NCBI RefSeq assembly: GCF_000741215.1
Contig: NZ_JGYX01000001.1
Span: forward strand, 434,001 to 498,000
Source of the DNA: Bifidobacterium pullorum subsp. gallinarum
GTDB lineage: Bacteria; Actinomycetota; Actinomycetes; Actinomycetales; Bifidobacteriaceae
Direction: 5' to 3'
DNA: 64,000 nucleotides
Made by a program: the position numbers and the translations under genes. The notes beneath the pieces were generated by a model. It was not told where the DNA came from. It was given only the letters and a program-made list of their open reading frames with translations, and searched no databases. Below, in pieces: positions 1-64,000 of this stretch. Every line of letters begins with the position of its first letter. The first letter of the stretch is position 1.

Positions 1-924
1 CATCTGGCCGCGTGGTGGGAACTGAACGCGCGCGACTTGCCGTGGCGATTCGGCCGTACCACGCCATGGGGCGTGATGGTCTCCGAGGTGATGAGCCAGC
101 AGACGCAGATGAGCCGTGTGGTGCCGTATTGGGAGTCCTGGATGGCCGTCTGGCCGGACGCGGCGACGCTCGCCGAGGCCTCCACCGCCGAAGTGATCAC
201 CGCCTGGGGACGGCTTGGCTATCCGCGGCGGGCGTTGCGGTTGCAGGAGTGCGCCCGTGTGGTGGCCGAGGAATACGCCAACGAGCTGCCCCATACATAT
301 GAGGAGTTGGTGGTGTTGCCCGGCGTGGGCGACTACACGGCCTCCGCCGTGCTGAGCTTCGCCTTCGGCGAGCGCGTTGCAGTTATCGATACGAATATCC
401 GCCGCGTGCTGAGCAGGGTCTTCCTCGGTGTGGAGTCGCGCGGGGGCGCGGCCTCCCGGACCGAGCGCGAATTAGCCTGGTGCGTGCTGCCTGAGGAGAT
501 GCCGGAGCGGGATGCTTCGGGTTCGTCGGTGATATGGAACCAGGCGGTTATGGAGTTGGGGGCCACGGTCTGTACGGCCAAGGCGCCGCAGTGCGGCGAC
601 TGCCCGTTGCGGGGCGAGTGCGCGTTCCTGTCGGCGGGGCTTCCCGGGCTGGGGGAGCGGCGCACCCGGCCGCGCCAACGGTTCCAGGGCACGGACCGTC
701 AGGTGCGGGGCATTATCCTGAACGCCTTGCGGCAGGCCGCCGCACAGGCGTCGCGTGGTGTGGCGGACGGCCGGCTCGAAACGGGCGCGCCGGGTGCCGT
801 GCCGAGATCGCAAATCGAACAGTTGTGGCCGGATCATGTGCAGCTGGATGCCTGCATCGCCTCGTTGGACGAGGACGGTCTGCTGGACATGCTGCCCGAC
901 GGCTCGCTGCGCCTGCCGCAGTGA
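1..924 (+). CDS. mutY: A/G-specific adenine glycosylase MutY (5' end outside window)
   Basis: Base-excision repair enzyme that removes adenine mispaired with 8-oxoguanine or guanine. The reading frame is open from base 1 and already encodes the family's first helix (WWELNARDLPWR), so only a short N-terminal piece is missing and the first in-frame ATG is not the start. Visible are the EVMSQQTQ segment with the catalytic Glu, the helix-hairpin-helix LPGVGDYTA, the VIDTNIRRV strand with the catalytic Asp, and the four-cysteine [4Fe-4S] loop (C-x6-C-x2-C-x5-C, within CTAKAPQCGDCPLRGEC). The C-terminal part is short, as in other actinobacterial MutY, and shows no recognisable NUDIX motif. It is followed by a separately promoted small gene. 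Confidence 0.93.
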   Translation, partial: HLAAWWELNARDLPWRFGRTTPWGVMVSEVMSQQTQMSRVVPYWESWMAVWPDAATLAEASTAEVITAWGRLGYPRRALRLQECARVVAEEYANELPHTYEELVVLPGVGDYTASAVLSFAFGERVAVIDTNIRRVLSRVFLGVESRGGAASRTERELAWCVLPEEMPERDASGSSVIWNQAVMELGATVCTAKAPQCGDCPLRGECAFLSAGLPGLGERRTRPRQRFQGTDRQVRGIILNALRQAAAQASRGVADGRLETGAPGAVPRSQIEQLWPDHVQLDACIASLDEDGLLDMLPDGSLRLPQ

Positions 925-1020
925 GGGAGGAAACGGCATCGGACGTATCAGTGACGTATCAGTATGGTGTGAAAATGGCGATGACGGGCGGGAACGTCGC
1001 TGTGGTGCGCATGCCCCCTT

Positions 1021-1034
1021 TAGACTAATGTGTT
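1021..1034 (+). promoter_or_regulatory. Candidate -10 box placed for a leaderless transcript
   Basis: TAGACT at 1021-1026 ends eight bases before the ATG at 1035. There is no purine-rich ribosome-binding site in the preceding 20 bases. Transcription starting about seven bases after the box would begin at or next to the start codon. No good -35 is seen. The placement is observed; promoter function is inferred. Confidence 0.4.
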
Positions 1035-1676
1035 ATGGCCACACGTACACCAGCGCGCACCGGTAAGCGGCGCAAACGCAAACTGAGCGAGAAGCAGCGC
1101 CGTATCTATCGGAGGCGTCGTATAGTAGTCGGCGTCGTGCTGGTGCTGGTACTGGCGTTGGCCGGGTTCTGCGTGTACAGCATCGGCCGCGGCGCGTTCG
1201 CTGTGGGGGCATTGGTGGCGGGCCATGACGTGGGCATCACGCGCAAGGCCGTGCCCGATCCCACGCCCAGCACCGGTGTGCGCGATTGCGTGGAGGACAG
1301 CATCTCCCTGGAGTTGTCCACCACGGCCCAGACCGTTCCCGTGGGCGGGTCGATCGATTTCGCCGCCGGCATCGTGTACAGCGGCACGGTCAGCTGTCTG
1401 ATCGATGGGTCGGATGCGAATCGCGTGCTGACGATCACCTCCGGGGATGACCAGGTCTGGCGGTCCGATTCCTGCCCGGTCGAATCCCGCATGCTGATGA
1501 TGGCGCAGGGGGATAAGGACATCCAGACCATGAGATGGAACACGAACCGTTCCGGGTCGGAGTGCGTGGACGACGCCGATCTGCCGAAGGTCGGGGCGGG
1601 CACGTATGTGGCGCAGTTGAGTCTGAAGGATCATCCGGAGGTCGTCAGCCAGCAGGTGCCGTTCGTCGTGCAGTAG
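1035..1676 (+). CDS. Single-pass membrane protein of unknown function
   Basis: Protein of 213 residues. The N-terminus is strongly basic (about residues 10-30, rich in Lys and Arg), followed by one hydrophobic segment at about residues 30-50 and then roughly 160 residues predicted outside the membrane. The extracellular part has four well-spaced cysteines (in VRDCVED, VSCLI, DSCPV, SECVDD) that could form disulfides and looks beta-rich. I do not recognise a catalytic motif or named family. It sits between mutY and rpoB in the same orientation. The ATG at 1035 has no Shine-Dalgarno sequence, so translation may be leaderless. Confidence 0.75.
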   Translation: MATRTPARTGKRRKRKLSEKQRRIYRRRRIVVGVVLVLVLALAGFCVYSIGRGAFAVGALVAGHDVGITRKAVPDPTPSTGVRDCVEDSISLELSTTAQTVPVGGSIDFAAGIVYSGTVSCLIDGSDANRVLTITSGDDQVWRSDSCPVESRMLMMAQGDKDIQTMRWNTNRSGSECVDDADLPKVGAGTYVAQLSLKDHPEVVSQQVPFVVQ

Positions 1677-1806
1677 GGGAGAAGCCGCGGGCGACGGGCC
1701 AGTGCGCCATGACGCCGTCGGGAAGGGTATGGCGGCGGATCGGTGCCGCGGTGCGTCGCGTCGGTGCGGCGGTGTAGCAGTGTGGGACCGCGCCCGCCTC
1801 AGACGG

Positions 1807-1832
1807 GACACGCCTGGATTGTCAGGCGTGTC
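1807..1832 (+). terminator. Stem-loop between the membrane protein gene and rpoB
   Basis: A 10-bp perfect stem (1807-1816 with 1823-1832) closes a six-base loop. It lies in the 308-base stretch between the upstream stop and the rpoB start, and its loop overlaps the candidate rpoB -35 box. There is no T-tract, so it may act as a weak terminator, a leader element or a regulatory structure. Apart from this and the promoter I see nothing else in 1677-1984. Confidence 0.4.
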
Positions 1833-1847
1833 GAGGTGTGGTAGCAT
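1819..1847 (+). promoter_or_regulatory. Candidate rpoB promoter
   Basis: TTGTCA at 1819-1824 is followed after 17 bases by TAGCAT at 1842-1847; an overlapping CATAAT at 1845-1850 would have a 20-base spacer. Use of either would give an rpoB leader of about 130 bases. The boxes are plausible sigma-70-type sequences but no start site can be confirmed from sequence. Confidence 0.4.
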
Positions 1848-1984
1848 AATGCATTTGCGTATATGCATGTCATATGGCGGGCATGCTGACAAGGAAGAAG
1901 CGCCCGCGAACAGGCATATGGCGGCCGTCCAAGCGCTTCTGGGGAATGATACCGAAGAACCAAGCGAGCGATAAGGAACGTCCA

Positions 1985-5551
<3,567 letters not shown>

Positions 5552-5557
5552 TTCCCC

Positions 5558-5588
5558 GGGTCGCCGGCCACAAGCCGGCCGGCGACCC
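5558..5588 (+). other. Perfect 12-bp stem-loop between rpoB and rpoC
   Basis: Bases 5558-5569 pair with 5577-5588 without mismatch around a seven-base loop, beginning only six bases after the rpoB stop. No T-tract follows. The position between two subunits needed in equal amounts suggests an RNA-processing or stability element, or a weak attenuator, rather than a full terminator. Role inferred. Confidence 0.6.
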
Positions 5589-5630
5589 CATGAACGTCAA
5601 GAAACACAACTTCAATAGACAGGAATACAA

Positions 5631-9683
<4,053 letters not shown>

Positions 9684-9718
9684 CCGCATACGGCCGGCTG
9701 ACGGTCGTGCGGTGAACC

Positions 9719-9747
9719 GAGGGCGCATCCCGATGGGGTGCGCCCTC
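9719..9747 (+). terminator. Terminator after rpoC
   Basis: A 13-bp stem with one G-T pair (9719-9731 with 9735-9747) and a three-base loop lies 36 bases after the rpoC stop. The following bases are only weakly T-rich. No other transcript element is seen before the kinase promoter. Confidence 0.7.
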
Positions 9748-9829
9748 GTCGTATATGCGGCGTGTCGCTCCTGGAGCGTTGCGGGACGCGGGGTTTGCGG
9801 CCCAGGTGGCCGGTGTGTCCGCGGACTGG

Positions 9830-9859
9830 TTGACACGGCGGCGGCCATGCCCGTACATT
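9830..9859 (+). promoter_or_regulatory. Candidate promoter of the kinase/envelope operon
   Basis: A consensus TTGACA at 9830-9835 is followed after 18 bases by TACATT at 9854-9859. Transcription would begin near 9866, giving a leader of about 90 bases before the kinase ATG. It is the best promoter match between the rpoC terminator and the six overlapping genes, so probably drives all of them. Confidence 0.6.
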
Positions 9860-9954
9860 GGCAGTGGGGGAAAGACATGGAGCCGGCTGCACCGTTCATC
9901 CGGCCACATGCGGAGCTACGGGGTACAGGCAACGCATGTGGAAAGGCAATCGTC

Positions 9955-11661
9955 ATGGTAGCTGAGGGGACATTGGTCGGGGGACGGTACCGCATCCTGA
10001 CACAGGTCGGCATCGGAGGCATGTCGACGGTGTATCTGGCTATGGACGCATCACTGAACCGGCGGTGGGCGGTCAAACAGATGCGCGACGCCGGCTCGGC
10101 GGAGCGGCGTGACGTGATGCTGCGCAGTCTGACGGTGGAATCGGAGATGATCGCGCGTCTGGACCATCCCGCGATCCCGCGCATCGTTGACCTGATCGAC
10201 GACGATACGGGTGTGTTCGTGGTCATGGATTTCGTGGAGGGGCAGACGTTGCGCACCCTGCTGGAGCGCGAGGGGCCGCAGGACGAGGCGCTGGTGGTGG
10301 ATTGGGGCATCCAGCTGTGCGATGTGCTGGATTACCTGCATCGCCGTACGCCGATGGTGGTGTTCCGCGACATGAAGCCGTCCAACGTCATGTTGACACC
10401 GGACGGCATGGTCAAACTCATCGACTTCGGCATCGCCATCGAACAGGGGGAGACCGGCGAGAACCGTGACGGCATCGGCGACGGCCGGCGATTGGGCACG
10501 CCGGGGTATGGTGCGCCGGAGCAGTTCGAACCCGGCGGTGTACTGGATGCCCGTGTCGACATCCATGCGCTGGGGGCCACGCTGTTCCAGCTGCTGACGG
10601 GCGTGCATCCGCGCGAGGGCATCGTGCCGGTCCGCCGGATTCGCCCAGAACTGTCCACGGGGCTGGAATATGTGATCGCCAAGGCAACCTCCCCGGATCC
10701 GCAGCAGCGGTACGCATCCTGCGCCGAATTCGCCTATGCGCTCGGGCACTGCCGGGACGGGGAGCGTTCCAGACGGCGGACGCTGCTGCGCCGGTGGCGT
10801 ATCTTCGCTGGAACCGCCGCCGCTTCGGTCGCGTGCCTGGCGTTGTCCGCGGGCTCGCTGCTGGCAGCGGACCATGAACGAAACAGCGACTACACGCATT
10901 GGATGCGTCAGGCCGAGCAGGCCTCCGCTGATCCCGTCGCGGAACAGGCGTGCCGTCGCGCTGCCGAGATCCTGCCCGGAAGCATCGAACCGTATCGGCA
11001 TCTGATTGACCGGTATACGGCGGATGGCGTGTTCTCCCAGTCCGAGGAGGCGACGTATACGGCATTGCTCAACCGTCACGCCGACGCACTGCGGTCGGAC
11101 CGGACCGCATGGGCGCAGCTGTGCTTCGACACGGGGCGGCTGTACTGGTACTACTACGCCGTGGAACCGAACGACGCCGATGCTGAGGGATCACGCATGG
11201 CACGGATTCGCGCGGCCGCGCCATGGATGCGCGATGCCGCGGAGACCGAAACGTTCGAAGAGACGGCGCTCGCCGGCATCTATGCGGGCATCGCGGAATT
11301 CAACGTGCGTATCGTGCCGTTGATCAACGAAGGTCATGACGGCGGTCGGTACCAGCCGTATTTCGGGCTGCTGCAGCGGCTGGTGGAGTCGGCCTCGGCG
11401 CAGCGGAGCGAGGTGATCCGTCTGGAGGCGGCGAATCTGGCATTGGATGCCCTGCTCACCTATCCGCGGAAATTCCGGGCGGACGGTGTTCCCCGGAAGG
11501 ATATGGAGCGGCTGTGCGCTCGGGCCGGCGACGTGGCCGAAACGACCGACACCACGGCTGATGCGCATGATGACGCCAGAGACCGGGCGTTGGGGAGCGT
11601 GCCTGTGGTGCTGCAGGCCATTGAGAACGCGTATATGGATCATAAGGCGGATCTGCAATGA
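9955..11661 (+). CDS. Membrane-anchored Ser/Thr protein kinase
   Basis: Eukaryotic-type kinase of 568 residues. The ATG at 9955 is chosen because GAAAGG precedes it and the kinase domain begins at once. Residues 1-270 hold the glycine loop GIGGMSTVY (about 19-27), Lys41 in WAVK, the catalytic loop FRDMKPSN (Asp139, Asn144) and DFG (Asp157). The catalytic loop has Phe where most kinases have His, which is common in this bacterial subgroup. One transmembrane segment lies at about 282-304, then some 260 helical residues outside, without PASTA repeats; this sensor part resembles nothing I can name. It heads an operon and overlaps the next gene by ATGA, so that large Ig-like protein is a likely partner or substrate. 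Confidence 0.93.
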   Translation: MVAEGTLVGGRYRILTQVGIGGMSTVYLAMDASLNRRWAVKQMRDAGSAERRDVMLRSLTVESEMIARLDHPAIPRIVDLIDDDTGVFVVMDFVEGQTLRTLLEREGPQDEALVVDWGIQLCDVLDYLHRRTPMVVFRDMKPSNVMLTPDGMVKLIDFGIAIEQGETGENRDGIGDGRRLGTPGYGAPEQFEPGGVLDARVDIHALGATLFQLLTGVHPREGIVPVRRIRPELSTGLEYVIAKATSPDPQQRYASCAEFAYALGHCRDGERSRRRTLLRRWRIFAGTAAASVACLALSAGSLLAADHERNSDYTHWMRQAEQASADPVAEQACRRAAEILPGSIEPYRHLIDRYTADGVFSQSEEATYTALLNRHADALRSDRTAWAQLCFDTGRLYWYYYAVEPNDADAEGSRMARIRAAAPWMRDAAETETFEETALAGIYAGIAEFNVRIVPLINEGHDGGRYQPYFGLLQRLVESASAQRSEVIRLEAANLALDALLTYPRKFRADGVPRKDMERLCARAGDVAETTDTTADAHDDARDRALGSVPVVLQAIENAYMDHKADLQ

Positions 11662-14600
11662 GCGGTTATGAATGGTTGGGGATGGCTGCCGTGGTATGGC
11701 TGGTGATGGCCGTGGCGCTGGCGGTGGCAGCAGTGGTGATGCACCGCAGATTCGACGTGCCCGCCGTGCGGCGTGCGTTGAATGGTACGTCCGCACGTCA
11801 GGAGATCGCGTGGCTGCGCGGCATCAGACCGGGCGCCTGGCGGTACGCTGACATACTGGCCACGCGGGACGCAAGGCGTGCATCTGTCGAAACCTCACGT
11901 CCGGCCGGGTCCGCGCAGGCGTCGACATCGAAGTGTGGGGCGCATACGGTCGGTGCGGTGGCGAGCACGCCTGTCGTGGCGGCCGACCGTACCATGCTGA
12001 CCGACGGTACGGTGGTGTCTGATGGCACGGTGCTGTCTGATGGCACGGTAGCTGCCGATGACACCGTAGTGGCTGACGGTACCGTGGTGTCCGACGGCTT
12101 GGTGGTGTCCAACGGCACTGTGATGGCTGGTGGCAGGGCGGTGTCCGATGATACGGTGTCCGCCGATAACACCGTGGTGGCTGGCGGCATCCGACGCAGG
12201 GCAATGGTGCTGGCATCCGCGGCGGTGGCCATGGCCGCCATGGGCGTCGCATCGTCCGCAGCTTCCGCGGCCGATTATCATACGTTGACGCCGCAGACCG
12301 TGACGGCCGTACGCACGTTCGCCGTCCCCGATGATCGGCGGACCATCCCGATCCGGGATGCGGCTTCGCTGGGCCAAGTCTCCTACCAGGGCGATGATTC
12401 TCACGATCTCCGAAACGGCAACGAGGTCATCGCATGGGGCGAGGACACGTCGCGTCGGGTGCGCATCATCATGGCCGACGGATACGGCCAGCCCCAAGCC
12501 ATCAGTCTCACCGGCTCCTATCTCGATCTGGACGGCGAAGCGCAGCCGCTTCAATCGCAGGACTACCGTGTTACGACGGTGGATTCCGCGGAAGGCCGGG
12601 CCGGGTCCGCCGCCGTTGAAGTGACCCTGATCACTCCCGGAAGCTACGACTTCAGCGATATCGCCATCCATATGGGCAGCGATGCGACATCGTATACAAT
12701 CGGCGATCTGGACGGCTCGGACTGTCTGCCCCAACCATTGACCATCGGGGAGCCCGCAGGTGGCGTTGCCGCTGCGCTGACGGCCGTCACGTCATCAGGC
12801 GACGCGAAAGGCCCATGGTATGTCGAGGCGCCGAAGGTCGGCTTCACCGTTACCGGCAATCGGCTGCTACCCAGAATCCTCGAAGTCCTTCAGCAACAGG
12901 ACGCCACCAGCACGGCACCGGTGGTAACCGCCGTGCGGGGCAAGGATCCATATGGCAGCATCACAATCGGCGATCTGCGCATCGAGGACGACGGTCGCAT
13001 CGGTTGGGCGGACACACAGCCGCACGCCGACGGCTGGTACCGCTATACGGTGCACGAGCGGGCGTCGGGAGGCATCATGGGGTATCTGCTCGGCACTGTG
13101 CGGGCAGCCGAACTCGATTTCGGCGTCGACACCATCGCCCCGACCATGCAGGGGGTGTCGGCGCTGCCGCCGAACACCACGTATGACGGCCAATCCATAC
13201 ACGCCGCAGTAGGTGAACGGACCATCGGCATCATCGTGGATGATGCCTCCCCGGCGGCCGATGCCGAATCCCCGGTATCCGGGGCGGACACGCTCCGAGC
13301 CGTCATCCCCGCACCCACCGATTTGTACGGGAATGTCATCGACGGCGGCACACCCGTGGAGCAGCATATTGCCGTCGATCCCGCCAGCGGTCAGGCCGTC
13401 ATCACCTTCAGCCAGGAGGGATTGTACGAGTTGGACGCGGTGCGGGTCATAGGCATGGATCGGGCCGGCAACACCACCGAAACGACCTTGCGCGCGCTCC
13501 TGTCTGAAACGGATGCCTCGATATTGGTCGTCATCGCTCAGGGGGCGCCGCAGGTCGACGCCATGACGCTGATGGACCGTGCACCGGAACATCGCCGATC
13601 GACACGGCAAGGGTACTACCGGGGCGACGTGTCCGTCACCTGCACCGTACACGATCCATGGTTCCCGTTGGCCCGTAACGCCACCGACGCCACAACCGTC
13701 GACGTCGACCTGTTCGCCGAGAGCACGGTCGAACACAGCGGCCACGGCCGGACGTTGGAGGCGCTGACCATCCGGAACGAGGGATGGGACAGCCCGGACG
13801 GCACACAATGGTCCATCACCGTGCCTATACGGGTCGCGGGAGCCCGGAGCGTGTCGGAGGGCCGATACGCCATCGGATTGTCCTATCAGGGACTGCATGA
13901 CGCCGTCGCCTCTGCCGCCATATCCGAGGACATGTTGATGGACGGTACTCATTTCATCATCGACTGGACCGCTCCGAGCATCGGAACACTGACGCTGGCG
14001 GGTACACCCACGTCATGGCACGGCATCATGTTCGCCGCCTCGCACACCGTTACGCTGGACGGCATATCCGACGCCCTTTCTGGCGTGGACGCCGACAGTC
14101 CGGCATTCGCGAAGGTGAACGAATACGGCGAACTGGCCGATGGGGATGGGCCGAACATCGATGCCCACACCACCGGGGCCACCCTCGGGAATGACGATCT
14201 GGACTATGACCCAATCCGTGGCACGCTCTCATTCCGCCTTGAAGCCGACGGATTCCGGCTCATCGCGGAGGGTACCGCGCTCGCCGTCGCCGATGCCGCA
14301 GGCAACTATGCCTCCACTGGTGATTTCTCCGACCAACCGGTGTTCGCGGAGCACGCCATCGACATGCTGGCGGTGGATGCCTCGCCGCCCGAGATCGCCG
14401 TGTCCTATGACAATAACGAGGTGCAGAACGAACGGTACTACCGGGCGTGGCGCAACGGCACCCTGACGTTATCCGACGCCAATCTCGATCTGGTCATCGA
14501 CCGTGATCCGGATCGTGTGCTCGTCTCCCTGACCCGTGACGGCTCGGAACACCGCGCCATACCGCTATCCGCACTCACACCGGGCGATGATGGACGAACC

Positions 14601-16136
14601 TACGGCATGACATTCGCAGCGCAGGAGGACGGTGTCTGGTCCGTCGACGCCGAATTCCACGAACCGGCACCGGAGACGGAAACGGCGGCGCATCATGATC
14701 GGTTCATCATCGATACCACGCCGCCGCAGCTCGGCATCGCCTTCGACAATACCGATGTGGCCAATGGCATGTACTACGATGCCCCTCGCACCGCCACCAT
14801 CACCCAGATCGAACGCAACCTGTCCGAATCCGAATCCGTGATCAGCATCTCCGCCACGGACGGCAACGGCAATGAACAACCGGTGCCGGCCGGCGGCGGA
14901 TGGATGCGTGCCGACGGTGAACGTCACGACGCATCGTGGACCAACACCGTGACATTCTCCGGCGAGGGGCATTACACGATGGAGATCTCTGCCATCGACC
15001 TGGCCGGGAACAAAGCGCAGACGGTGACGGTGCCGGAATTCGTCATTGACCTGACGCCGCCGCATATCGCCATCGACCGTGTGTCCGATGGCACCGCCTA
15101 TGCGGGAACCGTCGCGCCGAGCATCGAGTGCGCGGACGCGAACCTCGGCGAACAGGGGCTCGACTACACCATCGAAGGGGCGCACAGAGGACCGCTGACC
15201 GGCGCCGCCATGCCCGGGAGCCTCGTACGGGAATCCGAAGGCCGGCTCACCGTGACATTCCGGGATTTCGAATGGACCCCTGACGCCGACGACGTCTACA
15301 CGCTCACGGCAACGGCCACCGACAAGGCGGGCAATGTGGCCGAAACCGCCATAACCTTCTCGGTGAACCGATTCGGATCCACCTACGTGTTCAACGTCGG
15401 TATGCGGCAGCTGCGCGGGGCCTACCTGCAGCAGGCCCAGGACGTGGAAATCCAGGAGATCAACGTCTCCGGTCTTGCACCCTCCGAGAGCCGGATCACG
15501 GTGGTGGCAAACGACAAGGCCGACACCCTCGCCCCGGGGGAGTTCGGCATGCGCACGGATGACGATGCCGGATGGTCCAGAACCGTATACACGATTCCGG
15601 CGCAACGGTTCGACGGCGACGGCTTCTACCGCATCCTTGTGCAATCCGTGGATCTGGCTGGCAACGTTTCGCAGAACACCATGGAAGGGGTCGGCGCGGA
15701 CCATAGGGGAAGCGCTGAAGTGAACTTCGCCATCGACGCAACGGCGCCGACCGTATATGTTCCCGAACTGGAAGCCGAAGACGAGCACACCGGGCACCAC
15801 CGCCGACGCATCACCATCGATGCCAAGGACAATCTGGCGGTGAATCGGACGGAACTGTACATCGACGGGCGCAAGATCCGCGAATGGAACACGGACACGT
15901 CGCTCGACGACATCCCGCAATACACGTTGCAGGCCGACGGCCGACCCCATGCCGTGATGGTGCGGGTCACCGACAGGGCCGGCAATCAGACGACGGCCGT
16001 CTATGACGCAGACAATGGGGAACCGGTGCATCCATGGTTGCTGCTCGTGCTCCCGGCCATCGCGGGGATCGCGGTGGCCGGATGGGGGATTCGGGCATGG
16101 GGCTCTGAGACGGAGGCGGACATGAGGCAACGATAG
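11658..16136 (+). CDS. Giant Ig-like-repeat membrane protein
   Basis: Protein of 1492 residues. Order of features: hydrophobic segment (about 7-28); ten hexapeptide repeats (116-175); second hydrophobic segment ending in Ala-rich sequence (about 180-205); a long extracellular part of beta-sandwich repeats marked by recurring DTTPP, DASPP, DLTPP and DATAP boundaries and by D-x-AGN motifs (DRAGNTTET, DLAGNKAQT, DKAGNVAET); and a C-terminal membrane segment PWLLLVLPAIAGIAVAGW. There is no LPxTG signal. The architecture fits a wall-spanning adhesin or sensor. Translation is coupled to the kinase by the ATGA overlap. The exact Ig subfamily and the ligand are unknown. Confidence 0.8.
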   Translation: MSGYEWLGMAAVVWLVMAVALAVAAVVMHRRFDVPAVRRALNGTSARQEIAWLRGIRPGAWRYADILATRDARRASVETSRPAGSAQASTSKCGAHTVGAVASTPVVAADRTMLTDGTVVSDGTVLSDGTVAADDTVVADGTVVSDGLVVSNGTVMAGGRAVSDDTVSADNTVVAGGIRRRAMVLASAAVAMAAMGVASSAASAADYHTLTPQTVTAVRTFAVPDDRRTIPIRDAASLGQVSYQGDDSHDLRNGNEVIAWGEDTSRRVRIIMADGYGQPQAISLTGSYLDLDGEAQPLQSQDYRVTTVDSAEGRAGSAAVEVTLITPGSYDFSDIAIHMGSDATSYTIGDLDGSDCLPQPLTIGEPAGGVAAALTAVTSSGDAKGPWYVEAPKVGFTVTGNRLLPRILEVLQQQDATSTAPVVTAVRGKDPYGSITIGDLRIEDDGRIGWADTQPHADGWYRYTVHERASGGIMGYLLGTVRAAELDFGVDTIAPTMQGVSALPPNTTYDGQSIHAAVGERTIGIIVDDASPAADAESPVSGADTLRAVIPAPTDLYGNVIDGGTPVEQHIAVDPASGQAVITFSQEGLYELDAVRVIGMDRAGNTTETTLRALLSETDASILVVIAQGAPQVDAMTLMDRAPEHRRSTRQGYYRGDVSVTCTVHDPWFPLARNATDATTVDVDLFAESTVEHSGHGRTLEALTIRNEGWDSPDGTQWSITVPIRVAGARSVSEGRYAIGLSYQGLHDAVASAAISEDMLMDGTHFIIDWTAPSIGTLTLAGTPTSWHGIMFAASHTVTLDGISDALSGVDADSPAFAKVNEYGELADGDGPNIDAHTTGATLGNDDLDYDPIRGTLSFRLEADGFRLIAEGTALAVADAAGNYASTGDFSDQPVFAEHAIDMLAVDASPPEIAVSYDNNEVQNERYYRAWRNGTLTLSDANLDLVIDRDPDRVLVSLTRDGSEHRAIPLSALTPGDDGRTYGMTFAAQEDGVWSVDAEFHEPAPETETAAHHDRFIIDTTPPQLGIAFDNTDVANGMYYDAPRTATITQIERNLSESESVISISATDGNGNEQPVPAGGGWMRADGERHDASWTNTVTFSGEGHYTMEISAIDLAGNKAQTVTVPEFVIDLTPPHIAIDRVSDGTAYAGTVAPSIECADANLGEQGLDYTIEGAHRGPLTGAAMPGSLVRESEGRLTVTFRDFEWTPDADDVYTLTATATDKAGNVAETAITFSVNRFGSTYVFNVGMRQLRGAYLQQAQDVEIQEINVSGLAPSESRITVVANDKADTLAPGEFGMRTDDDAGWSRTVYTIPAQRFDGDGFYRILVQSVDLAGNVSQNTMEGVGADHRGSAEVNFAIDATAPTVYVPELEAEDEHTGHHRRRITIDAKDNLAVNRTELYIDGRKIREWNTDTSLDDIPQYTLQADGRPHAVMVRVTDRAGNQTTAVYDADNGEPVHPWLLLVLPAIAGIAVAGWGIRAWGSETEADMRQR
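12003..12182 (+). repeat. Ten 18-bp tandem repeats coding for a hexapeptide
   Basis: Exactly ten units of 18 bases, in frame, coding for variants of Asp-Gly-Thr-Val-Val-Ser. Units differ mostly at third positions and at the two last residues, so the array is old or under selection at protein level. It lies between the two N-terminal hydrophobic segments of the giant protein, on the side predicted to face the cytoplasm if the second segment exports the Ig part. Confidence 0.9.
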
Positions 16137-16137
16137 G

Positions 16138-16662
16138 ATGAGACGCATGATCGAACGCAATCCGGAAACAGTAACGGACCAACGGCGGTGGCGGAGCCTG
16201 CCCGAACGGATCAAGCGGGTATGGCTGCTGCGGTCGGTATTCACCGATACGGCGGTGATCCTGATCTGCGCGGTGCTGGCGATCATCTTCATCGCCGCCG
16301 ATTGGTGGGGCTTCTGGCAGGCGCTCGTCCTGGGGCTGATTGCGGCATGGGCCGTGGTCGAGCTGGCCACGCAGCCGTTGCAGACCCGGTACTCCTATGA
16401 GTTCACCCGGTTCTCCATCGGGCAGCGGGATCTGAAACTGCACACGGGCTGGCTGTTCCGCAAATCGGTCACGGTGCCGTTCAACCGCGTCCAACATGTC
16501 GACACCAAGCAGGGGCCGCTGTTGCGCGCGTTCGGTATGACATCGATCAGCGTGCACACCGCCGTGGGAGCGCATGAGATCGAAGCCATCGAGGACGCCG
16601 AGGCCGCACAGCTGGTGGACCTGATCACCGCACGTGTGCTCGCTGTGAAGGAAGACCTGTGA
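16138..16662 (+). CDS. Bacterial PH-domain (DUF304, YdbS-like) membrane protein
   Basis: Protein of 174 residues with two hydrophobic segments close together (about residues 32-50 and 58-76), followed by one bacterial PH domain of the bPH_2/DUF304 type (typical core VPFNRVQHVDTKQGPLLRAF). Family members pair with a longer three-domain partner, and that partner is the next gene, overlapped by GTGA. The ATG at 16138 is one base after the previous stop; an ATG nine bases later is possible. The family's biochemical role is not established; a part in membrane stress or export is known for some homologues. Confidence 0.85.
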   Translation: MRRMIERNPETVTDQRRWRSLPERIKRVWLLRSVFTDTAVILICAVLAIIFIAADWWGFWQALVLGLIAAWAVVELATQPLQTRYSYEFTRFSIGQRDLKLHTGWLFRKSVTVPFNRVQHVDTKQGPLLRAFGMTSISVHTAVGAHEIEAIEDAEAAQLVDLITARVLAVKEDL

Positions 16663-18368
16663 ACATGGCTTGGCGCCGGCTGCATCCGATTGCCGTGGTC
16701 ACGGCGTTGATCGAGTCGGTGAGGTCCGCCATCGCCCTGATTCTTCCCGTGCTGGCCATTGCCGTACCGAACCGTGATTCGGCGGTCGTCATGGCGGTCA
16801 TCGTGGCGGTGATCGGGCTGATTGCGGCATGGATGCTCGTCTCCCCGGTCGTGCGATGGCTGACGACGGGCTATCGGATGGACGACCATGGCATCACCCA
16901 ACGCTCCGGGGTATTCAACCGCACGCGTACAACGATCGCCTACGACCACATCCACACGCTGTCCAGCAGCGCCCCGATTTACATGCGGCCGTTCCATGTG
17001 GTGATCCTGGACATCACCGCCGCGGGTGGGGAATCGGGCATGACGCTCAGGGGCGTTCCTGCCGGCGTGCAGCTGGAGCTGGAAGCCGCCAGACAGTTGG
17101 ATAGCGGGGACACCGTATCCGCGGCCGCGGCATCGGTGGGTATCCATGGCGCAGTCGCCGATACCGCTGTCGCCGACTCGGATGCGGCCGAGGAGTGCCG
17201 GCAGCCGGAAGAGGCTCCGGCCGCCGGCGCGCGCACGGGCGTCAACCAGTCGGCGACCGGCCGTCCGGCGATTGACGGCGAGCTGGTGTTCCGTGCCTCC
17301 GTTGCGGATATCGTGCTGTTCGCCGTCACCGACCTGGGATTGTTCGCCGCGCTGATCGTTGTCTACGGATTCCTCGACCAATTGCGCGATCTGGTTCCCG
17401 AGGACGTGTTCGACACCGCGCAGGATTCGGTGATCCGATTCGCCACCAGCAGTGCGGCCATGATCGCCGGCGCGGTGGTCGTGGTTTTCGCGGTGCTTGT
17501 GGGCGCCAGCATCATCGGATCGCTGTTGCGGTTCTACGGATTCGAGGTGTGGCGCCGCGGCGGCGACCTGGTGGTGGTGCGCGGCGCGCTCACGCGGCGG
17601 ATCACCACCATCGCCATCGACCGCATCCAGACCGTCGCCATCCGGCGCTCGCTGCTCCGCCGGGCCCTGCACCTGTGCTCGGTCCGACTGGGATTGGGCG
17701 CTATGGCCGCCGCGGAAGGGGAGGACGGCGATGCCACCGGCGCCGATGTGCTGCCGGTGATCGGCGACGACCGCGTCTATGCCGTGCTGCAACGCATGCT
17801 CCCCGAATGGGGGCTGGAACCTCCGGAGATCCATCGGACGGGCCGCGGACTGGTCCGCTACTATCTGGTGATGCCGCTGGCGGTGTCCGCGGCGGGCATG
17901 GCGGTTGCGGTGATCTGGGCGCTGGTGTCCCGCGATGCCGTGAACTGGCTGTGGACGTTGGCCCCTGCGGCGCTGGCGGTCTGGTGGGGGTTGTGCCGTT
18001 GGCTGAAGGCGGCGTCGGAGGGATATGCGGTATTGGACGACAAGCGAATCGCCGCCACGGGGGCGTCCGTACTCACCTTGTTCACGGTGTTCACGCGCCG
18101 CTCCCGCATCCAATCGGTCGAGCGGTCCAGCACGCCATGGCGCCTGAATCGTGGCGTGGAATGCCTGAGACTGCCGTTGTTCGTCTCCAATGGCATCAGT
18201 GCGCTGCAGTTCACCGCGTTGCGCTCCGCCGATGCGGCAACGGTATCGGCCTGGGCGGAGGACGGGTCGATCCGCCCATCCGGGACATCCGACCGGTCGG
18301 CGGATTCCGATCCGCGGAACATGACCGATAATGGACATAGAGACGACGACGGATGGAGGGCACGATGA
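16659..18368 (+). CDS. Three-domain bacterial PH (YdbT-like) membrane protein
   Basis: Protein of 569 residues that looks like the usual partner of YdbS-type proteins. Three bPH_2 units are visible: TRTTIAYDHIHTLSSSAPIY, RITTIAIDRIQTVAIRRSLL and a C-terminal RRSRIQSVERSSTPWRLNRG. Each is preceded by a pair of hydrophobic segments, about six in all. A Glu/Ala-rich linker lies at about residues 155-200. The GTG at 16659 is chosen over the ATG at 16665 because AGGA stands six bases before it and it gives the GTGA overlap with the preceding gene. The next gene overlaps by ATGA. Confidence 0.85.
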   Translation: MNMAWRRLHPIAVVTALIESVRSAIALILPVLAIAVPNRDSAVVMAVIVAVIGLIAAWMLVSPVVRWLTTGYRMDDHGITQRSGVFNRTRTTIAYDHIHTLSSSAPIYMRPFHVVILDITAAGGESGMTLRGVPAGVQLELEAARQLDSGDTVSAAAASVGIHGAVADTAVADSDAAEECRQPEEAPAAGARTGVNQSATGRPAIDGELVFRASVADIVLFAVTDLGLFAALIVVYGFLDQLRDLVPEDVFDTAQDSVIRFATSSAAMIAGAVVVVFAVLVGASIIGSLLRFYGFEVWRRGGDLVVVRGALTRRITTIAIDRIQTVAIRRSLLRRALHLCSVRLGLGAMAAAEGEDGDATGADVLPVIGDDRVYAVLQRMLPEWGLEPPEIHRTGRGLVRYYLVMPLAVSAAGMAVAVIWALVSRDAVNWLWTLAPAALAVWWGLCRWLKAASEGYAVLDDKRIAATGASVLTLFTVFTRRSRIQSVERSSTPWRLNRGVECLRLPLFVSNGISALQFTALRSADAATVSAWAEDGSIRPSGTSDRSADSDPRNMTDNGHRDDDGWRAR

Positions 18369-19462
18369 TTTGCGGACGGTGCGGCAACGGTAACGACGAA
18401 GGCTCGCGATTCTGCACGGTATGCGGCAGTCCGCTGACCGCACCGCCGGCAGCGGATCCCCTCGCCGACGCGCCGACGATATCCATGCAGCCGGTGCAGC
18501 CGGCGTATCCGGCGCAATCGGTGCCGTCGCAATCGTCTCCCGTTCAGCCGGCGACGCGCAGGCGCACCGGAACCATCGTGGCCATCGTTATCGCAGCCAT
18601 CGCCGCCGTGGCATTGATCATCACCGGCGTGACGCTGGTGGTGTGGCATGTCTCGGCGGACGATCCGGGCACCTCGCAGACGCCGGCGCCGACCGGCGGC
18701 GAGGCGTCGTCCCCGGGCGATGCGTCGGACGAGAACGACCCCGCGTCATCCGAGCAATCGGAAGAGGACGGGGACGGGGCCGAGATGCCGGCGCGCACGT
18801 TGGATCAGGAATCCACCGATCGCATCGTCGACGCCTACTCGTCCACCGACGTGGCCGTATCGGTGATGACCGAGGACGGACTGCGCAGCTATTCGTCGCG
18901 GAACGCTTCGAAACGCATGGTATCCGCCGGATTGTATCTGCCGGTGTACTTGGCGTACTACGGCACCCATGAGGATCAGCCGAGCGATTCCGCGGGCGAG
19001 ATGATGCGTTCGATGAGCAACGATGCGGCCAATCTGCTGATCGACGCGGTCGGCGGTGTGGACGCAATCGATTCATGGCTGTCGGCGAACCGCTTCTCCG
19101 GATCGTCGTTCGAACGCCGATTCGGGGATGTGGCCGCCTCCGAGGACGGGTACGAGAACTATGCGTCATCCGACGACGCCGCGCGCATGCTGTCCATGGT
19201 GGCCGCCGACGGAGCGGATGAGCTGATGTCGTATGACATTGCCTCCGAAGGCGTGAGGATTCCGGAGGGGGCCACCATCCATGCGCATCGCGGTATGGGC
19301 ATTCAGGATGCATACAACTATTTCGTCGTCATATCGGATGGCCGCACCAAGGTCGCTCTGGCGGTGATGACCGAGAACCTGGGGCAGGAACGTGCCGCCG
19401 ACCTCACTTCGCAGATGCTGGCGACGGTCTGGGACACGATGTTCGCAGGTGCGGCGCGTTGA
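18365..19462 (+). CDS. Zinc-ribbon membrane protein with degenerate beta-lactamase fold
   Basis: Protein of 365 residues. The ATG at 18365 overlaps the previous stop (ATGA), has GGAGG before it and starts directly with a zinc ribbon (CGRCGNGNDEGSRFCTVCG). A Pro/Gln-rich linker, one membrane segment (about residues 60-90), an acidic Ser/Glu linker and a roughly 220-residue domain follow. That domain aligns with the next gene's beta-lactamase-like domain, but the position of its S-L-I-K reads G-L-Y-L and the K-T-G box reads H-R-G; only the SN of the S-x-N box remains. It is therefore probably a non-catalytic paralogue that binds peptidoglycan or a protein rather than cutting a beta-lactam. Confidence 0.78.
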   Translation: MICGRCGNGNDEGSRFCTVCGSPLTAPPAADPLADAPTISMQPVQPAYPAQSVPSQSSPVQPATRRRTGTIVAIVIAAIAAVALIITGVTLVVWHVSADDPGTSQTPAPTGGEASSPGDASDENDPASSEQSEEDGDGAEMPARTLDQESTDRIVDAYSSTDVAVSVMTEDGLRSYSSRNASKRMVSAGLYLPVYLAYYGTHEDQPSDSAGEMMRSMSNDAANLLIDAVGGVDAIDSWLSANRFSGSSFERRFGDVAASEDGYENYASSDDAARMLSMVAADGADELMSYDIASEGVRIPEGATIHAHRGMGIQDAYNYFVVISDGRTKVALAVMTENLGQERAADLTSQMLATVWDTMFAGAAR

Positions 19463-20538
19463 CGGGGGATGTTCGGCCGACGGGTGGTCGGCGCCCCCGC
19501 CCGTCGCGGTCCCATCGTGGCGCGGCGCATCGGGTACCGGGGCGCGGGCGCGGCTGGACGGCCGTCATCGCGGCGGGTGTGGCGGTTGCATTCGCGGCGG
19601 TGGCGGTCGGTATCGGCGTCACGATGTCGATGCCGCATCGAAGCAATCCGGAGGGAGCGGCGGCATCCGCACGGGTCGGCATTGCCGACGGCGCAGGTGA
19701 GGACGGCATCGCCGTGCCGGACCATGATGCCATGCGGCGCACGGCGGTTCCGGAGCCGGACGCCAGCCAGCCGGTACGGCGTGCGATGAGTGCGCTGCAG
19801 GACGAACTGGAGACGCTGATCGCCGGATACCAGGGCGGCTGGCAGGTGTATTGCGAAGACCTTGCCACCGGAGCCTCGTTGAGCATCAACAACCACCAGG
19901 GGTATTCGGCGTCGCTGATCAAGCTGTACGTCATGCTGGCCGTCTATCAGCGGATCGATGATGGGGCGCTCGCCGAGGACGCCCGCATCGACGAGCTGTT
20001 GCGGGAGATGATCACGGTGAGCTCCAACGAGGCCACGAACGCGTTGGTGGACATCCTCGGTTCGGGCAGCGGCGAAGCCGGATTCGAGGTCGTCAACGCC
20101 ATCGCGCAGGAGTATGGGTTCAAGGATTCGTCCATCAACCAGTACCTTGGCGACGTCACCGGGGACCCCTCGCTGAAACGGACCACAGCGGAGGATTGCG
20201 GGCGGTTCATGGCTGCCGTGTACCGCGGGGCACTGGTGTCCGCGCAGGCCAGCCGGAGTATGCTCGACCTGCTGATGGCACAGACCAGGACCTCCAAGAT
20301 TCCTAGTGGTCTGCCGGCGGGTACGGTGACCGCCAACAAAACCGGGGAGATCGACGGCGTGGAGAATGACGTGGCGATTGTGTTCGCCTCATCCGATACA
20401 TCCGCCGCGATTGACGGTACGGCGGCAACAGGCGATTACGTGCTGGCGGTGATGAGCGAGGACGTGCCCGACAGTGCGGCCGCGCAGGCCGAGATCCGCG
20501 AGCTGTCCGGCACGGTGTGGGACGCGATGGCACGGTAA
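19459..20538 (+). CDS. Class A beta-lactamase-fold serine hydrolase, membrane-anchored
   Basis: Protein of 359 residues starting at a TTG that overlaps the previous stop (TTGA); no ATG gives the full protein. A basic N-terminus is followed by one membrane segment (about 32-54) and then the enzyme domain outside. All three serine-acylase motifs are present: S152-L-I-K155, S188-S-N190 and K294-T-G296. The family includes class A beta-lactamases and related D-Ala-D-Ala or peptidoglycan-processing enzymes; sequence alone does not tell which. The gene order with an inactive paralogue directly before it and a kinase at the operon head favours a cell-wall role. Confidence 0.82.
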   Translation: MTGDVRPTGGRRPRPSRSHRGAAHRVPGRGRGWTAVIAAGVAVAFAAVAVGIGVTMSMPHRSNPEGAAASARVGIADGAGEDGIAVPDHDAMRRTAVPEPDASQPVRRAMSALQDELETLIAGYQGGWQVYCEDLATGASLSINNHQGYSASLIKLYVMLAVYQRIDDGALAEDARIDELLREMITVSSNEATNALVDILGSGSGEAGFEVVNAIAQEYGFKDSSINQYLGDVTGDPSLKRTTAEDCGRFMAAVYRGALVSAQASRSMLDLLMAQTRTSKIPSGLPAGTVTANKTGEIDGVENDVAIVFASSDTSAAIDGTAATGDYVLAVMSEDVPDSAAAQAEIRELSGTVWDAMAR

Positions 20539-20593
20539 TCCGGCGGCATGCCGTGGCGCCGGAGACTTGCGGCAACACGCTGAGGGCGGATGC

Positions 20594-20615
20594 GAACGGT
20601 AGATATCTACCGTTC
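20594..20615. promoter_or_regulatory. Perfect 22-bp palindrome upstream of the helicase-nuclease pair
   Basis: The 11 bases 20594-20604 are mirrored without error by 20605-20615 (core GGTAGATATCTACC). It ends 27 bases before the start at 20643 and just before the candidate -10 box, a position suited to a repressor. It is not the actinobacterial SOS box, whose GAAC and GTTC halves are four bases apart; here they are 14 apart. Confidence 0.6.
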
Positions 20616-20630
20616 CGTGACGGCCATGGT

Positions 20631-20636
20631 TAGGCT
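20631..20636 (+). promoter_or_regulatory. Candidate -10 box for leaderless helicase-nuclease transcript
   Basis: TAGGCT ends six bases before the ATG at 20643 and no ribosome-binding site is visible. The same arrangement occurs at 1035, 42218 and 60526. Promoter function is inferred from position and motif only. Confidence 0.4.
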
Positions 20637-20642
20637 TGAGCC

Positions 20643-23600
20643 ATGACTGGTATGCAGGAACTTTGGCAGGCGTTCGACGCGGTGCTCGGGGGCGGCGAGA
20701 CTTCCGCGCTGCTGGTGGTTGGCCCCCCGCGGTGCGGCAAGACGGAGTTCGCGTTCGAGGCGCTGATGCGTGCGTTGGAACGCAACCATGGTGGGGGAGC
20801 CATGATGACGGTATCCGGGCGCGTGACGGCGGACAGGTTGGGCAATCGCGCAATCCGCCGTATGGGGGCGTCGATGAAGGCGCGTCCGGTCACCACGTTG
20901 TCGGCGTTGGCGTTCGCCGTGATCGCCGACGCCCGACGGTATGAGGACCTGCCTGCGCCGCGTCTGCTGAACGGCGCCGAACAGGATGCCCTGCTACGCA
21001 GGGTGGTGGCGGCGCATCTGGGCCATGCCGAAACCGGCGACCTGTGCGATACGTGCGTGCTGTTGCGGGAATACTTCGCCGACGACCGCTGGACGGATAC
21101 GGTGGCACCCGCCCGGGAGCAGTCGGGCGGCGCGACGACGATGGCGATGTTCGAGCGCGGCGTCTCCTCGTCGTTCGTGGATCAGCTGAGGGATATGCTG
21201 GCCCGTATCAACGAGCTGGGGGCATCGTTCGCGCATGAGCGTGAGTACGTGGGGGAGGCGGCCGGCACCGGGCGTAACGCCGACCGCACCGCGGTGCAGT
21301 GGCGCTTGGCGTTCGCGCTGCGGCGGGAATACGTGCGGGCCATCGAACATACGTATCCGGGCGAATACCGTCTGGACGCATCGCGGCTGCTGGTCGAGGC
21401 GGCTGCGGTGCTGCGTCGCGTACAGGTGGAGGAGGTGCGGCTGCAGCCGGAGACGGTTCCTTCGGTGTTGGTGGTGGATGATTTCCATGACGCCACATTG
21501 GCCGGGCTGCGCTTCCTTGAGGCGTTGTCCGCCGCAGGGGTGCGGCTGGTGCTGGTAGGGAATCCCGACGAGGCCGTGCAGACGTTCCGTGGCTCCTATC
21601 CGGAATACCTGATGGGCTGCGCGGTAAGAGGGCCGCTGCATGCCGCCCTACATCGCATCCCGGTATCCGATACCCCGGCGGATGCCGTCGCACCGACCTA
21701 TCGCGACCTCCTGGCCTCGCGCATCTCACTGTCGATTCCCTCGCCGGAGCCGGATGACACGCCGATGCCGCAGCGCCCCGGCAAGCTCCCCCGATACGCG
21801 GGCAGTCTGCCGATCCGGCGATTGGATGAACCGGGGGCGAACGCGGATGCCGGTCTCGGCACCTCCCGGTTGGAGGATGGCACGGTGGCCACGGCGTTGT
21901 ACAAGTCGCCTCGCGAGGAGATGGACGATGTCGTCTGGCGTATGAAGCGTCTGCATATGGACCGGGGGATTGCATGGAACGACATGGCGATCATCGCCCA
22001 TGACAACGCCACCGTGCGGTCGTTCGGCGAGCGTCTGCGCCGCGATGGCGTGCCGGTGCGCTACTCGTCGGTCACGCGTCCGCTGAAGGACGAGCCGTTC
22101 GTGCAGGGGCTGTTCGCCCTGATCGAGCTGGCGCTGCTCCGCAGGCGCGGCATCGACGCCGTGGATCTGCCGTTGGCGGCGCTGTCGTCCTACGTACGGG
22201 CACGGGTGGCCACGCTGATGGCCTGCCCGCTGGTCACCGCCGGCACGCAGTCCGCCGAGGGTGCCCCGGCGCGGTTGGCGCCGGTGGAATCCGCGATGGC
22301 CGCACTGGAGTCATTGGCCGGAGTCGTCCAGGAAAGCGCAGAGACCGCCGGTGCGGAAGGGCAACGGCATCTCGCGGCGCTGATCGAATCATGGGAACGA
22401 TATCGCGATGCCGTGAACGAACATCGGCAGGCGGCGCGGCGTGCGGCGGCGGTCAACGTGGACGACGGCGTGCTGACGGGCGAAACCGCCGATGACGAGC
22501 TGCCGTTCGGCCAGCATGCGATGTACCTGATGCTGGCGTTCGACGATCCCAAGGCGCCCGCCACGCCCGTACTGGATTCCCTCGGCGCGATCCTGGGCCG
22601 TGACCCCCAAGCCGTCGCGTTCCGCAGGATGTGGGATATGGTCGGCCGCGTTGCGGATGGCATGGGCCGGCTGTCCAACCGGGAGGCACAGTACACGTTG
22701 GCGCTGGCTTGGAATGCGACCGGCGTGGCCGGCGTCTGGCAGCGCGCCGCCCTGCGCAACGACGTGGCTGGCCGTGCCGCCAACGACCGGCTTGACGTGG
22801 CGATGCGGTTGTTCCAGTTCGCCGCCGACGGCTCCGCCGGGGAGGATATCGTCGCCTTCATGGACCAGGTCAGGTCGATGCAGATCGAAGCGGATTCGCT
22901 GGCGCATGTCGGGCCGGTCGAACAGGCCGTGACACTGACCACCCCCGCTGGCGCCGCCGGGAACCATTGGCGGCATGTGTGGCTGCCCGCGGTCCAACAG
23001 GATGTATGGCCGAACCTTGCGGAACGCGCCACGCTGTTCGGCGGCGAGGATCTGGCCGATCTCATGCTGCATGGGCGAATCGGGGGCGCCGACCCGGCCG
23101 GATGCGACCCACGTCTGGCTGCAGTGCTGTCCAGCGAGAAGAAGAACCTGCTCGTGGCGGTGACCCGTGCCGACGAGACGCTGACGATCAGTGCGACGTG
23201 GAACGAGGATTGCACGCCGTCGGACTTCTTGTACGGGTATCTGCCCGAGCGGTTCATCCGCCAACGTGACGAAGCGGTGTTCACGCGCCCCGGCGGTCAG
23301 TCGGCGGATGATGACGCGGAATCCCATGCCGGTCTCGATGCCGATCCCAGGGGATTGGTGACCGCCGCTCGTATCACGCTGGCATGCCACGGCGCTGACT
23401 CGCCGGAAGGACGGGATGCGGCATCCGCGCTCGCGTTGCTGGCGGAGCACGGCGTGCGCGCCGCCGATCCGCGGCAGTGGTATTTCGTCGACCTACCACA
23501 TGACGGTGCCACGGGTGGAGAAGCGGAAGCCCGAGCCGAGGCTCGCGACGGACGGCATATCGTGACCTTGTCGCCATCCTCCGTCGACGGCATCTGGTCC

Positions 23601-24755
23601 TGTCCGGTCTGCTGGCTATTGGAACGCCGCTGCTCCGGCCCCCAATCCGGCGGCGTGCACGCCGGTTTCGGCACCATCGTGCACGAGGTGGCGCAACGCG
23701 GCAGCGAGGAACGTCTCGATATGCCGGGGACCGTGGCCGCAGAAGGTACCGAGAGCCGTATCGCGGCGGTGACGGAACGGCTGATGGCGATCTACCGTTC
23801 GTTGCGTCGAGACCCGCAGGGCATCGATTCCCCCACCGACCGGTACGATGCGATGAAACTCGACCGTTCGGCGGAAACCATGCTGACGAATATCGCCAGC
23901 TATTTCGTCAACGGATGCGATGCGGCATACCCGTTCCGCAACGCCCAATACATGTCGGTCGGAGCCTTGGAACGGGCGGAGTGCGAAGTGGAATTCACCG
24001 CCCGGTTCGATATCGACGACATGCTCGCCGCCTATAACGCCATACCCGGCATCGAACCGATGACAAGCGGCGAACTCCTGGCGGTTATGGGAACGCTGGT
24101 CGGAGGCTGGCCCGAGGGCATGTGCGACGATCTGACGATTCGTCTGTCCGGCAGGATCGACCGGCTTGAACATCGTCGATACGGGGACGGTCGCGAGGCA
24201 GTGCGACTGATCGACTACAAGACCGGGAGGAAATACGGTACCGCGCAGATCTTCAACGATCTGCAGCTGGTCTGCTATCAGCTCGGCTTGGCGTTCCCCG
24301 AGGATCGGGGCTGTGTCGGGCCATCCCCGCGAATGCCGTACATCGCGCAAAGCGGGTTGTTCTTCGTCCGCGAGGATGATGGCCCGAGCCGCAGCTTTGA
24401 GGTGGAAAGCCTTCACCAGCCTGCACTGTTGCGCAACGGGGCTTGGAACACGGAACCGTTTGCCGGGCGCTACCACTATAAGGATCCCAAGTATCTGGAG
24501 ATTCCGGAGCTGCCCGAGACGCCGCCCGCAGGGGTGCGCGCCGCGGCGTGGAACCAGATCATACGGTTGCGGGGCAGCCAGACGCTGTGGGCGCTGACCA
24601 TGGTCGCGCGTGTGTTCTATGCGGCCGCGGCCAGCCGGTCCTCCCTGCTGATCGCACACCCCACGCCCGATCATGTGAAACACTGCCGCATGACGACATC
24701 CTGTCCGGCCTGCGCCGGCGAGCTCAACACCGTCTATGAAACGAGGCAAGCATGA
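20643..24755 (+). CDS. AdnA/AddB-type helicase-nuclease subunit
   Basis: Protein of 1370 residues of the UvrD superfamily fused to a PD-(D/E)XK nuclease, the first subunit of a double-strand-break resection machine. The P-loop GPPRCGKT (27-34) is intact. Motif II reads VVDDFHDAT and motif III GNPDEAVQTFRG, both away from the DEFQD and GDPDQSIY consensus, so this is probably the weaker motor, as in mycobacterial AdnA. The nuclease motif LIDYKTGRK has Asp1191 and Lys1193. Cysteines CPVCWLLERRC near 985 and HCRMTTSCPAC at the C-terminus form an AddB-like iron-sulfur pattern. The following gene overlaps by ATGA and is the other subunit. Confidence 0.85.
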   Translation: MTGMQELWQAFDAVLGGGETSALLVVGPPRCGKTEFAFEALMRALERNHGGGAMMTVSGRVTADRLGNRAIRRMGASMKARPVTTLSALAFAVIADARRYEDLPAPRLLNGAEQDALLRRVVAAHLGHAETGDLCDTCVLLREYFADDRWTDTVAPAREQSGGATTMAMFERGVSSSFVDQLRDMLARINELGASFAHEREYVGEAAGTGRNADRTAVQWRLAFALRREYVRAIEHTYPGEYRLDASRLLVEAAAVLRRVQVEEVRLQPETVPSVLVVDDFHDATLAGLRFLEALSAAGVRLVLVGNPDEAVQTFRGSYPEYLMGCAVRGPLHAALHRIPVSDTPADAVAPTYRDLLASRISLSIPSPEPDDTPMPQRPGKLPRYAGSLPIRRLDEPGANADAGLGTSRLEDGTVATALYKSPREEMDDVVWRMKRLHMDRGIAWNDMAIIAHDNATVRSFGERLRRDGVPVRYSSVTRPLKDEPFVQGLFALIELALLRRRGIDAVDLPLAALSSYVRARVATLMACPLVTAGTQSAEGAPARLAPVESAMAALESLAGVVQESAETAGAEGQRHLAALIESWERYRDAVNEHRQAARRAAAVNVDDGVLTGETADDELPFGQHAMYLMLAFDDPKAPATPVLDSLGAILGRDPQAVAFRRMWDMVGRVADGMGRLSNREAQYTLALAWNATGVAGVWQRAALRNDVAGRAANDRLDVAMRLFQFAADGSAGEDIVAFMDQVRSMQIEADSLAHVGPVEQAVTLTTPAGAAGNHWRHVWLPAVQQDVWPNLAERATLFGGEDLADLMLHGRIGGADPAGCDPRLAAVLSSEKKNLLVAVTRADETLTISATWNEDCTPSDFLYGYLPERFIRQRDEAVFTRPGGQSADDDAESHAGLDADPRGLVTAARITLACHGADSPEGRDAASALALLAEHGVRAADPRQWYFVDLPHDGATGGEAEARAEARDGRHIVTLSPSSVDGIWSCPVCWLLERRCSGPQSGGVHAGFGTIVHEVAQRGSEERLDMPGTVAAEGTESRIAAVTERLMAIYRSLRRDPQGIDSPTDRYDAMKLDRSAETMLTNIASYFVNGCDAAYPFRNAQYMSVGALERAECEVEFTARFDIDDMLAAYNAIPGIEPMTSGELLAVMGTLVGGWPEGMCDDLTIRLSGRIDRLEHRRYGDGREAVRLIDYKTGRKYGTAQIFNDLQLVCYQLGLAFPEDRGCVGPSPRMPYIAQSGLFFVREDDGPSRSFEVESLHQPALLRNGAWNTEPFAGRYHYKDPKYLEIPELPETPPAGVRAAAWNQIIRLRGSQTLWALTMVARVFYAAAASRSSLLIAHPTPDHVKHCRMTTSCPACAGELNTVYETRQA

Positions 24756-27700
24756 TGCACGCATTCACCGACAGCCCGGAACAGGCACGGGTCATCAATG
24801 CCCCGAACGATGACGACATCCTGGTGGTGGCGGGTGCCGGATCAGGCAAGACCTATACCATGACCAGGCGCATCGTCACCCTGATCGGCAACGGCGTGGC
24901 TCCCGAGCGCATTCTGGGCCTGACCTTCACACGCAAGGCCGCGGGCGAGCTGTTGGACCGCGTCTCGTCGGCGGTCGCCGAACAGTCGAGCGCGGATGAG
25001 GACCCTGACCGGATGTTCCTGAAGCCGACCATCGCCACCTACGATGCGTTCTTCCAGACCATCGTCCGCCAGTACGGACTCCTGGTCGGCTTCGACCGGA
25101 ACACGCAGCCGCTGAGTGACGCCGGCGCATTGCAGTTGGCGGCCGATGTGGTGGAGCGGCATCTGGATGAACTTTCGGTGCGGCAGGACCCGCCGTCGAT
25201 CCCCCAACTGGCCGGGGACGTGAGAAGTCTGTCCAACGCCATAGCCAGCGCGATGATCGGCCCTGACTGCCCAGGGTACGCCGAAGCCGTCGCCGCGATA
25301 CGCCGTTGGGACAACGCTTTCATCAGTCGGGTGCGCGCCGCGCTGGGCGATGAGCCGATACCCGAGAAGCTGTTCGCCGGCGCGCTGCCGAAACGCGCCA
25401 AGAAAGACAGCGATGAACAATGGCAGGTCAAGTTGGAGCAGTACCAGGCCAAACTGTATGCCAACTGCGTCTATCAGTGCGACCGCATCGCCAGAACCGC
25501 AGAACAGCGTGAACTGCTGCTGGATCTGGTCGAGGAATACAACGAGGAGAAACGTCGCCGCACCATGGCCGAATTCGGGGATTTCACGATCGCGGCGTAT
25601 CAACTGGTCAGCCGGTTCCCGTCCATCGGCCGCCGGTATCGCGAACGGTTCAGCCATGTGCTGCTGGACGAGTACCAGGACACCTCCACCACGCAGGCCA
25701 TGCTGTTGGCCGCGCTGTTCCATCCCGACGATGGCGGGCCGTGCAGCGCCGTCAGCGCCGTGGGCGACCCGTTCCAGTCGATCTACGCCTGGCGTGGCGC
25801 CAGTCCCGGCGCCTTCCGCATGTTCGAACGGGACTTCCACATGCCGCCCGGCACCAAGCCGTATGCGTTGAGCACCACACGCCGCAACTCCCGGATCGTG
25901 CTGGAAGCCGCGAACAATCTGACATTGCCGCTGCGCACGCCCCCGCGCCGCCCGGGCAGCGCAGCGCTGCATGAGGTCGATGTGCCCTCGCTGGCGAATG
26001 TCCCCGAAGCCGATCGGGGCGCCATCGGACTGATCGGCTATGAGACGCTCGGGCAGCAGATCGATGGCGTCGTGCGGTTCTGCCGCGAGGCGCTGCGGCA
26101 CCACACCCGCGTGAAGGACGGCATGGTGGAGCACCGTGGTACCGTGGCCGTGCTGTTCCGGTCCAAAGGCACCATGGACGAATACCGGCAAGCCTTGGAA
26201 CAGGCGGGTATGACCACGTTCGTCGTCGGCTACTCCGCAGTGCTGGAACGCCCGGAGATCTGCGACGTGCTGGCGTTGCTGCATGTTGTGGTGCAGCATG
26301 ATGACGCCGAGCATCTGATGCGGTTGCTGGCCACCCCCAGGTTCCAGCTGTCATCGAGCGACCTGACCCGTCTGGCCGCGCTTGCCGACAGGGAGAATAC
26401 GCGGGTGAGATTCCGGGCGTTGGCGGAGGCCGGCGTGGCGGATGCCGACTGCCCGCCGGAGCAATGGGAATCGGTGGTGCGGGAGCACCGCGACCAGGTG
26501 GGCAATGCCGTGTTCCTCGGCGATCTGCTGCAACGGGGCGATCTGAGGCAGTTGCTTGATCGTGACGGCACACTCGGCGACAGCGCCAAGGCCGGGGTGC
26601 TGCGTGCCGGCGCCATGCTGCGCGACGTGCAGGCGATGCTGGGGCATCCGCTGGCCGAGGTGATTCGCGCCGCGGTCCGTGCGCTGGATCTCGACATCGA
26701 TACGGTGGTTGCCCAAGCCATACGAGACGGCGAACAGGCCGCGAACCCCACCGTGGCCCGGATGCCGTTGAACACGCTGGTCGACCTGACCGACACCTAT
26801 ATCCAGGAACTGGGGGATGGTCGGACGCCGACGCTGCGCGGTTTCCTCTCCTGGGTGGACGTGCTGGGCAATATCGAGGATGAGGCGGCCTCCATGCATG
26901 ACGACCAGGCCGACGTAGAACTGATGACCATCCACCAATCCAAGGGCCTGGAATGGGACGCCGTGGCCATCGTCGACTGCGCATCGGGCATCATGCCGAA
27001 CAACAGCAAGAACGGATTGACGATTACCTTGGACGAATCCCATGCCGGAGGGTTGGTCGACGGCGTGTGGACGGCTCCCGAATACCGGGAGCAGAACAGT
27101 CGGACCTGGCTGACCGACGCCACCAGCGTGCCTGCCCCGATACGGGTCGACGCGGACATCCTTCCCCGCTTCCCTCACGACGGCGCGCCGGGGGAGGACC
27201 CGGTGGACGCGCTGACGCGATTGGACGACGTGATGCAGATCGATGACGAGGTATTCGGTTCGCTGCGCGACTGCGGCGACGGCGTGGAGGACTCGGATCC
27301 GGATTCCTGGTATCTGACCCAGAGCAACGAATACGGCCGTCGGCTGCACGCCGACGAGCGACGGCTGGCCTATGTGGCGTTGACCCGCGCCAGGCATGAC
27401 GTCATGCTGTCATATTGCGCGTACCGCGAGCGCAGCCGCGACCCGCGCCGCAGGGCCGCAGCAAGCAGGGCGCAGAGCGCCTCGGTCTTCTGGCAGGAGC
27501 TGTTCGACGCCCTGCACACGCGTGCGGATGCCGTGCGCCGGCCGACAACGTTGCCGGATGATGATACGCTGCCGCCGTTGCCTGAAGGGTTCTTTGCCGG
27601 CGACCATGCCCGCGAGTATGAGGACGCCGTCATCGGCCAGGCTTGGGCCACGCCGATCGAGCAGCCCGACGACGACATCGCGCTGCCATGGCCGGGCACG

Positions 27701-28639
27701 CTAAGCGCCGATATCGCCGAGCGATTGCGTGCCGGGGCGCTTGCGGTGCGGGACGCCATGGATGCCATGGGCGCCGTGCGCCATGACGGCGGACCATCGG
27801 ATGGGCAGACCCGTGACGGCGGACCGTTGCTCGGCCGGGCGCGTCTGCTTGTTGCGGACCATGATCTGATGGGTGCGCAGCTGACCGGCGAGGACCTGGA
27901 CCGGAACGTGCGTGAGCGTGGCCGGCGCATCCTGGCGGCGGGTCGGCAAAGCGTCACCGCGTTGCAGGCGGCTGCGGGAGGCATGACCGAGCGCGAGGAG
28001 AACGCCTATTGGCGGGGCATCGTGCGGCCGATTCCCAGCGTGGCGTCACCGGTGGCCGAAGCCGGTACGCAGTTCCATGCATGGGCGGAGCGGTTCATCA
28101 ACGCCGTGGCGGACGGCAGGCTGCCGGATGCGGATTCACCGGCCTCGCGGCGTGCCTTGCTCGAGGAACTTGATTCGGCCGAGCAGCGCAGCGGCGGACA
28201 CCCGGACGCATTGCTGACGTGGAAACGCCGTCTGGCCGAATCGCGGTGGGCCCGGCGCCATCCTGCATGGGCCGAACGGCAGATCGTCATCGCCATCCCC
28301 CAGCTGGGCGGCACCATCGTCAACGGCAAGCTCGACGCAGTGTTCGCCGGAGGTCTCGACCCCGAAGACACGGGCAAACAGTACACCATCATCGATTGGA
28401 AAACCGGGCGGCGTCCGCGTGAGCCACGGGACGTGGCACAGAAGTTGGTGCAGCTGGACTGCTACCGACTGCTCCTATCGGTGGTCGAGGGTATCCCGCT
28501 GGATGCCATCGATGCGGCGCTGTATTACGTGAGTGAACCGGACGAACGGCAACGCGAGATTCAGGCGGAAGGGAAAACCGAATCCCAGATCATCGACGCA
28601 TTGCGTCTCGGCGTGCCCGACCAGTCGGACAATGACTAG
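24752..28639 (+). CDS. AdnB-type helicase-nuclease subunit
   Basis: Protein of 1295 residues, the lead-motor partner of the preceding gene. The helicase motifs are canonical: GAGSGKT near residue 30, LLDEYQD, VGDPFQSIYAWRG, TIHQSKGLEWD and YVALTRARHD. The C-terminal RecB-type nuclease is present (LDAVFAGG, then IIDWKTGRRP near residue 1215, QLDCYRL). The start ATGATG gives a four-base overlap with the previous stop, consistent with equal production of both subunits. In mycobacteria such pairs process DNA ends for homologous recombination. The start could also be the second ATG. Confidence 0.88.
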   Translation: MMHAFTDSPEQARVINAPNDDDILVVAGAGSGKTYTMTRRIVTLIGNGVAPERILGLTFTRKAAGELLDRVSSAVAEQSSADEDPDRMFLKPTIATYDAFFQTIVRQYGLLVGFDRNTQPLSDAGALQLAADVVERHLDELSVRQDPPSIPQLAGDVRSLSNAIASAMIGPDCPGYAEAVAAIRRWDNAFISRVRAALGDEPIPEKLFAGALPKRAKKDSDEQWQVKLEQYQAKLYANCVYQCDRIARTAEQRELLLDLVEEYNEEKRRRTMAEFGDFTIAAYQLVSRFPSIGRRYRERFSHVLLDEYQDTSTTQAMLLAALFHPDDGGPCSAVSAVGDPFQSIYAWRGASPGAFRMFERDFHMPPGTKPYALSTTRRNSRIVLEAANNLTLPLRTPPRRPGSAALHEVDVPSLANVPEADRGAIGLIGYETLGQQIDGVVRFCREALRHHTRVKDGMVEHRGTVAVLFRSKGTMDEYRQALEQAGMTTFVVGYSAVLERPEICDVLALLHVVVQHDDAEHLMRLLATPRFQLSSSDLTRLAALADRENTRVRFRALAEAGVADADCPPEQWESVVREHRDQVGNAVFLGDLLQRGDLRQLLDRDGTLGDSAKAGVLRAGAMLRDVQAMLGHPLAEVIRAAVRALDLDIDTVVAQAIRDGEQAANPTVARMPLNTLVDLTDTYIQELGDGRTPTLRGFLSWVDVLGNIEDEAASMHDDQADVELMTIHQSKGLEWDAVAIVDCASGIMPNNSKNGLTITLDESHAGGLVDGVWTAPEYREQNSRTWLTDATSVPAPIRVDADILPRFPHDGAPGEDPVDALTRLDDVMQIDDEVFGSLRDCGDGVEDSDPDSWYLTQSNEYGRRLHADERRLAYVALTRARHDVMLSYCAYRERSRDPRRRAAASRAQSASVFWQELFDALHTRADAVRRPTTLPDDDTLPPLPEGFFAGDHAREYEDAVIGQAWATPIEQPDDDIALPWPGTLSADIAERLRAGALAVRDAMDAMGAVRHDGGPSDGQTRDGGPLLGRARLLVADHDLMGAQLTGEDLDRNVRERGRRILAAGRQSVTALQAAAGGMTEREENAYWRGIVRPIPSVASPVAEAGTQFHAWAERFINAVADGRLPDADSPASRRALLEELDSAEQRSGGHPDALLTWKRRLAESRWARRHPAWAERQIVIAIPQLGGTIVNGKLDAVFAGGLDPEDTGKQYTIIDWKTGRRPREPRDVAQKLVQLDCYRLLLSVVEGIPLDAIDAALYYVSEPDERQREIQAEGKTESQIIDALRLGVPDQSDND

Positions 28640-28769
28640 CCGGTGCGTGGCCGCGAAGGCGTGTGACCGGGGCTTCGGTATCCCCGGCTGCGCCCCACTG
28701 TTCGCGGCGCGCGATAGGCTCGGGACGGATAGGGAACAACGCTGGCACTCAATCATCAAGGAGGCAACA

Positions 28770-29522
28770 ATGATCAAGGTTTCCGTCGTCGGCGCCAAAG
28801 GGCGCATGGGATCCCACGTGGTGGACGCGGTCAACGGTGCACAGGACATGGAGCTGGCGCTCACGCTGGACGCGGGCGATGACCTGCACGCCATCACGCC
28901 GGAGAACACTGATGTGGTCGTGGAATTCACCGTGCCGTCCGTCACACTGGACAATGTGCTGACGCTGATCGGTCAGGGCGTGGACGTGGTGGTCGGTACC
29001 ACCGGCTGGACCGAGGACCGTCTAGAGCAGGTGCGTCAGGCGTTGGCCGCGGCGCCGCGCGCCGATCAGGCCGTGTTCATCGCGCCGAACTTCGCGATCT
29101 CCGCGGTGCTGGCCGATTATTTCGCCAAGCTCGCCGCCCCGTACTTCGAGTCGGCCGAAGTGGTGGAGCTGCACCATCCGAACAAGGTCGACGCCCCGTC
29201 CGGCACCGCCATCCACACGGCGCAAGGCATCGCCGCCGCACGTCAGGCCGCCGGCCTGGCCCCCGTGCCGGACAATACCGAAACCGACGGCGGCTCCCGC
29301 GGCCAGGTGGTCGACGGCATCCATGTGCATGCGGTGCGTCTGCGCGGCCTGAACGCGCACGAGGAGGTGCTGATGGGCAACGCCGGCGAACAGCTGACGA
29401 TCCGCGCCGACAGCTTCGACCGCATCTCCTTCATGCCCGGCGTGCTGCTGGCCGTACGCAAGCTGGCCGAAGGGTCGCATGCGGGCTTGACCGTGGGGCT
29501 TGACCGCTTCCTGGACCTGTGA
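28770..29522 (+). CDS. dapB: 4-hydroxy-tetrahydrodipicolinate reductase
   Basis: NAD(P)H-dependent reductase of the lysine/diaminopimelate pathway, 250 residues. The ATG at 28770 has a strong AAGGAGG before it; the open frame extends upstream without family similarity. Visible are the dinucleotide-binding GAKGRMGSHV at the N-terminus, the GTTGW loop and the family signature ELHHPNKVDAPSGTA holding the catalytic His and Lys. A TAGGCT box at 28713-28718 is a possible -10, and a hairpin CCGGGG/CCCCGG lies before it (about 28666-28687). dapA, the enzyme for the preceding step, follows after a stem-loop. Confidence 0.96.
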   Translation: MIKVSVVGAKGRMGSHVVDAVNGAQDMELALTLDAGDDLHAITPENTDVVVEFTVPSVTLDNVLTLIGQGVDVVVGTTGWTEDRLEQVRQALAAAPRADQAVFIAPNFAISAVLADYFAKLAAPYFESAEVVELHHPNKVDAPSGTAIHTAQGIAAARQAAGLAPVPDNTETDGGSRGQVVDGIHVHAVRLRGLNAHEEVLMGNAGEQLTIRADSFDRISFMPGVLLAVRKLAEGSHAGLTVGLDRFLDL

Positions 29523-29545
29523 TCGACTCCGCCGTGGACGCCGGA

Positions 29546-29570
29546 CGGGCGGGGCTTCGCGTCCCGCCCG
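29546..29570 (+). terminator. Stem-loop between dapB and dapA
   Basis: Eight Watson-Crick pairs plus one G-T pair (29546-29554 with 29562-29570) close a seven-base loop. No T-tract follows. It may end dapB transcription in part or protect its mRNA; dapA shows its own possible start signals right after it. Confidence 0.5.
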
Positions 29571-29588
29571 CGAAGTACCGTGGATACC

Positions 29589-30494
29589 ATGAGTGACGGT
29601 ACCATGCATCTTCTTGATCCTGCCCCGTTCGGGCGCATCATCCCGGCCATGATCACGCCGATGAAAGCCGATGGATCCATCGATTACAGCGCCGCCCAGC
29701 GCATCGCCAAGCAGCTGGTCGCGGATGGCGCCGACGGCATCCTGGTCAACGGCACCACCGGCGAATCCCCGGTCACTCACATGGACGAGAAGGTCGATCT
29801 GGTCCGGGCCGTCAAAGAGGTCGTCGACGTGCCGGTCATCTCCGGTGCCGGCTCGAACGACACCGCCCATTCCGTGCGCATGGCCGAACAGACCCAGGAG
29901 GCCGGCGTCGACGCGGTGCTCGTCGTGGCCCCGTACTACTCGCGTCCCTCGCAGGAAGGCATCTTCCAACACTATCGGGCGGTCAACGCCTCGGCGGACA
30001 AGCCCATCATCGTCTATGACGTCCCCGGTCGCACCGGCGTGCGCATCCAGCTGGACACCTACCGCCGGCTGGCGGAACTCGACCATGTCACCGCCGTCAA
30101 GGACGCCACCGGGGATATCGCCGGAGCCGTCCGCAAGCGCATGGAAACCGGACTCGACTGGTACTCGGGAGACGACGGCCTGTTCCTGCCGTTCCTGTCC
30201 GTCGGCGCCGTCGGCATCATCTCGGTGATCGCCCACGCCGCCTCCGGGCCGATGCGTGACCTGGCCACCGCCTTCGACCATGGCGACATCCATCAGGCCC
30301 AGCGTCTGGCCGTGCGGCTGGCCCCGCTGGTCGAGGCGTTGAACGGCAACGGATTCCAGGCGGTGATGGCCAAGGCCTCGCTCCATGTGCGCGGCTTGCT
30401 CGACGACACCTCCATGCGACTGCCGAACGTCGGCCCGGGACCGGACGAGATCGCCCGGGCCGAGGCCGGCATGCGCGCCTCCGGATTGCTCTGA
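29589..30494 (+). CDS. dapA: 4-hydroxy-tetrahydrodipicolinate synthase
   Basis: Class I aldolase that condenses pyruvate with aspartate semialdehyde, 301 residues from the ATG at 29589. Visible are the GTTGES motif, the Tyr of YDVPGR (143) and the Schiff-base Lys171 in AVKDATGD. The start is uncertain: GTG at 29580 and ATG at 29604 are in frame, and none has a clear ribosome-binding site. TACCGT at 29576-29581 could be a -10 box for a leaderless message from 29589. The gene follows dapB and precedes RNase J. Confidence 0.94.
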   Translation: MSDGTMHLLDPAPFGRIIPAMITPMKADGSIDYSAAQRIAKQLVADGADGILVNGTTGESPVTHMDEKVDLVRAVKEVVDVPVISGAGSNDTAHSVRMAEQTQEAGVDAVLVVAPYYSRPSQEGIFQHYRAVNASADKPIIVYDVPGRTGVRIQLDTYRRLAELDHVTAVKDATGDIAGAVRKRMETGLDWYSGDDGLFLPFLSVGAVGIISVIAHAASGPMRDLATAFDHGDIHQAQRLAVRLAPLVEALNGNGFQAVMAKASLHVRGLLDDTSMRLPNVGPGPDEIARAEAGMRASGLL

Positions 30495-30599
30495 CGAGCT
30501 CCGGATTCCCGGCGTCCTGCCGCAGCCGGCGCGTGTGCGCCCTGGAGCGCAGTGAGCCGGCACGGCGGCGACATCCTGCCGGTCGGCGCATAAGACCTC

Positions 30600-30619
30600 G
30601 TTCCCGCATAGGCGGGAAC
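30600..30619 (+). other. Stem-loop directly before the RNase J gene
   Basis: An 8-bp perfect stem (30600-30607 with 30612-30619) has a four-base ATAG loop and ends 21 bases before the RNase J start. No T-tract follows. It could be a weak terminator for dapA or a processing signal in the leader of the nuclease gene. Confidence 0.45.
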
Positions 30620-30640
30620 ACCAAGATAGAAACAGAACCA

Positions 30641-32647
30641 ATGGCATTAGAAGAAGAACTCGCGGCGCTTGACGCCGCACACACCGGTGACGGCAAGACC
30701 GGTCGCGTCCGCACCAACGGCGCGGACCCGCAGGTCGAGGCCATCATGGATGAAATCATCGCCGAGGCCACGGGCAACCAGCCCGCCGCCAAAGGCGCCA
30801 AACGAGCGACAGCCAAGAAGTCCGCGACCTCACGTCGCGGCGGTGACCAGACCACTGCCCCGGCGCAGTCCGGCGGCCAGGGCGCGAAGTCGGCATCCGG
30901 CCGCGCCGGACGCCGCAACGCACGCGGCAAGCGTTCCGATGAACACGCCGAGGGCCTGATCCCGCCGCCCAAGTACCGCAGGGGCACGATGCGCATCGTG
31001 CCGCTCGGCGGTCTGGGTGAGATCGGCCGCAACATGAACGTGGTCGAATACAACGGCCACATCCTGCTCATCGACTGTGGCGTGCTCTTCCCCGAGGAGG
31101 AGCAGCCGGGCGTGGATCTGATCCTGCCGGACTTCCACTACATCAAGGACCGTCTGGACAAGGTCGAGGCGCTGGTGCTCACGCACGGCCACGAGGACCA
31201 CATCGGCGGCGTGCCGTATCTGCTCAAGCTGCGTCCGGACATCCCGCTGATCGGCTCCAAGCTCACGCTGGCCTTCGTGGAGGCCAAGTGCAAGGAGCAC
31301 CGCATCAACCCGGTGATGACCGTGGTCCAGGGGCGCGACAAGCTCAAGGTCGGTCCGTTCAACCTGGAATTCGTAACCGTGACCCATTCGATCCCGGACG
31401 CGTTGGCCGTATTCGTCAAGACCCCGGCCGGCAGCCTCATCGATACCGGCGACATCAAGCTCGATCAGCTGCCGCTCGACCACAAGATCACCGACCTGGT
31501 GGAGTTCGGCAAGCTTGGCGAACAGGGCGTGGACCTGCTGATGGCCGATTCCACGAACGCGGAGGTGCCCGGCTTCGTCAAGCCCGAGACCTCCATCGGC
31601 CCCGCGCTCGACCGCGCCTTCGCCGAGGCAAGCCGCAAGATCATCGTGGCCAGCTTCTCCAGCCATGTGCACCGCGTGCAGCAGGTGGTGGATGCGGCGC
31701 ACAAGTACGGACGCAAGGTCGTGTTCGTAGGCCGTTCGATGGTGCGCAACATGTCCATCGCCGCCGAACTCGGCTACCTGCACATCCCCGAAGGCACCGT
31801 CATCGACCTGAAGCAGGCCTCCGACGTGGACGATCGCCACCTGGTGTACATGTGCACCGGCTCCCAGGGCGAGCCGATGGCCGCGCTCGGCCGCATCGCC
31901 GACGGCAACCACCGCGACATCACCATCCACGAGTTCGACACGGTGATCCTGGCCAGCTCCTTGATCCCGGGCAACGAGCACGAGGTCTACAAGGTCATCA
32001 ACAAGCTCGTGCAGATGGGCGCCCGCGTGATCAACAAGGAGAACGCCGCGGTCCACGTCTCCGGCCACTGCAACGAAGGCGAGCTGCTGTACCTGTACAA
32101 CATCGTCAAGCCCAAGTGCGCGATGCCGATCCACGGCGAGAACCGCCACCTGATCGCCAACGGCCTGATCGCCGTCAAGACCGGCGTGGACCCGAACGGC
32201 GTGGTGCTCGCGCAGGACGGCGACGTGGTGGACCTCTACCACGGCAAGGCCGCCATCGTCGGCTCGGTGCCGTGCGGCTACGTGTACGTGGACGGCGACT
32301 CGGTCGGCGAACTGACCGACGACGTGCTGGAGAAGCGCCGCATCCTCGGCACCGAGGGCTTCGTCTCCAGCTTCGTGGTGGTCGACACCGAAGCCTGTGA
32401 AGTCGTGACCGGTCCGAAGATCTTCCTGAACGCCGTGGCTGAGGACGAGAGCGAATTCGACAAGGTGCGCCACCAGATCGTGGACCAGCTTGAGGACGCG
32501 ATGATCCACGGCACGCGCGACACCTACAAGCTGCAGCAGATCATGCGCCGCACGCTCGGCGGATGGGTCGCCCGCCAGCTGCACCGCAAGCCGATGATCG
32601 TGCCCGTGGTGGCCGACATCGCCGCCACAGAGGATTCCAACGAATAG
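30641..32647 (+). CDS. rnj: Ribonuclease J
   Basis: Metallo-beta-lactamase/beta-CASP ribonuclease with 5'-exonuclease and endonuclease activity in RNA decay and maturation, 668 residues. I choose the ATG at 30641 (MALEEELAAL); the upstream open frame is not conserved-looking. Residues 1-120 form an Ala/Lys/Arg-rich, probably disordered extension before the core, longer than in Bacillus enzymes but usual for actinobacteria. The metal-binding motif HGHEDHIGG lies near residue 182, and the beta-CASP part and the HVSGHCNEGE motif follow. There is no strong ribosome-binding site; a hairpin stands in the leader. Confidence 0.95.
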   Translation: MALEEELAALDAAHTGDGKTGRVRTNGADPQVEAIMDEIIAEATGNQPAAKGAKRATAKKSATSRRGGDQTTAPAQSGGQGAKSASGRAGRRNARGKRSDEHAEGLIPPPKYRRGTMRIVPLGGLGEIGRNMNVVEYNGHILLIDCGVLFPEEEQPGVDLILPDFHYIKDRLDKVEALVLTHGHEDHIGGVPYLLKLRPDIPLIGSKLTLAFVEAKCKEHRINPVMTVVQGRDKLKVGPFNLEFVTVTHSIPDALAVFVKTPAGSLIDTGDIKLDQLPLDHKITDLVEFGKLGEQGVDLLMADSTNAEVPGFVKPETSIGPALDRAFAEASRKIIVASFSSHVHRVQQVVDAAHKYGRKVVFVGRSMVRNMSIAAELGYLHIPEGTVIDLKQASDVDDRHLVYMCTGSQGEPMAALGRIADGNHRDITIHEFDTVILASSLIPGNEHEVYKVINKLVQMGARVINKENAAVHVSGHCNEGELLYLYNIVKPKCAMPIHGENRHLIANGLIAVKTGVDPNGVVLAQDGDVVDLYHGKAAIVGSVPCGYVYVDGDSVGELTDDVLEKRRILGTEGFVSSFVVVDTEACEVVTGPKIFLNAVAEDESEFDKVRHQIVDQLEDAMIHGTRDTYKLQQIMRRTLGGWVARQLHRKPMIVPVVADIAATEDSNE

Positions 32648-32657
32648 CCAAACCATC

Positions 32658-32688
32658 GCCCGCGACGGTTCACAAGACCGCCGCGGGC
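32658..32688 (+). terminator. Terminator after RNase J gene
   Basis: A 12-bp stem with one mismatch (32658-32669 with 32677-32688) and a seven-base loop begins 10 bases after the stop codon. TTCC follows. It separates RNase J from pepN. Confidence 0.65.
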
Positions 32689-32751
32689 TTCCATGTCAGG
32701 CGTCCGCCGCACGGCGAACGCCACCACCCCAGCAAGCCAGAAAGGTACACA

Positions 32752-35358
32752 ATGCCAGGAGCAAATCTCACCCGGATCGAAGCCGGGGAGCGCAAGGCCG
32801 TCGTCTCGGCGCCCATCCACTACTGGGTTTCGCTTGATCTGACCGTCGGTGCCGAGGATTTCGCATCCACCACCAAGGTCACGTTCGACGCCCAGGCCGG
32901 CGCCTCCACCTTCCTTGATCTGATTGCCGACCAGGTGACCGAGGTCGTGCTGAACGGCGAGGCGCTCGACCCCGCCGCCGCGTTCACGGACAGCCGCATC
33001 GAGCTGAACAACCTCAAGGATCACAACGAGGTCGTCGTCAAGGCCATGTGCCAGTACTCCAACACCGGCGAGGGCCTGCACCGCAGCGTGGACCCCGCCG
33101 ACGGCAACGTGTACCTGTACTCCCAGTTCGAGGTGCCGGACGCCCGCCGCGTCTACGCCGTGTTCGACCAGCCCGACCTGAAGGCCGTGTTCGACTTCGA
33201 CGTGACCGCTCCGGAAAGCTGGATCGTGCTGTCGAACCAGCCGGCGCACACCGTGGAATCCGTGGACGGCATGACTCTGGACGACACGCTGGGCGACCAT
33301 CCGGCCGAGTGCATCAAGCGCTGGGTGTTCGAGCCGACCGTGACGATGAGCTCCTACCTGACCGCCATCTGCGCCGGCCCGTACGCGCAGTGGCACACCG
33401 AGTACGAGAACGAGGACGGCCGCGTCGTGCCGATGGGCCAGTACTGCCGCCAGTCGCTGGCCGAGGCCTTCGCCAAGGACGTCGACTACCTGTTCGACAT
33501 CACCAAGAAGGGCTTCGCGTTCTACGCCAAGACCTGGGGCATCCCGTACCCGTACGCCAAGTACGACCAGATCTACGTGCCGGAGTACAACGCGGGCGCG
33601 ATGGAGAACATCGGCCTGGTCACGATCCGCGACCAGTACGTGTTCGACTCCAAGGTGACCGACGCGCTCTCCGAACGCCGCGTGGTGACCGTGCTGCACG
33701 AGCTGGCCCACATGTGGTTCGGCGACTATGTGACGATGAAGTGGTGGAACGACCTGTGGCTGAACGAATCCTTCGCCGAGTTCACCTCCACGCTCGCCAC
33801 CGCCGAGGCCACCGATTGGCCCGACGCCTGGGCCACGTTCTGCTCCGGCGAGAAGAGCTGGGCGCTCAACCAGGACCAGCTGCCGACCACGCACCCGATC
33901 GTTGCCCCGATCAACGACCTGAACGACACGTACGTGAACTTCGACGGCATCACCTACGCCAAGGGCGCCTCCGTGCTGAAGCAGCTCGTCGCGTACGTGG
34001 GCCGTGAACGCTTCTTCGACGGCATCCACCGCTACCTGACCCGCCATGCGTTCGCCAACGCCACGCTCGACGACCTGCTCAACGAGCTGGAGGCCACCTC
34101 CGGCCGCGACATGAAGGCGTGGAGCGCCCTGTGGCTCGAACAGGCCGGCATCAACACCATCGCCGCGGACGTCGAGGAGAACGCGGACGGCACCATCGCC
34201 TCCCTGACCCTGACCCAGAGCGCGCCGGCCGAGCATCCGGTGCTGCGCCCGCACCGCCTGGCCGTCGGCTTCTACAACGAGGACCCGGCCACCGGCCGCA
34301 TCGTGCGCACCGACCGCATCGAACTCGACGTGGACGGCGAGACCACCGTGGTAACCGAGGCCGCCGGCAAGCCGCGCCCGGCGTTCATCCTGGTCAACGA
34401 CGACGACCTGACCTACACCAAGCTGCGCTTCGACGCCGCCTCGTTGGAGTTCGCGGTCGAGAACCTGTACCGTTTCGACAACGCGCTCGCCCGTGCCGTG
34501 ATCTGGCTGGCGCTGTGGGATATGACCCGCGACGCCGAACTGCCGGCCGAGCGGTTCATCGAGACCACGCTCAAGCTGCTTGCGCACGAGGCCGAGTCCA
34601 CCACGTTCCGCTACGCGCTGAGCTGCATGGGCACCACCGCGCACCACTACGTGGCGCCGGCCCGCCGCGAGGACGTGCTGCGCCACGTGGCCGCCGAACT
34701 GTGGACGCTGGCGAACGCCGCCGAAGCCGGTTCCGACAACCAGTTCCAGCTCGTCAACGCCTACCTGGGCTACGGCGAAGAGGGCGACGCCGAATTCGCC
34801 GCGAACGTGCGCGGCCTGCTCGACGGCACCGTGACGCTGGATGGACTGGACATCGACAACGACATGCGCTGGGCGCTCGTCAAGGCGCTCGCCTCCGTCA
34901 ACCAGATCGACGAGGCCGGCATCGACACGGAGCTCGCCAAGCGCGACACCACTGCCAACCGTGAGTTCGCGATGGGCGCCCGCGCCAGCCGTTCCACGGC
35001 CGAGGCCAAGGAATGGGCATGGAACGAGGCCATCCGCAACCAGGAGCTGACCAACATGCAGCTTGAGGCCGTGGCCCGCGGTTTCGCCGGCGCCACGCCC
35101 GAGCTGGCCGACCCGTATGTGGAGCGCTACTTCGCCGAGGCCGATTGGATCTGGACGAACCGCACGTTCCACATGGCCGAGGCGCTGCTCGAAGGCCTGT
35201 GGCCGGTGTACGCCGACCCGGCCAAGCTGGTCGAGCAGGGCGACGCCTGGCTGGCCTCCCACGCCGAGGCGGACAACGCGTTCCGCCGCATCGTGATCGG
35301 CAACCTGGAAAGCGCCCGCCGCTCGCTCAAGGTGCGCGACTGGAACGCCGCGCTGTGA
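32752..35358 (+). CDS. pepN: Aminopeptidase N, M1 family
   Basis: Zinc aminopeptidase releasing N-terminal residues from peptides in the cytoplasm, 868 residues. The ATG at 32752 has AAAGG before it; there is no signal peptide. The substrate-binding GAMENIGLVTIRD is followed by the zinc site HELAH (His316, Glu317, His320) with the third ligand Glu339 in WLNESFAEF. The C-terminal helical domain has the usual length. A strong terminator follows, so this looks like a single-gene unit. Confidence 0.96.
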   Translation: MPGANLTRIEAGERKAVVSAPIHYWVSLDLTVGAEDFASTTKVTFDAQAGASTFLDLIADQVTEVVLNGEALDPAAAFTDSRIELNNLKDHNEVVVKAMCQYSNTGEGLHRSVDPADGNVYLYSQFEVPDARRVYAVFDQPDLKAVFDFDVTAPESWIVLSNQPAHTVESVDGMTLDDTLGDHPAECIKRWVFEPTVTMSSYLTAICAGPYAQWHTEYENEDGRVVPMGQYCRQSLAEAFAKDVDYLFDITKKGFAFYAKTWGIPYPYAKYDQIYVPEYNAGAMENIGLVTIRDQYVFDSKVTDALSERRVVTVLHELAHMWFGDYVTMKWWNDLWLNESFAEFTSTLATAEATDWPDAWATFCSGEKSWALNQDQLPTTHPIVAPINDLNDTYVNFDGITYAKGASVLKQLVAYVGRERFFDGIHRYLTRHAFANATLDDLLNELEATSGRDMKAWSALWLEQAGINTIAADVEENADGTIASLTLTQSAPAEHPVLRPHRLAVGFYNEDPATGRIVRTDRIELDVDGETTVVTEAAGKPRPAFILVNDDDLTYTKLRFDAASLEFAVENLYRFDNALARAVIWLALWDMTRDAELPAERFIETTLKLLAHEAESTTFRYALSCMGTTAHHYVAPARREDVLRHVAAELWTLANAAEAGSDNQFQLVNAYLGYGEEGDAEFAANVRGLLDGTVTLDGLDIDNDMRWALVKALASVNQIDEAGIDTELAKRDTTANREFAMGARASRSTAEAKEWAWNEAIRNQELTNMQLEAVARGFAGATPELADPYVERYFAEADWIWTNRTFHMAEALLEGLWPVYADPAKLVEQGDAWLASHAEADNAFRRIVIGNLESARRSLKVRDWNAAL

Positions 35359-35399
35359 TCTAAGCGCAGCCGCTCCGATCCTGGGGCATCCGTTCCATG

Positions 35400-35447
35400 G
35401 CCCATTTGCCGCACGGGGTCCGTCCTCGTGCGGCAAATGGGCTTTTT
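35400..35447 (+). terminator. Rho-independent terminator after pepN
   Basis: A perfect 16-bp stem (35400-35415 with 35427-35442) is followed directly by five T residues. It is the best classical terminator of the window. Confidence 0.93.
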
Positions 35448-35563
35448 CATGCCGGTCTAGTGGCCCATCTGGTGCATATGGTCCGTTCTCATGCGTCAGA
35501 AGGAGCCTTCGGCCGCCCCAACGGTAAGCTGGAGATACCCGCGAATTCAAGGAGGAGCCGGCC

Positions 35564-38443
35564 ATGTGGGAGGATGTCAGGTTCGACGGCACATTCCGTG
35601 ACTATCAGCAGCGCATTCTGGACGAATCCGACCGGTATCTGCGGCAGGGCCGTCTTCACATCGTCGCCCCTCCGGGCAGCGGAAAAACCATCCTGGGATT
35701 GGAACTGATCCGTCGCGCCGGGGCCGCGGCCTTGGTGTTTTCGCCGACCGTCGCCATCGCCGGACAGTGGATCGACCGATTCACCACGCATTTCACCGGC
35801 GGCGCGCATACCACATCGCAGCAATTGCGGCAGCCCGCCGACCTGACCTCCGTGACCTATCAGGCCCTGTTCGCCGCGATCGATGAACGGGAACCCGAGG
35901 AACAGAGTCCACAGGGCGAGGAATCCGACGGCGATGCCGATGCTGCGAACACTGGGGCCGACCGTAGCTCCATGCCCGACTCGGAACAGTCCGCCCGCGA
36001 TGGCGTTTTCCCTGCCGATGCCCCGGACGCCGATGCCTCGAGCTCTGCCGAAGATGCCGTCTCCCGCCGCGCCCAGGCGCTCGCCGAACTGGTCGACATG
36101 GTGGTGGACGCCGGCATCCGCACGATCTGCCTGGACGAGGCGCACCATCTGCGCCGGGAATGGCAACGCGCCATCGAGGACTTCACCGACGCCTTGCGCT
36201 CCGACGACCGTGTATCCGGCCGCATCGTGACCATCGCATTGACCGCCACGCCGCCATACGATGCGAATCCGGCCGAATGGGAGCGCTACGAACGGCTGTG
36301 CGGACCGATCGATGAGGAGATCTTCACCCCGGAGCTGGTGGCGCAACGCAACCTGTGCCCGCATCAGGATTATGTGATGTTCAATTACCCGACCGCGCAG
36401 GAAACCGCTGCGATCATGCAGCGCCGTGTCAAGGCCGCGGATGCGTTGGAGCAGATCGTGGCCGATCCGCTGTTCGATGAGGCGATCGCGGCCGCGGGTG
36501 TTGCGCTTGAAGGCGAGTCCTGTACGGTTTCGGAGGCGATATACGACCATCCGGACGGGTATCTGGCGCTGATGGCGCTGATGAACGCCACAGGGCGGCA
36601 CCCCGCACGCCGTCTGATTCGTCTGGTCAGTGCGAACGGCCGTCTGCCCGCCTGCCGCGCGCCGCAGGCCGAGGCCGCGTTGCAGTTCGTGATCGCCACG
36701 CCAGACGTGTTCGGCAAGCAGCTGTCCGCGCGGATGAAGACGCGGCTGAGCCGACTGGGCGTGGTGGAACACGGCAAGGTGGTGTTCGACAATGATGACG
36801 AGGCCGCGCGCCGACTCATGTCATCGGTGGGCAAGCTGGATTCGATCACGCGCATCGTGCGCCACGAGTCGGCGGCGATAGGCGAACGTCTGCGCCTGTT
36901 GGTACTCACCGACTACATTCGCAAGGAACTGAAGCCGGACATCGGCGGCGAACGTCCGATGACCACGATGGGAGTGATTCCGATCTTCGAGACACTGCGA
37001 CGGGCGTTCGCGGCCGACCACGCCGCCGTGGACGGCTCATCCGCACCCAACGGCGCGCCCGTCGCCCGCATGGGCGCAATCTCCGGCGGCCTGGTCGTCA
37101 TCCCCGCCGATCTGCGCGACGAGACGGCCGCCATAGCCTCACGCCGCGGCGTGACCGCCAGATTCAAACCGTTGCCGGTATCCGAGTACCTTGAAGCCGA
37201 TCTCGGTCCGGCGAACGATGTGAAAACCGCCGTGGTCACCGAACTGTTCGAATCGGGACGCCTGCACGTGCTGATCGGCACCAAGTCACTGCTGGGGGAG
37301 GGGTGGGATTCTCCCAGCATCAACACGCTGGTGCTGGCCAGTGTGGTCGGTTCGTTCATGCTGACCAACCAGATGCGTGGCCGTGCGATCCGCACCGTGG
37401 CCGCCGATCCGGACAAGGTGGCGAACATCTGGCATCTGGTGGCCGTCGAACCCCCGCCCCAACCCGGGAACGCGGCGATGCGCATGGCCGACGCCATCCT
37501 GGATCCGCCCGACTACTCCACCATCCGCGGTGAGGATTACGCACGCCTATGCCGCCGGTTCGACTGTTTCATGGGCCCCTCATACGCCGGCAACGCCATC
37601 GAAAGCGGCATCCGGCGCATCGGCATCATCCAACCGCCGTTCGACCGGGAGGGCATCGAGCGGATCAACGGGCAGATGCTGGAACGCAGCGCCCGGCGCG
37701 CCGAAGTCGCCGCCCAATGGTTCGAGGCGGGTGACCGTACCGGCGGCCGCACCGTACGCACGGTACGTGTCGGTTCCGAGGTCCAGCCGCGCGGTGTGCT
37801 GTTCGTCAACATCCTCGAAACGCTGATATACGTCATCGCCTCCGGCGTGATCGGCACGGTGGCGCGGATGCTGGTCCTATCGGGCGATGTGGTGCCGGGC
37901 GCTATCGTGGGCGCGTTGTTGATCGCCGTCATACCGTTGGCTGTCCGGGCCATCATGCGTGCGGTTTCGGTATCCACGCCGACCAGTACCGTCACGGCGC
38001 TCGCCGACGCGTTGCTGCGCACGATGCGTGAACTGCGTCTCATCGATAGTCCTCGCGCGGCCGTGATTGTGGAGGAGTGCGGCGATGGCGGCGGCGCGCT
38101 GCAATGCATGCTGGCGGACGCCACGCAACGCGATCAGGCGTTGTTCTCGCGCATGATGCAGGAGTTGCTTGCTCCGATTGACAATCCTCGCTACGTGCTG
38201 ATCGGCAAACGCTGGGGTCGGCCGGCATACGGCGCGAGCTTCCCCTGCCCGGCCTCGCTGGCCCGCCGCAAAAGCGATGTGGAATGCCTGACACGCCATC
38301 TGCGCGCGGGATTGAGCCGATACGAGCCTGTGTACACCCGTAGCGAACAGGGGAGGCGGGTGCTGCTGATGTGCCGGAGGCGTTCGTTCCTCAATCGGGC
38401 GACGGTGTGCATGGGCGTGACCGATGCGGTGGTCGGTGCCTGA
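35564..38443 (+). CDS. DEAH-box superfamily 2 helicase with C-terminal membrane segments
   Basis: Protein of 959 residues; the ATG has a perfect AAGGAGG. Helicase motifs: APPGSGKT near residue 34, LDEAHH near 192, ALTATPP near 225, and in the second RecA-like part GTKSLLGEGWD and QMRGRAIR. An acidic, low-complexity insertion occupies about residues 105-165, between motifs Ia and II. After the helicase core, two hydrophobic segments (about 745-768 and 775-797) precede a C-terminal domain of about 150 residues that I do not recognise. Nucleic-acid helicases rarely have membrane anchors, so placement and substrate are open. No restriction or methyltransferase gene is next to it; glmM follows. 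Confidence 0.82.
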   Translation: MWEDVRFDGTFRDYQQRILDESDRYLRQGRLHIVAPPGSGKTILGLELIRRAGAAALVFSPTVAIAGQWIDRFTTHFTGGAHTTSQQLRQPADLTSVTYQALFAAIDEREPEEQSPQGEESDGDADAANTGADRSSMPDSEQSARDGVFPADAPDADASSSAEDAVSRRAQALAELVDMVVDAGIRTICLDEAHHLRREWQRAIEDFTDALRSDDRVSGRIVTIALTATPPYDANPAEWERYERLCGPIDEEIFTPELVAQRNLCPHQDYVMFNYPTAQETAAIMQRRVKAADALEQIVADPLFDEAIAAAGVALEGESCTVSEAIYDHPDGYLALMALMNATGRHPARRLIRLVSANGRLPACRAPQAEAALQFVIATPDVFGKQLSARMKTRLSRLGVVEHGKVVFDNDDEAARRLMSSVGKLDSITRIVRHESAAIGERLRLLVLTDYIRKELKPDIGGERPMTTMGVIPIFETLRRAFAADHAAVDGSSAPNGAPVARMGAISGGLVVIPADLRDETAAIASRRGVTARFKPLPVSEYLEADLGPANDVKTAVVTELFESGRLHVLIGTKSLLGEGWDSPSINTLVLASVVGSFMLTNQMRGRAIRTVAADPDKVANIWHLVAVEPPPQPGNAAMRMADAILDPPDYSTIRGEDYARLCRRFDCFMGPSYAGNAIESGIRRIGIIQPPFDREGIERINGQMLERSARRAEVAAQWFEAGDRTGGRTVRTVRVGSEVQPRGVLFVNILETLIYVIASGVIGTVARMLVLSGDVVPGAIVGALLIAVIPLAVRAIMRAVSVSTPTSTVTALADALLRTMRELRLIDSPRAAVIVEECGDGGGALQCMLADATQRDQALFSRMMQELLAPIDNPRYVLIGKRWGRPAYGASFPCPASLARRKSDVECLTRHLRAGLSRYEPVYTRSEQGRRVLLMCRRRSFLNRATVCMGVTDAVVGA

Positions 38444-38577
38444 CTCACCAAATGCGGTGAAACGGGGCAATCTGTGGGATTGTGCCCGCGCATCGTGCCG
38501 CGTGGTGAGTACGATGGTGCACGGTAATCGTGAGGAGTGCGGCGTGATGCCGCCATGGCTGAGGAGAGGCGTAGCTC

Positions 38578-39963
38578 ATGCCCAAGATGTTTGGAACCGA
38601 TGGTGTACGTGGATTGGCGAACCGCGACCTGACCGCGCAGCTGGCGCTCGATCTGGGCGACGCCGCGGTGCGCGTGCTGGGGGATTCCGGTACGAAGGAT
38701 GATCGTCCGGAGGGTCGGCGGCGTGCGCTGATCGGCCGCGACACCCGCGTGTCCGGCGACTTCCTGGCCGCCGCGCTGTCGGCCGGCATGAGCGCCGGAG
38801 GGTTCGACGTGATCGACGCGGGCATCATCCCGACCCCGGGCGTGGCCTACCTGACCAGCGTGCTCAACGTGGAGATGGGCGCGGTGATCTCCGCCTCCCA
38901 CAATCCGATGCCGGATAACGGCATCAAGTTCTTCGCACGCGGCGGATTCAAGCTGCCCGACGCCAAGGAAGACCAGATCGAGGCGGTGCTCGGCCAGGAC
39001 TGGGAACGTCCGACCGGCGCCGGCGTGGGACGCATCAGCCATGACACGGTGACCGCCACCAACCTGTATATCGACCACCTGGTCTCCACCATCGCCCCGA
39101 TCGGCCCGGACAAGACCCAGCCCAAGCCGCTCAAGGGGTTGAAGATCGTGGCCGACTGCGCGAACGGCGCCACCTCGGTGGTGGCCCCGGAGGCCCTGCG
39201 TCGCGCCGGCGCCGAGGTGGTGGTGATCAATGCCTCCCCCGATGGCTACAACATCAACAAGAACGCCGGTTCCACCCACCCCGAGCAGCTGCAGGCCATG
39301 GTCAAGGCCTCCGACGCCATGATGGGCGTGGCCTTCGACGGCGACGCCGACCGCTGCCTGGCCGTGGACGAGGACGGCAACATGGTCAACGGCGACCAGA
39401 TCATGGGCATCCTGGCCCGAGCCAAGAAGGCCGAGGGCAAGCTGGCCCACGATACGCTGGTGGTGACCGTCATGAGCAACCTGGGCCTGAAGCTGGCCCT
39501 GAAGGACATGGGCATCGCCACCGTGCAGACCGCGGTGGGCGACCGCTACGTGCTGGAGGAGATGCTGCGCGGCGGCTACACGCTGGGCGGCGAACAGTCC
39601 GGTCACGTGATCAACCGCGAGTTTGCCACCACCGGCGACGGCACCCTGACCGCGCTGACCCTGTGCAACGAGGTCATGAAGTCCGGCAAGAGCCTGAAGC
39701 AGCTGGCCGCCGACTTCCCGCAGCTGCCGCAGCAGCTGGTCAACGTGCCGAACGTCGACAAGAACGCCGCATCCACCAACGCCGTGGTGCAGGCCGCCGT
39801 GGAACGCGAGGAGGCGCTGCTCGGCGATACCGGCCGCGTGCTGCTGCGTCCCTCCGGCACCGAGCCGCTGGTGCGCGTGATGGCCGAAGCCGCCACCCAG
39901 CAGCAGGCCGACGAGGTCTGCGCCCGCCTGGCGCAGGTCGTGGCCGACGAGCTGGCCCTGTGA
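38578..39963 (+). CDS. glmM: Phosphoglucosamine mutase
   Basis: Converts glucosamine-6-phosphate to glucosamine-1-phosphate for peptidoglycan precursor synthesis, 461 residues. The N-terminus KMFGTDGVRG, the phosphoserine loop SASHNP (Ser107), the magnesium loop DGDADRC and the sugar-binding GEQSGH are all present, and the C-terminal phosphate loop reads RPSGTEP. The distinguishing length and loop place it with GlmM rather than ManB. def follows after 55 bases, possibly co-transcribed. Confidence 0.96.
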   Translation: MPKMFGTDGVRGLANRDLTAQLALDLGDAAVRVLGDSGTKDDRPEGRRRALIGRDTRVSGDFLAAALSAGMSAGGFDVIDAGIIPTPGVAYLTSVLNVEMGAVISASHNPMPDNGIKFFARGGFKLPDAKEDQIEAVLGQDWERPTGAGVGRISHDTVTATNLYIDHLVSTIAPIGPDKTQPKPLKGLKIVADCANGATSVVAPEALRRAGAEVVVINASPDGYNINKNAGSTHPEQLQAMVKASDAMMGVAFDGDADRCLAVDEDGNMVNGDQIMGILARAKKAEGKLAHDTLVVTVMSNLGLKLALKDMGIATVQTAVGDRYVLEEMLRGGYTLGGEQSGHVINREFATTGDGTLTALTLCNEVMKSGKSLKQLAADFPQLPQQLVNVPNVDKNAASTNAVVQAAVEREEALLGDTGRVLLRPSGTEPLVRVMAEAATQQQADEVCARLAQVVADELAL

Positions 39964-40018
39964 CCGCCGCCGAGGCAGACAACGGCAGACAACGGGAACA
40001 ACGAAAGGAACCGCCACC

Positions 40019-40675
40019 ATGTTCAAAGCCAACGCGAAGGTCGACGTGGCCCTCAACCGTGACGTCGAGCACCTGATCAAAACCGGCGGCAAGGAAGGCA
40101 TCCTGCCGATCGTGCAGATGGGCGAGCCGGTGCTGCGCCAGCGGACCGTGCCGTACGAGGGGCAGCTGTCCCGCCGCACGCTGACCAAACTCATCGAAAC
40201 CATGCGCACCACCATGCTTGAGGCGCCGGGCGTGGGCCTGGCCGGCCCGCAGATCGGACTGGGCATGGCCATCGCCGTGCTGGAGGACCACGTGCGCGAG
40301 GGGGACGAGGACGATCCGCGCGAGATCGGCGAGCTGCCGTTCCACGTCATCATCAACCCCAGCTACGAACCGGTCGGCGACCAGACCCGCAGCTTCTACG
40401 AGGGGTGCCTGAGCTTCGCCGGCTATCAGGCGGTGCGCCGCCGATGGCTGGACATCATCGCCCGCTGGCAGGACGAGGACGGCAACCGCCATGAGGAGCG
40501 CCTGCACGGCTGGCCCGCCCGCATCTTCCAGCATGAGACCGATCACCTGTCCGGCGAGGTGTACATCGACCGCGCCGAGATCCGCTCGCTGAGCTCGGAC
40601 GAGAACCTGGCCGACCTGTGGTGCGAGGACCCGGTGCCGACCGAGGCGGCCGAGGAACTGGGCTTCGACCTGTAG
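40019..40675 (+). CDS. def: Peptide deformylase
   Basis: Removes the formyl group from the first Met of new proteins, 218 residues. All three motifs are seen: GVGLAGPQIG (about 73-82), EGCLSF (about 131-136) and HETDH (172-176), the metal ligands being the Cys of the second and the two His of the third. AAAGGA precedes the ATG. There is an N-terminal extension of about 35 residues before the usual start of the domain. The gene lies 55 bases after glmM; a 10-bp tandem duplication (GCAGACAACG) occupies part of the gap. Confidence 0.95.
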   Translation: MFKANAKVDVALNRDVEHLIKTGGKEGILPIVQMGEPVLRQRTVPYEGQLSRRTLTKLIETMRTTMLEAPGVGLAGPQIGLGMAIAVLEDHVREGDEDDPREIGELPFHVIINPSYEPVGDQTRSFYEGCLSFAGYQAVRRRWLDIIARWQDEDGNRHEERLHGWPARIFQHETDHLSGEVYIDRAEIRSLSSDENLADLWCEDPVPTEAAEELGFDL

Positions 40676-40787
40676 CCGACAGGGTGTGCGGCCGCGCCCC
40701 GGTACGTGCATGGCGACGTGCCGACGGTGCGGCCGCGCCCGTTCTCCGGCTACGATAGGCGGTACGGCAGCGGCGAAGGAGGTTTCG

Positions 40788-42191
40788 ATGAGTGCGATGT
40801 ACGGACATGCTGACGACGACTGGCTGGTGCGCGCGCACGGCGATATCGACCAGTGGGCCGCGGTGATGGACGTCGACGCGGACGATCGTCCGATCGACTG
40901 GAACTGGGTGCGCACGCTCGACCTGGTCCACGGCGTGGGCGTGGCCACCGTACACGACTGCGACGCCGGCGCATCCTCCGACGTACACGACCTGCTGCGT
41001 CGCGACCTGATGATCCGCGACCGGCTGGAGGCCATCCTGACCTGTTGCGATCGCGTGTTCATGACCGACTACGACCGGCTCATCCCCTCATACCGGCTGC
41101 CGAGGGCGCTCGCCCATGCGAACCGTCGACTGAACGACGAGATCAATCTGCTGCGTGACCGCGGCGTGGCCGAGGGGCTGTGGACGGTTGCCTACGAGCA
41201 TCGCGAACGTGTCACCGTGCCGGTGCTGCACGCCGCCGAGGGTGCCCCCGCGGTCGACGACATTCAGGACCGGACGGCCGAACTGGTCAACGGCCGCGCC
41301 GAACGCCGCAAGCGCGCCCGCGAGCAGCGCGAGGCCGGCGATCGGCTGATAGTCGCCGCTAACCTGGAGGGTGCCATCGCCGCGGGCGGTGCCGCCGGCG
41401 ACGCACCCGATGCCGAGGGGGCCGCGGTCGCATCCCCGATCGGATCGGACTGGCGCGACGTCTACCTGCCGGGTCGCGGTCTGGATACCGTCATGGGCGT
41501 CGACATCGAAACCACCGGCACCGATCCGCTGCGCGATTACATCATCGACGTCGGCTTCGAATACATGAACATGGTCACGCCCCGTCCGCAGGACGCCCCG
41601 GCGGGCATGCCCTACGTGGACTCCTCGTATCAGGCGGGCGACGCGTACGGCCAGGCGCGTCTGGGGTTCGGCGTCACCCGGGCCAACGCGTGGCACGGCA
41701 ACGAGGCCATCCGCAACCTGACCGGCATCGACGTGAAGATGCGCTCCAGCAGCCAGTGGCGCCTGTTCGACGAATGGCCGCAGGCGCAGCAGGGGCTGCT
41801 GATGCGCCTTGAACAGCAGCCGTTCGTGGCGCATAACGCGAACTTCGAACACCGCTTCTTCCTGCACAACGTGGCCGGGTACGCGGAAAGCTACCGCGCC
41901 GGGCATATCGTGATCATCGACACGATGCCGATGAGCCGCCGGTGGGACGAGGGGTCCGCCCCCAGCGAAGCCCATCCGTACGGCGACAACTCGCTGGAAT
42001 CCTACGCCAAGCGCCAGGGCGCGCTGCCCGGGGATTCCTCCGAGCGGCATCTGGGACTGGAGGACGCGCATATCATGCTGGTGGCCATGAAGCGCCACCT
42101 GACGGCCCTGCGCGAGGCGCATCGCGGACCATGGGGCCCCGACGGCGTGTCCGGCACCGGCGGCAAACGCGCCAAGGGTCGCCGCTGGTAG
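40788..42191 (+). CDS. DEDDh-type 3'-5' exonuclease with long N-terminal region
   Basis: Protein of 467 residues; the ATG at 40788 has AAGGAGG before it. The C-terminal 230 residues are a DnaQ-like exonuclease: VDIETTGTD with Asp239 and Glu241, an Exo II region AHNANFEHRF in which Glu stands where Asp is usual, and Exo III with His421 and Asp426 (HLGLED). The first 230 residues are not recognisable; they include a coiled, Arg-rich stretch (about 165-185). Probable roles are DNA repair or RNA trimming. The 112 bases before it hold two copies of a 14-base sequence (40686-40699 and 40727-40740). Confidence 0.82.
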   Translation: MSAMYGHADDDWLVRAHGDIDQWAAVMDVDADDRPIDWNWVRTLDLVHGVGVATVHDCDAGASSDVHDLLRRDLMIRDRLEAILTCCDRVFMTDYDRLIPSYRLPRALAHANRRLNDEINLLRDRGVAEGLWTVAYEHRERVTVPVLHAAEGAPAVDDIQDRTAELVNGRAERRKRAREQREAGDRLIVAANLEGAIAAGGAAGDAPDAEGAAVASPIGSDWRDVYLPGRGLDTVMGVDIETTGTDPLRDYIIDVGFEYMNMVTPRPQDAPAGMPYVDSSYQAGDAYGQARLGFGVTRANAWHGNEAIRNLTGIDVKMRSSSQWRLFDEWPQAQQGLLMRLEQQPFVAHNANFEHRFFLHNVAGYAESYRAGHIVIIDTMPMSRRWDEGSAPSEAHPYGDNSLESYAKRQGALPGDSSERHLGLEDAHIMLVAMKRHLTALREAHRGPWGPDGVSGTGGKRAKGRRW

Positions 42192-42217
42192 GGCCGCCGC
42201 TGCGCTAGAGTGGTGGC

Positions 42218-43000
42218 ATGACCCAAGCCGCACATGATGGATACCAGTTGCCGGATGGATTCGAGCATTGCTCGAAGCTGCGCCCCGTGGTGGAGGCTAC
42301 GAGCGCATTGGACCGCGTGCGTGCCGTGGTCACCGTCCTCGCCGCGCCGGGCGGTTGCCCGTGGGATGGCAAGCAGACGAACCGCACGCTGCTGAGGAAT
42401 CTCATCGAAGAGACCTACGAGTACGTGGATACCGTTGAGGCCGATGACCGCGAGGGCATGCGCGAGGAACTCGGCGATCTGCTGCTGCAATCGGTGTTTC
42501 AGGGGGTGGTGTGCCAGAAGGATTCCGTGGATCCGTTCACGCTGGACGAGGTATGCGACCGTCTGGTGAACAAGCTCATCACCCGTCATCCTGCGGTATT
42601 CGCGCCGGATAGCGCGCAGGATGCGGACGATGGCTCCGGACAATCGCCCGAGGACGTGCTCAAGCTGTGGAACGAGATGAAACGCAGGGAGAAGCACCGC
42701 ACCTCCGTGCTCGAAGGCATCTCCCACTCGCAGGGCGCATTCCTGCGCGCTGCCAAGGTCGTCCACCGTGTCGCCGGATCCGACCATGCGGACCGTCTGT
42801 CCGCCGCGTTCGCTGCCGAGACCTCGCAGGCCGCGACCGGTGACACTCCCGAATCGCCGACCGCCGCAGGGCTCGCTGATGATATCCTGACCGCCATTCG
42901 ACGTGCCGACGCGGCCGGCATCGACATCGACGCCGCCCTGCGCAGTCGTCTGCGCGCCGTCGAGGACGAGATTGTGCGGCTGGAACATGACCTGGCATAA
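42218..43000 (+). CDS. mazG: MazG-family nucleoside triphosphate pyrophosphohydrolase
   Basis: Hydrolyses nucleoside triphosphates, including damaged ones, to monophosphate and pyrophosphate. Protein of 260 residues with one MazG domain; the magnesium-binding residues are seen in EETYEYVD (near residue 64) and EELGDLLLQ (near 84), preceded by GGCPWDGKQT. E. coli MazG has two such domains; here the second is replaced by a low-complexity Asp/Ser stretch and a helical end. TAGAGT at 42206-42211 ends six bases before the ATG and no ribosome-binding site is seen. The SNF2 gene starts inside its last 14 bases. Confidence 0.9.
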   Translation: MTQAAHDGYQLPDGFEHCSKLRPVVEATSALDRVRAVVTVLAAPGGCPWDGKQTNRTLLRNLIEETYEYVDTVEADDREGMREELGDLLLQSVFQGVVCQKDSVDPFTLDEVCDRLVNKLITRHPAVFAPDSAQDADDGSGQSPEDVLKLWNEMKRREKHRTSVLEGISHSQGAFLRAAKVVHRVAGSDHADRLSAAFAAETSQAATGDTPESPTAAGLADDILTAIRRADAAGIDIDAALRSRLRAVEDEIVRLEHDLA

Positions 43001-46000
43001 CGCGGTCTACGGGTCGCGCAACGGCTCGGATGCCCTGGGCCGGCCGTTCGACGACGGGCCGGTCTACGGCCGTGTCCCCGACGAGCTCATACCCGAGGAA
43101 CGGCTGCGCAGACTCGGCGGCAAATCCTTCTACCGCGCGCACGAGGTCATCGACTCCGCGCGAATCCACGACTTCGGCTACACGTACACCGATGACGGCA
43201 TCACGCTGACCGCCCTGGTAGACAGCGCCGACGGTTACGCCGACGATTACAGCGTCACCGCGCACGTCGACCAGAGCATCGGCGACCTGACCGCATCGCA
43301 TTGCACCTGCCCCGCCTACGGCCGGTTCGGCGCCATCTGCAAGCATGTCATCGCGCTGATCATGGCGTATGACGAGGACCCCGACGCCTTCGAGGCGTTG
43401 GATGAGGACGGCGGCGACCCGTCGCCTGCCGCGCGTCCCCGTCCGCGCCGCAGTCCCCGGACCTCCCGCCGCCTGCAGGCGTTCATGCGCGAGCGTGAGC
43501 AGAGCCGTCAGTCGGACGTGCAGTCGCGCCAGCTCACGCTGCTCAAGGAGATCGACGCGATGTCCTCCTCCGGCGGTTCGACCGGTGCGCAGCAGGGCGG
43601 CGCCGTATCCCGGCACCTGCCGATCGGCAGTGTGGTCCTGCGTCCGGAACTGCGCCGGTTCGGCACGTCATGGGCGGTGCGGCTCCGTCTGACGGTCCCC
43701 AGCAGGTCGGTGGCCTATGTGGTCAAGGATGTGGCCGCGTTCATCGACACGGTGCGGCACCAGGAGTTCCACTCCTACGGCCGCAAGCTCGCGTTCGTAC
43801 ACACCCGCGACACCCTGAGCGAGCGCTCGCGCACCATCCTCGACGTGCTGGAGCGGGCCGTGCGCATCCGCGAATCGGTGACCGGCGGCGCGCCGTTCTA
43901 CCGCCGCGGTGCCGAGGCGGATACCGTGCTGCTGACCGGTGACGAGATCGGCGAGCTGCTGGCTGCGTTCGTGGACGCCGACGCCTTCCTGGATTACGAG
44001 CGCCCCTACCGGATGCGGACCGAGCCGGTCCGCGTGGTGGACGGCGACCCTGACCTGGGGCTGGCGCTGGTCTGGAGCGACGACGCCGAGGGGTATGTGG
44101 TGCGGCATCGATTGGATGTGTTGGACATCGTGGAGGGGTCATCCGCGTCGTTCGTGGCCGTCGCGCCGTCGCTGTCCGAGAGTCTGTCACGCCGCGCGGA
44201 GGCTTCGGGCGCGGCCTCCGGTGGCGACGAGGTGCGGATCCACCGCTGCTCGCAGGCGTTCATGCGGGCCAGGCAGGCCATCGATGTGCTGTGCGGCACC
44301 GCGCGCGGCGAGGATATGGTGGTCGCCCCGGGCGATACCGACCTGTTCATGCGCACGGTGGCACCGTTGTTCACGGCGGTGACGACGGACGACGCGACCG
44401 ACGGCCGGCCGGAGTCGGGGGCAGAGTCGGAGACGGGGGAGTCGGGCGCCGGCGTCCGCGGCATCCCGATTCGGCTGCCGGAGGAGATGCTGCGATTGCG
44501 GCGCGAGCCCTGCGTAATCGAGATCTATCTGGATCGCGAGCCGATGGGCGTGACCTGCGACGTGCAGGCGCGGTACGGCGACCGCCGGTACCATGCCTTC
44601 GAGGGCACCGCCGAGGACGCCCCGCGCCGCGACCGAGACGCCGAACGCCTGGCCGTGGAGGCGGTGCTGCATTATTTCCCGCGTCCGGACGGGCCGCTGG
44701 CGTTCCTGGAGGAGTCGGACGACGACGCGATCTGGCGACTGATCACCGAGGGGCTGCCGGTGATGCGCGGTCTGGGGGAGGTGTTCACCACACCCGCCTT
44801 CGACGGGCTGCTCGACGCGCCGCGGCCGACGATCCGGCTGGGGCTGTCGGTCAGGTCGGGACTGGTGGAGATCTCGCCGATCGCCGACGAGATCGATCCG
44901 GAGGACGTGCCGGGGCTGCTGGCCAGCTATCGGCGGCGTAGGCGGTTCCATCGGCTGCGCAACGGTGCGTTCCTGGATATGTCCGTCGTGGATGCCGGAC
45001 AGGCGGAGGAGACGCTGAGTGACCTGGACCTGACATTGCATGATCTGGAACTCGGGCCGGTCCAGGTGCCGGCGACCAGCGCCTACTATCTGGACGCCCA
45101 GGTGGACGACGAGGCGAAGGACGAGGGCTTCCGCGCCTATGTGGACGGCCTGCGCGTCGTCGATCCGCAGTCCTATGCGGTGCCGGCGTCATTGGCGGAG
45201 GTGCTGCGACCGTACCAAGTCGAGGGCTTCCGCTGGCTGAACGCGGTGTGCGACAAGGGATTCGGCGGCATTCTGGCCGACGAGATGGGATTGGGCAAAA
45301 CCGTGCAGCTGCTGTCGCTGCTGGTGGCGCGGCGCGACGAGGCGCGCGCGGTGGGACCGAACCTGATCGTGTGCCCCGCGTCGTTGGTGTACAACTGGGA
45401 GGCCGAATGCCGGCGGTTCGCGCCGGGACTGCGCGTGGCCGTGGTGGCCGGGAGCAAGGCGAGACGGCGTGCGCTGCTCGATCGGATCTGCCGGGCGCAG
45501 GTGACGCGCGGCGCTGCGGAACGGGACAACGTGGACGACGACGTCACGCTCGTCTCACAAACCACGACCGCGGCGCTCGCCGATGCGTCGGACGACGGCT
45601 GGCAGGGTGCGGCCACCCCGCTGCCGGAGGATGACGGGACTGCGACGGACGGCGGGCCCCTGCCGGACCTGCTGATCACCTCCTATGATCTGCTGCGCCG
45701 CGATGTGGAGGACTACCAGGGGATTGAATTCTTCGGCATGACCCTGGACGAGGCGCAGTATGTGAAGAACCATGCGACCAAGGCATCCAAGGCGGTGCGG
45801 TCGGTGCTGGCGCGGCACCGCTTCGCGCTGACCGGCACGCCGATCGAGAACCGGCTGGCGGAGCTGTGGAGCATCTTCGACTTCCTGATGCCCGGCATGC
45901 TGGGGTCATACCGGCATTTCCGTGAGCGGTTTGAGCAGCCGGTGCTGAGCGGCGACGAGCATGCGCAGGCCAAGCTGCAGGCGTTCGTGGGGCCGTTCAT

Positions 46001-46811
46001 CCTGCGGCGTCTGAAATCCGACGTGCTCAAGGATCTGCCCGACAAGATCGAGAACGTCATCACCGTGCAGCTGGAAGGGGAGCAGCGCCGGCTGTATGCG
46101 GCGTTGGAGCAGCGGCTGCGCGCCTCGATCAACAAGACCCGCGATGTGGACTTTCGCAACGACAGGATCCAGGTGCTCGCCCAGCTGACCCGGCTGCGGC
46201 AGGTATGCTGCGATCCGCGACTGGTCTACGAGAACGCGGGACAGCTTGACGCGCCGTCCGACGGCAGGCGCCGTACGGCGTCGCCCTCGGCCAAGCTGGA
46301 TGCGATCCAGGAGCTGGTGGAGAGCTGTCGCGATGCGGGGCGCAAGGTGCTGATCTTCTCCCAGTTCACCAGCTATCTGGACCTGATCGCCGAACGGCTG
46401 CGGTCGGTCGGCATGACCTATGACACGATCACCGGCGCCACGCCGAAGAAACGCCGGCTGGAACTCGTCGACTCGTTCAACGCCGACGACACCCCGGTGT
46501 TCCTGATCTCCCTGAAGGCCGGGAACACGGGGCTGAACCTGACCGGCGCCTGCGTGGTCATCCACGCCGACCCGTGGTGGAACGCGGCCGCGCAGAACCA
46601 GGCCACCGACCGCGCCCACCGCATCGGACAGACGCAGGATGTGAACGTGTACCAGATCGTGGCCAAGGACACGATTGAGGAGCGCATCCTGAACCTGCAG
46701 CAGTCCAAAACCGATCTGGCCAACCGGTTCGTGGACGAGGCCTCAAGCTCCGCCGGCGGTTCCGTGGCCGCGTTGACCCGCGAGGACCTGCTCGCGCTGC
46801 TGGGTGGCTAG
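42987..46811 (+). CDS. SWIM zinc-finger SNF2-family helicase
   Basis: Protein of 1274 residues from the ATG at 42987, which lies 14 bases inside mazG. A SWIM zinc finger (CTCPAYGRFGAICKH, from about residue 106) is followed by a basic linker, a long middle region, and a SNF2/HepA ATPase core: DEMGLGKT near 768, LDEAQYVKN near 921, ALTGTPIENRLAELWSI, and the second half FSQFTSYLD, SLKAGNTGLNLT and DRAHRIGQT. An insertion rich in Asp and Ala separates motifs Ia and II. Such proteins remodel DNA- or RNA-protein complexes; the bacterial role is not settled. The overlap suggests co-translation with mazG. Confidence 0.88.
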   Translation: MTWHNAVYGSRNGSDALGRPFDDGPVYGRVPDELIPEERLRRLGGKSFYRAHEVIDSARIHDFGYTYTDDGITLTALVDSADGYADDYSVTAHVDQSIGDLTASHCTCPAYGRFGAICKHVIALIMAYDEDPDAFEALDEDGGDPSPAARPRPRRSPRTSRRLQAFMREREQSRQSDVQSRQLTLLKEIDAMSSSGGSTGAQQGGAVSRHLPIGSVVLRPELRRFGTSWAVRLRLTVPSRSVAYVVKDVAAFIDTVRHQEFHSYGRKLAFVHTRDTLSERSRTILDVLERAVRIRESVTGGAPFYRRGAEADTVLLTGDEIGELLAAFVDADAFLDYERPYRMRTEPVRVVDGDPDLGLALVWSDDAEGYVVRHRLDVLDIVEGSSASFVAVAPSLSESLSRRAEASGAASGGDEVRIHRCSQAFMRARQAIDVLCGTARGEDMVVAPGDTDLFMRTVAPLFTAVTTDDATDGRPESGAESETGESGAGVRGIPIRLPEEMLRLRREPCVIEIYLDREPMGVTCDVQARYGDRRYHAFEGTAEDAPRRDRDAERLAVEAVLHYFPRPDGPLAFLEESDDDAIWRLITEGLPVMRGLGEVFTTPAFDGLLDAPRPTIRLGLSVRSGLVEISPIADEIDPEDVPGLLASYRRRRRFHRLRNGAFLDMSVVDAGQAEETLSDLDLTLHDLELGPVQVPATSAYYLDAQVDDEAKDEGFRAYVDGLRVVDPQSYAVPASLAEVLRPYQVEGFRWLNAVCDKGFGGILADEMGLGKTVQLLSLLVARRDEARAVGPNLIVCPASLVYNWEAECRRFAPGLRVAVVAGSKARRRALLDRICRAQVTRGAAERDNVDDDVTLVSQTTTAALADASDDGWQGAATPLPEDDGTATDGGPLPDLLITSYDLLRRDVEDYQGIEFFGMTLDEAQYVKNHATKASKAVRSVLARHRFALTGTPIENRLAELWSIFDFLMPGMLGSYRHFRERFEQPVLSGDEHAQAKLQAFVGPFILRRLKSDVLKDLPDKIENVITVQLEGEQRRLYAALEQRLRASINKTRDVDFRNDRIQVLAQLTRLRQVCCDPRLVYENAGQLDAPSDGRRRTASPSAKLDAIQELVESCRDAGRKVLIFSQFTSYLDLIAERLRSVGMTYDTITGATPKKRRLELVDSFNADDTPVFLISLKAGNTGLNLTGACVVIHADPWWNAAAQNQATDRAHRIGQTQDVNVYQIVAKDTIEERILNLQQSKTDLANRFVDEASSSAGGSVAALTREDLLALLGG

Positions 46812-46884
46812 CGGCGACGGCGGAGCATAGGGCGCTGGCCGGAATCCGGGAGCGGTGCCGTTGTCTGGGGATGCCGCTTCGCTT

Positions 46885-46979
46885 GGAAATCGAATGGTCG
46901 GGTGGGACTACGCGTCAGTTCCTGCGCCTGGCGATTCATGCTGGTCGCCCCGCCTGTGGAATCGAATGGGCGGGTGAGG
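46885..46979. repeat. Two imperfect direct repeats upstream of the GH172 gene
   Basis: GGAAATCGAATGGTCGGGTG at 46885 recurs as GGAATCGAATGGGCGGGTG at 46958, 73 bases apart, in the 270-base gap between the SNF2 gene and the GH172 gene. Function unknown. Apart from these and the promoter-operator element at 47011-47034 I see nothing in this gap. Confidence 0.5.
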
Positions 46980-47010
46980 CGGGACGGACGTGGCGTCGGA
47001 CACATGCCTG

Positions 47011-47034
47011 TATGATGGTGTCAAACCGGTTCGA
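47011..47034 (+). promoter_or_regulatory. Candidate -10 box and LacI-type operator of the GH172 gene
   Basis: TATGAT (47011-47016) is a good -10 box. TCAAACCGGTTCGA at 47021-47034 is a 14-bp near-palindrome with central CCGG (12 of 14 symmetric) located at the expected transcription start, a typical repressor site. It differs from the operator of the transporter operon, so a second regulator may act here. The -35 is poor. Confidence 0.45.
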
Positions 47035-47081
47035 TGCGAGTGTCGGAACGTTTGGGCAGGGTACAAGGAGGTCTTTGCGCC

Positions 47082-48224
47082 ATGGATACGCCAATGGGAA
47101 TGCCGCCGTTTGCTATGGGCATACCGTCGGGAGCGTTGGATATGTTGACGATGCCTTCAAGCGGGCGGAGTCGTTGCATCAACGCGGAGAACCCCACCGG
47201 GGGAAAGGGTCGTGCCGCCATGGCCGCCAGCGCGTTGGGGCCCTCGCGCAAGGGCAGCCCGTGCATCCAGACCATCGCCGCCGGGCAATCCGTAACCCTG
47301 ATGGATGTGGAGGGTCCGGGCGTGATCCGGCATATCTGGATGACCGTGACCGACCGCACCAGCCCCACCGGCCCGGATGTGCTGCGCAATCTGATTCTGG
47401 AGTGCTATTGGGATGGCGAGGATACCCCGTCGGTGGCCTGTCCGATCGGCGACTTCTTCTGCTGCGGGCATGCACAGGCCTGCCGGGTCAATTCGATTCC
47501 GGTGATGGTCAATCCCAACCGGGGGTTCAACTGCTACTGGGCCATGCCGTTCCGTCATGCGCGCATCGTGCTGCGCAACGACCATAACGAGGACGTGCCG
47601 GCGTTCTTCTACCAGATCGACTACACGGCGTATGACGAGCTGCCGCAGGATATGATGCGCTTCCACGCGCAGTGGCGGCGCGAACGGCTCACTGAGCCCG
47701 GACGTGATTATGTGGTACTCGATGGTGTGCGTGGGCGTGGCGCGTACGTGGGTACGTATCTGGCGCTGACCGCGCTGGAGAGCCGCTGGTGGGGCGAAGG
47801 CGAGATCAAGATGTATATCGATGGTGACGACGAATACCCCACTTGGTGCAGCACCGGCACCGAGGACTACTTCGGTGGGGCGTGGAGTTTCGCCGCGTTC
47901 GATGAGGCGGGGCATATGCGCGAGCAGACGTACACCGGGCCGTATATGGGGTTCCCGTTCTATTCGCAGCGTCTGGTGGGGCGAGAAAGCGACTATTGGG
48001 ATGTGGCGACGCCGGTGATGCGCGGCCTGTACCGCTGGCATATCCCCGACCCGATCTATTTCGAGCATGACCTGAGGGTCGAGCTCCAGCAGATCGGCGT
48101 CGACGAGTCCGGGCTGTTCGAACGCAGCGACGACGTGGCGAGCGTGGCCTACTGGTATCAGGGCGAGCCGCACGTGCCGTTCCCGGACACCATCCGCGAC
48201 CGGGCTTGGCGTCGCCCGCGGTAA
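47082..48224 (+). CDS. GH172 (DUF2961) glycosidase, probable alpha-D-fructofuranosidase type
   Basis: Cytoplasmic protein of 380 residues; the ATG at 47082 follows AAGGAGG. It matches the DUF2961 family, now GH172, by features such as GPGVIRHIWMT, IGDFFCCGH, YWAMPFR, the acidic WCSTGTEDYFGGAW and the C-terminal YRWHIPDPIYFEHDLRVELQ. The founding member, from Bifidobacterium dentium, acts on alpha-linked fructofuranosides and interconverts difructose dianhydride I and inulobiose; other members cleave D-arabinofuranosides. There is no signal peptide. The neighbouring transporter and two GH32 enzymes favour a fructose-containing substrate, but the exact linkage is inferred. Confidence 0.82.
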   Translation: MDTPMGMPPFAMGIPSGALDMLTMPSSGRSRCINAENPTGGKGRAAMAASALGPSRKGSPCIQTIAAGQSVTLMDVEGPGVIRHIWMTVTDRTSPTGPDVLRNLILECYWDGEDTPSVACPIGDFFCCGHAQACRVNSIPVMVNPNRGFNCYWAMPFRHARIVLRNDHNEDVPAFFYQIDYTAYDELPQDMMRFHAQWRRERLTEPGRDYVVLDGVRGRGAYVGTYLALTALESRWWGEGEIKMYIDGDDEYPTWCSTGTEDYFGGAWSFAAFDEAGHMREQTYTGPYMGFPFYSQRLVGRESDYWDVATPVMRGLYRWHIPDPIYFEHDLRVELQQIGVDESGLFERSDDVASVAYWYQGEPHVPFPDTIRDRAWRRPR

Positions 48225-48278
48225 GCGGCGGCCGCGGTTCCTTATTTGCAGGAGCGGATGACCATGGCTGCTCTGGTA

Positions 48279-48384
48279 TGGTACGGAACCTTTTTGGTGG
48301 GGTTTTTGATGTTCCGTACCACAAAAGTGTGGTACGGAATCTGATAAAGCATTTTGCAATGGTTTCGTACCGTACCTCCGTACC
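48279..48384. repeat. Cluster of alternating GGTACG/CGTACC repeats with strong hairpin
   Basis: TGGTACGGAA occurs at 48279, inverted at 48312-48321 and again at 48330. Bases 48312-48323 and 48328-48339 form a perfect 12-bp stem with an AAAG loop; 48279-48289 can pair instead with 48311-48321, so two hairpins exclude each other. Three more CGTACC copies follow at 48366, 48371 and 48379. This lies in the 550-base gap between the GH172 gene and the binding-protein gene; no gene is apparent there. It could be a terminator, a regulator-binding array or an attenuator. Confidence 0.6.
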
Positions 48385-48592
48385 CGTGGCCACGGCGGCG
48401 TATGCTTCGTGGAACACGGTAGGCGATTCCTGTCCTGTGTCTTGCGCCAGTGGCTGATTGAGGGCGCCAATTCCGCTTTGAGCCGGGTGATTCTTTTTAT
48501 GTCGGCGCTCAATCTCAGGTCCGTGGAATGCGGTAATCCGGCACCGTCCGGGTGGGGCATCGCCCGTTCGGTAGCGTTCTAAGAAGCTTGGA

Positions 48593-48606
48593 AACAATCG
48601 TTTGCC
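48593..48606. promoter_or_regulatory. Upstream LacI-type operator copy (O1)
   Basis: AACAATCGTTTGCC is, read on the other strand, a 12-of-14 match to the operator GGCAAACGATTGCC at 48640. It lies about 33 bases upstream of the promoter-overlapping copies, a distance that could allow cooperative binding or looping. Confidence 0.55.
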
Positions 48607-48625
48607 GTGAGTTCGACACGCCAAA

Positions 48626-48663
48626 GGCAAACGTTTGACGGCAAACGATTGCCGTTCTATACT
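48626..48663 (+). promoter_or_regulatory. Repressor-controlled promoter of the oligosaccharide transporter operon
   Basis: TTGACG (48635-48640) and TATACT (48658-48663) are separated by exactly 17 bases. Two 14-bp operator-like sequences lie back to back: GGCAAACGTTTGAC (48626-48639, covering the -35) and GGCAAACGATTGCC (48640-48653, filling the spacer). Binding by a LacI-family protein would block RNA polymerase. The second sequence recurs unchanged upstream of the GH32 gene at 56112. The leader to the ATG is about 105 bases. Confidence 0.78.
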
Positions 48664-48775
48664 CGCAATCAGCCGGCAGGCAATGGAGCTCTGAGCCACC
48701 TAAGGCACAACCTGCAGTGGGGGCTTCTTCGTCGGCAAGAAACAGACAACAGTCGCATGTTGTAAGGAGAGAATT

Positions 48776-50389
48776 ATGAGACACAGCAGTCTTCGTGGAG
48801 TAAAGCTTGCCGTGGCCGCGGTCGCAGCGGCGGCCATGATGATGCCTCTGGCAGCGTGTGGGGGAGATGATCATCCGGCCACTGCCGACGATGGCAAGCC
48901 GATCGTGTACATCACCGTCCGCCGTAACGTGACCGATGTCCACGTCAAGGACATGCCGTTCACCCAGGAGCTTGAAGCGGCCTGCGATTGCCATATCGAG
49001 TGGGAGGAGATCACCGACAACGCCTGGGGTCAGCAGAAGTCCGCCAAGATGGTGGCCGGCGACTTCCCGGATGTCGGCCTGTCGCTGTTCGATCTGAACG
49101 ACGTTTCCCAGTACCCGGACAGCTTCTTGGATTTCTCCGAGTACATGGACCAGCTGCCGAACGTCAAGAAGTTCTTTGAGGATCGTCCGACCGCCGAGAA
49201 GATGGTCAATGACGACGGCCACTACTACTTGCTGCCGTCCGACCGCGGCAAGGGCTACCGCGTTTCCGCCACGCATATGTTCATCAACCAGACTTGGCTG
49301 GATAATTTGGGCCTTGAGATGCCGACCACGTGGGACGAGCTTGAGCAGGTGCTCATCGCGTTCAAGAACGAGGATCCGAACGGCAACGGTGAAGCGGACG
49401 AGATCCCGATGAATATCCGTGATCTGGGCTTCGGCCTGTGGAGCCCGCTCGTGCTATTGAACTCCACCGGCATCGTCACCAACTTCATGGGCAACTCCGC
49501 CTCCACTCAGGGCTATTACGTCGAAGATGGCGAGGTCAAGAGCTACTACGCGGCCGATGAGATGAAGGATGTCATTGCGTTCTACAGCAAGCTGATGAGC
49601 GAAGGGCTGATCCCGAAGGACACCTTCACCCGTGACGATTCGCAGTACGCCTCGCAGACCCAGAACGACGGCAAGACCGCACTGACCGGCGTCTCCATCG
49701 GCTGGTCGAGCGCCAACGAATACGGTGATCTGGTTGACCAGTACGTCACGCTGCCGCCGCTCAAGCAGAGCGCCGACATGCCCGACGAGGACGTCAAGTG
49801 GGACTACTCGATGGACGCCACCGAGTTCGCCTACGTGCTCAGCGTCAATCCGGACGCGGTCAACATGGACGCGGTGATGAAGGTCATCAATGCGATGTAC
49901 GGCGAAAAGCTGTCCGTCGAAGGGTACTTCGGCTCCATCCCGGACTACGTCTCCGACGACGGCAACGGCCAGTACACCATCGACACGGAGAAGGCGTACG
50001 TCAACGGCCGTAAGGACACCGCCGTCATCGCCCTGCAGGACCGCTTCGCCGGTTACATCCCGGACAGCGTGACGATGATCAACGACACGAACGCCGATGA
50101 GGTCACCGCCAGCGACGAGGCCTGCCGCGACGCCTTGGCCAACGTGGACGCCGAGAAGGAAGTCATCCCGATCTGGATTCACCCGACCCAGGAGGACAAC
50201 GAGACGTTGGCCAATAATCGTACCGCTATCGATAACTTCGCGATGAACCAGCTGTCCACGTTCGTCCAGAACGGCGGCGTTGAGGAAGGCTGGGACAACT
50301 ACCTCCAGCAGCTCACCGCTGAGAGCCTTGGTCTGCAGGAGAACATCGACATCTGGCAGAAGTACTACGACGAAGCCGTAGGACAGTAA
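48776..50389 (+). CDS. ABC transporter sugar-binding lipoprotein
   Basis: Extracellular solute-binding protein of 537 residues. The signal peptide ends in a lipobox LAAC (Cys28), so the mature protein is lipid-anchored. The ATG has AAGGAG before it. The length, well over the 420 residues common for oligosaccharide binders, and the pairing with LplB/YtcP-type permeases place it in the LipO-like group often linked to complex glycans. It is the first gene of the operon under the dual-operator promoter. The substrate is inferred from neighbours to be a fructo-oligosaccharide or fructose dianhydride. Confidence 0.9.
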   Translation: MRHSSLRGVKLAVAAVAAAAMMMPLAACGGDDHPATADDGKPIVYITVRRNVTDVHVKDMPFTQELEAACDCHIEWEEITDNAWGQQKSAKMVAGDFPDVGLSLFDLNDVSQYPDSFLDFSEYMDQLPNVKKFFEDRPTAEKMVNDDGHYYLLPSDRGKGYRVSATHMFINQTWLDNLGLEMPTTWDELEQVLIAFKNEDPNGNGEADEIPMNIRDLGFGLWSPLVLLNSTGIVTNFMGNSASTQGYYVEDGEVKSYYAADEMKDVIAFYSKLMSEGLIPKDTFTRDDSQYASQTQNDGKTALTGVSIGWSSANEYGDLVDQYVTLPPLKQSADMPDEDVKWDYSMDATEFAYVLSVNPDAVNMDAVMKVINAMYGEKLSVEGYFGSIPDYVSDDGNGQYTIDTEKAYVNGRKDTAVIALQDRFAGYIPDSVTMINDTNADEVTASDEACRDALANVDAEKEVIPIWIHPTQEDNETLANNRTAIDNFAMNQLSTFVQNGGVEEGWDNYLQQLTAESLGLQENIDIWQKYYDEAVGQ

Positions 50390-50400
50390 ATCGACCTTAT

Positions 50401-50475
50401 GATCCGCCGGGCGCCGGCGCGCGGCGGATCCCCTCGTCGGGCGGTCACTCGCCTGCAGGCAGCCGCCCGACGTTT
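50401..50475 (+). other. Two tandem hairpins after the binding-protein gene
   Basis: Stem 1 pairs 50401-50409 with 50422-50430. Stem 2 pairs 50435-50444 with 50463-50472 (10 bp, with an inner GCCTGCAGGC palindrome in the loop) and is followed by TTT. In transporter operons such structures often stop part of transcription or protect the upstream message, giving more binding protein than permease. Confidence 0.6.
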
Positions 50476-50507
50476 CACACATACGTCATAGAGAAACAAG
50501 GTACGTT

Positions 50508-51476
50508 ATGGCTACGCATATGCAATCGGCCTCGGTCGCGGTTCCGGGCGGGTCGGTATCGTCGAACCGTCCCAAGCCGGGGTTCATGTCGCGGCTCGCC
50601 TACCACCTTCAGCGCTACTGGCAGCTGTGGATTCTGGTGGCCCCCGGCCTGATTTTCATGTTCCTGTTCGCCTATGTCCCGATGTGGGGCATCCAGCTCG
50701 CTTTCCGCGAGTTCGAGCCGTCCAAGGGGCTGACCGGCGGCGATTGGGTGGGGTTCAAGTACTTCATCCAGTTCTTCCAGTCACCGCTGTTCGGTCAGAT
50801 CATGTGGAACACGGTTCGCATCAGTCTGTGGACGCTGGTGATGGGCTTCATCTTCCCGATCATCCTGGCCTTGCTGATCAACCAGATCGGCTCCAAGAAG
50901 GTCAAGGGTTTCGTGCAGACGGTTACCTACATGCCGCACTTCATCTCGGTGGTGGTCATCGTCTCGATGCTGAACATCTTCCTGTCCCCGGGGTCGGGCA
51001 TCATCGGCCGATTCTTCGGCGACACAAGCCTGATGGGCAACTCGGGCGCCATTACCGCCGTCTACTGGATCTCCGAGGTCTGGCAGCACTGCGGCTGGAA
51101 CTGCATCATCTACCTGGCCGCCCTGTCCGGCGTGGACACCTCGCTGTATGAGGCCGCCAAGATGGACGGCGCCAGCCGACTGCAACTCATCCGATACGTG
51201 GATCTGCCGGCCATCATGCCGACCTGCACGATCCTGCTGATCATGCAGATGGGTTCGGTCCTGAACGTCGGATTCGACAAGATCTACCTGATGCAGAACA
51301 CGCTGAACCAGACCGCCACCGAGGTCATCTCGACCTACACCTACAAGATCGGTATTCTGGGCGGCCAGTTCGAATACTCCACGGCCATCGGCCTGTTCAA
51401 CACCGTGATCAACTTCCTCTTCCTGATGATCGCCAACGGCATCTCGAAGAAGGTCAACGACGCGAGCATCTTCTAA
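50508..51476 (+). CDS. ABC transporter permease, LplB type
   Basis: Inner-membrane permease of 322 residues with six predicted membrane segments; the first is near residues 45-65 (WILVAPGLIFMFLFAYVPMW). The EAA loop that contacts the ATPase reads YEAAKMDGASRLQLIRYVDLP. It resembles the LplB/UgpA class that works with long binding proteins. AAGG precedes the ATG. No ATPase gene is present in the cluster, so the complex probably uses a shared ATPase encoded elsewhere. Confidence 0.92.
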   Translation: MATHMQSASVAVPGGSVSSNRPKPGFMSRLAYHLQRYWQLWILVAPGLIFMFLFAYVPMWGIQLAFREFEPSKGLTGGDWVGFKYFIQFFQSPLFGQIMWNTVRISLWTLVMGFIFPIILALLINQIGSKKVKGFVQTVTYMPHFISVVVIVSMLNIFLSPGSGIIGRFFGDTSLMGNSGAITAVYWISEVWQHCGWNCIIYLAALSGVDTSLYEAAKMDGASRLQLIRYVDLPAIMPTCTILLIMQMGSVLNVGFDKIYLMQNTLNQTATEVISTYTYKIGILGGQFEYSTAIGLFNTVINFLFLMIANGISKKVNDASIF

Positions 51477-51488
51477 GGGGTGACCATC

Positions 51489-52433
51489 ATGAGTAACGCA
51501 ACCGTCGCCGTCGCCGCCAAGGTGAATAAGGACGACATTCCGTTCAATCCGAAGGTGCATTACAAGAAGAAGCCCAGCGACTGGGTGATCGACATCATCA
51601 TCTGGCTGTTGCTCGCCTTCGTGGTGATCGCCGTGCTGTACCCGCTGTGGTTCGTGATCATCTCCTCGTTCTCGAGTCCGAATGCCGTGGCCTCGGGCGA
51701 TGTGACGTTCCTGCCCAAGGACATCACGCTTGCCGGCTACGAGGCGGTGTTCAAGAACGACCAGATCTGGAACGGCTATCTGAACACGATCATCTACACC
51801 GTGCTGGGCACGATCGTGAACCTGGTGGTCACGATCCCCTGTGCGTTCGCGCTGTCCCGCGCCGAGTTCAAGGCGCGTCGCGTGATCATGTTCCTGTTCA
51901 CGGTCACGATGTTCTTCTCCGGCGGCCTGGTCCCGACCTACCTGCTCTACCAGCAGTTGGACATCCTGAACACCCCGCTTGTGTTCATCCTGCCCGGTGC
52001 GATCAGCGCCTACAACGTGATCGTGGCCCGCACGTTCTTCGAGACCTCGATTCCTGAGGAACTGCACGACGCCGCGCAGATCGATGGCATGAGCTACTTC
52101 GGATACTTCTTCCGCATCGTGATCCCGCTATCGAGCGCCATTATCGCCGTAATCGGCCTGTACTGCTTCGTCGCTCATTGGAACGACTACATGACGGGCC
52201 TTATCTACGTCACCGATACCAACAAGTGGCCTTTGCAGAACGTGCTTCAGCAGATCCTGATCGTCAACGCGAGCAGCTCGCAGTCGGCCGCCTCCGCGTC
52301 CGATCAGCAGCAGATCGCCGATCAGCTCAAGTTCGCGATTATCATCATCTCGACTCTGCCTCTGCTGGTGCTCTACCCGTTCCTGCAGAAGTACTTCAAC
52401 AAGGGCGTCATGCTCGGCGCCGTCAAGGGCTGA
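51489..52433 (+). CDS. ABC transporter permease, YtcP type
   Basis: Second permease of the same transporter, 314 residues from the ATG at 51489, which has AAGGGGTG before it; a GTG nine bases earlier is less likely. Six membrane segments, the first at about residues 31-55 (IDIIIWLLLAFVVIAVLY). The EAA loop reads LHDAAQIDGMSYFGYFFRIVIPLS. It starts 12 bases after the stop of the first permease gene. A long-range hairpin follows. Confidence 0.92.
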   Translation: MSNATVAVAAKVNKDDIPFNPKVHYKKKPSDWVIDIIIWLLLAFVVIAVLYPLWFVIISSFSSPNAVASGDVTFLPKDITLAGYEAVFKNDQIWNGYLNTIIYTVLGTIVNLVVTIPCAFALSRAEFKARRVIMFLFTVTMFFSGGLVPTYLLYQQLDILNTPLVFILPGAISAYNVIVARTFFETSIPEELHDAAQIDGMSYFGYFFRIVIPLSSAIIAVIGLYCFVAHWNDYMTGLIYVTDTNKWPLQNVLQQILIVNASSSQSAASASDQQQIADQLKFAIIIISTLPLLVLYPFLQKYFNKGVMLGAVKG

Positions 52434-52476
52434 GCACGACGCGGCCCGGCGGGAGTGCCGTATTCCGCTGGACCGT

Positions 52477-52538
52477 GCGAAACCCCGCGCCGCACGTCGT
52501 TCGTTGCCATGTGTCGACGCCGTGGCACGGGGTTTCGC
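52477..52538 (+). other. Hairpin between permease and YesL genes
   Basis: An 11-bp stem (52477-52487 with 52528-52538) encloses a 40-base loop, followed by the T-rich TTCATTCC. It lies in the 165-base gap after the permease gene. It may reduce read-through into the downstream genes. I see no separate promoter with confidence. Confidence 0.45.
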
Positions 52539-52598
52539 TTCATTCCTCATCATAGGCATTTCGTCATCGTTGACGTTGCATTGCTGAAAGGTACACCA

Positions 52599-53264
52599 AT
52601 GTTGGCTCGATTCGCTGTAGGTTACGAACAGGTCTGTCGCGCGATTCTCACGGCTTTCGTCATCAACGTGGCCTTCATCGTCCATACGGTGATGGGCCTG
52701 GTGGTGGCGGGACTGTTCCCTTCCATAGCCGCCGCATACGCCACGTGGCGTACCTGGATCATCGGCGAGGACCATTGGTGGACCTGCAAGGAGACCTGGA
52801 CGGTGTTCCACCGCGCGTGGAAGGCAGAGTTCCGGCAGTCCAACCTGGCGGGCTGGCCCCAGCTGCTGTTGTGGCTGCTGTTGATCTACGACTATTCGGT
52901 GGTCAACTGGCATGACGCCGGCGTTATGGGATATCTGAGTTCCGGTGTGCTGCTGGTGGTGCTGGTGGTGTACGGCGCGTTCTCGATGCTGTTCTGGGCG
53001 ATCCGCGCGAACTTCGACGAGAATATCCGCTGGTGCGTCAAGATGACCCTGCAGATGTTGCTGTGCCGTCCGCTGTGCACGCTGTGCCTGCTGGTCGGGT
53101 TCCTGATGACCGTGATGGTCTGGCTGACCTGGCCGGGTGTGCTGCTGGCGTTCGGCCTGTCGTTGCCGGTGCTGGTGGCCGTCGGCTGCGTGTACTTCTT
53201 CGGCCGCATCCCCGGGCTGAATGTGCGTGACACCGAGGCATGGAAGGCCCGCCATCCGGCCTGA
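52599..53264 (+). CDS. YesL/DUF624 family membrane protein
   Basis: Protein of 221 residues with about five hydrophobic segments, starting at the ATG preceded by AAAGG. The family occurs almost only beside LplB/YtcP-type ABC transporters and glycosidases in Gram-positive bacteria, as here. The typical family pattern is seen in FPSIAAAYATWR, the WWTCKETWTVFHRAWKAEFRQSN stretch (aromatic-rich) and the later membrane segments. Its function is unknown; an assembly or regulatory role for the transporter has been suggested by its context. Confidence 0.85.
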   Translation: MLARFAVGYEQVCRAILTAFVINVAFIVHTVMGLVVAGLFPSIAAAYATWRTWIIGEDHWWTCKETWTVFHRAWKAEFRQSNLAGWPQLLLWLLLIYDYSVVNWHDAGVMGYLSSGVLLVVLVVYGAFSMLFWAIRANFDENIRWCVKMTLQMLLCRPLCTLCLLVGFLMTVMVWLTWPGVLLAFGLSLPVLVAVGCVYFFGRIPGLNVRDTEAWKARHPA

Positions 53265-53294
53265 ACCATGCCCTAATCGGAGGAGAGTCCAACG

Positions 53295-54734
53295 ATGTGC
53301 CTGTATTACACCCCGGAACATGCCAAGGTGGGCGATGTCATTCCGTTCTTCGACCGGCGCTCGGGCCGGTTCGAGAATTTCTATCTGAAGAACTGGAACC
53401 CGGACGCACCCCGGGAGCAGGTGGTCCACGGCTGGCATCGGATGTCCGGTGCATGGCCGGACCAGATTGAGGAGACGCCGGTGCACATCCTCGGCGGCAC
53501 GGGTTCCGTGGTCGAGATGGATGGCACGTATCACCTGTTCTACTGCACCTTCGATGATAATCCGCAGCGTCAGTGGGTACGCCACGCAATCAGCGAGGAT
53601 CTGACCCACTGGCATGAGGTCGGTGAGGCGTTCGGCCCCGATTCGTCGATCTATGAACCGACCGATTGGCGTGATCCGTTCGTGTTCTGGAACGAGGACG
53701 AGCGCTGCTGGTGGATGCTGGTCGCCGCCCGTCGGCGTGCGTGCAGCGGGCGCAACGGTTGCGTGGGGCTGTGCGTGTCCGACGATCTGCTGCATTGGCG
53801 CGCCGAAGGGCCGTTGTACGCCCCGGATATCCATCCGGCCGCCTATGAGTGCCCCGATATGTTCCGCATGGGGGACTGGTGGTATCTGGTGTTCTCGAAT
53901 TATACGGACGGGTTCGCCACGTACTATCGAATGGCGCGATCACCGCTGGGACCATGGGTGCGTCCCGCAATCGATACCTTCGACTCCCGTGCGTTCTACG
54001 CGGCGAAGACCGGGAGCGATGGGCATGACCGCTACCTGTTCGGCTGGATCCCTACCCGTGGCGAAAACACTTGGGGGTTCGACCCCGCGCCGGAATATGG
54101 CGCGGACTACCGCACGTGGAACTGGGGCGGGTCGATGGTGGTCCATCGGTTGGTGCAACACGCCGATGGCACGTTGGGCACCGCACCTTGTGCGGATTTG
54201 GCGGCGCGAATGGACGCCGCGCCGTCTCGGCCCGTCCGGCTCACTCCGGTGCAGGGAACCTGGCGGACCGAGGGCGATGGGATTACCGGTCATGCGGAAG
54301 GATTCGCCGCGGTTGCAGGCTGTCCGATGCCGGGGCAGGGTGTTCTTTCGACCACCATCCGTTTCACCGGGGATCCGGTGCGGTTCGGGCTGATGATGCA
54401 CATCGATGCATCGTTGACGGACGGCTACTACCTGCAATTCGATCCCCGCCATCAGCGTCTTGAATGGCGTTCCGGACTGCGCATGCACGAACGGGGCGGT
54501 CAGCTCTTCCCGTATGCGGTGGAGATGGAACGACCGTGCGTGCTGGAAGGCGGTCGTGACTACCTGGTTGAGGTGGTCGTGGACGGCGATCAGGCGCACC
54601 TGTACCTGGATCGTGATTACGCCTTCGGCATGAGGCTGTACGATCGTCGCCCCGGCATGGCGGGGTGGTACGTCGAGGGCGGAACGCTCGACGTGCTACG
54701 AATGGGCGTCACCGCGTTCGGGATTGATGCATGA
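53295..54734 (+). CDS. Atypical GH32-family beta-fructosidase
   Basis: Cytoplasmic protein of 479 residues; GGAGGAG precedes the ATG. It has a five-bladed propeller of the GH32 type with the transition-state Asp127 in DWRDP and acid/base Glu185 in YECPD. The usual N-terminal WMNDPNG is replaced by VGDVIPFF, so Asp14 is the likely nucleophile, only 14 residues from the start. This places it in a divergent GH32 group (related to levan- or inulin-disaccharide enzymes) distinct from the enzyme at 56112. A C-terminal beta-sandwich is present (about 330-479). Likely substrate: the fructose disaccharide released by, or fed to, the GH172 enzyme; inferred. Confidence 0.82.
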   Translation: MCLYYTPEHAKVGDVIPFFDRRSGRFENFYLKNWNPDAPREQVVHGWHRMSGAWPDQIEETPVHILGGTGSVVEMDGTYHLFYCTFDDNPQRQWVRHAISEDLTHWHEVGEAFGPDSSIYEPTDWRDPFVFWNEDERCWWMLVAARRRACSGRNGCVGLCVSDDLLHWRAEGPLYAPDIHPAAYECPDMFRMGDWWYLVFSNYTDGFATYYRMARSPLGPWVRPAIDTFDSRAFYAAKTGSDGHDRYLFGWIPTRGENTWGFDPAPEYGADYRTWNWGGSMVVHRLVQHADGTLGTAPCADLAARMDAAPSRPVRLTPVQGTWRTEGDGITGHAEGFAAVAGCPMPGQGVLSTTIRFTGDPVRFGLMMHIDASLTDGYYLQFDPRHQRLEWRSGLRMHERGGQLFPYAVEMERPCVLEGGRDYLVEVVVDGDQAHLYLDRDYAFGMRLYDRRPGMAGWYVEGGTLDVLRMGVTAFGIDA

Positions 54735-54773
54735 GCGGGCATTCCGAGTCATAATACAAGGAGGTGAACTGAT

Positions 54774-55934
54774 ATGACCGGCACTCTGTCGGTGCCGCAG
54801 ATACGGGAGCAGCGAGGAATCCGTATGGTGACGATGAAGGAAGTGGCCGAGGCCGCAGGCGTGTCCATCGCCACGGTCTCCCGAGTGCTCAACGGCAAGG
54901 ACCGTGGACGCATCAAACCGGAAATCGCCCGGGAGATCAAGCGAATCGCCAAGGACCTCGGCTACAGGCCCAATCTGGTGGCCCGCAACCTGAAGACCCG
55001 CAGCAGCCGCATCCTCGGGTTCATCAGCGACGAGATCGCCACCACGCCGTTCGCCGGGCGCATCATGCTTGGCGCGCAGGATGCGGCGCGGGAATTGGGG
55101 TATATCCTGCTGACCGTCAACACCGGCAACGATCCGGACCTGGAACGCCGACAGATCGGCATCGTGCGGCAGTACGGCGCCGACGGCTTCCTCTACGCGA
55201 TGATGTACCACCGCAAGGTGGACATCCCCGAGCAACTCGACGACCTGCCCGTGGTATTGGTGGACGCCGAGGACAGGGCGGGGGCGCGGCCTTCGATCTG
55301 CCCGGACGAGTACGGCATCGGCTATACGGCCACCCGTCGTCTGTTGGATGCCGGGTGCCGGCGCATCGCCTACTTCGGTGCGGATGTGCCGATCGTCGCG
55401 CAGAGCGAACGACTGGCCGGATACCGGGCCGCATTGGATGAATCGCCGATCGGCTATGACGATCGCCTGGTGCTGGCCATCGATGAACACGACGTGTACG
55501 GTGACGTTCCCCGTCTGTTCGACGAGTGCCGTCCGGATGGCGTGTTCTGCTTCAACGATGTGCGCGCCCATCTGGCCTACCGTGAGGCCGATCGGCTCGG
55601 GCTGACGGTGGGGCGGGACCTGTCGGTGGTCGGCGTGGACAACCAGCCGTTCATCGCGGGCATCCTGAGCCCGGCGCTGACCTCGGTGGAACTGCCGCAC
55701 TACGAGATGGGATACTGGAGCGTGCGCAAGCTGATCTCGCTGATCGAGCGTACCGGGGACAGCGCCCTGCCGGAACCATCCATTGCGGAGGGCGGCCCCT
55801 CGCTGCTTGCCGATCTGAACCTCATGTTGCCCGCGGGCATCCATGCGCCGCTGCCGTCATTGACGCAGGACCGGGCGCAGGTCTCGTGCGTGCTGGTGGA
55901 GAAGGACTCCGTGGCCCCTGCGTCGCAGGGCTGA
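54774..55934 (+). CDS. LacI-family transcriptional repressor
   Basis: DNA-binding regulator of 386 residues; AAGGAGGTGA before the ATG is nearly perfect. The N-terminal helix-turn-helix (TMKEVAEAAGVSIATVSRVL) begins near residue 20, an internal GTG/ATG being a possible alternative start. The hinge helix NLVARNLKT and the periplasmic-binding-protein-like sugar-sensing domain follow, with a C-terminal tail of about 45 residues beyond the usual end. It sits between the two fructosidase genes, 39 bases after the first, so it is probably co-transcribed and self-regulated. Its likely site is GGCAAACGATTGCC, found before both transcription units. Confidence 0.92.
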   Translation: MTGTLSVPQIREQRGIRMVTMKEVAEAAGVSIATVSRVLNGKDRGRIKPEIAREIKRIAKDLGYRPNLVARNLKTRSSRILGFISDEIATTPFAGRIMLGAQDAARELGYILLTVNTGNDPDLERRQIGIVRQYGADGFLYAMMYHRKVDIPEQLDDLPVVLVDAEDRAGARPSICPDEYGIGYTATRRLLDAGCRRIAYFGADVPIVAQSERLAGYRAALDESPIGYDDRLVLAIDEHDVYGDVPRLFDECRPDGVFCFNDVRAHLAYREADRLGLTVGRDLSVVGVDNQPFIAGILSPALTSVELPHYEMGYWSVRKLISLIERTGDSALPEPSIAEGGPSLLADLNLMLPAGIHAPLPSLTQDRAQVSCVLVEKDSVAPASQG

Positions 55935-56017
55935 TTCCGAGTCCGTCCGGATGTCATTCCGGATGCGATCATCCGAATAACACGGACGTATTTCCTCGTG
56001 TCGCCTTGTTACGGGGA

Positions 56018-56048
56018 TATACTGGTATCAACAAGGCAAACGATTGCC
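56018..56048 (+). promoter_or_regulatory. Candidate -10 box and LacI operator before the second GH32 gene
   Basis: TATACT (56018-56023) is the same -10 hexamer as at the transporter promoter. GGCAAACGATTGCC at 56035-56048 is identical in all 14 bases to the site at 48640-48653 and begins 11 bases after the -10, near or just past the start of transcription. No good -35 is seen, so an activator or another box cannot be excluded. Confidence 0.68.
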
Positions 56049-56111
56049 ACCAGACGGGGCATGGCAGACCCGACGGCCGACGCCGTCGCCGACCAATGAA
56101 AGGACCCAATC

Positions 56112-57938
56112 ATGAACGCAACGTTGCAGTCGGCCGATTCCTGCGCTTTCGCGGCCGACGGCTACACCCAACTCGACGTCTTCGTCCAGCGCGCTGAACA
56201 GGACCACGCCCCCACCATCCGACTGCATGCGGATGGCGCATGCGTCGCCGAACGCGTCATGGACGCCGACCTGTACCGACAGCGCTTCCAGATCGACCTC
56301 GACCCGCAGGAACGGTACACGCTGGAGGTCGTCGACGCCACCGTACCCTACCTCTACCTGACCGGGGGAGAGAACCTGCTCGACCGCGGCATCCGCGTGC
56401 TCGACGCCGCCACCGGCGACCCCATGGCGGGCGACGGCGCCCCGGACTTCACCGATCCGACCCGCGCCGCCGTGCACTTCGAGCCGCCGGAGCACTGGAT
56501 GAACGACCCGAACGGCCTGTGCCGCTTCCAGGGCCGGTACCACCTGTACTACCAGTTCAACCCCTACGGCTGGGGCTGGGACAACATGCACTGGGGCCAT
56601 GCCGCCAGCCGCGACCTCGTGCACTGGACCTATCTGCCGATCATCCTGGAACCGCAGCGGGAACTGCATACCCGTCGGGGCATCTCCGGCGGCGCGTTCT
56701 CCGGCTCCGCCATCACCATCGACGCCGAAGGCCGCCCCTGCCCGGGCGATGACGCGGCCGCGATCCGCTTCTACCTGACCCGGCATTTCGAAGTGCCGGG
56801 CCAGCCGGACACGGTCGAGGAATGCCAGACCACCTGCGTCAGCACCGACAGCCTGACCGCGGGACCCGAAACCGTCGTCGTGCGGCGCGAGGGCGCGGAC
56901 TTCGGCCGTGACTTCCGCGACTCCAAGATCGAGACCGGTTTCGGCGGCGCGCTGATGATCCTGGCCACCAACCTGCCCTCCGACCAGGTGCCGGCATCGG
57001 GCGAGACCGGCGTCAGCGATGCCAACGAAGGCGGATGGTTCACGCTCTCCCCGCATGGCGAGCCCGATGTCGACCAACCCGATCCGAACCGGATCCCGGC
57101 GATCGTGACCTTCCGCAACGACACCCCCGACCTGGCCGACGACGCCTGGACCTATGTCGGCCCGATGGTGGCCGATCGCGGCTATGCCGAAGGCCGCACC
57201 TACGAGTGTCCGGACGCGTTCCCTCTGGACGGCGCGGACGTGGCCATCGGCGCGATCATGCACATCCGCACCAAGGACGGCTGCTTCCAGCCGATCCGCT
57301 GGTACACGGGGCGGCTGGACGAGCAGGGGCGGCTGGACGTCGGCCATTCCGGTTGGTGCGACTTCGGCGACTGCTTCTACGCGGTGCAGTCCTTCCGCGA
57401 CGACGACGGCCGCCGCATCGCCATCGGATGGCTCGCCGACCACAGCGGGGTGCGTCGCGAGGCCCCCGGCCGGGCCAACGGCGCGATGTCGCTGCCGCGC
57501 GAGCTGCATGTGCGTGACGGCCGACTGTTCAGCCGACCGGTCGATGAGGTCTACGACCTGCTGATCGGCGGCGAACTGCCGATGAGCGGTGAGGACGGCG
57601 ACTGGCAGGTGCCGGGCAACGCCTATTACGCGGATCTCCGTCCGACCGGCGACTGCACGGCGGTGCTCGCCGATACCGGCGAGGTGCGGTGGACCCTGGA
57701 ATGCCATGATGGCGAGGTCAGGTGCTTCAGCCAAGGCGCAGCCAGCGACGATCTGGCCTGCGTGACGCATGTGGATGAGGTCAAGCGCATCGAGGTGTTC
57801 TACGACCACGGCATCATCGAGGTGTTCGTGAACGACGGCGAGGCCGCCGGTGCGATGCTGGCCTATGACGAGCGCAAGAACGGCGGCTTCTCAGTGTCCG
57901 GGGACACCTCCTGCGAGGTGTGCTCGCTGCGCCGCTGA
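56112..57938 (+). CDS. GH32 beta-fructofuranosidase
   Basis: Cytoplasmic fructosidase of 608 residues; AAAGGA precedes the ATG. Residues 1-120 form an additional N-terminal beta domain. The propeller follows with nucleophile Asp132 in WMNDPNG, transition-state Asp270 in FRDSK (RDPK in most relatives) and acid/base Glu365 in YECPD. A C-terminal beta-sandwich ends the protein. It should cleave terminal beta-linked fructose from sucrose, kestoses or inulin-type chains. It is transcribed apart from the transporter operon but shares its operator. Confidence 0.92.
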   Translation: MNATLQSADSCAFAADGYTQLDVFVQRAEQDHAPTIRLHADGACVAERVMDADLYRQRFQIDLDPQERYTLEVVDATVPYLYLTGGENLLDRGIRVLDAATGDPMAGDGAPDFTDPTRAAVHFEPPEHWMNDPNGLCRFQGRYHLYYQFNPYGWGWDNMHWGHAASRDLVHWTYLPIILEPQRELHTRRGISGGAFSGSAITIDAEGRPCPGDDAAAIRFYLTRHFEVPGQPDTVEECQTTCVSTDSLTAGPETVVVRREGADFGRDFRDSKIETGFGGALMILATNLPSDQVPASGETGVSDANEGGWFTLSPHGEPDVDQPDPNRIPAIVTFRNDTPDLADDAWTYVGPMVADRGYAEGRTYECPDAFPLDGADVAIGAIMHIRTKDGCFQPIRWYTGRLDEQGRLDVGHSGWCDFGDCFYAVQSFRDDDGRRIAIGWLADHSGVRREAPGRANGAMSLPRELHVRDGRLFSRPVDEVYDLLIGGELPMSGEDGDWQVPGNAYYADLRPTGDCTAVLADTGEVRWTLECHDGEVRCFSQGAASDDLACVTHVDEVKRIEVFYDHGIIEVFVNDGEAAGAMLAYDERKNGGFSVSGDTSCEVCSLRR

Positions 57939-58001
57939 CCGAGCGGTCACGGCCGGCGCATCCGGCTGATCCCTCTGACCCTTCTGCGGCGGATTCACGG
58001 T

Positions 58002-58059
58002 GGCACTGCATCATATGGTCCGGTTGGGCTGTTCCGACCGATCCCTTTGATGCAGTGCC
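58002..58059 (+). terminator. Long-arm stem-loop after the second GH32 gene
   Basis: A perfect 12-bp stem (58002-58013 with 58048-58059) encloses 34 bases that themselves contain complementary GGTC/GACC. It lies 63 bases after the GH32 stop, followed by the partly T-rich TTCGTGTTG. Probable end of the fructan locus transcript. Confidence 0.5.
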
Positions 58060-58147
58060 TTCGTGTTGCTGCGTCATTTGTGCGACGACCGCAACCTGTG
58101 TGTGCTGTAATGGTGGTATCGGATCTCAGCGGAGAGATGGAGTGCAT

Positions 58148-59206
58148 ATGAGATACTGCATGTATTGTGGAGCGCAAGTGACCGAAGGCGCGAAGTTCTG
58201 CATGTCCTGCGGCAAGTCGGTGCAGGACACGTCCCCTGCGGTCGCTGAGCCACCCGTGGAGGCTACGGCGCCGATCCCGGCAACGCCCATGCCGGCAGCC
58301 TCGACTCCGGCAACGCCCATGCCGGCGGCGTCTGCCCCGGCGGAACCTGCGCCGCCGGCGGCTGCCCCGACGATCCCTGCGCCGGTGGCGCCAGCCCCGG
58401 CGGACCCTGCCCCCGCCGCAACACCGTCGTGGCAGCAGCAGCCTGCGTCATGGCAGCAATCACCGACATGGCAGACGCAGCGGATCCCCCAAGCCGAACA
58501 GTACAACGGCCAGTCATACCAGTATGCGCCGGCGGACGGTGCCTACGCTCCCGCCGGTACGATGGCCGCGCCGCCGAAGAAGCGGTCCAAGGGTGTTGTG
58601 GTAGGCATTGTCATCGCCATCATTGCCGTGATTGCCGCCGTGGTGTTCGGGCTCTGGTGGTTCCTGTGGCGCGGTGACGACCTGAATCCGGCCGGACGGT
58701 ACGCGCTGTCGAACGGCAGCGAGACCTACGAACTGGTCATCGACGACGACGGCGCGTTCAAGGTCTCCGATGTCCTCGGCAGCGGCAGCTATCTGACGGG
58801 TACCATCGGGGAAGGCACCGCTGACGGCGACAACGTGAGATATCCGCTGCGTGACATCAGCGCCTCGACCGTTAACGGCGAGATGACACTGTCCGAGCTG
58901 ATCGGGCAGGCCGATCCCAGCGGTGTCGGCTCGGCCATGGTCGATGCCATCGAGGTGGAGGTCACCGCTCCGAAGAACGCGGCGCACGGCAACATCGTCG
59001 GCACCTGGGGACTGTCTGGATCGCTGCTGACGTTCTCGGCGGAGATCCACATCACCGCGAACGCCGACGGCACGGTAGAGGCCGGTATGACGGCATTCGG
59101 CGAGGATCCGTCCAATGCCACGGGCACCTGGACCGACAACGGCAACGGCCAGTACACCGTGACCTTCGACGACGGTTCGCCGTTGACCGTCACGTTGCCG
59201 CAGTGA
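58148..59206 (+). CDS. Zinc-ribbon single-pass membrane protein
   Basis: Protein of 352 residues. A zinc ribbon (YCMYCGAQVTEGAKFCMSCG) is followed by a Pro/Ala-rich linker of about 90 residues that includes a 30-base direct duplication (from about 58278 and 58308), then a membrane segment (about residues 156-178) and a roughly 170-residue beta-rich domain outside. The general layout is that of the protein at 18365, but the outer domain is different and has no recognised enzyme motif. GGAG stands before the ATG at 58148. It could sense cell-envelope state; this is a guess from architecture. Confidence 0.75.
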   Translation: MRYCMYCGAQVTEGAKFCMSCGKSVQDTSPAVAEPPVEATAPIPATPMPAASTPATPMPAASAPAEPAPPAAAPTIPAPVAPAPADPAPAATPSWQQQPASWQQSPTWQTQRIPQAEQYNGQSYQYAPADGAYAPAGTMAAPPKKRSKGVVVGIVIAIIAVIAAVVFGLWWFLWRGDDLNPAGRYALSNGSETYELVIDDDGAFKVSDVLGSGSYLTGTIGEGTADGDNVRYPLRDISASTVNGEMTLSELIGQADPSGVGSAMVDAIEVEVTAPKNAAHGNIVGTWGLSGSLLTFSAEIHITANADGTVEAGMTAFGEDPSNATGTWTDNGNGQYTVTFDDGSPLTVTLPQ

Positions 59207-59288
59207 GTGGCTGACTGCGATACCGGTCGCGGCGGTCTGGCTAAAGACATGGTCGCCGTAGCACGCGAATGGACCGTGACACATCATA

Positions 59289-59327
59289 CGGGGCGGTCGG
59301 GAATCACCAAGGTTCCCGACCGCCCCG
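59289..59327. terminator. Bidirectional terminator between convergent genes
   Basis: A perfect 15-bp stem (59289-59303 with 59313-59327) with a nine-base loop lies between the stops of the zinc-ribbon gene (plus strand) and the oxidoreductase gene (minus strand). The symmetrical stem can serve both. Confidence 0.8.
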
Positions 59328-59354
59328 CGTTTACGTCGTGGTCCGTGTGATCGA

Positions 59355-60398
59355 TCACTCGAACGGATAAGTCAGACCCCACTGGTTGCGGACCTGATCC
59401 ATCAGCTCCATGATGCGCACCGTGTCGGCATGCGGCATGGCCGCGCACTCGGTCAGGCCGTCCAGGATGGCGTTCGCCGCGTCGGCCACCTGATACTCGT
59501 AGCCGGTCAGTTGCGCCGGCACGTCATGATGCGCCACCAGGGCGTGATCGTTGTTATAGACGTCGATGCCCTCCACGTTGTTGATGTTCTGGCAGACGAT
59601 ATAGCCGTCCGTGCCCCAGATGTAGCCGCCGCGGTCCGAGGAGACGAGCATCGAGGCCTGCGCGGTGGCCATCGTGCCGTCCGCATAGTGCAGGGTGATG
59701 GCGTCGTGCGCGTCCACGCCGGTCTCGTACGGGGTCATCGAGGTCACGATGCGATCGATCGGACGCGGGCCCAGCACCATATCGATGAAGTTCAGCGGGT
59801 ATACGCCGACGTCGAGCAGCGCGCCGCCGGCCAGCATCGGATCGGTCATACGCGCCTTGCCGGACACCGGGTAGCACAGGTTCGCGTCCACCATCTTCAC
59901 CTCGCCGATCACGCCCGAGGCCACGATGTCGTCGATCATGCGGCGCGACGGCATGTAGCGCGTCCAGATGGCCTCGGTGCACAGCAGCCCCGACGCCTCG
60001 GCCACGGCCAGCAGTTCGCGCGCCTGCGCCGCGTTGGCGGTGAACGACTTCTCCACCAGGATGTTCTTGCCGGCCTGCAGACACATGATGCCCTGCTCGG
60101 CATGCAGGCTGTGCGGGGTGGCGATGTACACCAGATCCACCTGCGGGTCGGCCAGCAGCTCCTCATACGAACCGTAGGAGACCGGGAAGCCGTATTGTGC
60201 GGCGAAGGCGGCGGCGCGCTCGCCGTCGCGTGCGGCCACCGCGTACGGGGCCACCAGGTCGGCGTAGTGCGGGTCGGCCGCCATCTTGACCAGCGTGGTC
60301 GCCATCGCATGGGCGATGCGTCCTGCACCGAGGATCGCCACGTTCACCTTGAGATGTTCGGCCTGCGCCTGCGCACGGTTGCCGTTGAGTCTGCTCAT
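59355..60398 (-). CDS. Gfo/Idh/MocA-family oxidoreductase
   Basis: NAD(P)-dependent sugar or polyol dehydrogenase of 347 residues. The start is set at the ATG complementary to 60396-60398, preceded by AAGGAGG on the minus strand; a longer frame upstream has no support. The Rossmann motif AILGAGRIAHAMA opens the protein, VEKSFTANAAQA stands where the family has EKP, and the C-terminal domain with YPLNFID is present. It resembles dihydrodiol or D-xylose dehydrogenase-like members. The substrate cannot be told. A divergent vsr gene starts 127 bases away. Confidence 0.88.
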   Translation of the reverse strand: MSRLNGNRAQAQAEHLKVNVAILGAGRIAHAMATTLVKMAADPHYADLVAPYAVAARDGERAAAFAAQYGFPVSYGSYEELLADPQVDLVYIATPHSLHAEQGIMCLQAGKNILVEKSFTANAAQARELLAVAEASGLLCTEAIWTRYMPSRRMIDDIVASGVIGEVKMVDANLCYPVSGKARMTDPMLAGGALLDVGVYPLNFIDMVLGPRPIDRIVTSMTPYETGVDAHDAITLHYADGTMATAQASMLVSSDRGGYIWGTDGYIVCQNINNVEGIDVYNNDHALVAHHDVPAQLTGYEYQVADAANAILDGLTECAAMPHADTVRIMELMDQVRNQWGLTYPFE

Positions 60399-60525
60399 CG
60401 TTCCTCCTTGAAGTCCGATGGGGTTGGTTATGCCGTCATATTGATGCAACGCTACCCATTGTAGGCGGAGCGGCGGTATGACGGGGGTCCCGATGGGCTC
60501 GGGTCGGATGCGATAATGGGGAATC

Positions 60526-60990
60526 GTGAAGGCGAAACCGGAGAAATACGAGCGCGGCACCCGCAGCTACACCATGTCGCATATCCGCGGCAAGGACACC
60601 TCGATCGAGGTGATGGTGCGCCGGTACCTGTTCTCTCGCGGGCTGCGGTTCCGCAAGAACGACAAGCGCTATCCGGGCCATCCGGACATCGTGCTACCGA
60701 AGTGGCATACCGTGGTGTTCGTCAACGGCTGCTTCTGGCATATGCACGAAGGCTGCACCAAGCATTCGATGCCGAAAAGCAATGTGGAATTCTGGTCGGC
60801 CAAGCTGCTGCGTAACCGCGAACGCGACCGTGCGCAGCATGCCGCATTGGAGGCGATGGGTTGGCGCGTCATCGTGGTCTGGGAGTGCGAGCTGGCCAAG
60901 CCGGTGCGGCAGGAACGGCTTGAACGGCTCTACACCCAGATCGTCGGCGGGGACGCGGCACCGGCGGTGCCGTCGGATACAGCGAGTTGA
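60526..60990 (+). CDS. vsr: Very short patch repair endonuclease Vsr
   Basis: Endonuclease of 154 residues that nicks at T:G mismatches left by deamination of 5-methylcytosine. The family motifs MSHIRGKDTSIEV, HPDIVLPKW (catalytic Asp) and FVNGCFWHMHEGC with the zinc-binding residues are intact. It starts at GTG. GATAAT at 60512-60517 ends eight bases before it, so the message may be leaderless. Normally the gene is beside a cytosine-5 methyltransferase; none is in this window. Confidence 0.93.
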   Translation: MKAKPEKYERGTRSYTMSHIRGKDTSIEVMVRRYLFSRGLRFRKNDKRYPGHPDIVLPKWHTVVFVNGCFWHMHEGCTKHSMPKSNVEFWSAKLLRNRERDRAQHAALEAMGWRVIVVWECELAKPVRQERLERLYTQIVGGDAAPAVPSDTAS

Positions 60991-61086
60991 TGCAGTGCGC
61001 CGTGCCCCGGTTTCGCGGCATAACGGTTCCGGAATGTGATTCCCTTCCTACGCTGACAACGTTTGCAACGTGTAACGTCATGTCCC

Positions 61087-62058
61087 ATGGTCAATCCTGA
61101 ATTTCCCGCCACGCGCCTGGGCGTGTTGGACATCGGCTCGAACACCGTTCATATGATCATCGTCGACGCGGCGCCGGGCGCCCGACCCGATCCCGAAGCC
61201 AGCGTCAAAACCACCGTGCGCCTGATGCAGTATCTCGAAGAGGACGGCTCCATCAGCAAGGATGGCGTGCAGGCCCTGCTCGCGGCGGTGGACGCCGGCA
61301 TGAAACTCGCCGAGGAGAGCAAGGTCAGCCAGATCCTGGCCATGGCCACATCCGCCCTGCGCGAGGCGCCGAACGGCACCCGTATCCTGGGACAGATCGA
61401 GGATCGCATCGGTCAGGGCGTGACCGTGCTGTCCGGCGTCGACGAGGCGCGTCTGACATTCCTGGCCGCACGCCGCTGGTACGGTTGGGATTCCGGTCGA
61501 CTGCTGCTGATGGACATCGGCGGCGGCTCGCTGGAGGTGGCGATGGGCTCCGACGAGGACCCGAACGTGGCGATCAGCGTGCCCGCCGGCGCGGGTCGCG
61601 TGACCAAAGAGTTCCTGCCGGCGGACGGCACCGCCACCCCCGAACAGCTGGAGGCCGCGCATAAGGGCGTGCGCAGGATCATCCAGCCGATTGTGGACGA
61701 ATTCCCCAAGTCCAAGGTGCCCAACCATGCGGTCGGCACCTCGAAGACCTTCCGCTCGTTGGCGCGTCTGGCGGGCGTCATGCTGCGCCAGTCCGGCCGC
61801 GTGGACAGCTGGATCATGACCCGCGACCAGTTGGAGGATTGGCTGCCGCGTCTGGCCGCCATCAGCCCCGACCAGCGTGTGGCGCTGCCCGGCATCACGC
61901 CCGAGCGCACGTTGCAGATCGTCGGTGGCGGCGTTGTGGCCGACGAGATCATGAAGGCGCTGGACGTGGACGAGATCGAGATCTGCCCGTGGGCGCTGCG
62001 TGAGGGTGCGATCCTGCGCTGGATGGACCAGTTCGGCCGCACCCGCCGCGGTTTCTGA
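61087..62058 (+). CDS. Exopolyphosphatase / guanosine pentaphosphatase family protein
   Basis: Ppx/GppA phosphatase of 323 residues, an ASKHA-fold enzyme that degrades polyphosphate or pppGpp. Motifs: LDIGSNTVHMIIVD at the N-terminus and MDIGGGSLEV in the middle, the two phosphate-binding loops. It is the short form without the C-terminal HD-like part of E. coli Ppx, as usual in actinobacteria. The ATG at 61087 has no clear ribosome-binding site. A hairpin with TTTT lies about 95 bases after the stop. Confidence 0.9.
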   Translation: MVNPEFPATRLGVLDIGSNTVHMIIVDAAPGARPDPEASVKTTVRLMQYLEEDGSISKDGVQALLAAVDAGMKLAEESKVSQILAMATSALREAPNGTRILGQIEDRIGQGVTVLSGVDEARLTFLAARRWYGWDSGRLLLMDIGGGSLEVAMGSDEDPNVAISVPAGAGRVTKEFLPADGTATPEQLEAAHKGVRRIIQPIVDEFPKSKVPNHAVGTSKTFRSLARLAGVMLRQSGRVDSWIMTRDQLEDWLPRLAAISPDQRVALPGITPERTLQIVGGGVVADEIMKALDVDEIEICPWALREGAILRWMDQFGRTRRGF

Positions 62059-62152
62059 TTCCTTGATGCCTTCCCGATGCATCTCGGACGGCGAAAGTGC
62101 CGTTAATGTTCGCCTGGTGAATTGTCGTCCGGGGTATGTTGTCTCGCCCGCG

Positions 62153-62250
62153 GTTGTTTATTGATACACTTTTGCCGTTCTTGTCAAAAGTGTATCAATA
62201 AACAACTTTTATGGATACACTTTTGGTGTTTCGGGCAATTGTGTATCAAT
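62153..62250. repeat. Alternating repeat of GTGTATCAAT with a 22-bp-stem hairpin
   Basis: Four copies of the 10-mer GTGTATCAAT alternate in direction: ATTGATACAC at 62160, GTGTATCAAT at 62190, ATGGATACAC at 62211 (one change) and GTGTATCAAT at 62241. The first two belong to a perfect 22-bp inverted repeat (62153-62174 with 62185-62206) followed by TTTT, which may terminate ppx. It lies in the 300-base gap between ppx and the tRNA gene; the rest of the gap shows nothing. Confidence 0.7.
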
Positions 62251-62357
62251 ACATGATGTCGAAAGGGTACGTGCGGCAGTATTAATGTGCGATTGGCCGT
62301 GGCCGGTTGCTTTGATTGCACGACTACGCGGTCTGCGGCCTATTCTGAGGTCATTTG

Positions 62358-62430
62358 TGCCCGAGACGCGATTCGAACGCGCGACACCCGCTTTAGGAGA
62401 GCGGTGCTCTATCCACTGAGCTACCCGGGC
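62358..62430 (-). tRNA. tRNA-Arg (anticodon CCT)
   Basis: On the minus strand the cloverleaf is complete over 73 bases: acceptor GCCCGGG pairing with CTCGGGC (one G-T pair), D arm beginning TAGCTCAG, anticodon stem CCGCT/AGCGG with loop CTCCTAA, and T arm with GTTCGAATC. The anticodon CCT reads AGG. CCA is not encoded. The alternating repeat lies beyond its 3' end. Confidence 0.95.
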
Positions 62431-62607
62431 AGCACCAACCCAGTATACAAGCATCCCGGTATTCCGCGTGCCGATTTGTGGTGTTGCGGCGATAGCGGAG
62501 CCGGGATACCGTACTGGATCGGGTGATGTACAGGCTTATGCGTTGCGGTTGCGGCGGCATCCAGCTGCTTCTCGGGCGCGGCCGCTGTAGGTGTTGCGCT
62601 AGACGAT

Positions 62608-63315
62608 TCAGGCCGATATGACGGGAATACGCACGTCGTATGCCGACGTGGGTACCGACGTCACGCGTTGTTCGGCAAAGGCGACGCCGACAACCGTCGC
62701 ATCCGGCGAGGCGAGCGGCAGTGCGCGGTCGTAGTTGCCGCCGCCGTAGCCCAGTCGATTGCCGTCGTCGTCGAAGGCCACCAGCGGGACCACGAACGCG
62801 TCGATGTCGGGGATCGGCGCGGCGGGGAACGTCGCCATCCACGGTTCATCCGCGCTGTGCGAACGGATGGGTTTCGCGGCGAATAGGGAAGCTGCCTCGT
62901 CGAGCCGGTGGGCGGGAACCTCTAGGAACCGCATCGTGGCGACCGGGCGCTGCGACGGGTGCGTTTGCGACGTGCGTACCATGCAGGGCAACGCCAGCCG
63001 CCATCCGCGCACGACTATCCCTGCGATGATCGGCCGCGTATCGACCTCGCTGCCGAACGACCAGAATGCGGCGACGATGGGTGTCTTGGATGGGGGCGTC
63101 GGGCATGGTGCCGCGGCCGGCGTGTCCTGTTCGCCGTCTCCGTCGGGGTGGGCGAGTCGTTCATCGAGATAATCCAACGCCACCGTGGCGATACGGTCGC
63201 TTTTCGCGGCACGCAATTCCTGGGGCATCGCATCCCTGCAGGCTAGTGTTATCTGTCTGATTGCGGTCTTCTGCGTCTGTATGGCGTCGTGTGCGGCATC
63301 GACCATGGCGCTCAC
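62608..63315 (-). CDS. 5-formyltetrahydrofolate cyclo-ligase
   Basis: ATP-dependent enzyme converting 5-formyl- to 5,10-methenyltetrahydrofolate, 235 residues. The family signature is seen near the C-terminus (FDDDGNRLGYGGGNYDRAL). It starts with GTG whose bases overlap the stop of the upstream small gene (GTGA on the minus strand), indicating coupled translation. A Pro/Thr-rich insertion of about 20 residues follows LAHPDGDGEQ. Sometimes named fau or ygfA in other genera. Confidence 0.9.
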   Translation of the reverse strand: MSAMVDAAHDAIQTQKTAIRQITLACRDAMPQELRAAKSDRIATVALDYLDERLAHPDGDGEQDTPAAAPCPTPPSKTPIVAAFWSFGSEVDTRPIIAGIVVRGWRLALPCMVRTSQTHPSQRPVATMRFLEVPAHRLDEAASLFAAKPIRSHSADEPWMATFPAAPIPDIDAFVVPLVAFDDDGNRLGYGGGNYDRALPLASPDATVVGVAFAEQRVTSVPTSAYDVRIPVISA

Positions 63316-63545
63316 CCGGTGACGAGTGTGTAGATGGCGTATCCGAGGAATCCGACGGAGAAAATCAGCAGAAACGTACCCATAACGCGCATCACGGCCA
63401 GATAGAGGTCGGTCGGCTCCCCGCCTTTGACTTCAAGGAAATGCTCGATCTTCCACAACCATTCGGGTTTGCCAATCATGAGCAGGGAGAGTGCGATCAA
63501 GAACACCAATAGGAGTAGCGTCTTAATCCATTCGGATCCGGTCAT
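63312..63545 (-). CDS. Small two-helix membrane protein
   Basis: Protein of 77 residues with two membrane segments (about residues 8-25 and 51-74) joined by a polar loop with KPEWLWKIEHFLEVKGG. GGAGG stands six bases before the ATG. It is the first gene of a coupled pair with the cyclo-ligase (four-base overlap). I do not assign a function. A TATACT-type -10 lies on the minus strand near 63587-63592, within an alternating TA stretch. Confidence 0.8.
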   Translation of the reverse strand: MTGSEWIKTLLLLVFLIALSLLMIGKPEWLWKIEHFLEVKGGEPTDLYLAVMRVMGTFLLIFSVGFLGYAIYTLVTG

Positions 63546-63646
63546 ATTCCCTCCTCTTCCCTCTTCGCTGAGCGTACGACCTCAGTATATATATACGCTG
63601 AATTCGTGGCGTTGGCGCGATGTTTTCCGTAATGGTTGAGCGCGGA

Positions 63647-63688
63647 GCCGTGCCGGTCGGCGTTCGTACGAAGCCGGGCCGGCACGGC
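63647..63688 (-). terminator. Long hairpin after the unidentified gene at the window end
   Basis: A 10-bp outer stem (63647-63656 with 63679-63688) continues through a bulge into a second stem closing on TTCGTACGAA. It lies 28 bases after the stop of the minus-strand gene ending at 63716 and probably terminates it. There is no T-tract in that direction. Confidence 0.5.
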
Positions 63689-63715
63689 ACATGTCGGGCG
63701 GATGGAGCGCCGCGC

Positions 63716-64000
63716 TTAGCGGCGGCCCGACAGCCCGATGCCGCACATCTCGTCGTCCTGCTCGACGGCTCGGGCCAGGTGCAGCTGCGGCACGCCCGAT
63801 GCAACCGGTATCGGCGCGACGGGCGCCGCATCGCCTTCGGCGGAGGGTTCGGCGGTGTCCACGTCGTCCCGGTCGGGGTCTGCGGGGGAGCGGCCATCGG
63901 CGTTCCCGCCGGTCGCCCCGGCGAGCCCGCGGTAGGCGTCGAGGTCGAGCTGACGTTCGCTCGCCGCGACGATTACCGCGGTGTTGGCGGCACCGGCCAC
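63716..64000 (-). CDS. C-terminal part of an unidentified protein (runs off the window)
   Basis: The minus-strand frame is open to the window edge and encodes 94 residues. After a short conventional stretch (ANTAVIVAASERQLDLDAYRGL) it becomes an acidic, Ala/Asp/Pro-rich tail, then ends in QLHLARAVEQDDEMCGIGLSGRR. The start is outside the window. The tail is low in complexity, so the family cannot be named from it. A hairpin after the stop supports it being a real 3' end. Confidence 0.5.
   Translation of the reverse strand: MAGAANTAVIVAASERQLDLDAYRGLAGATGGNADGRSPADPDRDDVDTAEPSAEGDAAPVAPIPVASGVPQLHLARAVEQDDEMCGIGLSGRR

Follow-up and report, generated by a model that had tools for sequence, protein, structure and literature searches.

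The fructoside locus of the window (the whole 64,000-nucleotide stretch of DNA analysed) is best read as two adjacent transcription modules under different switches, both feeding fructose metabolism, which we consider reasonably probable. GH172 alone would make up the first module, transcribed from a promoter of its own that carries a ScrR-type operator. The enzyme is most likely an intracellular retaining exo-alpha-D-fructofuranosidase; small alpha-fructosides such as caramel-type difructose compounds or alpha-Fruf-glucose would be its substrates, and its induction would coincide with that of sucrose phosphorylase, the associated permeases and amylosucrase. The second module would be a fructo-oligosaccharide operon of a widespread bifidobacterial kind, with its own repressor and operator, comprising a binding lipoprotein, two permeases, YesL, LacI, a long GH32 beta-fructofuranosidase (GH32L) and an extra short, BT1760-like GH32 (GH32s). 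As GH172 and BT1760-like GH32 genes repeatedly lie near each other elsewhere, mixed alpha/beta fructosides may be a substrate on which the products of both modules work together.

Organization and regulation of the locus

All eight genes described in an earlier note on this DNA were recovered at the same positions and on the same strand, and the Pfam domains of all but the 537-aa binding protein agreed with its account of the gene content (Table 1). Between GH172 and the ABC/GH32 operon lay 551 bp that contained a further promoter-like site. An Rfam search of 46000-59000 gave no match.

Table 1. Features of the GH172 and ABC/GH32 locus, in positions of the window
Feature	Position	Strand	Remarks
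-10-like TATGAT	47011-47016	+	Upstream of GH172; read by eye, not among computed promoter-like sites
ScrR-type operator TCAAACCGGTTCGA	47021-47034	+	After -10-like TATGAT, upstream of GH172
GH172 (DUF2961), 380 aa	47082..48224	+	Pfam DUF2961, tree; AGGAGG ribosome-binding site precedes ATG 47082
LacI-type operators	48593, 48626, 48640 (GGCAAACGATTGCC)	+	Over the ABC/GH32 operon promoter-like site
ABC/GH32 operon promoter-like site TTGACG-17-TATACT	48635-48663	+	Overlapped by the LacI-type operators; together 48593..48663
ABC transporter solute-binding lipoprotein (SBP), 537 aa	48776..50389	+	Lipobox LAAC
ABC permease A	50508..51476	+	Pfam BPD_transp_1
ABC permease B	51480..52433	+	Pfam BPD_transp_1
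YesL / DUF624 membrane protein	52599..53264	+	ATG 52599 start preferred over GTG 52455
Short GH32 (GH32s), 479 aa	53295..54734	+	Endo-levanase BT1760-like; triad D14, D127 (RDP), E185
LacI-family repressor	54774..55934	+	Presumed to bind GGCAAACGATTGCC
Second exact GGCAAACGATTGCC copy	56035..56048	+	Upstream of long GH32
Long GH32 (GH32L), 608 aa	56112..57938	+	Like beta-fructofuranosidase 6nob

Between the end of the TCAAACCGGTTCGA operator and the GH172 start codon lay 47 bp. At no more than one mismatch the genome of 2.16 Mb held just 4 copies of the motif (control, 0): that at GH172, two between a LacI gene and the sucrose phosphorylase gene, and one upstream of amylosucrase. The 64-kb window held one match, versus 0.01 expected in shuffles. 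Motifs of this type in other genomes adjoined ScrR/ScrP, permease, amylosucrase or GH32s genes, with exceptions (in six other genomes, 4 of 18 motif loci lay away from all of the tested genes), and the operator was kept upstream of the 98% identical GH172 of the sister genome L048. A ScrR sucrose regulon is described in bifidobacteria (PMC4746261), and its operator likewise stands at the sucrose phosphorylase and amylosucrase genes of the window genome. GH172 appears to be under ScrR-type (sucrose) control, apparently together with these genes, and binding of ScrR at the GH172 operator is predicted from the motif itself. Such control may be limited to two closely related species, since in 23 of 31 bifidobacterial loci with the same type of GH172 the enzyme came with a dedicated LacI and ABC transporter, in many cases under a different operator. 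Within the literature covered, which took in PMC4746261 apart from its supplementary regulon tables, GH172 was nowhere named as a member of the ScrR regulon.

The GGCAAACGATTGCC motif, at no more than one mismatch, was found at only 2 places in the genome, both within the ABC/GH32 operon, and the backward-read control also gave 1. The difference in operator between GH172 and the remaining genes was absent from the account in the earlier note.

Family, fold and clade of the GH172 enzyme

To our knowledge, two kinds of GH172 activity have been characterised, namely alpha-fructofuranosidase/DFA I and alpha-D-arabinofuranosidase. The window GH172 matched Pfam DUF2961 with an E value of 3e-92 (308.7 bits, for a curated cut-off of 27), while no NCBIfam model matched it or the 537-aa binding protein. 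Glu270, Glu291 and Asp292 (αFFase1 numbering) were conserved in the window enzyme and in 140 of 140 aligned rows; catalytic residues were conserved in all three glycosidases of the locus. The closest solved relative was ExoMA1 of Microbacterium arabinogalactanolyticum (8ic8, PMC10509167), the best PDB match by single sequence (1e-68) and profile (2e-98), of similar length. The AF2 model (pLDDT 72, pTM 0.77) displayed the same double jelly-roll fold and also lay nearest to 8ic8 (TM 0.76), with several loops of low confidence, too weak for judging subsites.

The phylogeny was built from 71 rows (43 of the 140 rows and 28 from 30 new loci, omitting the window's own genome and a partial frame). 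Alignment A3 was made without L100 and L109. The ExoMA1 clade (24 rows) and the αFFase1 clade (7 rows) were each recovered with 100/100 support, and the window protein fell outside both, in a 35-row clade supported at only 92/83. By this placement the window GH172 belongs to a third GH172 clade, without a characterised member.

GH32 enzymes, binding protein and cellular location

GH32s matched the Pfam GH32N domain at 1e-19, with GH32C not reported. Its nearest structure by sequence, profile and fold was BT1760, the endo-levanase of Bacteroides thetaiotaomicron, whose catalytic D, RDP and E it keeps; this triad (nucleophile D, RDP, E(C)) was invariant in 17/17 sequences. GH32s is about 25% identical to BT1760 and differs in its predicted location, inside the cell, from that surface-bound enzyme. 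The C-terminal domain PF16346 was present in a 52% identical homolog (L141) and was not reported for the window GH32s at E 0.001. Levan fructotransferase was rejected as an identity for GH32s, its profile match to 4fff being only 7e-8, versus 1.5e-87 for BT1760. GH32s probably cuts beta-2,6-type fructosyl links in imported short oligosaccharides.

GH32L matched GH32N at 1e-50 and GH32C weakly. The earlier note, which called it a normal GH32, did not mention that RDS stands where RDP is usual. The same note had placed the action of all three glycosidases inside the cell for want of signal peptides, and their N-termini indeed lacked a strong hydrophobic stretch: the best 15-residue Kyte-Doolittle means over the first 45 residues were 1.12, 0.11 and 0.85, compared with 2.18 for the lipoprotein. 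The lipobox of the latter was read by eye. The 537-aa protein had no Pfam match at E 0.001 and matched the PDB binding proteins 6fth and 3omb; a literature search on structure 6FTH found no paper.

Gene neighbourhoods in relatives

GH172 of any clade was present in 46 of 112 bifidobacterial genomes, mostly in clades without a characterised member, to which all 80 named matches, the best of 594 confirmed, also belonged (60 of these 80 outside Bifidobacterium). The window type was present in thirty congeners in different surroundings, for the most part accompanied by a transporter of its own. Neighbour calls relied on comparing open frames, by BLAST or by clustering, with a few reference proteins, and covered flanks of 10 kb or less, some of them truncated at contig ends. 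Among these best 80 of 594 loci, GH32s lay around GH172 in 15, an ordinary GH32 in 15, ROK in 6 and PfkB in 3. In Lachnospiraceae, Paenibacillus, Martelella and other bifidobacteria, GH32s was often close to GH172. Within the genus, GH172 occurred in 16 of 19 genomes with GH32s versus 30 of 93 others (Fisher p 4.7e-5), the 19 being counted without G002, a weak GH32s match (E 3.8e-7). The association of GH172 with this kind of atypical GH32, as posited in the earlier note, is real.

The ABC/GH32 operon also occurred by itself. Among 15 further congener loci fetched, 8 had the full SBP-permease-permease-YesL-LacI-GH32L order without GH32s and without an adjacent GH172; L048 showed this order too, as did L189, there with GH32s.

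Alternative readings

The shared family and the same catalytic Glu270/Glu291/Asp292 would allow the window GH172 to be a difructose dianhydride I synthase/hydrolase like αFFase1 of Bifidobacterium dentium, which we hold very improbable. Identity to αFFase1 was 33.5%, versus more than 47.45% for all of the 120 published homologs (PMC8605356). The position of αFFase1 Glu85 was a gap, Lys147 was Asn and Gly299 was Ser in the window enzyme, against a Gly299-Tyr187-Lys147 set kept in 7/7 αFFase1-clade rows; αFFase1 mutants E85A, E85Q and K147A have 0.5, 3.0 and 4.8% of activity left on inulobiose (PMC8605356). Low identity, absent +1-subsite residues and the other clade led to rejection of this activity for the window GH172, and the B. 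dentium chemistry suggested in the earlier note is not supported. An alpha-D-arabinofuranosidase of the ExoMA1 kind, trimming D-arabinose from actinobacterial cell-wall fragments, would agree with the nearest solved relative by sequence and fold, with the activity of GH172 enzymes from Dysgonomonas, Nocardia and a mycobacterial parasite (PMC10115798), and with the ability of αFFase1 to cleave both alpha-fructofuranosides and alpha-D-arabinofuranosides (PMC8605356). This too seems quite improbable, and it was set aside as first choice on clade placement and retained as a rival: the window protein lay outside the ExoMA1 branch, a place inside which the earlier note had named as refuting its reading, and carried a small Ser in place of Asn253, which blocks the fructose hydroxymethyl in ExoMA1 and is Asn in 23 of 24 ExoMA1-clade rows (Cys in one). 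The residue at position 253 alone does not decide activity, since DgGH172c (8ah3) has Cys there and still acts on pNP-alpha-D-Araf (PMC10115798). The predicted regulon of sucrose phosphorylase and amylosucrase, and the GH32, ROK and PfkB genes beside relatives, also argue against D-arabinose, and no D-arabinan context was seen at the locus. A weaker point is that the 25 most frequent of the 88 families found in 107 GH172-neighbour proteins, hand-picked from 245 listed and mostly on the GH172 strand, included no D-arabinose isomerase family.

The locus could also encode one dedicated pathway, in which a fructose oligosaccharide, cyclic or alpha-linked, enters by way of the 537-aa protein, is opened by GH172 and is then degraded fully by the two GH32 enzymes. 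The genes are contiguous on one strand, GH172 still adjoins the operon in L048, ABC-GH32-GH32s-GH172 sets occur in L111, L115 and L119 (the last with one permease only, its contig cut), in L138 GH32s precedes the GH172 frame by about 106 bp, and, besides the co-occurrence in the genus, the two genes were at most 13 kb apart in 9 of 16 genomes having both (a threshold chosen after the distances were seen). In the other 7 of the 16, however, they were far apart or on different contigs. GH32s was not found in the sister genome G064 or in the corresponding operons of L263-L268, L271 and L272, and L189 has, at the same chromosomal site, helicase-SBP-PermA-PermB-YesL-GH32s-LacI-GH32L-MocA without GH172, a 60% identical copy of which lies on another contig (L036). 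With these observations a single pathway is unlikely, and a single operon was rejected as first choice because of the different operators and the separate promoter-like site. The earlier view of a fructose-sugar locus stands in that the context favours fructoside over D-arabinan metabolism; that of one unit is not supported, given the operators and the L189 operon. We tentatively entertain, at less than even odds, a wider arrangement: oligosaccharides with mixed alpha/beta-fructofuranosyl links, derived from levan or caramel, might be broken down by a pathway not described so far that joins clade-3 GH172, an intracellular BT1760-like GH32 and an ordinary GH32. Such a pathway would have spread among Bifidobacterium, Lachnospiraceae, Paenibacillaceae and Alphaproteobacteria while its transporters changed, coming under a sucrose-type repressor in some bifidobacteria.

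Comparison with known systems

The GH172 and BT1760-like GH32 pairing and the sucrose-type operator indicate which substrates to try first, and the labels 'DFA I hydrolase' or 'arabinofuranosidase' should not be copied onto clade-3 GH172 genes. Alpha-fructosides, if confirmed as substrates, could explain the use of caramel-type sugars by common gut bacteria.

The second module resembled the bifidobacterial fructo-oligosaccharide operon (the BfrR regulon; PMC4746261, Table 2), a likeness that rests on gene order; the window differs from it by the BT1760-like GH32 between YesL and LacI and by GH172 upstream. The operon of αFFase1, the founding member of GH172 (BBDE_2039-2043 of B. dentium; PMC8605356), shares with the window a LacI, a GH32, a DUF2961 protein, an ABC importer, enzymes without signal sequence and a link to fructose compounds. 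In contrast, the window has another GH172 clade, different GH32s and transporter, and a separate GH172 operator, and the comparison of gene order with this operon, proposed in the earlier note, revealed a different order. A B. dentium-like genome (L070) carried a 78% ortholog of the window GH172 in a different setting, 8 kb from the αFFase1 gene.

Association of GH172 with the atypical GH32

The eight genes lie on the forward strand where the earlier note had placed them, and domain and structure searches of the eight proteins returned the families it had named. Searched as a whole, the genome carrying the window (2.16 Mb, 10 contigs, 99.8% complete) encoded a single DUF2961 gene and three GH32 genes (five GH32N matches in three frames), two of them at the locus. 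The note had also joined GH172 and the short, atypical GH32 (GH32s) in one system; this stood at the family level, where the two co-occurred and shared loci, whereas in the window they seem separately wired.

The family-level bond followed from non-Bifidobacterium loci, co-occurrence in the genus and one group of clusters (L038-L041). Among the 80 named loci with relatives of the window GH172 that ranked best of 594 matches (60 non-Bifidobacterium and 20 Bifidobacterium loci), a GH32 resembling the endo-levanase BT1760 was found in 15, an ordinary GH32 in 15, both in 10 and either in 20; all 20 GH32-bearing loci were non-Bifidobacterium (0/20 in Bifidobacterium). Sugar kinases were nearby in a few of these 80 (ROK 6, PfkB 3). 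Three loci (L111, L115, L119) displayed the order permease(s)-GH32-GH32s-GH172, and in another (L138) some 106 bp separated the end of GH32s, 56% identical to that of the window and the closest among the loci listed, from the GH172 frame that followed. Across 112 Bifidobacterium genomes, GH32s (E<1e-40) occurred in 19, and GH172 in 16 of these 19 compared with 30 of the 93 others (Fisher p 4.7e-5, genomes treated as independent of relatedness); three harbored GH32s without GH172. The two genes were at most 13 kb apart in 9 of the 16 genomes with both (a threshold chosen after the distances were known), and far apart or on other contigs in 7. In loci L038-L041, GH172 (61-63%) was grouped with a LacI 55-58% identical to the ScrR of the window genome, an ABC set and a divergent GH32s (28-32%), along with three TCGAACCGGTTCGA-type sites.

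Operators

With one mismatch allowed, the sucrose-type operator TCAAACCGGTTCGA upstream of GH172 had four occurrences in the whole genome (control: zero), and its motif was present once in the 64-kb window against 0.01 expected. Two further sites lay between a LacI gene and a gene scoring above the curated sucrose phosphorylase cut-off, which was followed by two MFS-type permease genes (weak GPH matches), and the fourth was upstream of an amylosucrase gene (PDB match 1e-142). Six other genomes together contained 43 matches to the palindrome TCGAACCGGTTCGA with one mismatch allowed, each genome having one or more; for the backward control, four genomes had no match and G028 and G037 had 2 each. 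Of the 18 sites for which surrounding loci were returned, 12 (8 distinct regions) adjoined ScrR, ScrP, the permease, GH32s or an amylosucrase homolog with at least 78% identity, two had a weak GH13 match only, and four had none of the tested genes alongside.

The ABC/GH32 operator GGCAAACGATTGCC was restricted, at up to one mismatch, to two sites in the genome, upstream of the SBP gene and of the long GH32 (GH32L; backward control: one match). With two mismatches allowed, seven matches were present in the window against 0.68 expected, corresponding to four sites with both strands counted where fitting. Sigma-70-like sites were no commoner than in shuffles (2 observed, 2.8 in shuffles).

The spacer separating GH172 from the SBP gene includes a stretch rich in palindromes, possibly a repeat element; two weaker partial copies of it (76% and 74% across some 65 bp) lay in other parts of the genome, and a longer part of the spacer, from about 48274, matched twice in the sister locus L048.

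Features of the window and of two related loci
Feature	Position	Remark
TATGAT box (by eye), then TCAAACCGGTTCGA	47021 (TCAAACCGGTTCGA)	upstream of GH172
Palindrome-rich stretch	48270-48395	GTACGGAA / TTCCGTAC repeats
Sigma-70-like site	48635-48663	overlaps GGCAAACGATTGCC operator region
GH32L, motif RDS for RDP	56112-57938	residues 267-274 of GH32L
GFO/IDH/MocA oxidoreductase	59355-60560 (-)	downstream of locus
SBP, permeases and YesL of L048	L048:4740-9201	57-74% identical to window
Gene taken as αFFase1	L070:14337-15695	
αFFase1 operon and second GH172	L070:4941-6086; 11797-18878	B. dentium-like

Placement of GH172

The catalytic residues Glu270, Glu291 and Asp292 (αFFase1 numbering) were kept in 140/140 aligned GH172 sequences, and the window enzyme shared 33.5% identity with αFFase1; 120 αFFase1 homologs have been tabulated above 47.45% (PMC8605356). 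The gene taken as αFFase1 had residues fitting the published numbering and an operon fitting the one described in PMC8605356, and agreed by eye with printed stretches of the 7v1v sequence. The αFFase1 +1-subsite mutants E85A, E85Q and K147A retain 0.5, 3.0 and 4.8% of inulobiose activity (PMC8605356); Glu85 aligned with a gap and Lys147 with Asn in the window GH172. The choice between fructose and arabinose has been attributed to Gly299 versus Asn253 (PMC10509167), a position held by Ser in the window enzyme. It is not decisive for substrate, because DgGH172c, which acts on pNP-alpha-D-Araf (PMC10115798), carries Cys there (structure 8ah3).

In a careful 71-sequence tree, the ExoMA1 (24 rows) and αFFase1 (7 rows) clades were each supported at 100/100 and the window GH172 fell in neither, so that it lies outside the D-arabinofuranosidase branch; membership of that branch would have spoken against the earlier note. 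Its own clade joined Bacillota and bifidobacterial relatives, with support of 100/97 at 27 rows, 97/92 at 30 and 92/83 at 35, and a quicker 126-row tree agreed on the placement. However, ExoMA1 was the nearest solved protein by both sequence and fold, which counts against this separation.

The two GH32 enzymes and a possible pathway

GH32s best matched BT1760 (sequence 2e-36, profile 1.5e-87, fold TM 0.81), an endo-levanase (PMC5245892, PMC6560043), and its triad D14, D127 and E185 was invariant in 17/17 relatives. GH32L was similar to 6nob across nearly its full length. Its altered transition-state motif RDS was shared by one of 13 orthologs examined, that of L048, and the remaining 12 had RDP, including that of L189, a relative's locus at the same chromosomal site. 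The RDS type coincided with a GH172 upstream (window and L048); L189, lacking GH172, has RDP.

On relief of sucrose-type repression, GH172 would most likely act intracellularly, using the retaining mechanism typical of the family, to cleave off alpha-linked fructofuranose. The ABC operon would import beta-linked fructo-oligosaccharides to be broken down by the two GH32 enzymes, and one imported sugar may pass through both modules.

B. dentium has a published combination of GH172 with a GH32 and an ABC importer (PMC8605356), and a B. uniformis locus that encodes a GH172 and four GH32 enzymes has been mentioned (PMC9905522). In the openly readable passages of the papers found on GH172/DUF2961 and bifidobacterial difructose dianhydride, no description was found of the sucrose-type operator, the clade of the window GH172 or the pairing of this GH172 with a GH32 of the BT1760 type.

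History of the site in the genus

L189 was flanked, as in the window, by an SNF2 helicase and a MocA oxidoreductase, a family found in 5/107 other scanned neighbours of GH172 relatives. Compared gene by gene with the window (SBP 91%, PermA 91%, PermB 90%, YesL 84%, GH32s 72%, LacI 64%, GH32L 64% identity), it had no GH172 at the site; its genome (G057) encoded a 60% identical one on another contig (L036). L048 is a mosaic, as displayed by uneven identities to the window (GH172 98%, GH32L 91%, LacI 85%, SBP 67%, YesL 57%) and by the absence of GH32s from the locus, and from its whole genome at E 0.001. The lower identity of its SBP-to-YesL segment, between GH172 and LacI/GH32L, suggests from sequence that the transporter cassette was replaced.

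The complete plain operon SBP-PermA-PermB-YesL-LacI-GH32L was found in 8 of 15 other fetched loci (L263-L268, L271, L272), the remaining 7 holding it in part or being cut. It resembles the FOS (BfrR) regulon (PMC4746261) and may correspond to it. Window-type GH172 (at least 71% identity) was encoded at 31 further genus loci, L048 included; LacI, SBP, PermA and PermB homologs adjoined it in 23, many carrying TCGAAACGTTTCGA or TCGAAACGATTCGA sites. In the window genome, the nearest match to the SBP of this LacI-ABC-GH172 operon was a distant one (27%). Besides L048, L070 was the only one of the 31 whose flank contained a homolog of any of the three reference GH32 proteins, and that homolog belonged to the αFFase1 operon. 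L070 also encoded a 78% ortholog of the window GH172, 8 kb from the αFFase1 gene and preceded by fewer of the transporter genes that usually accompany it.
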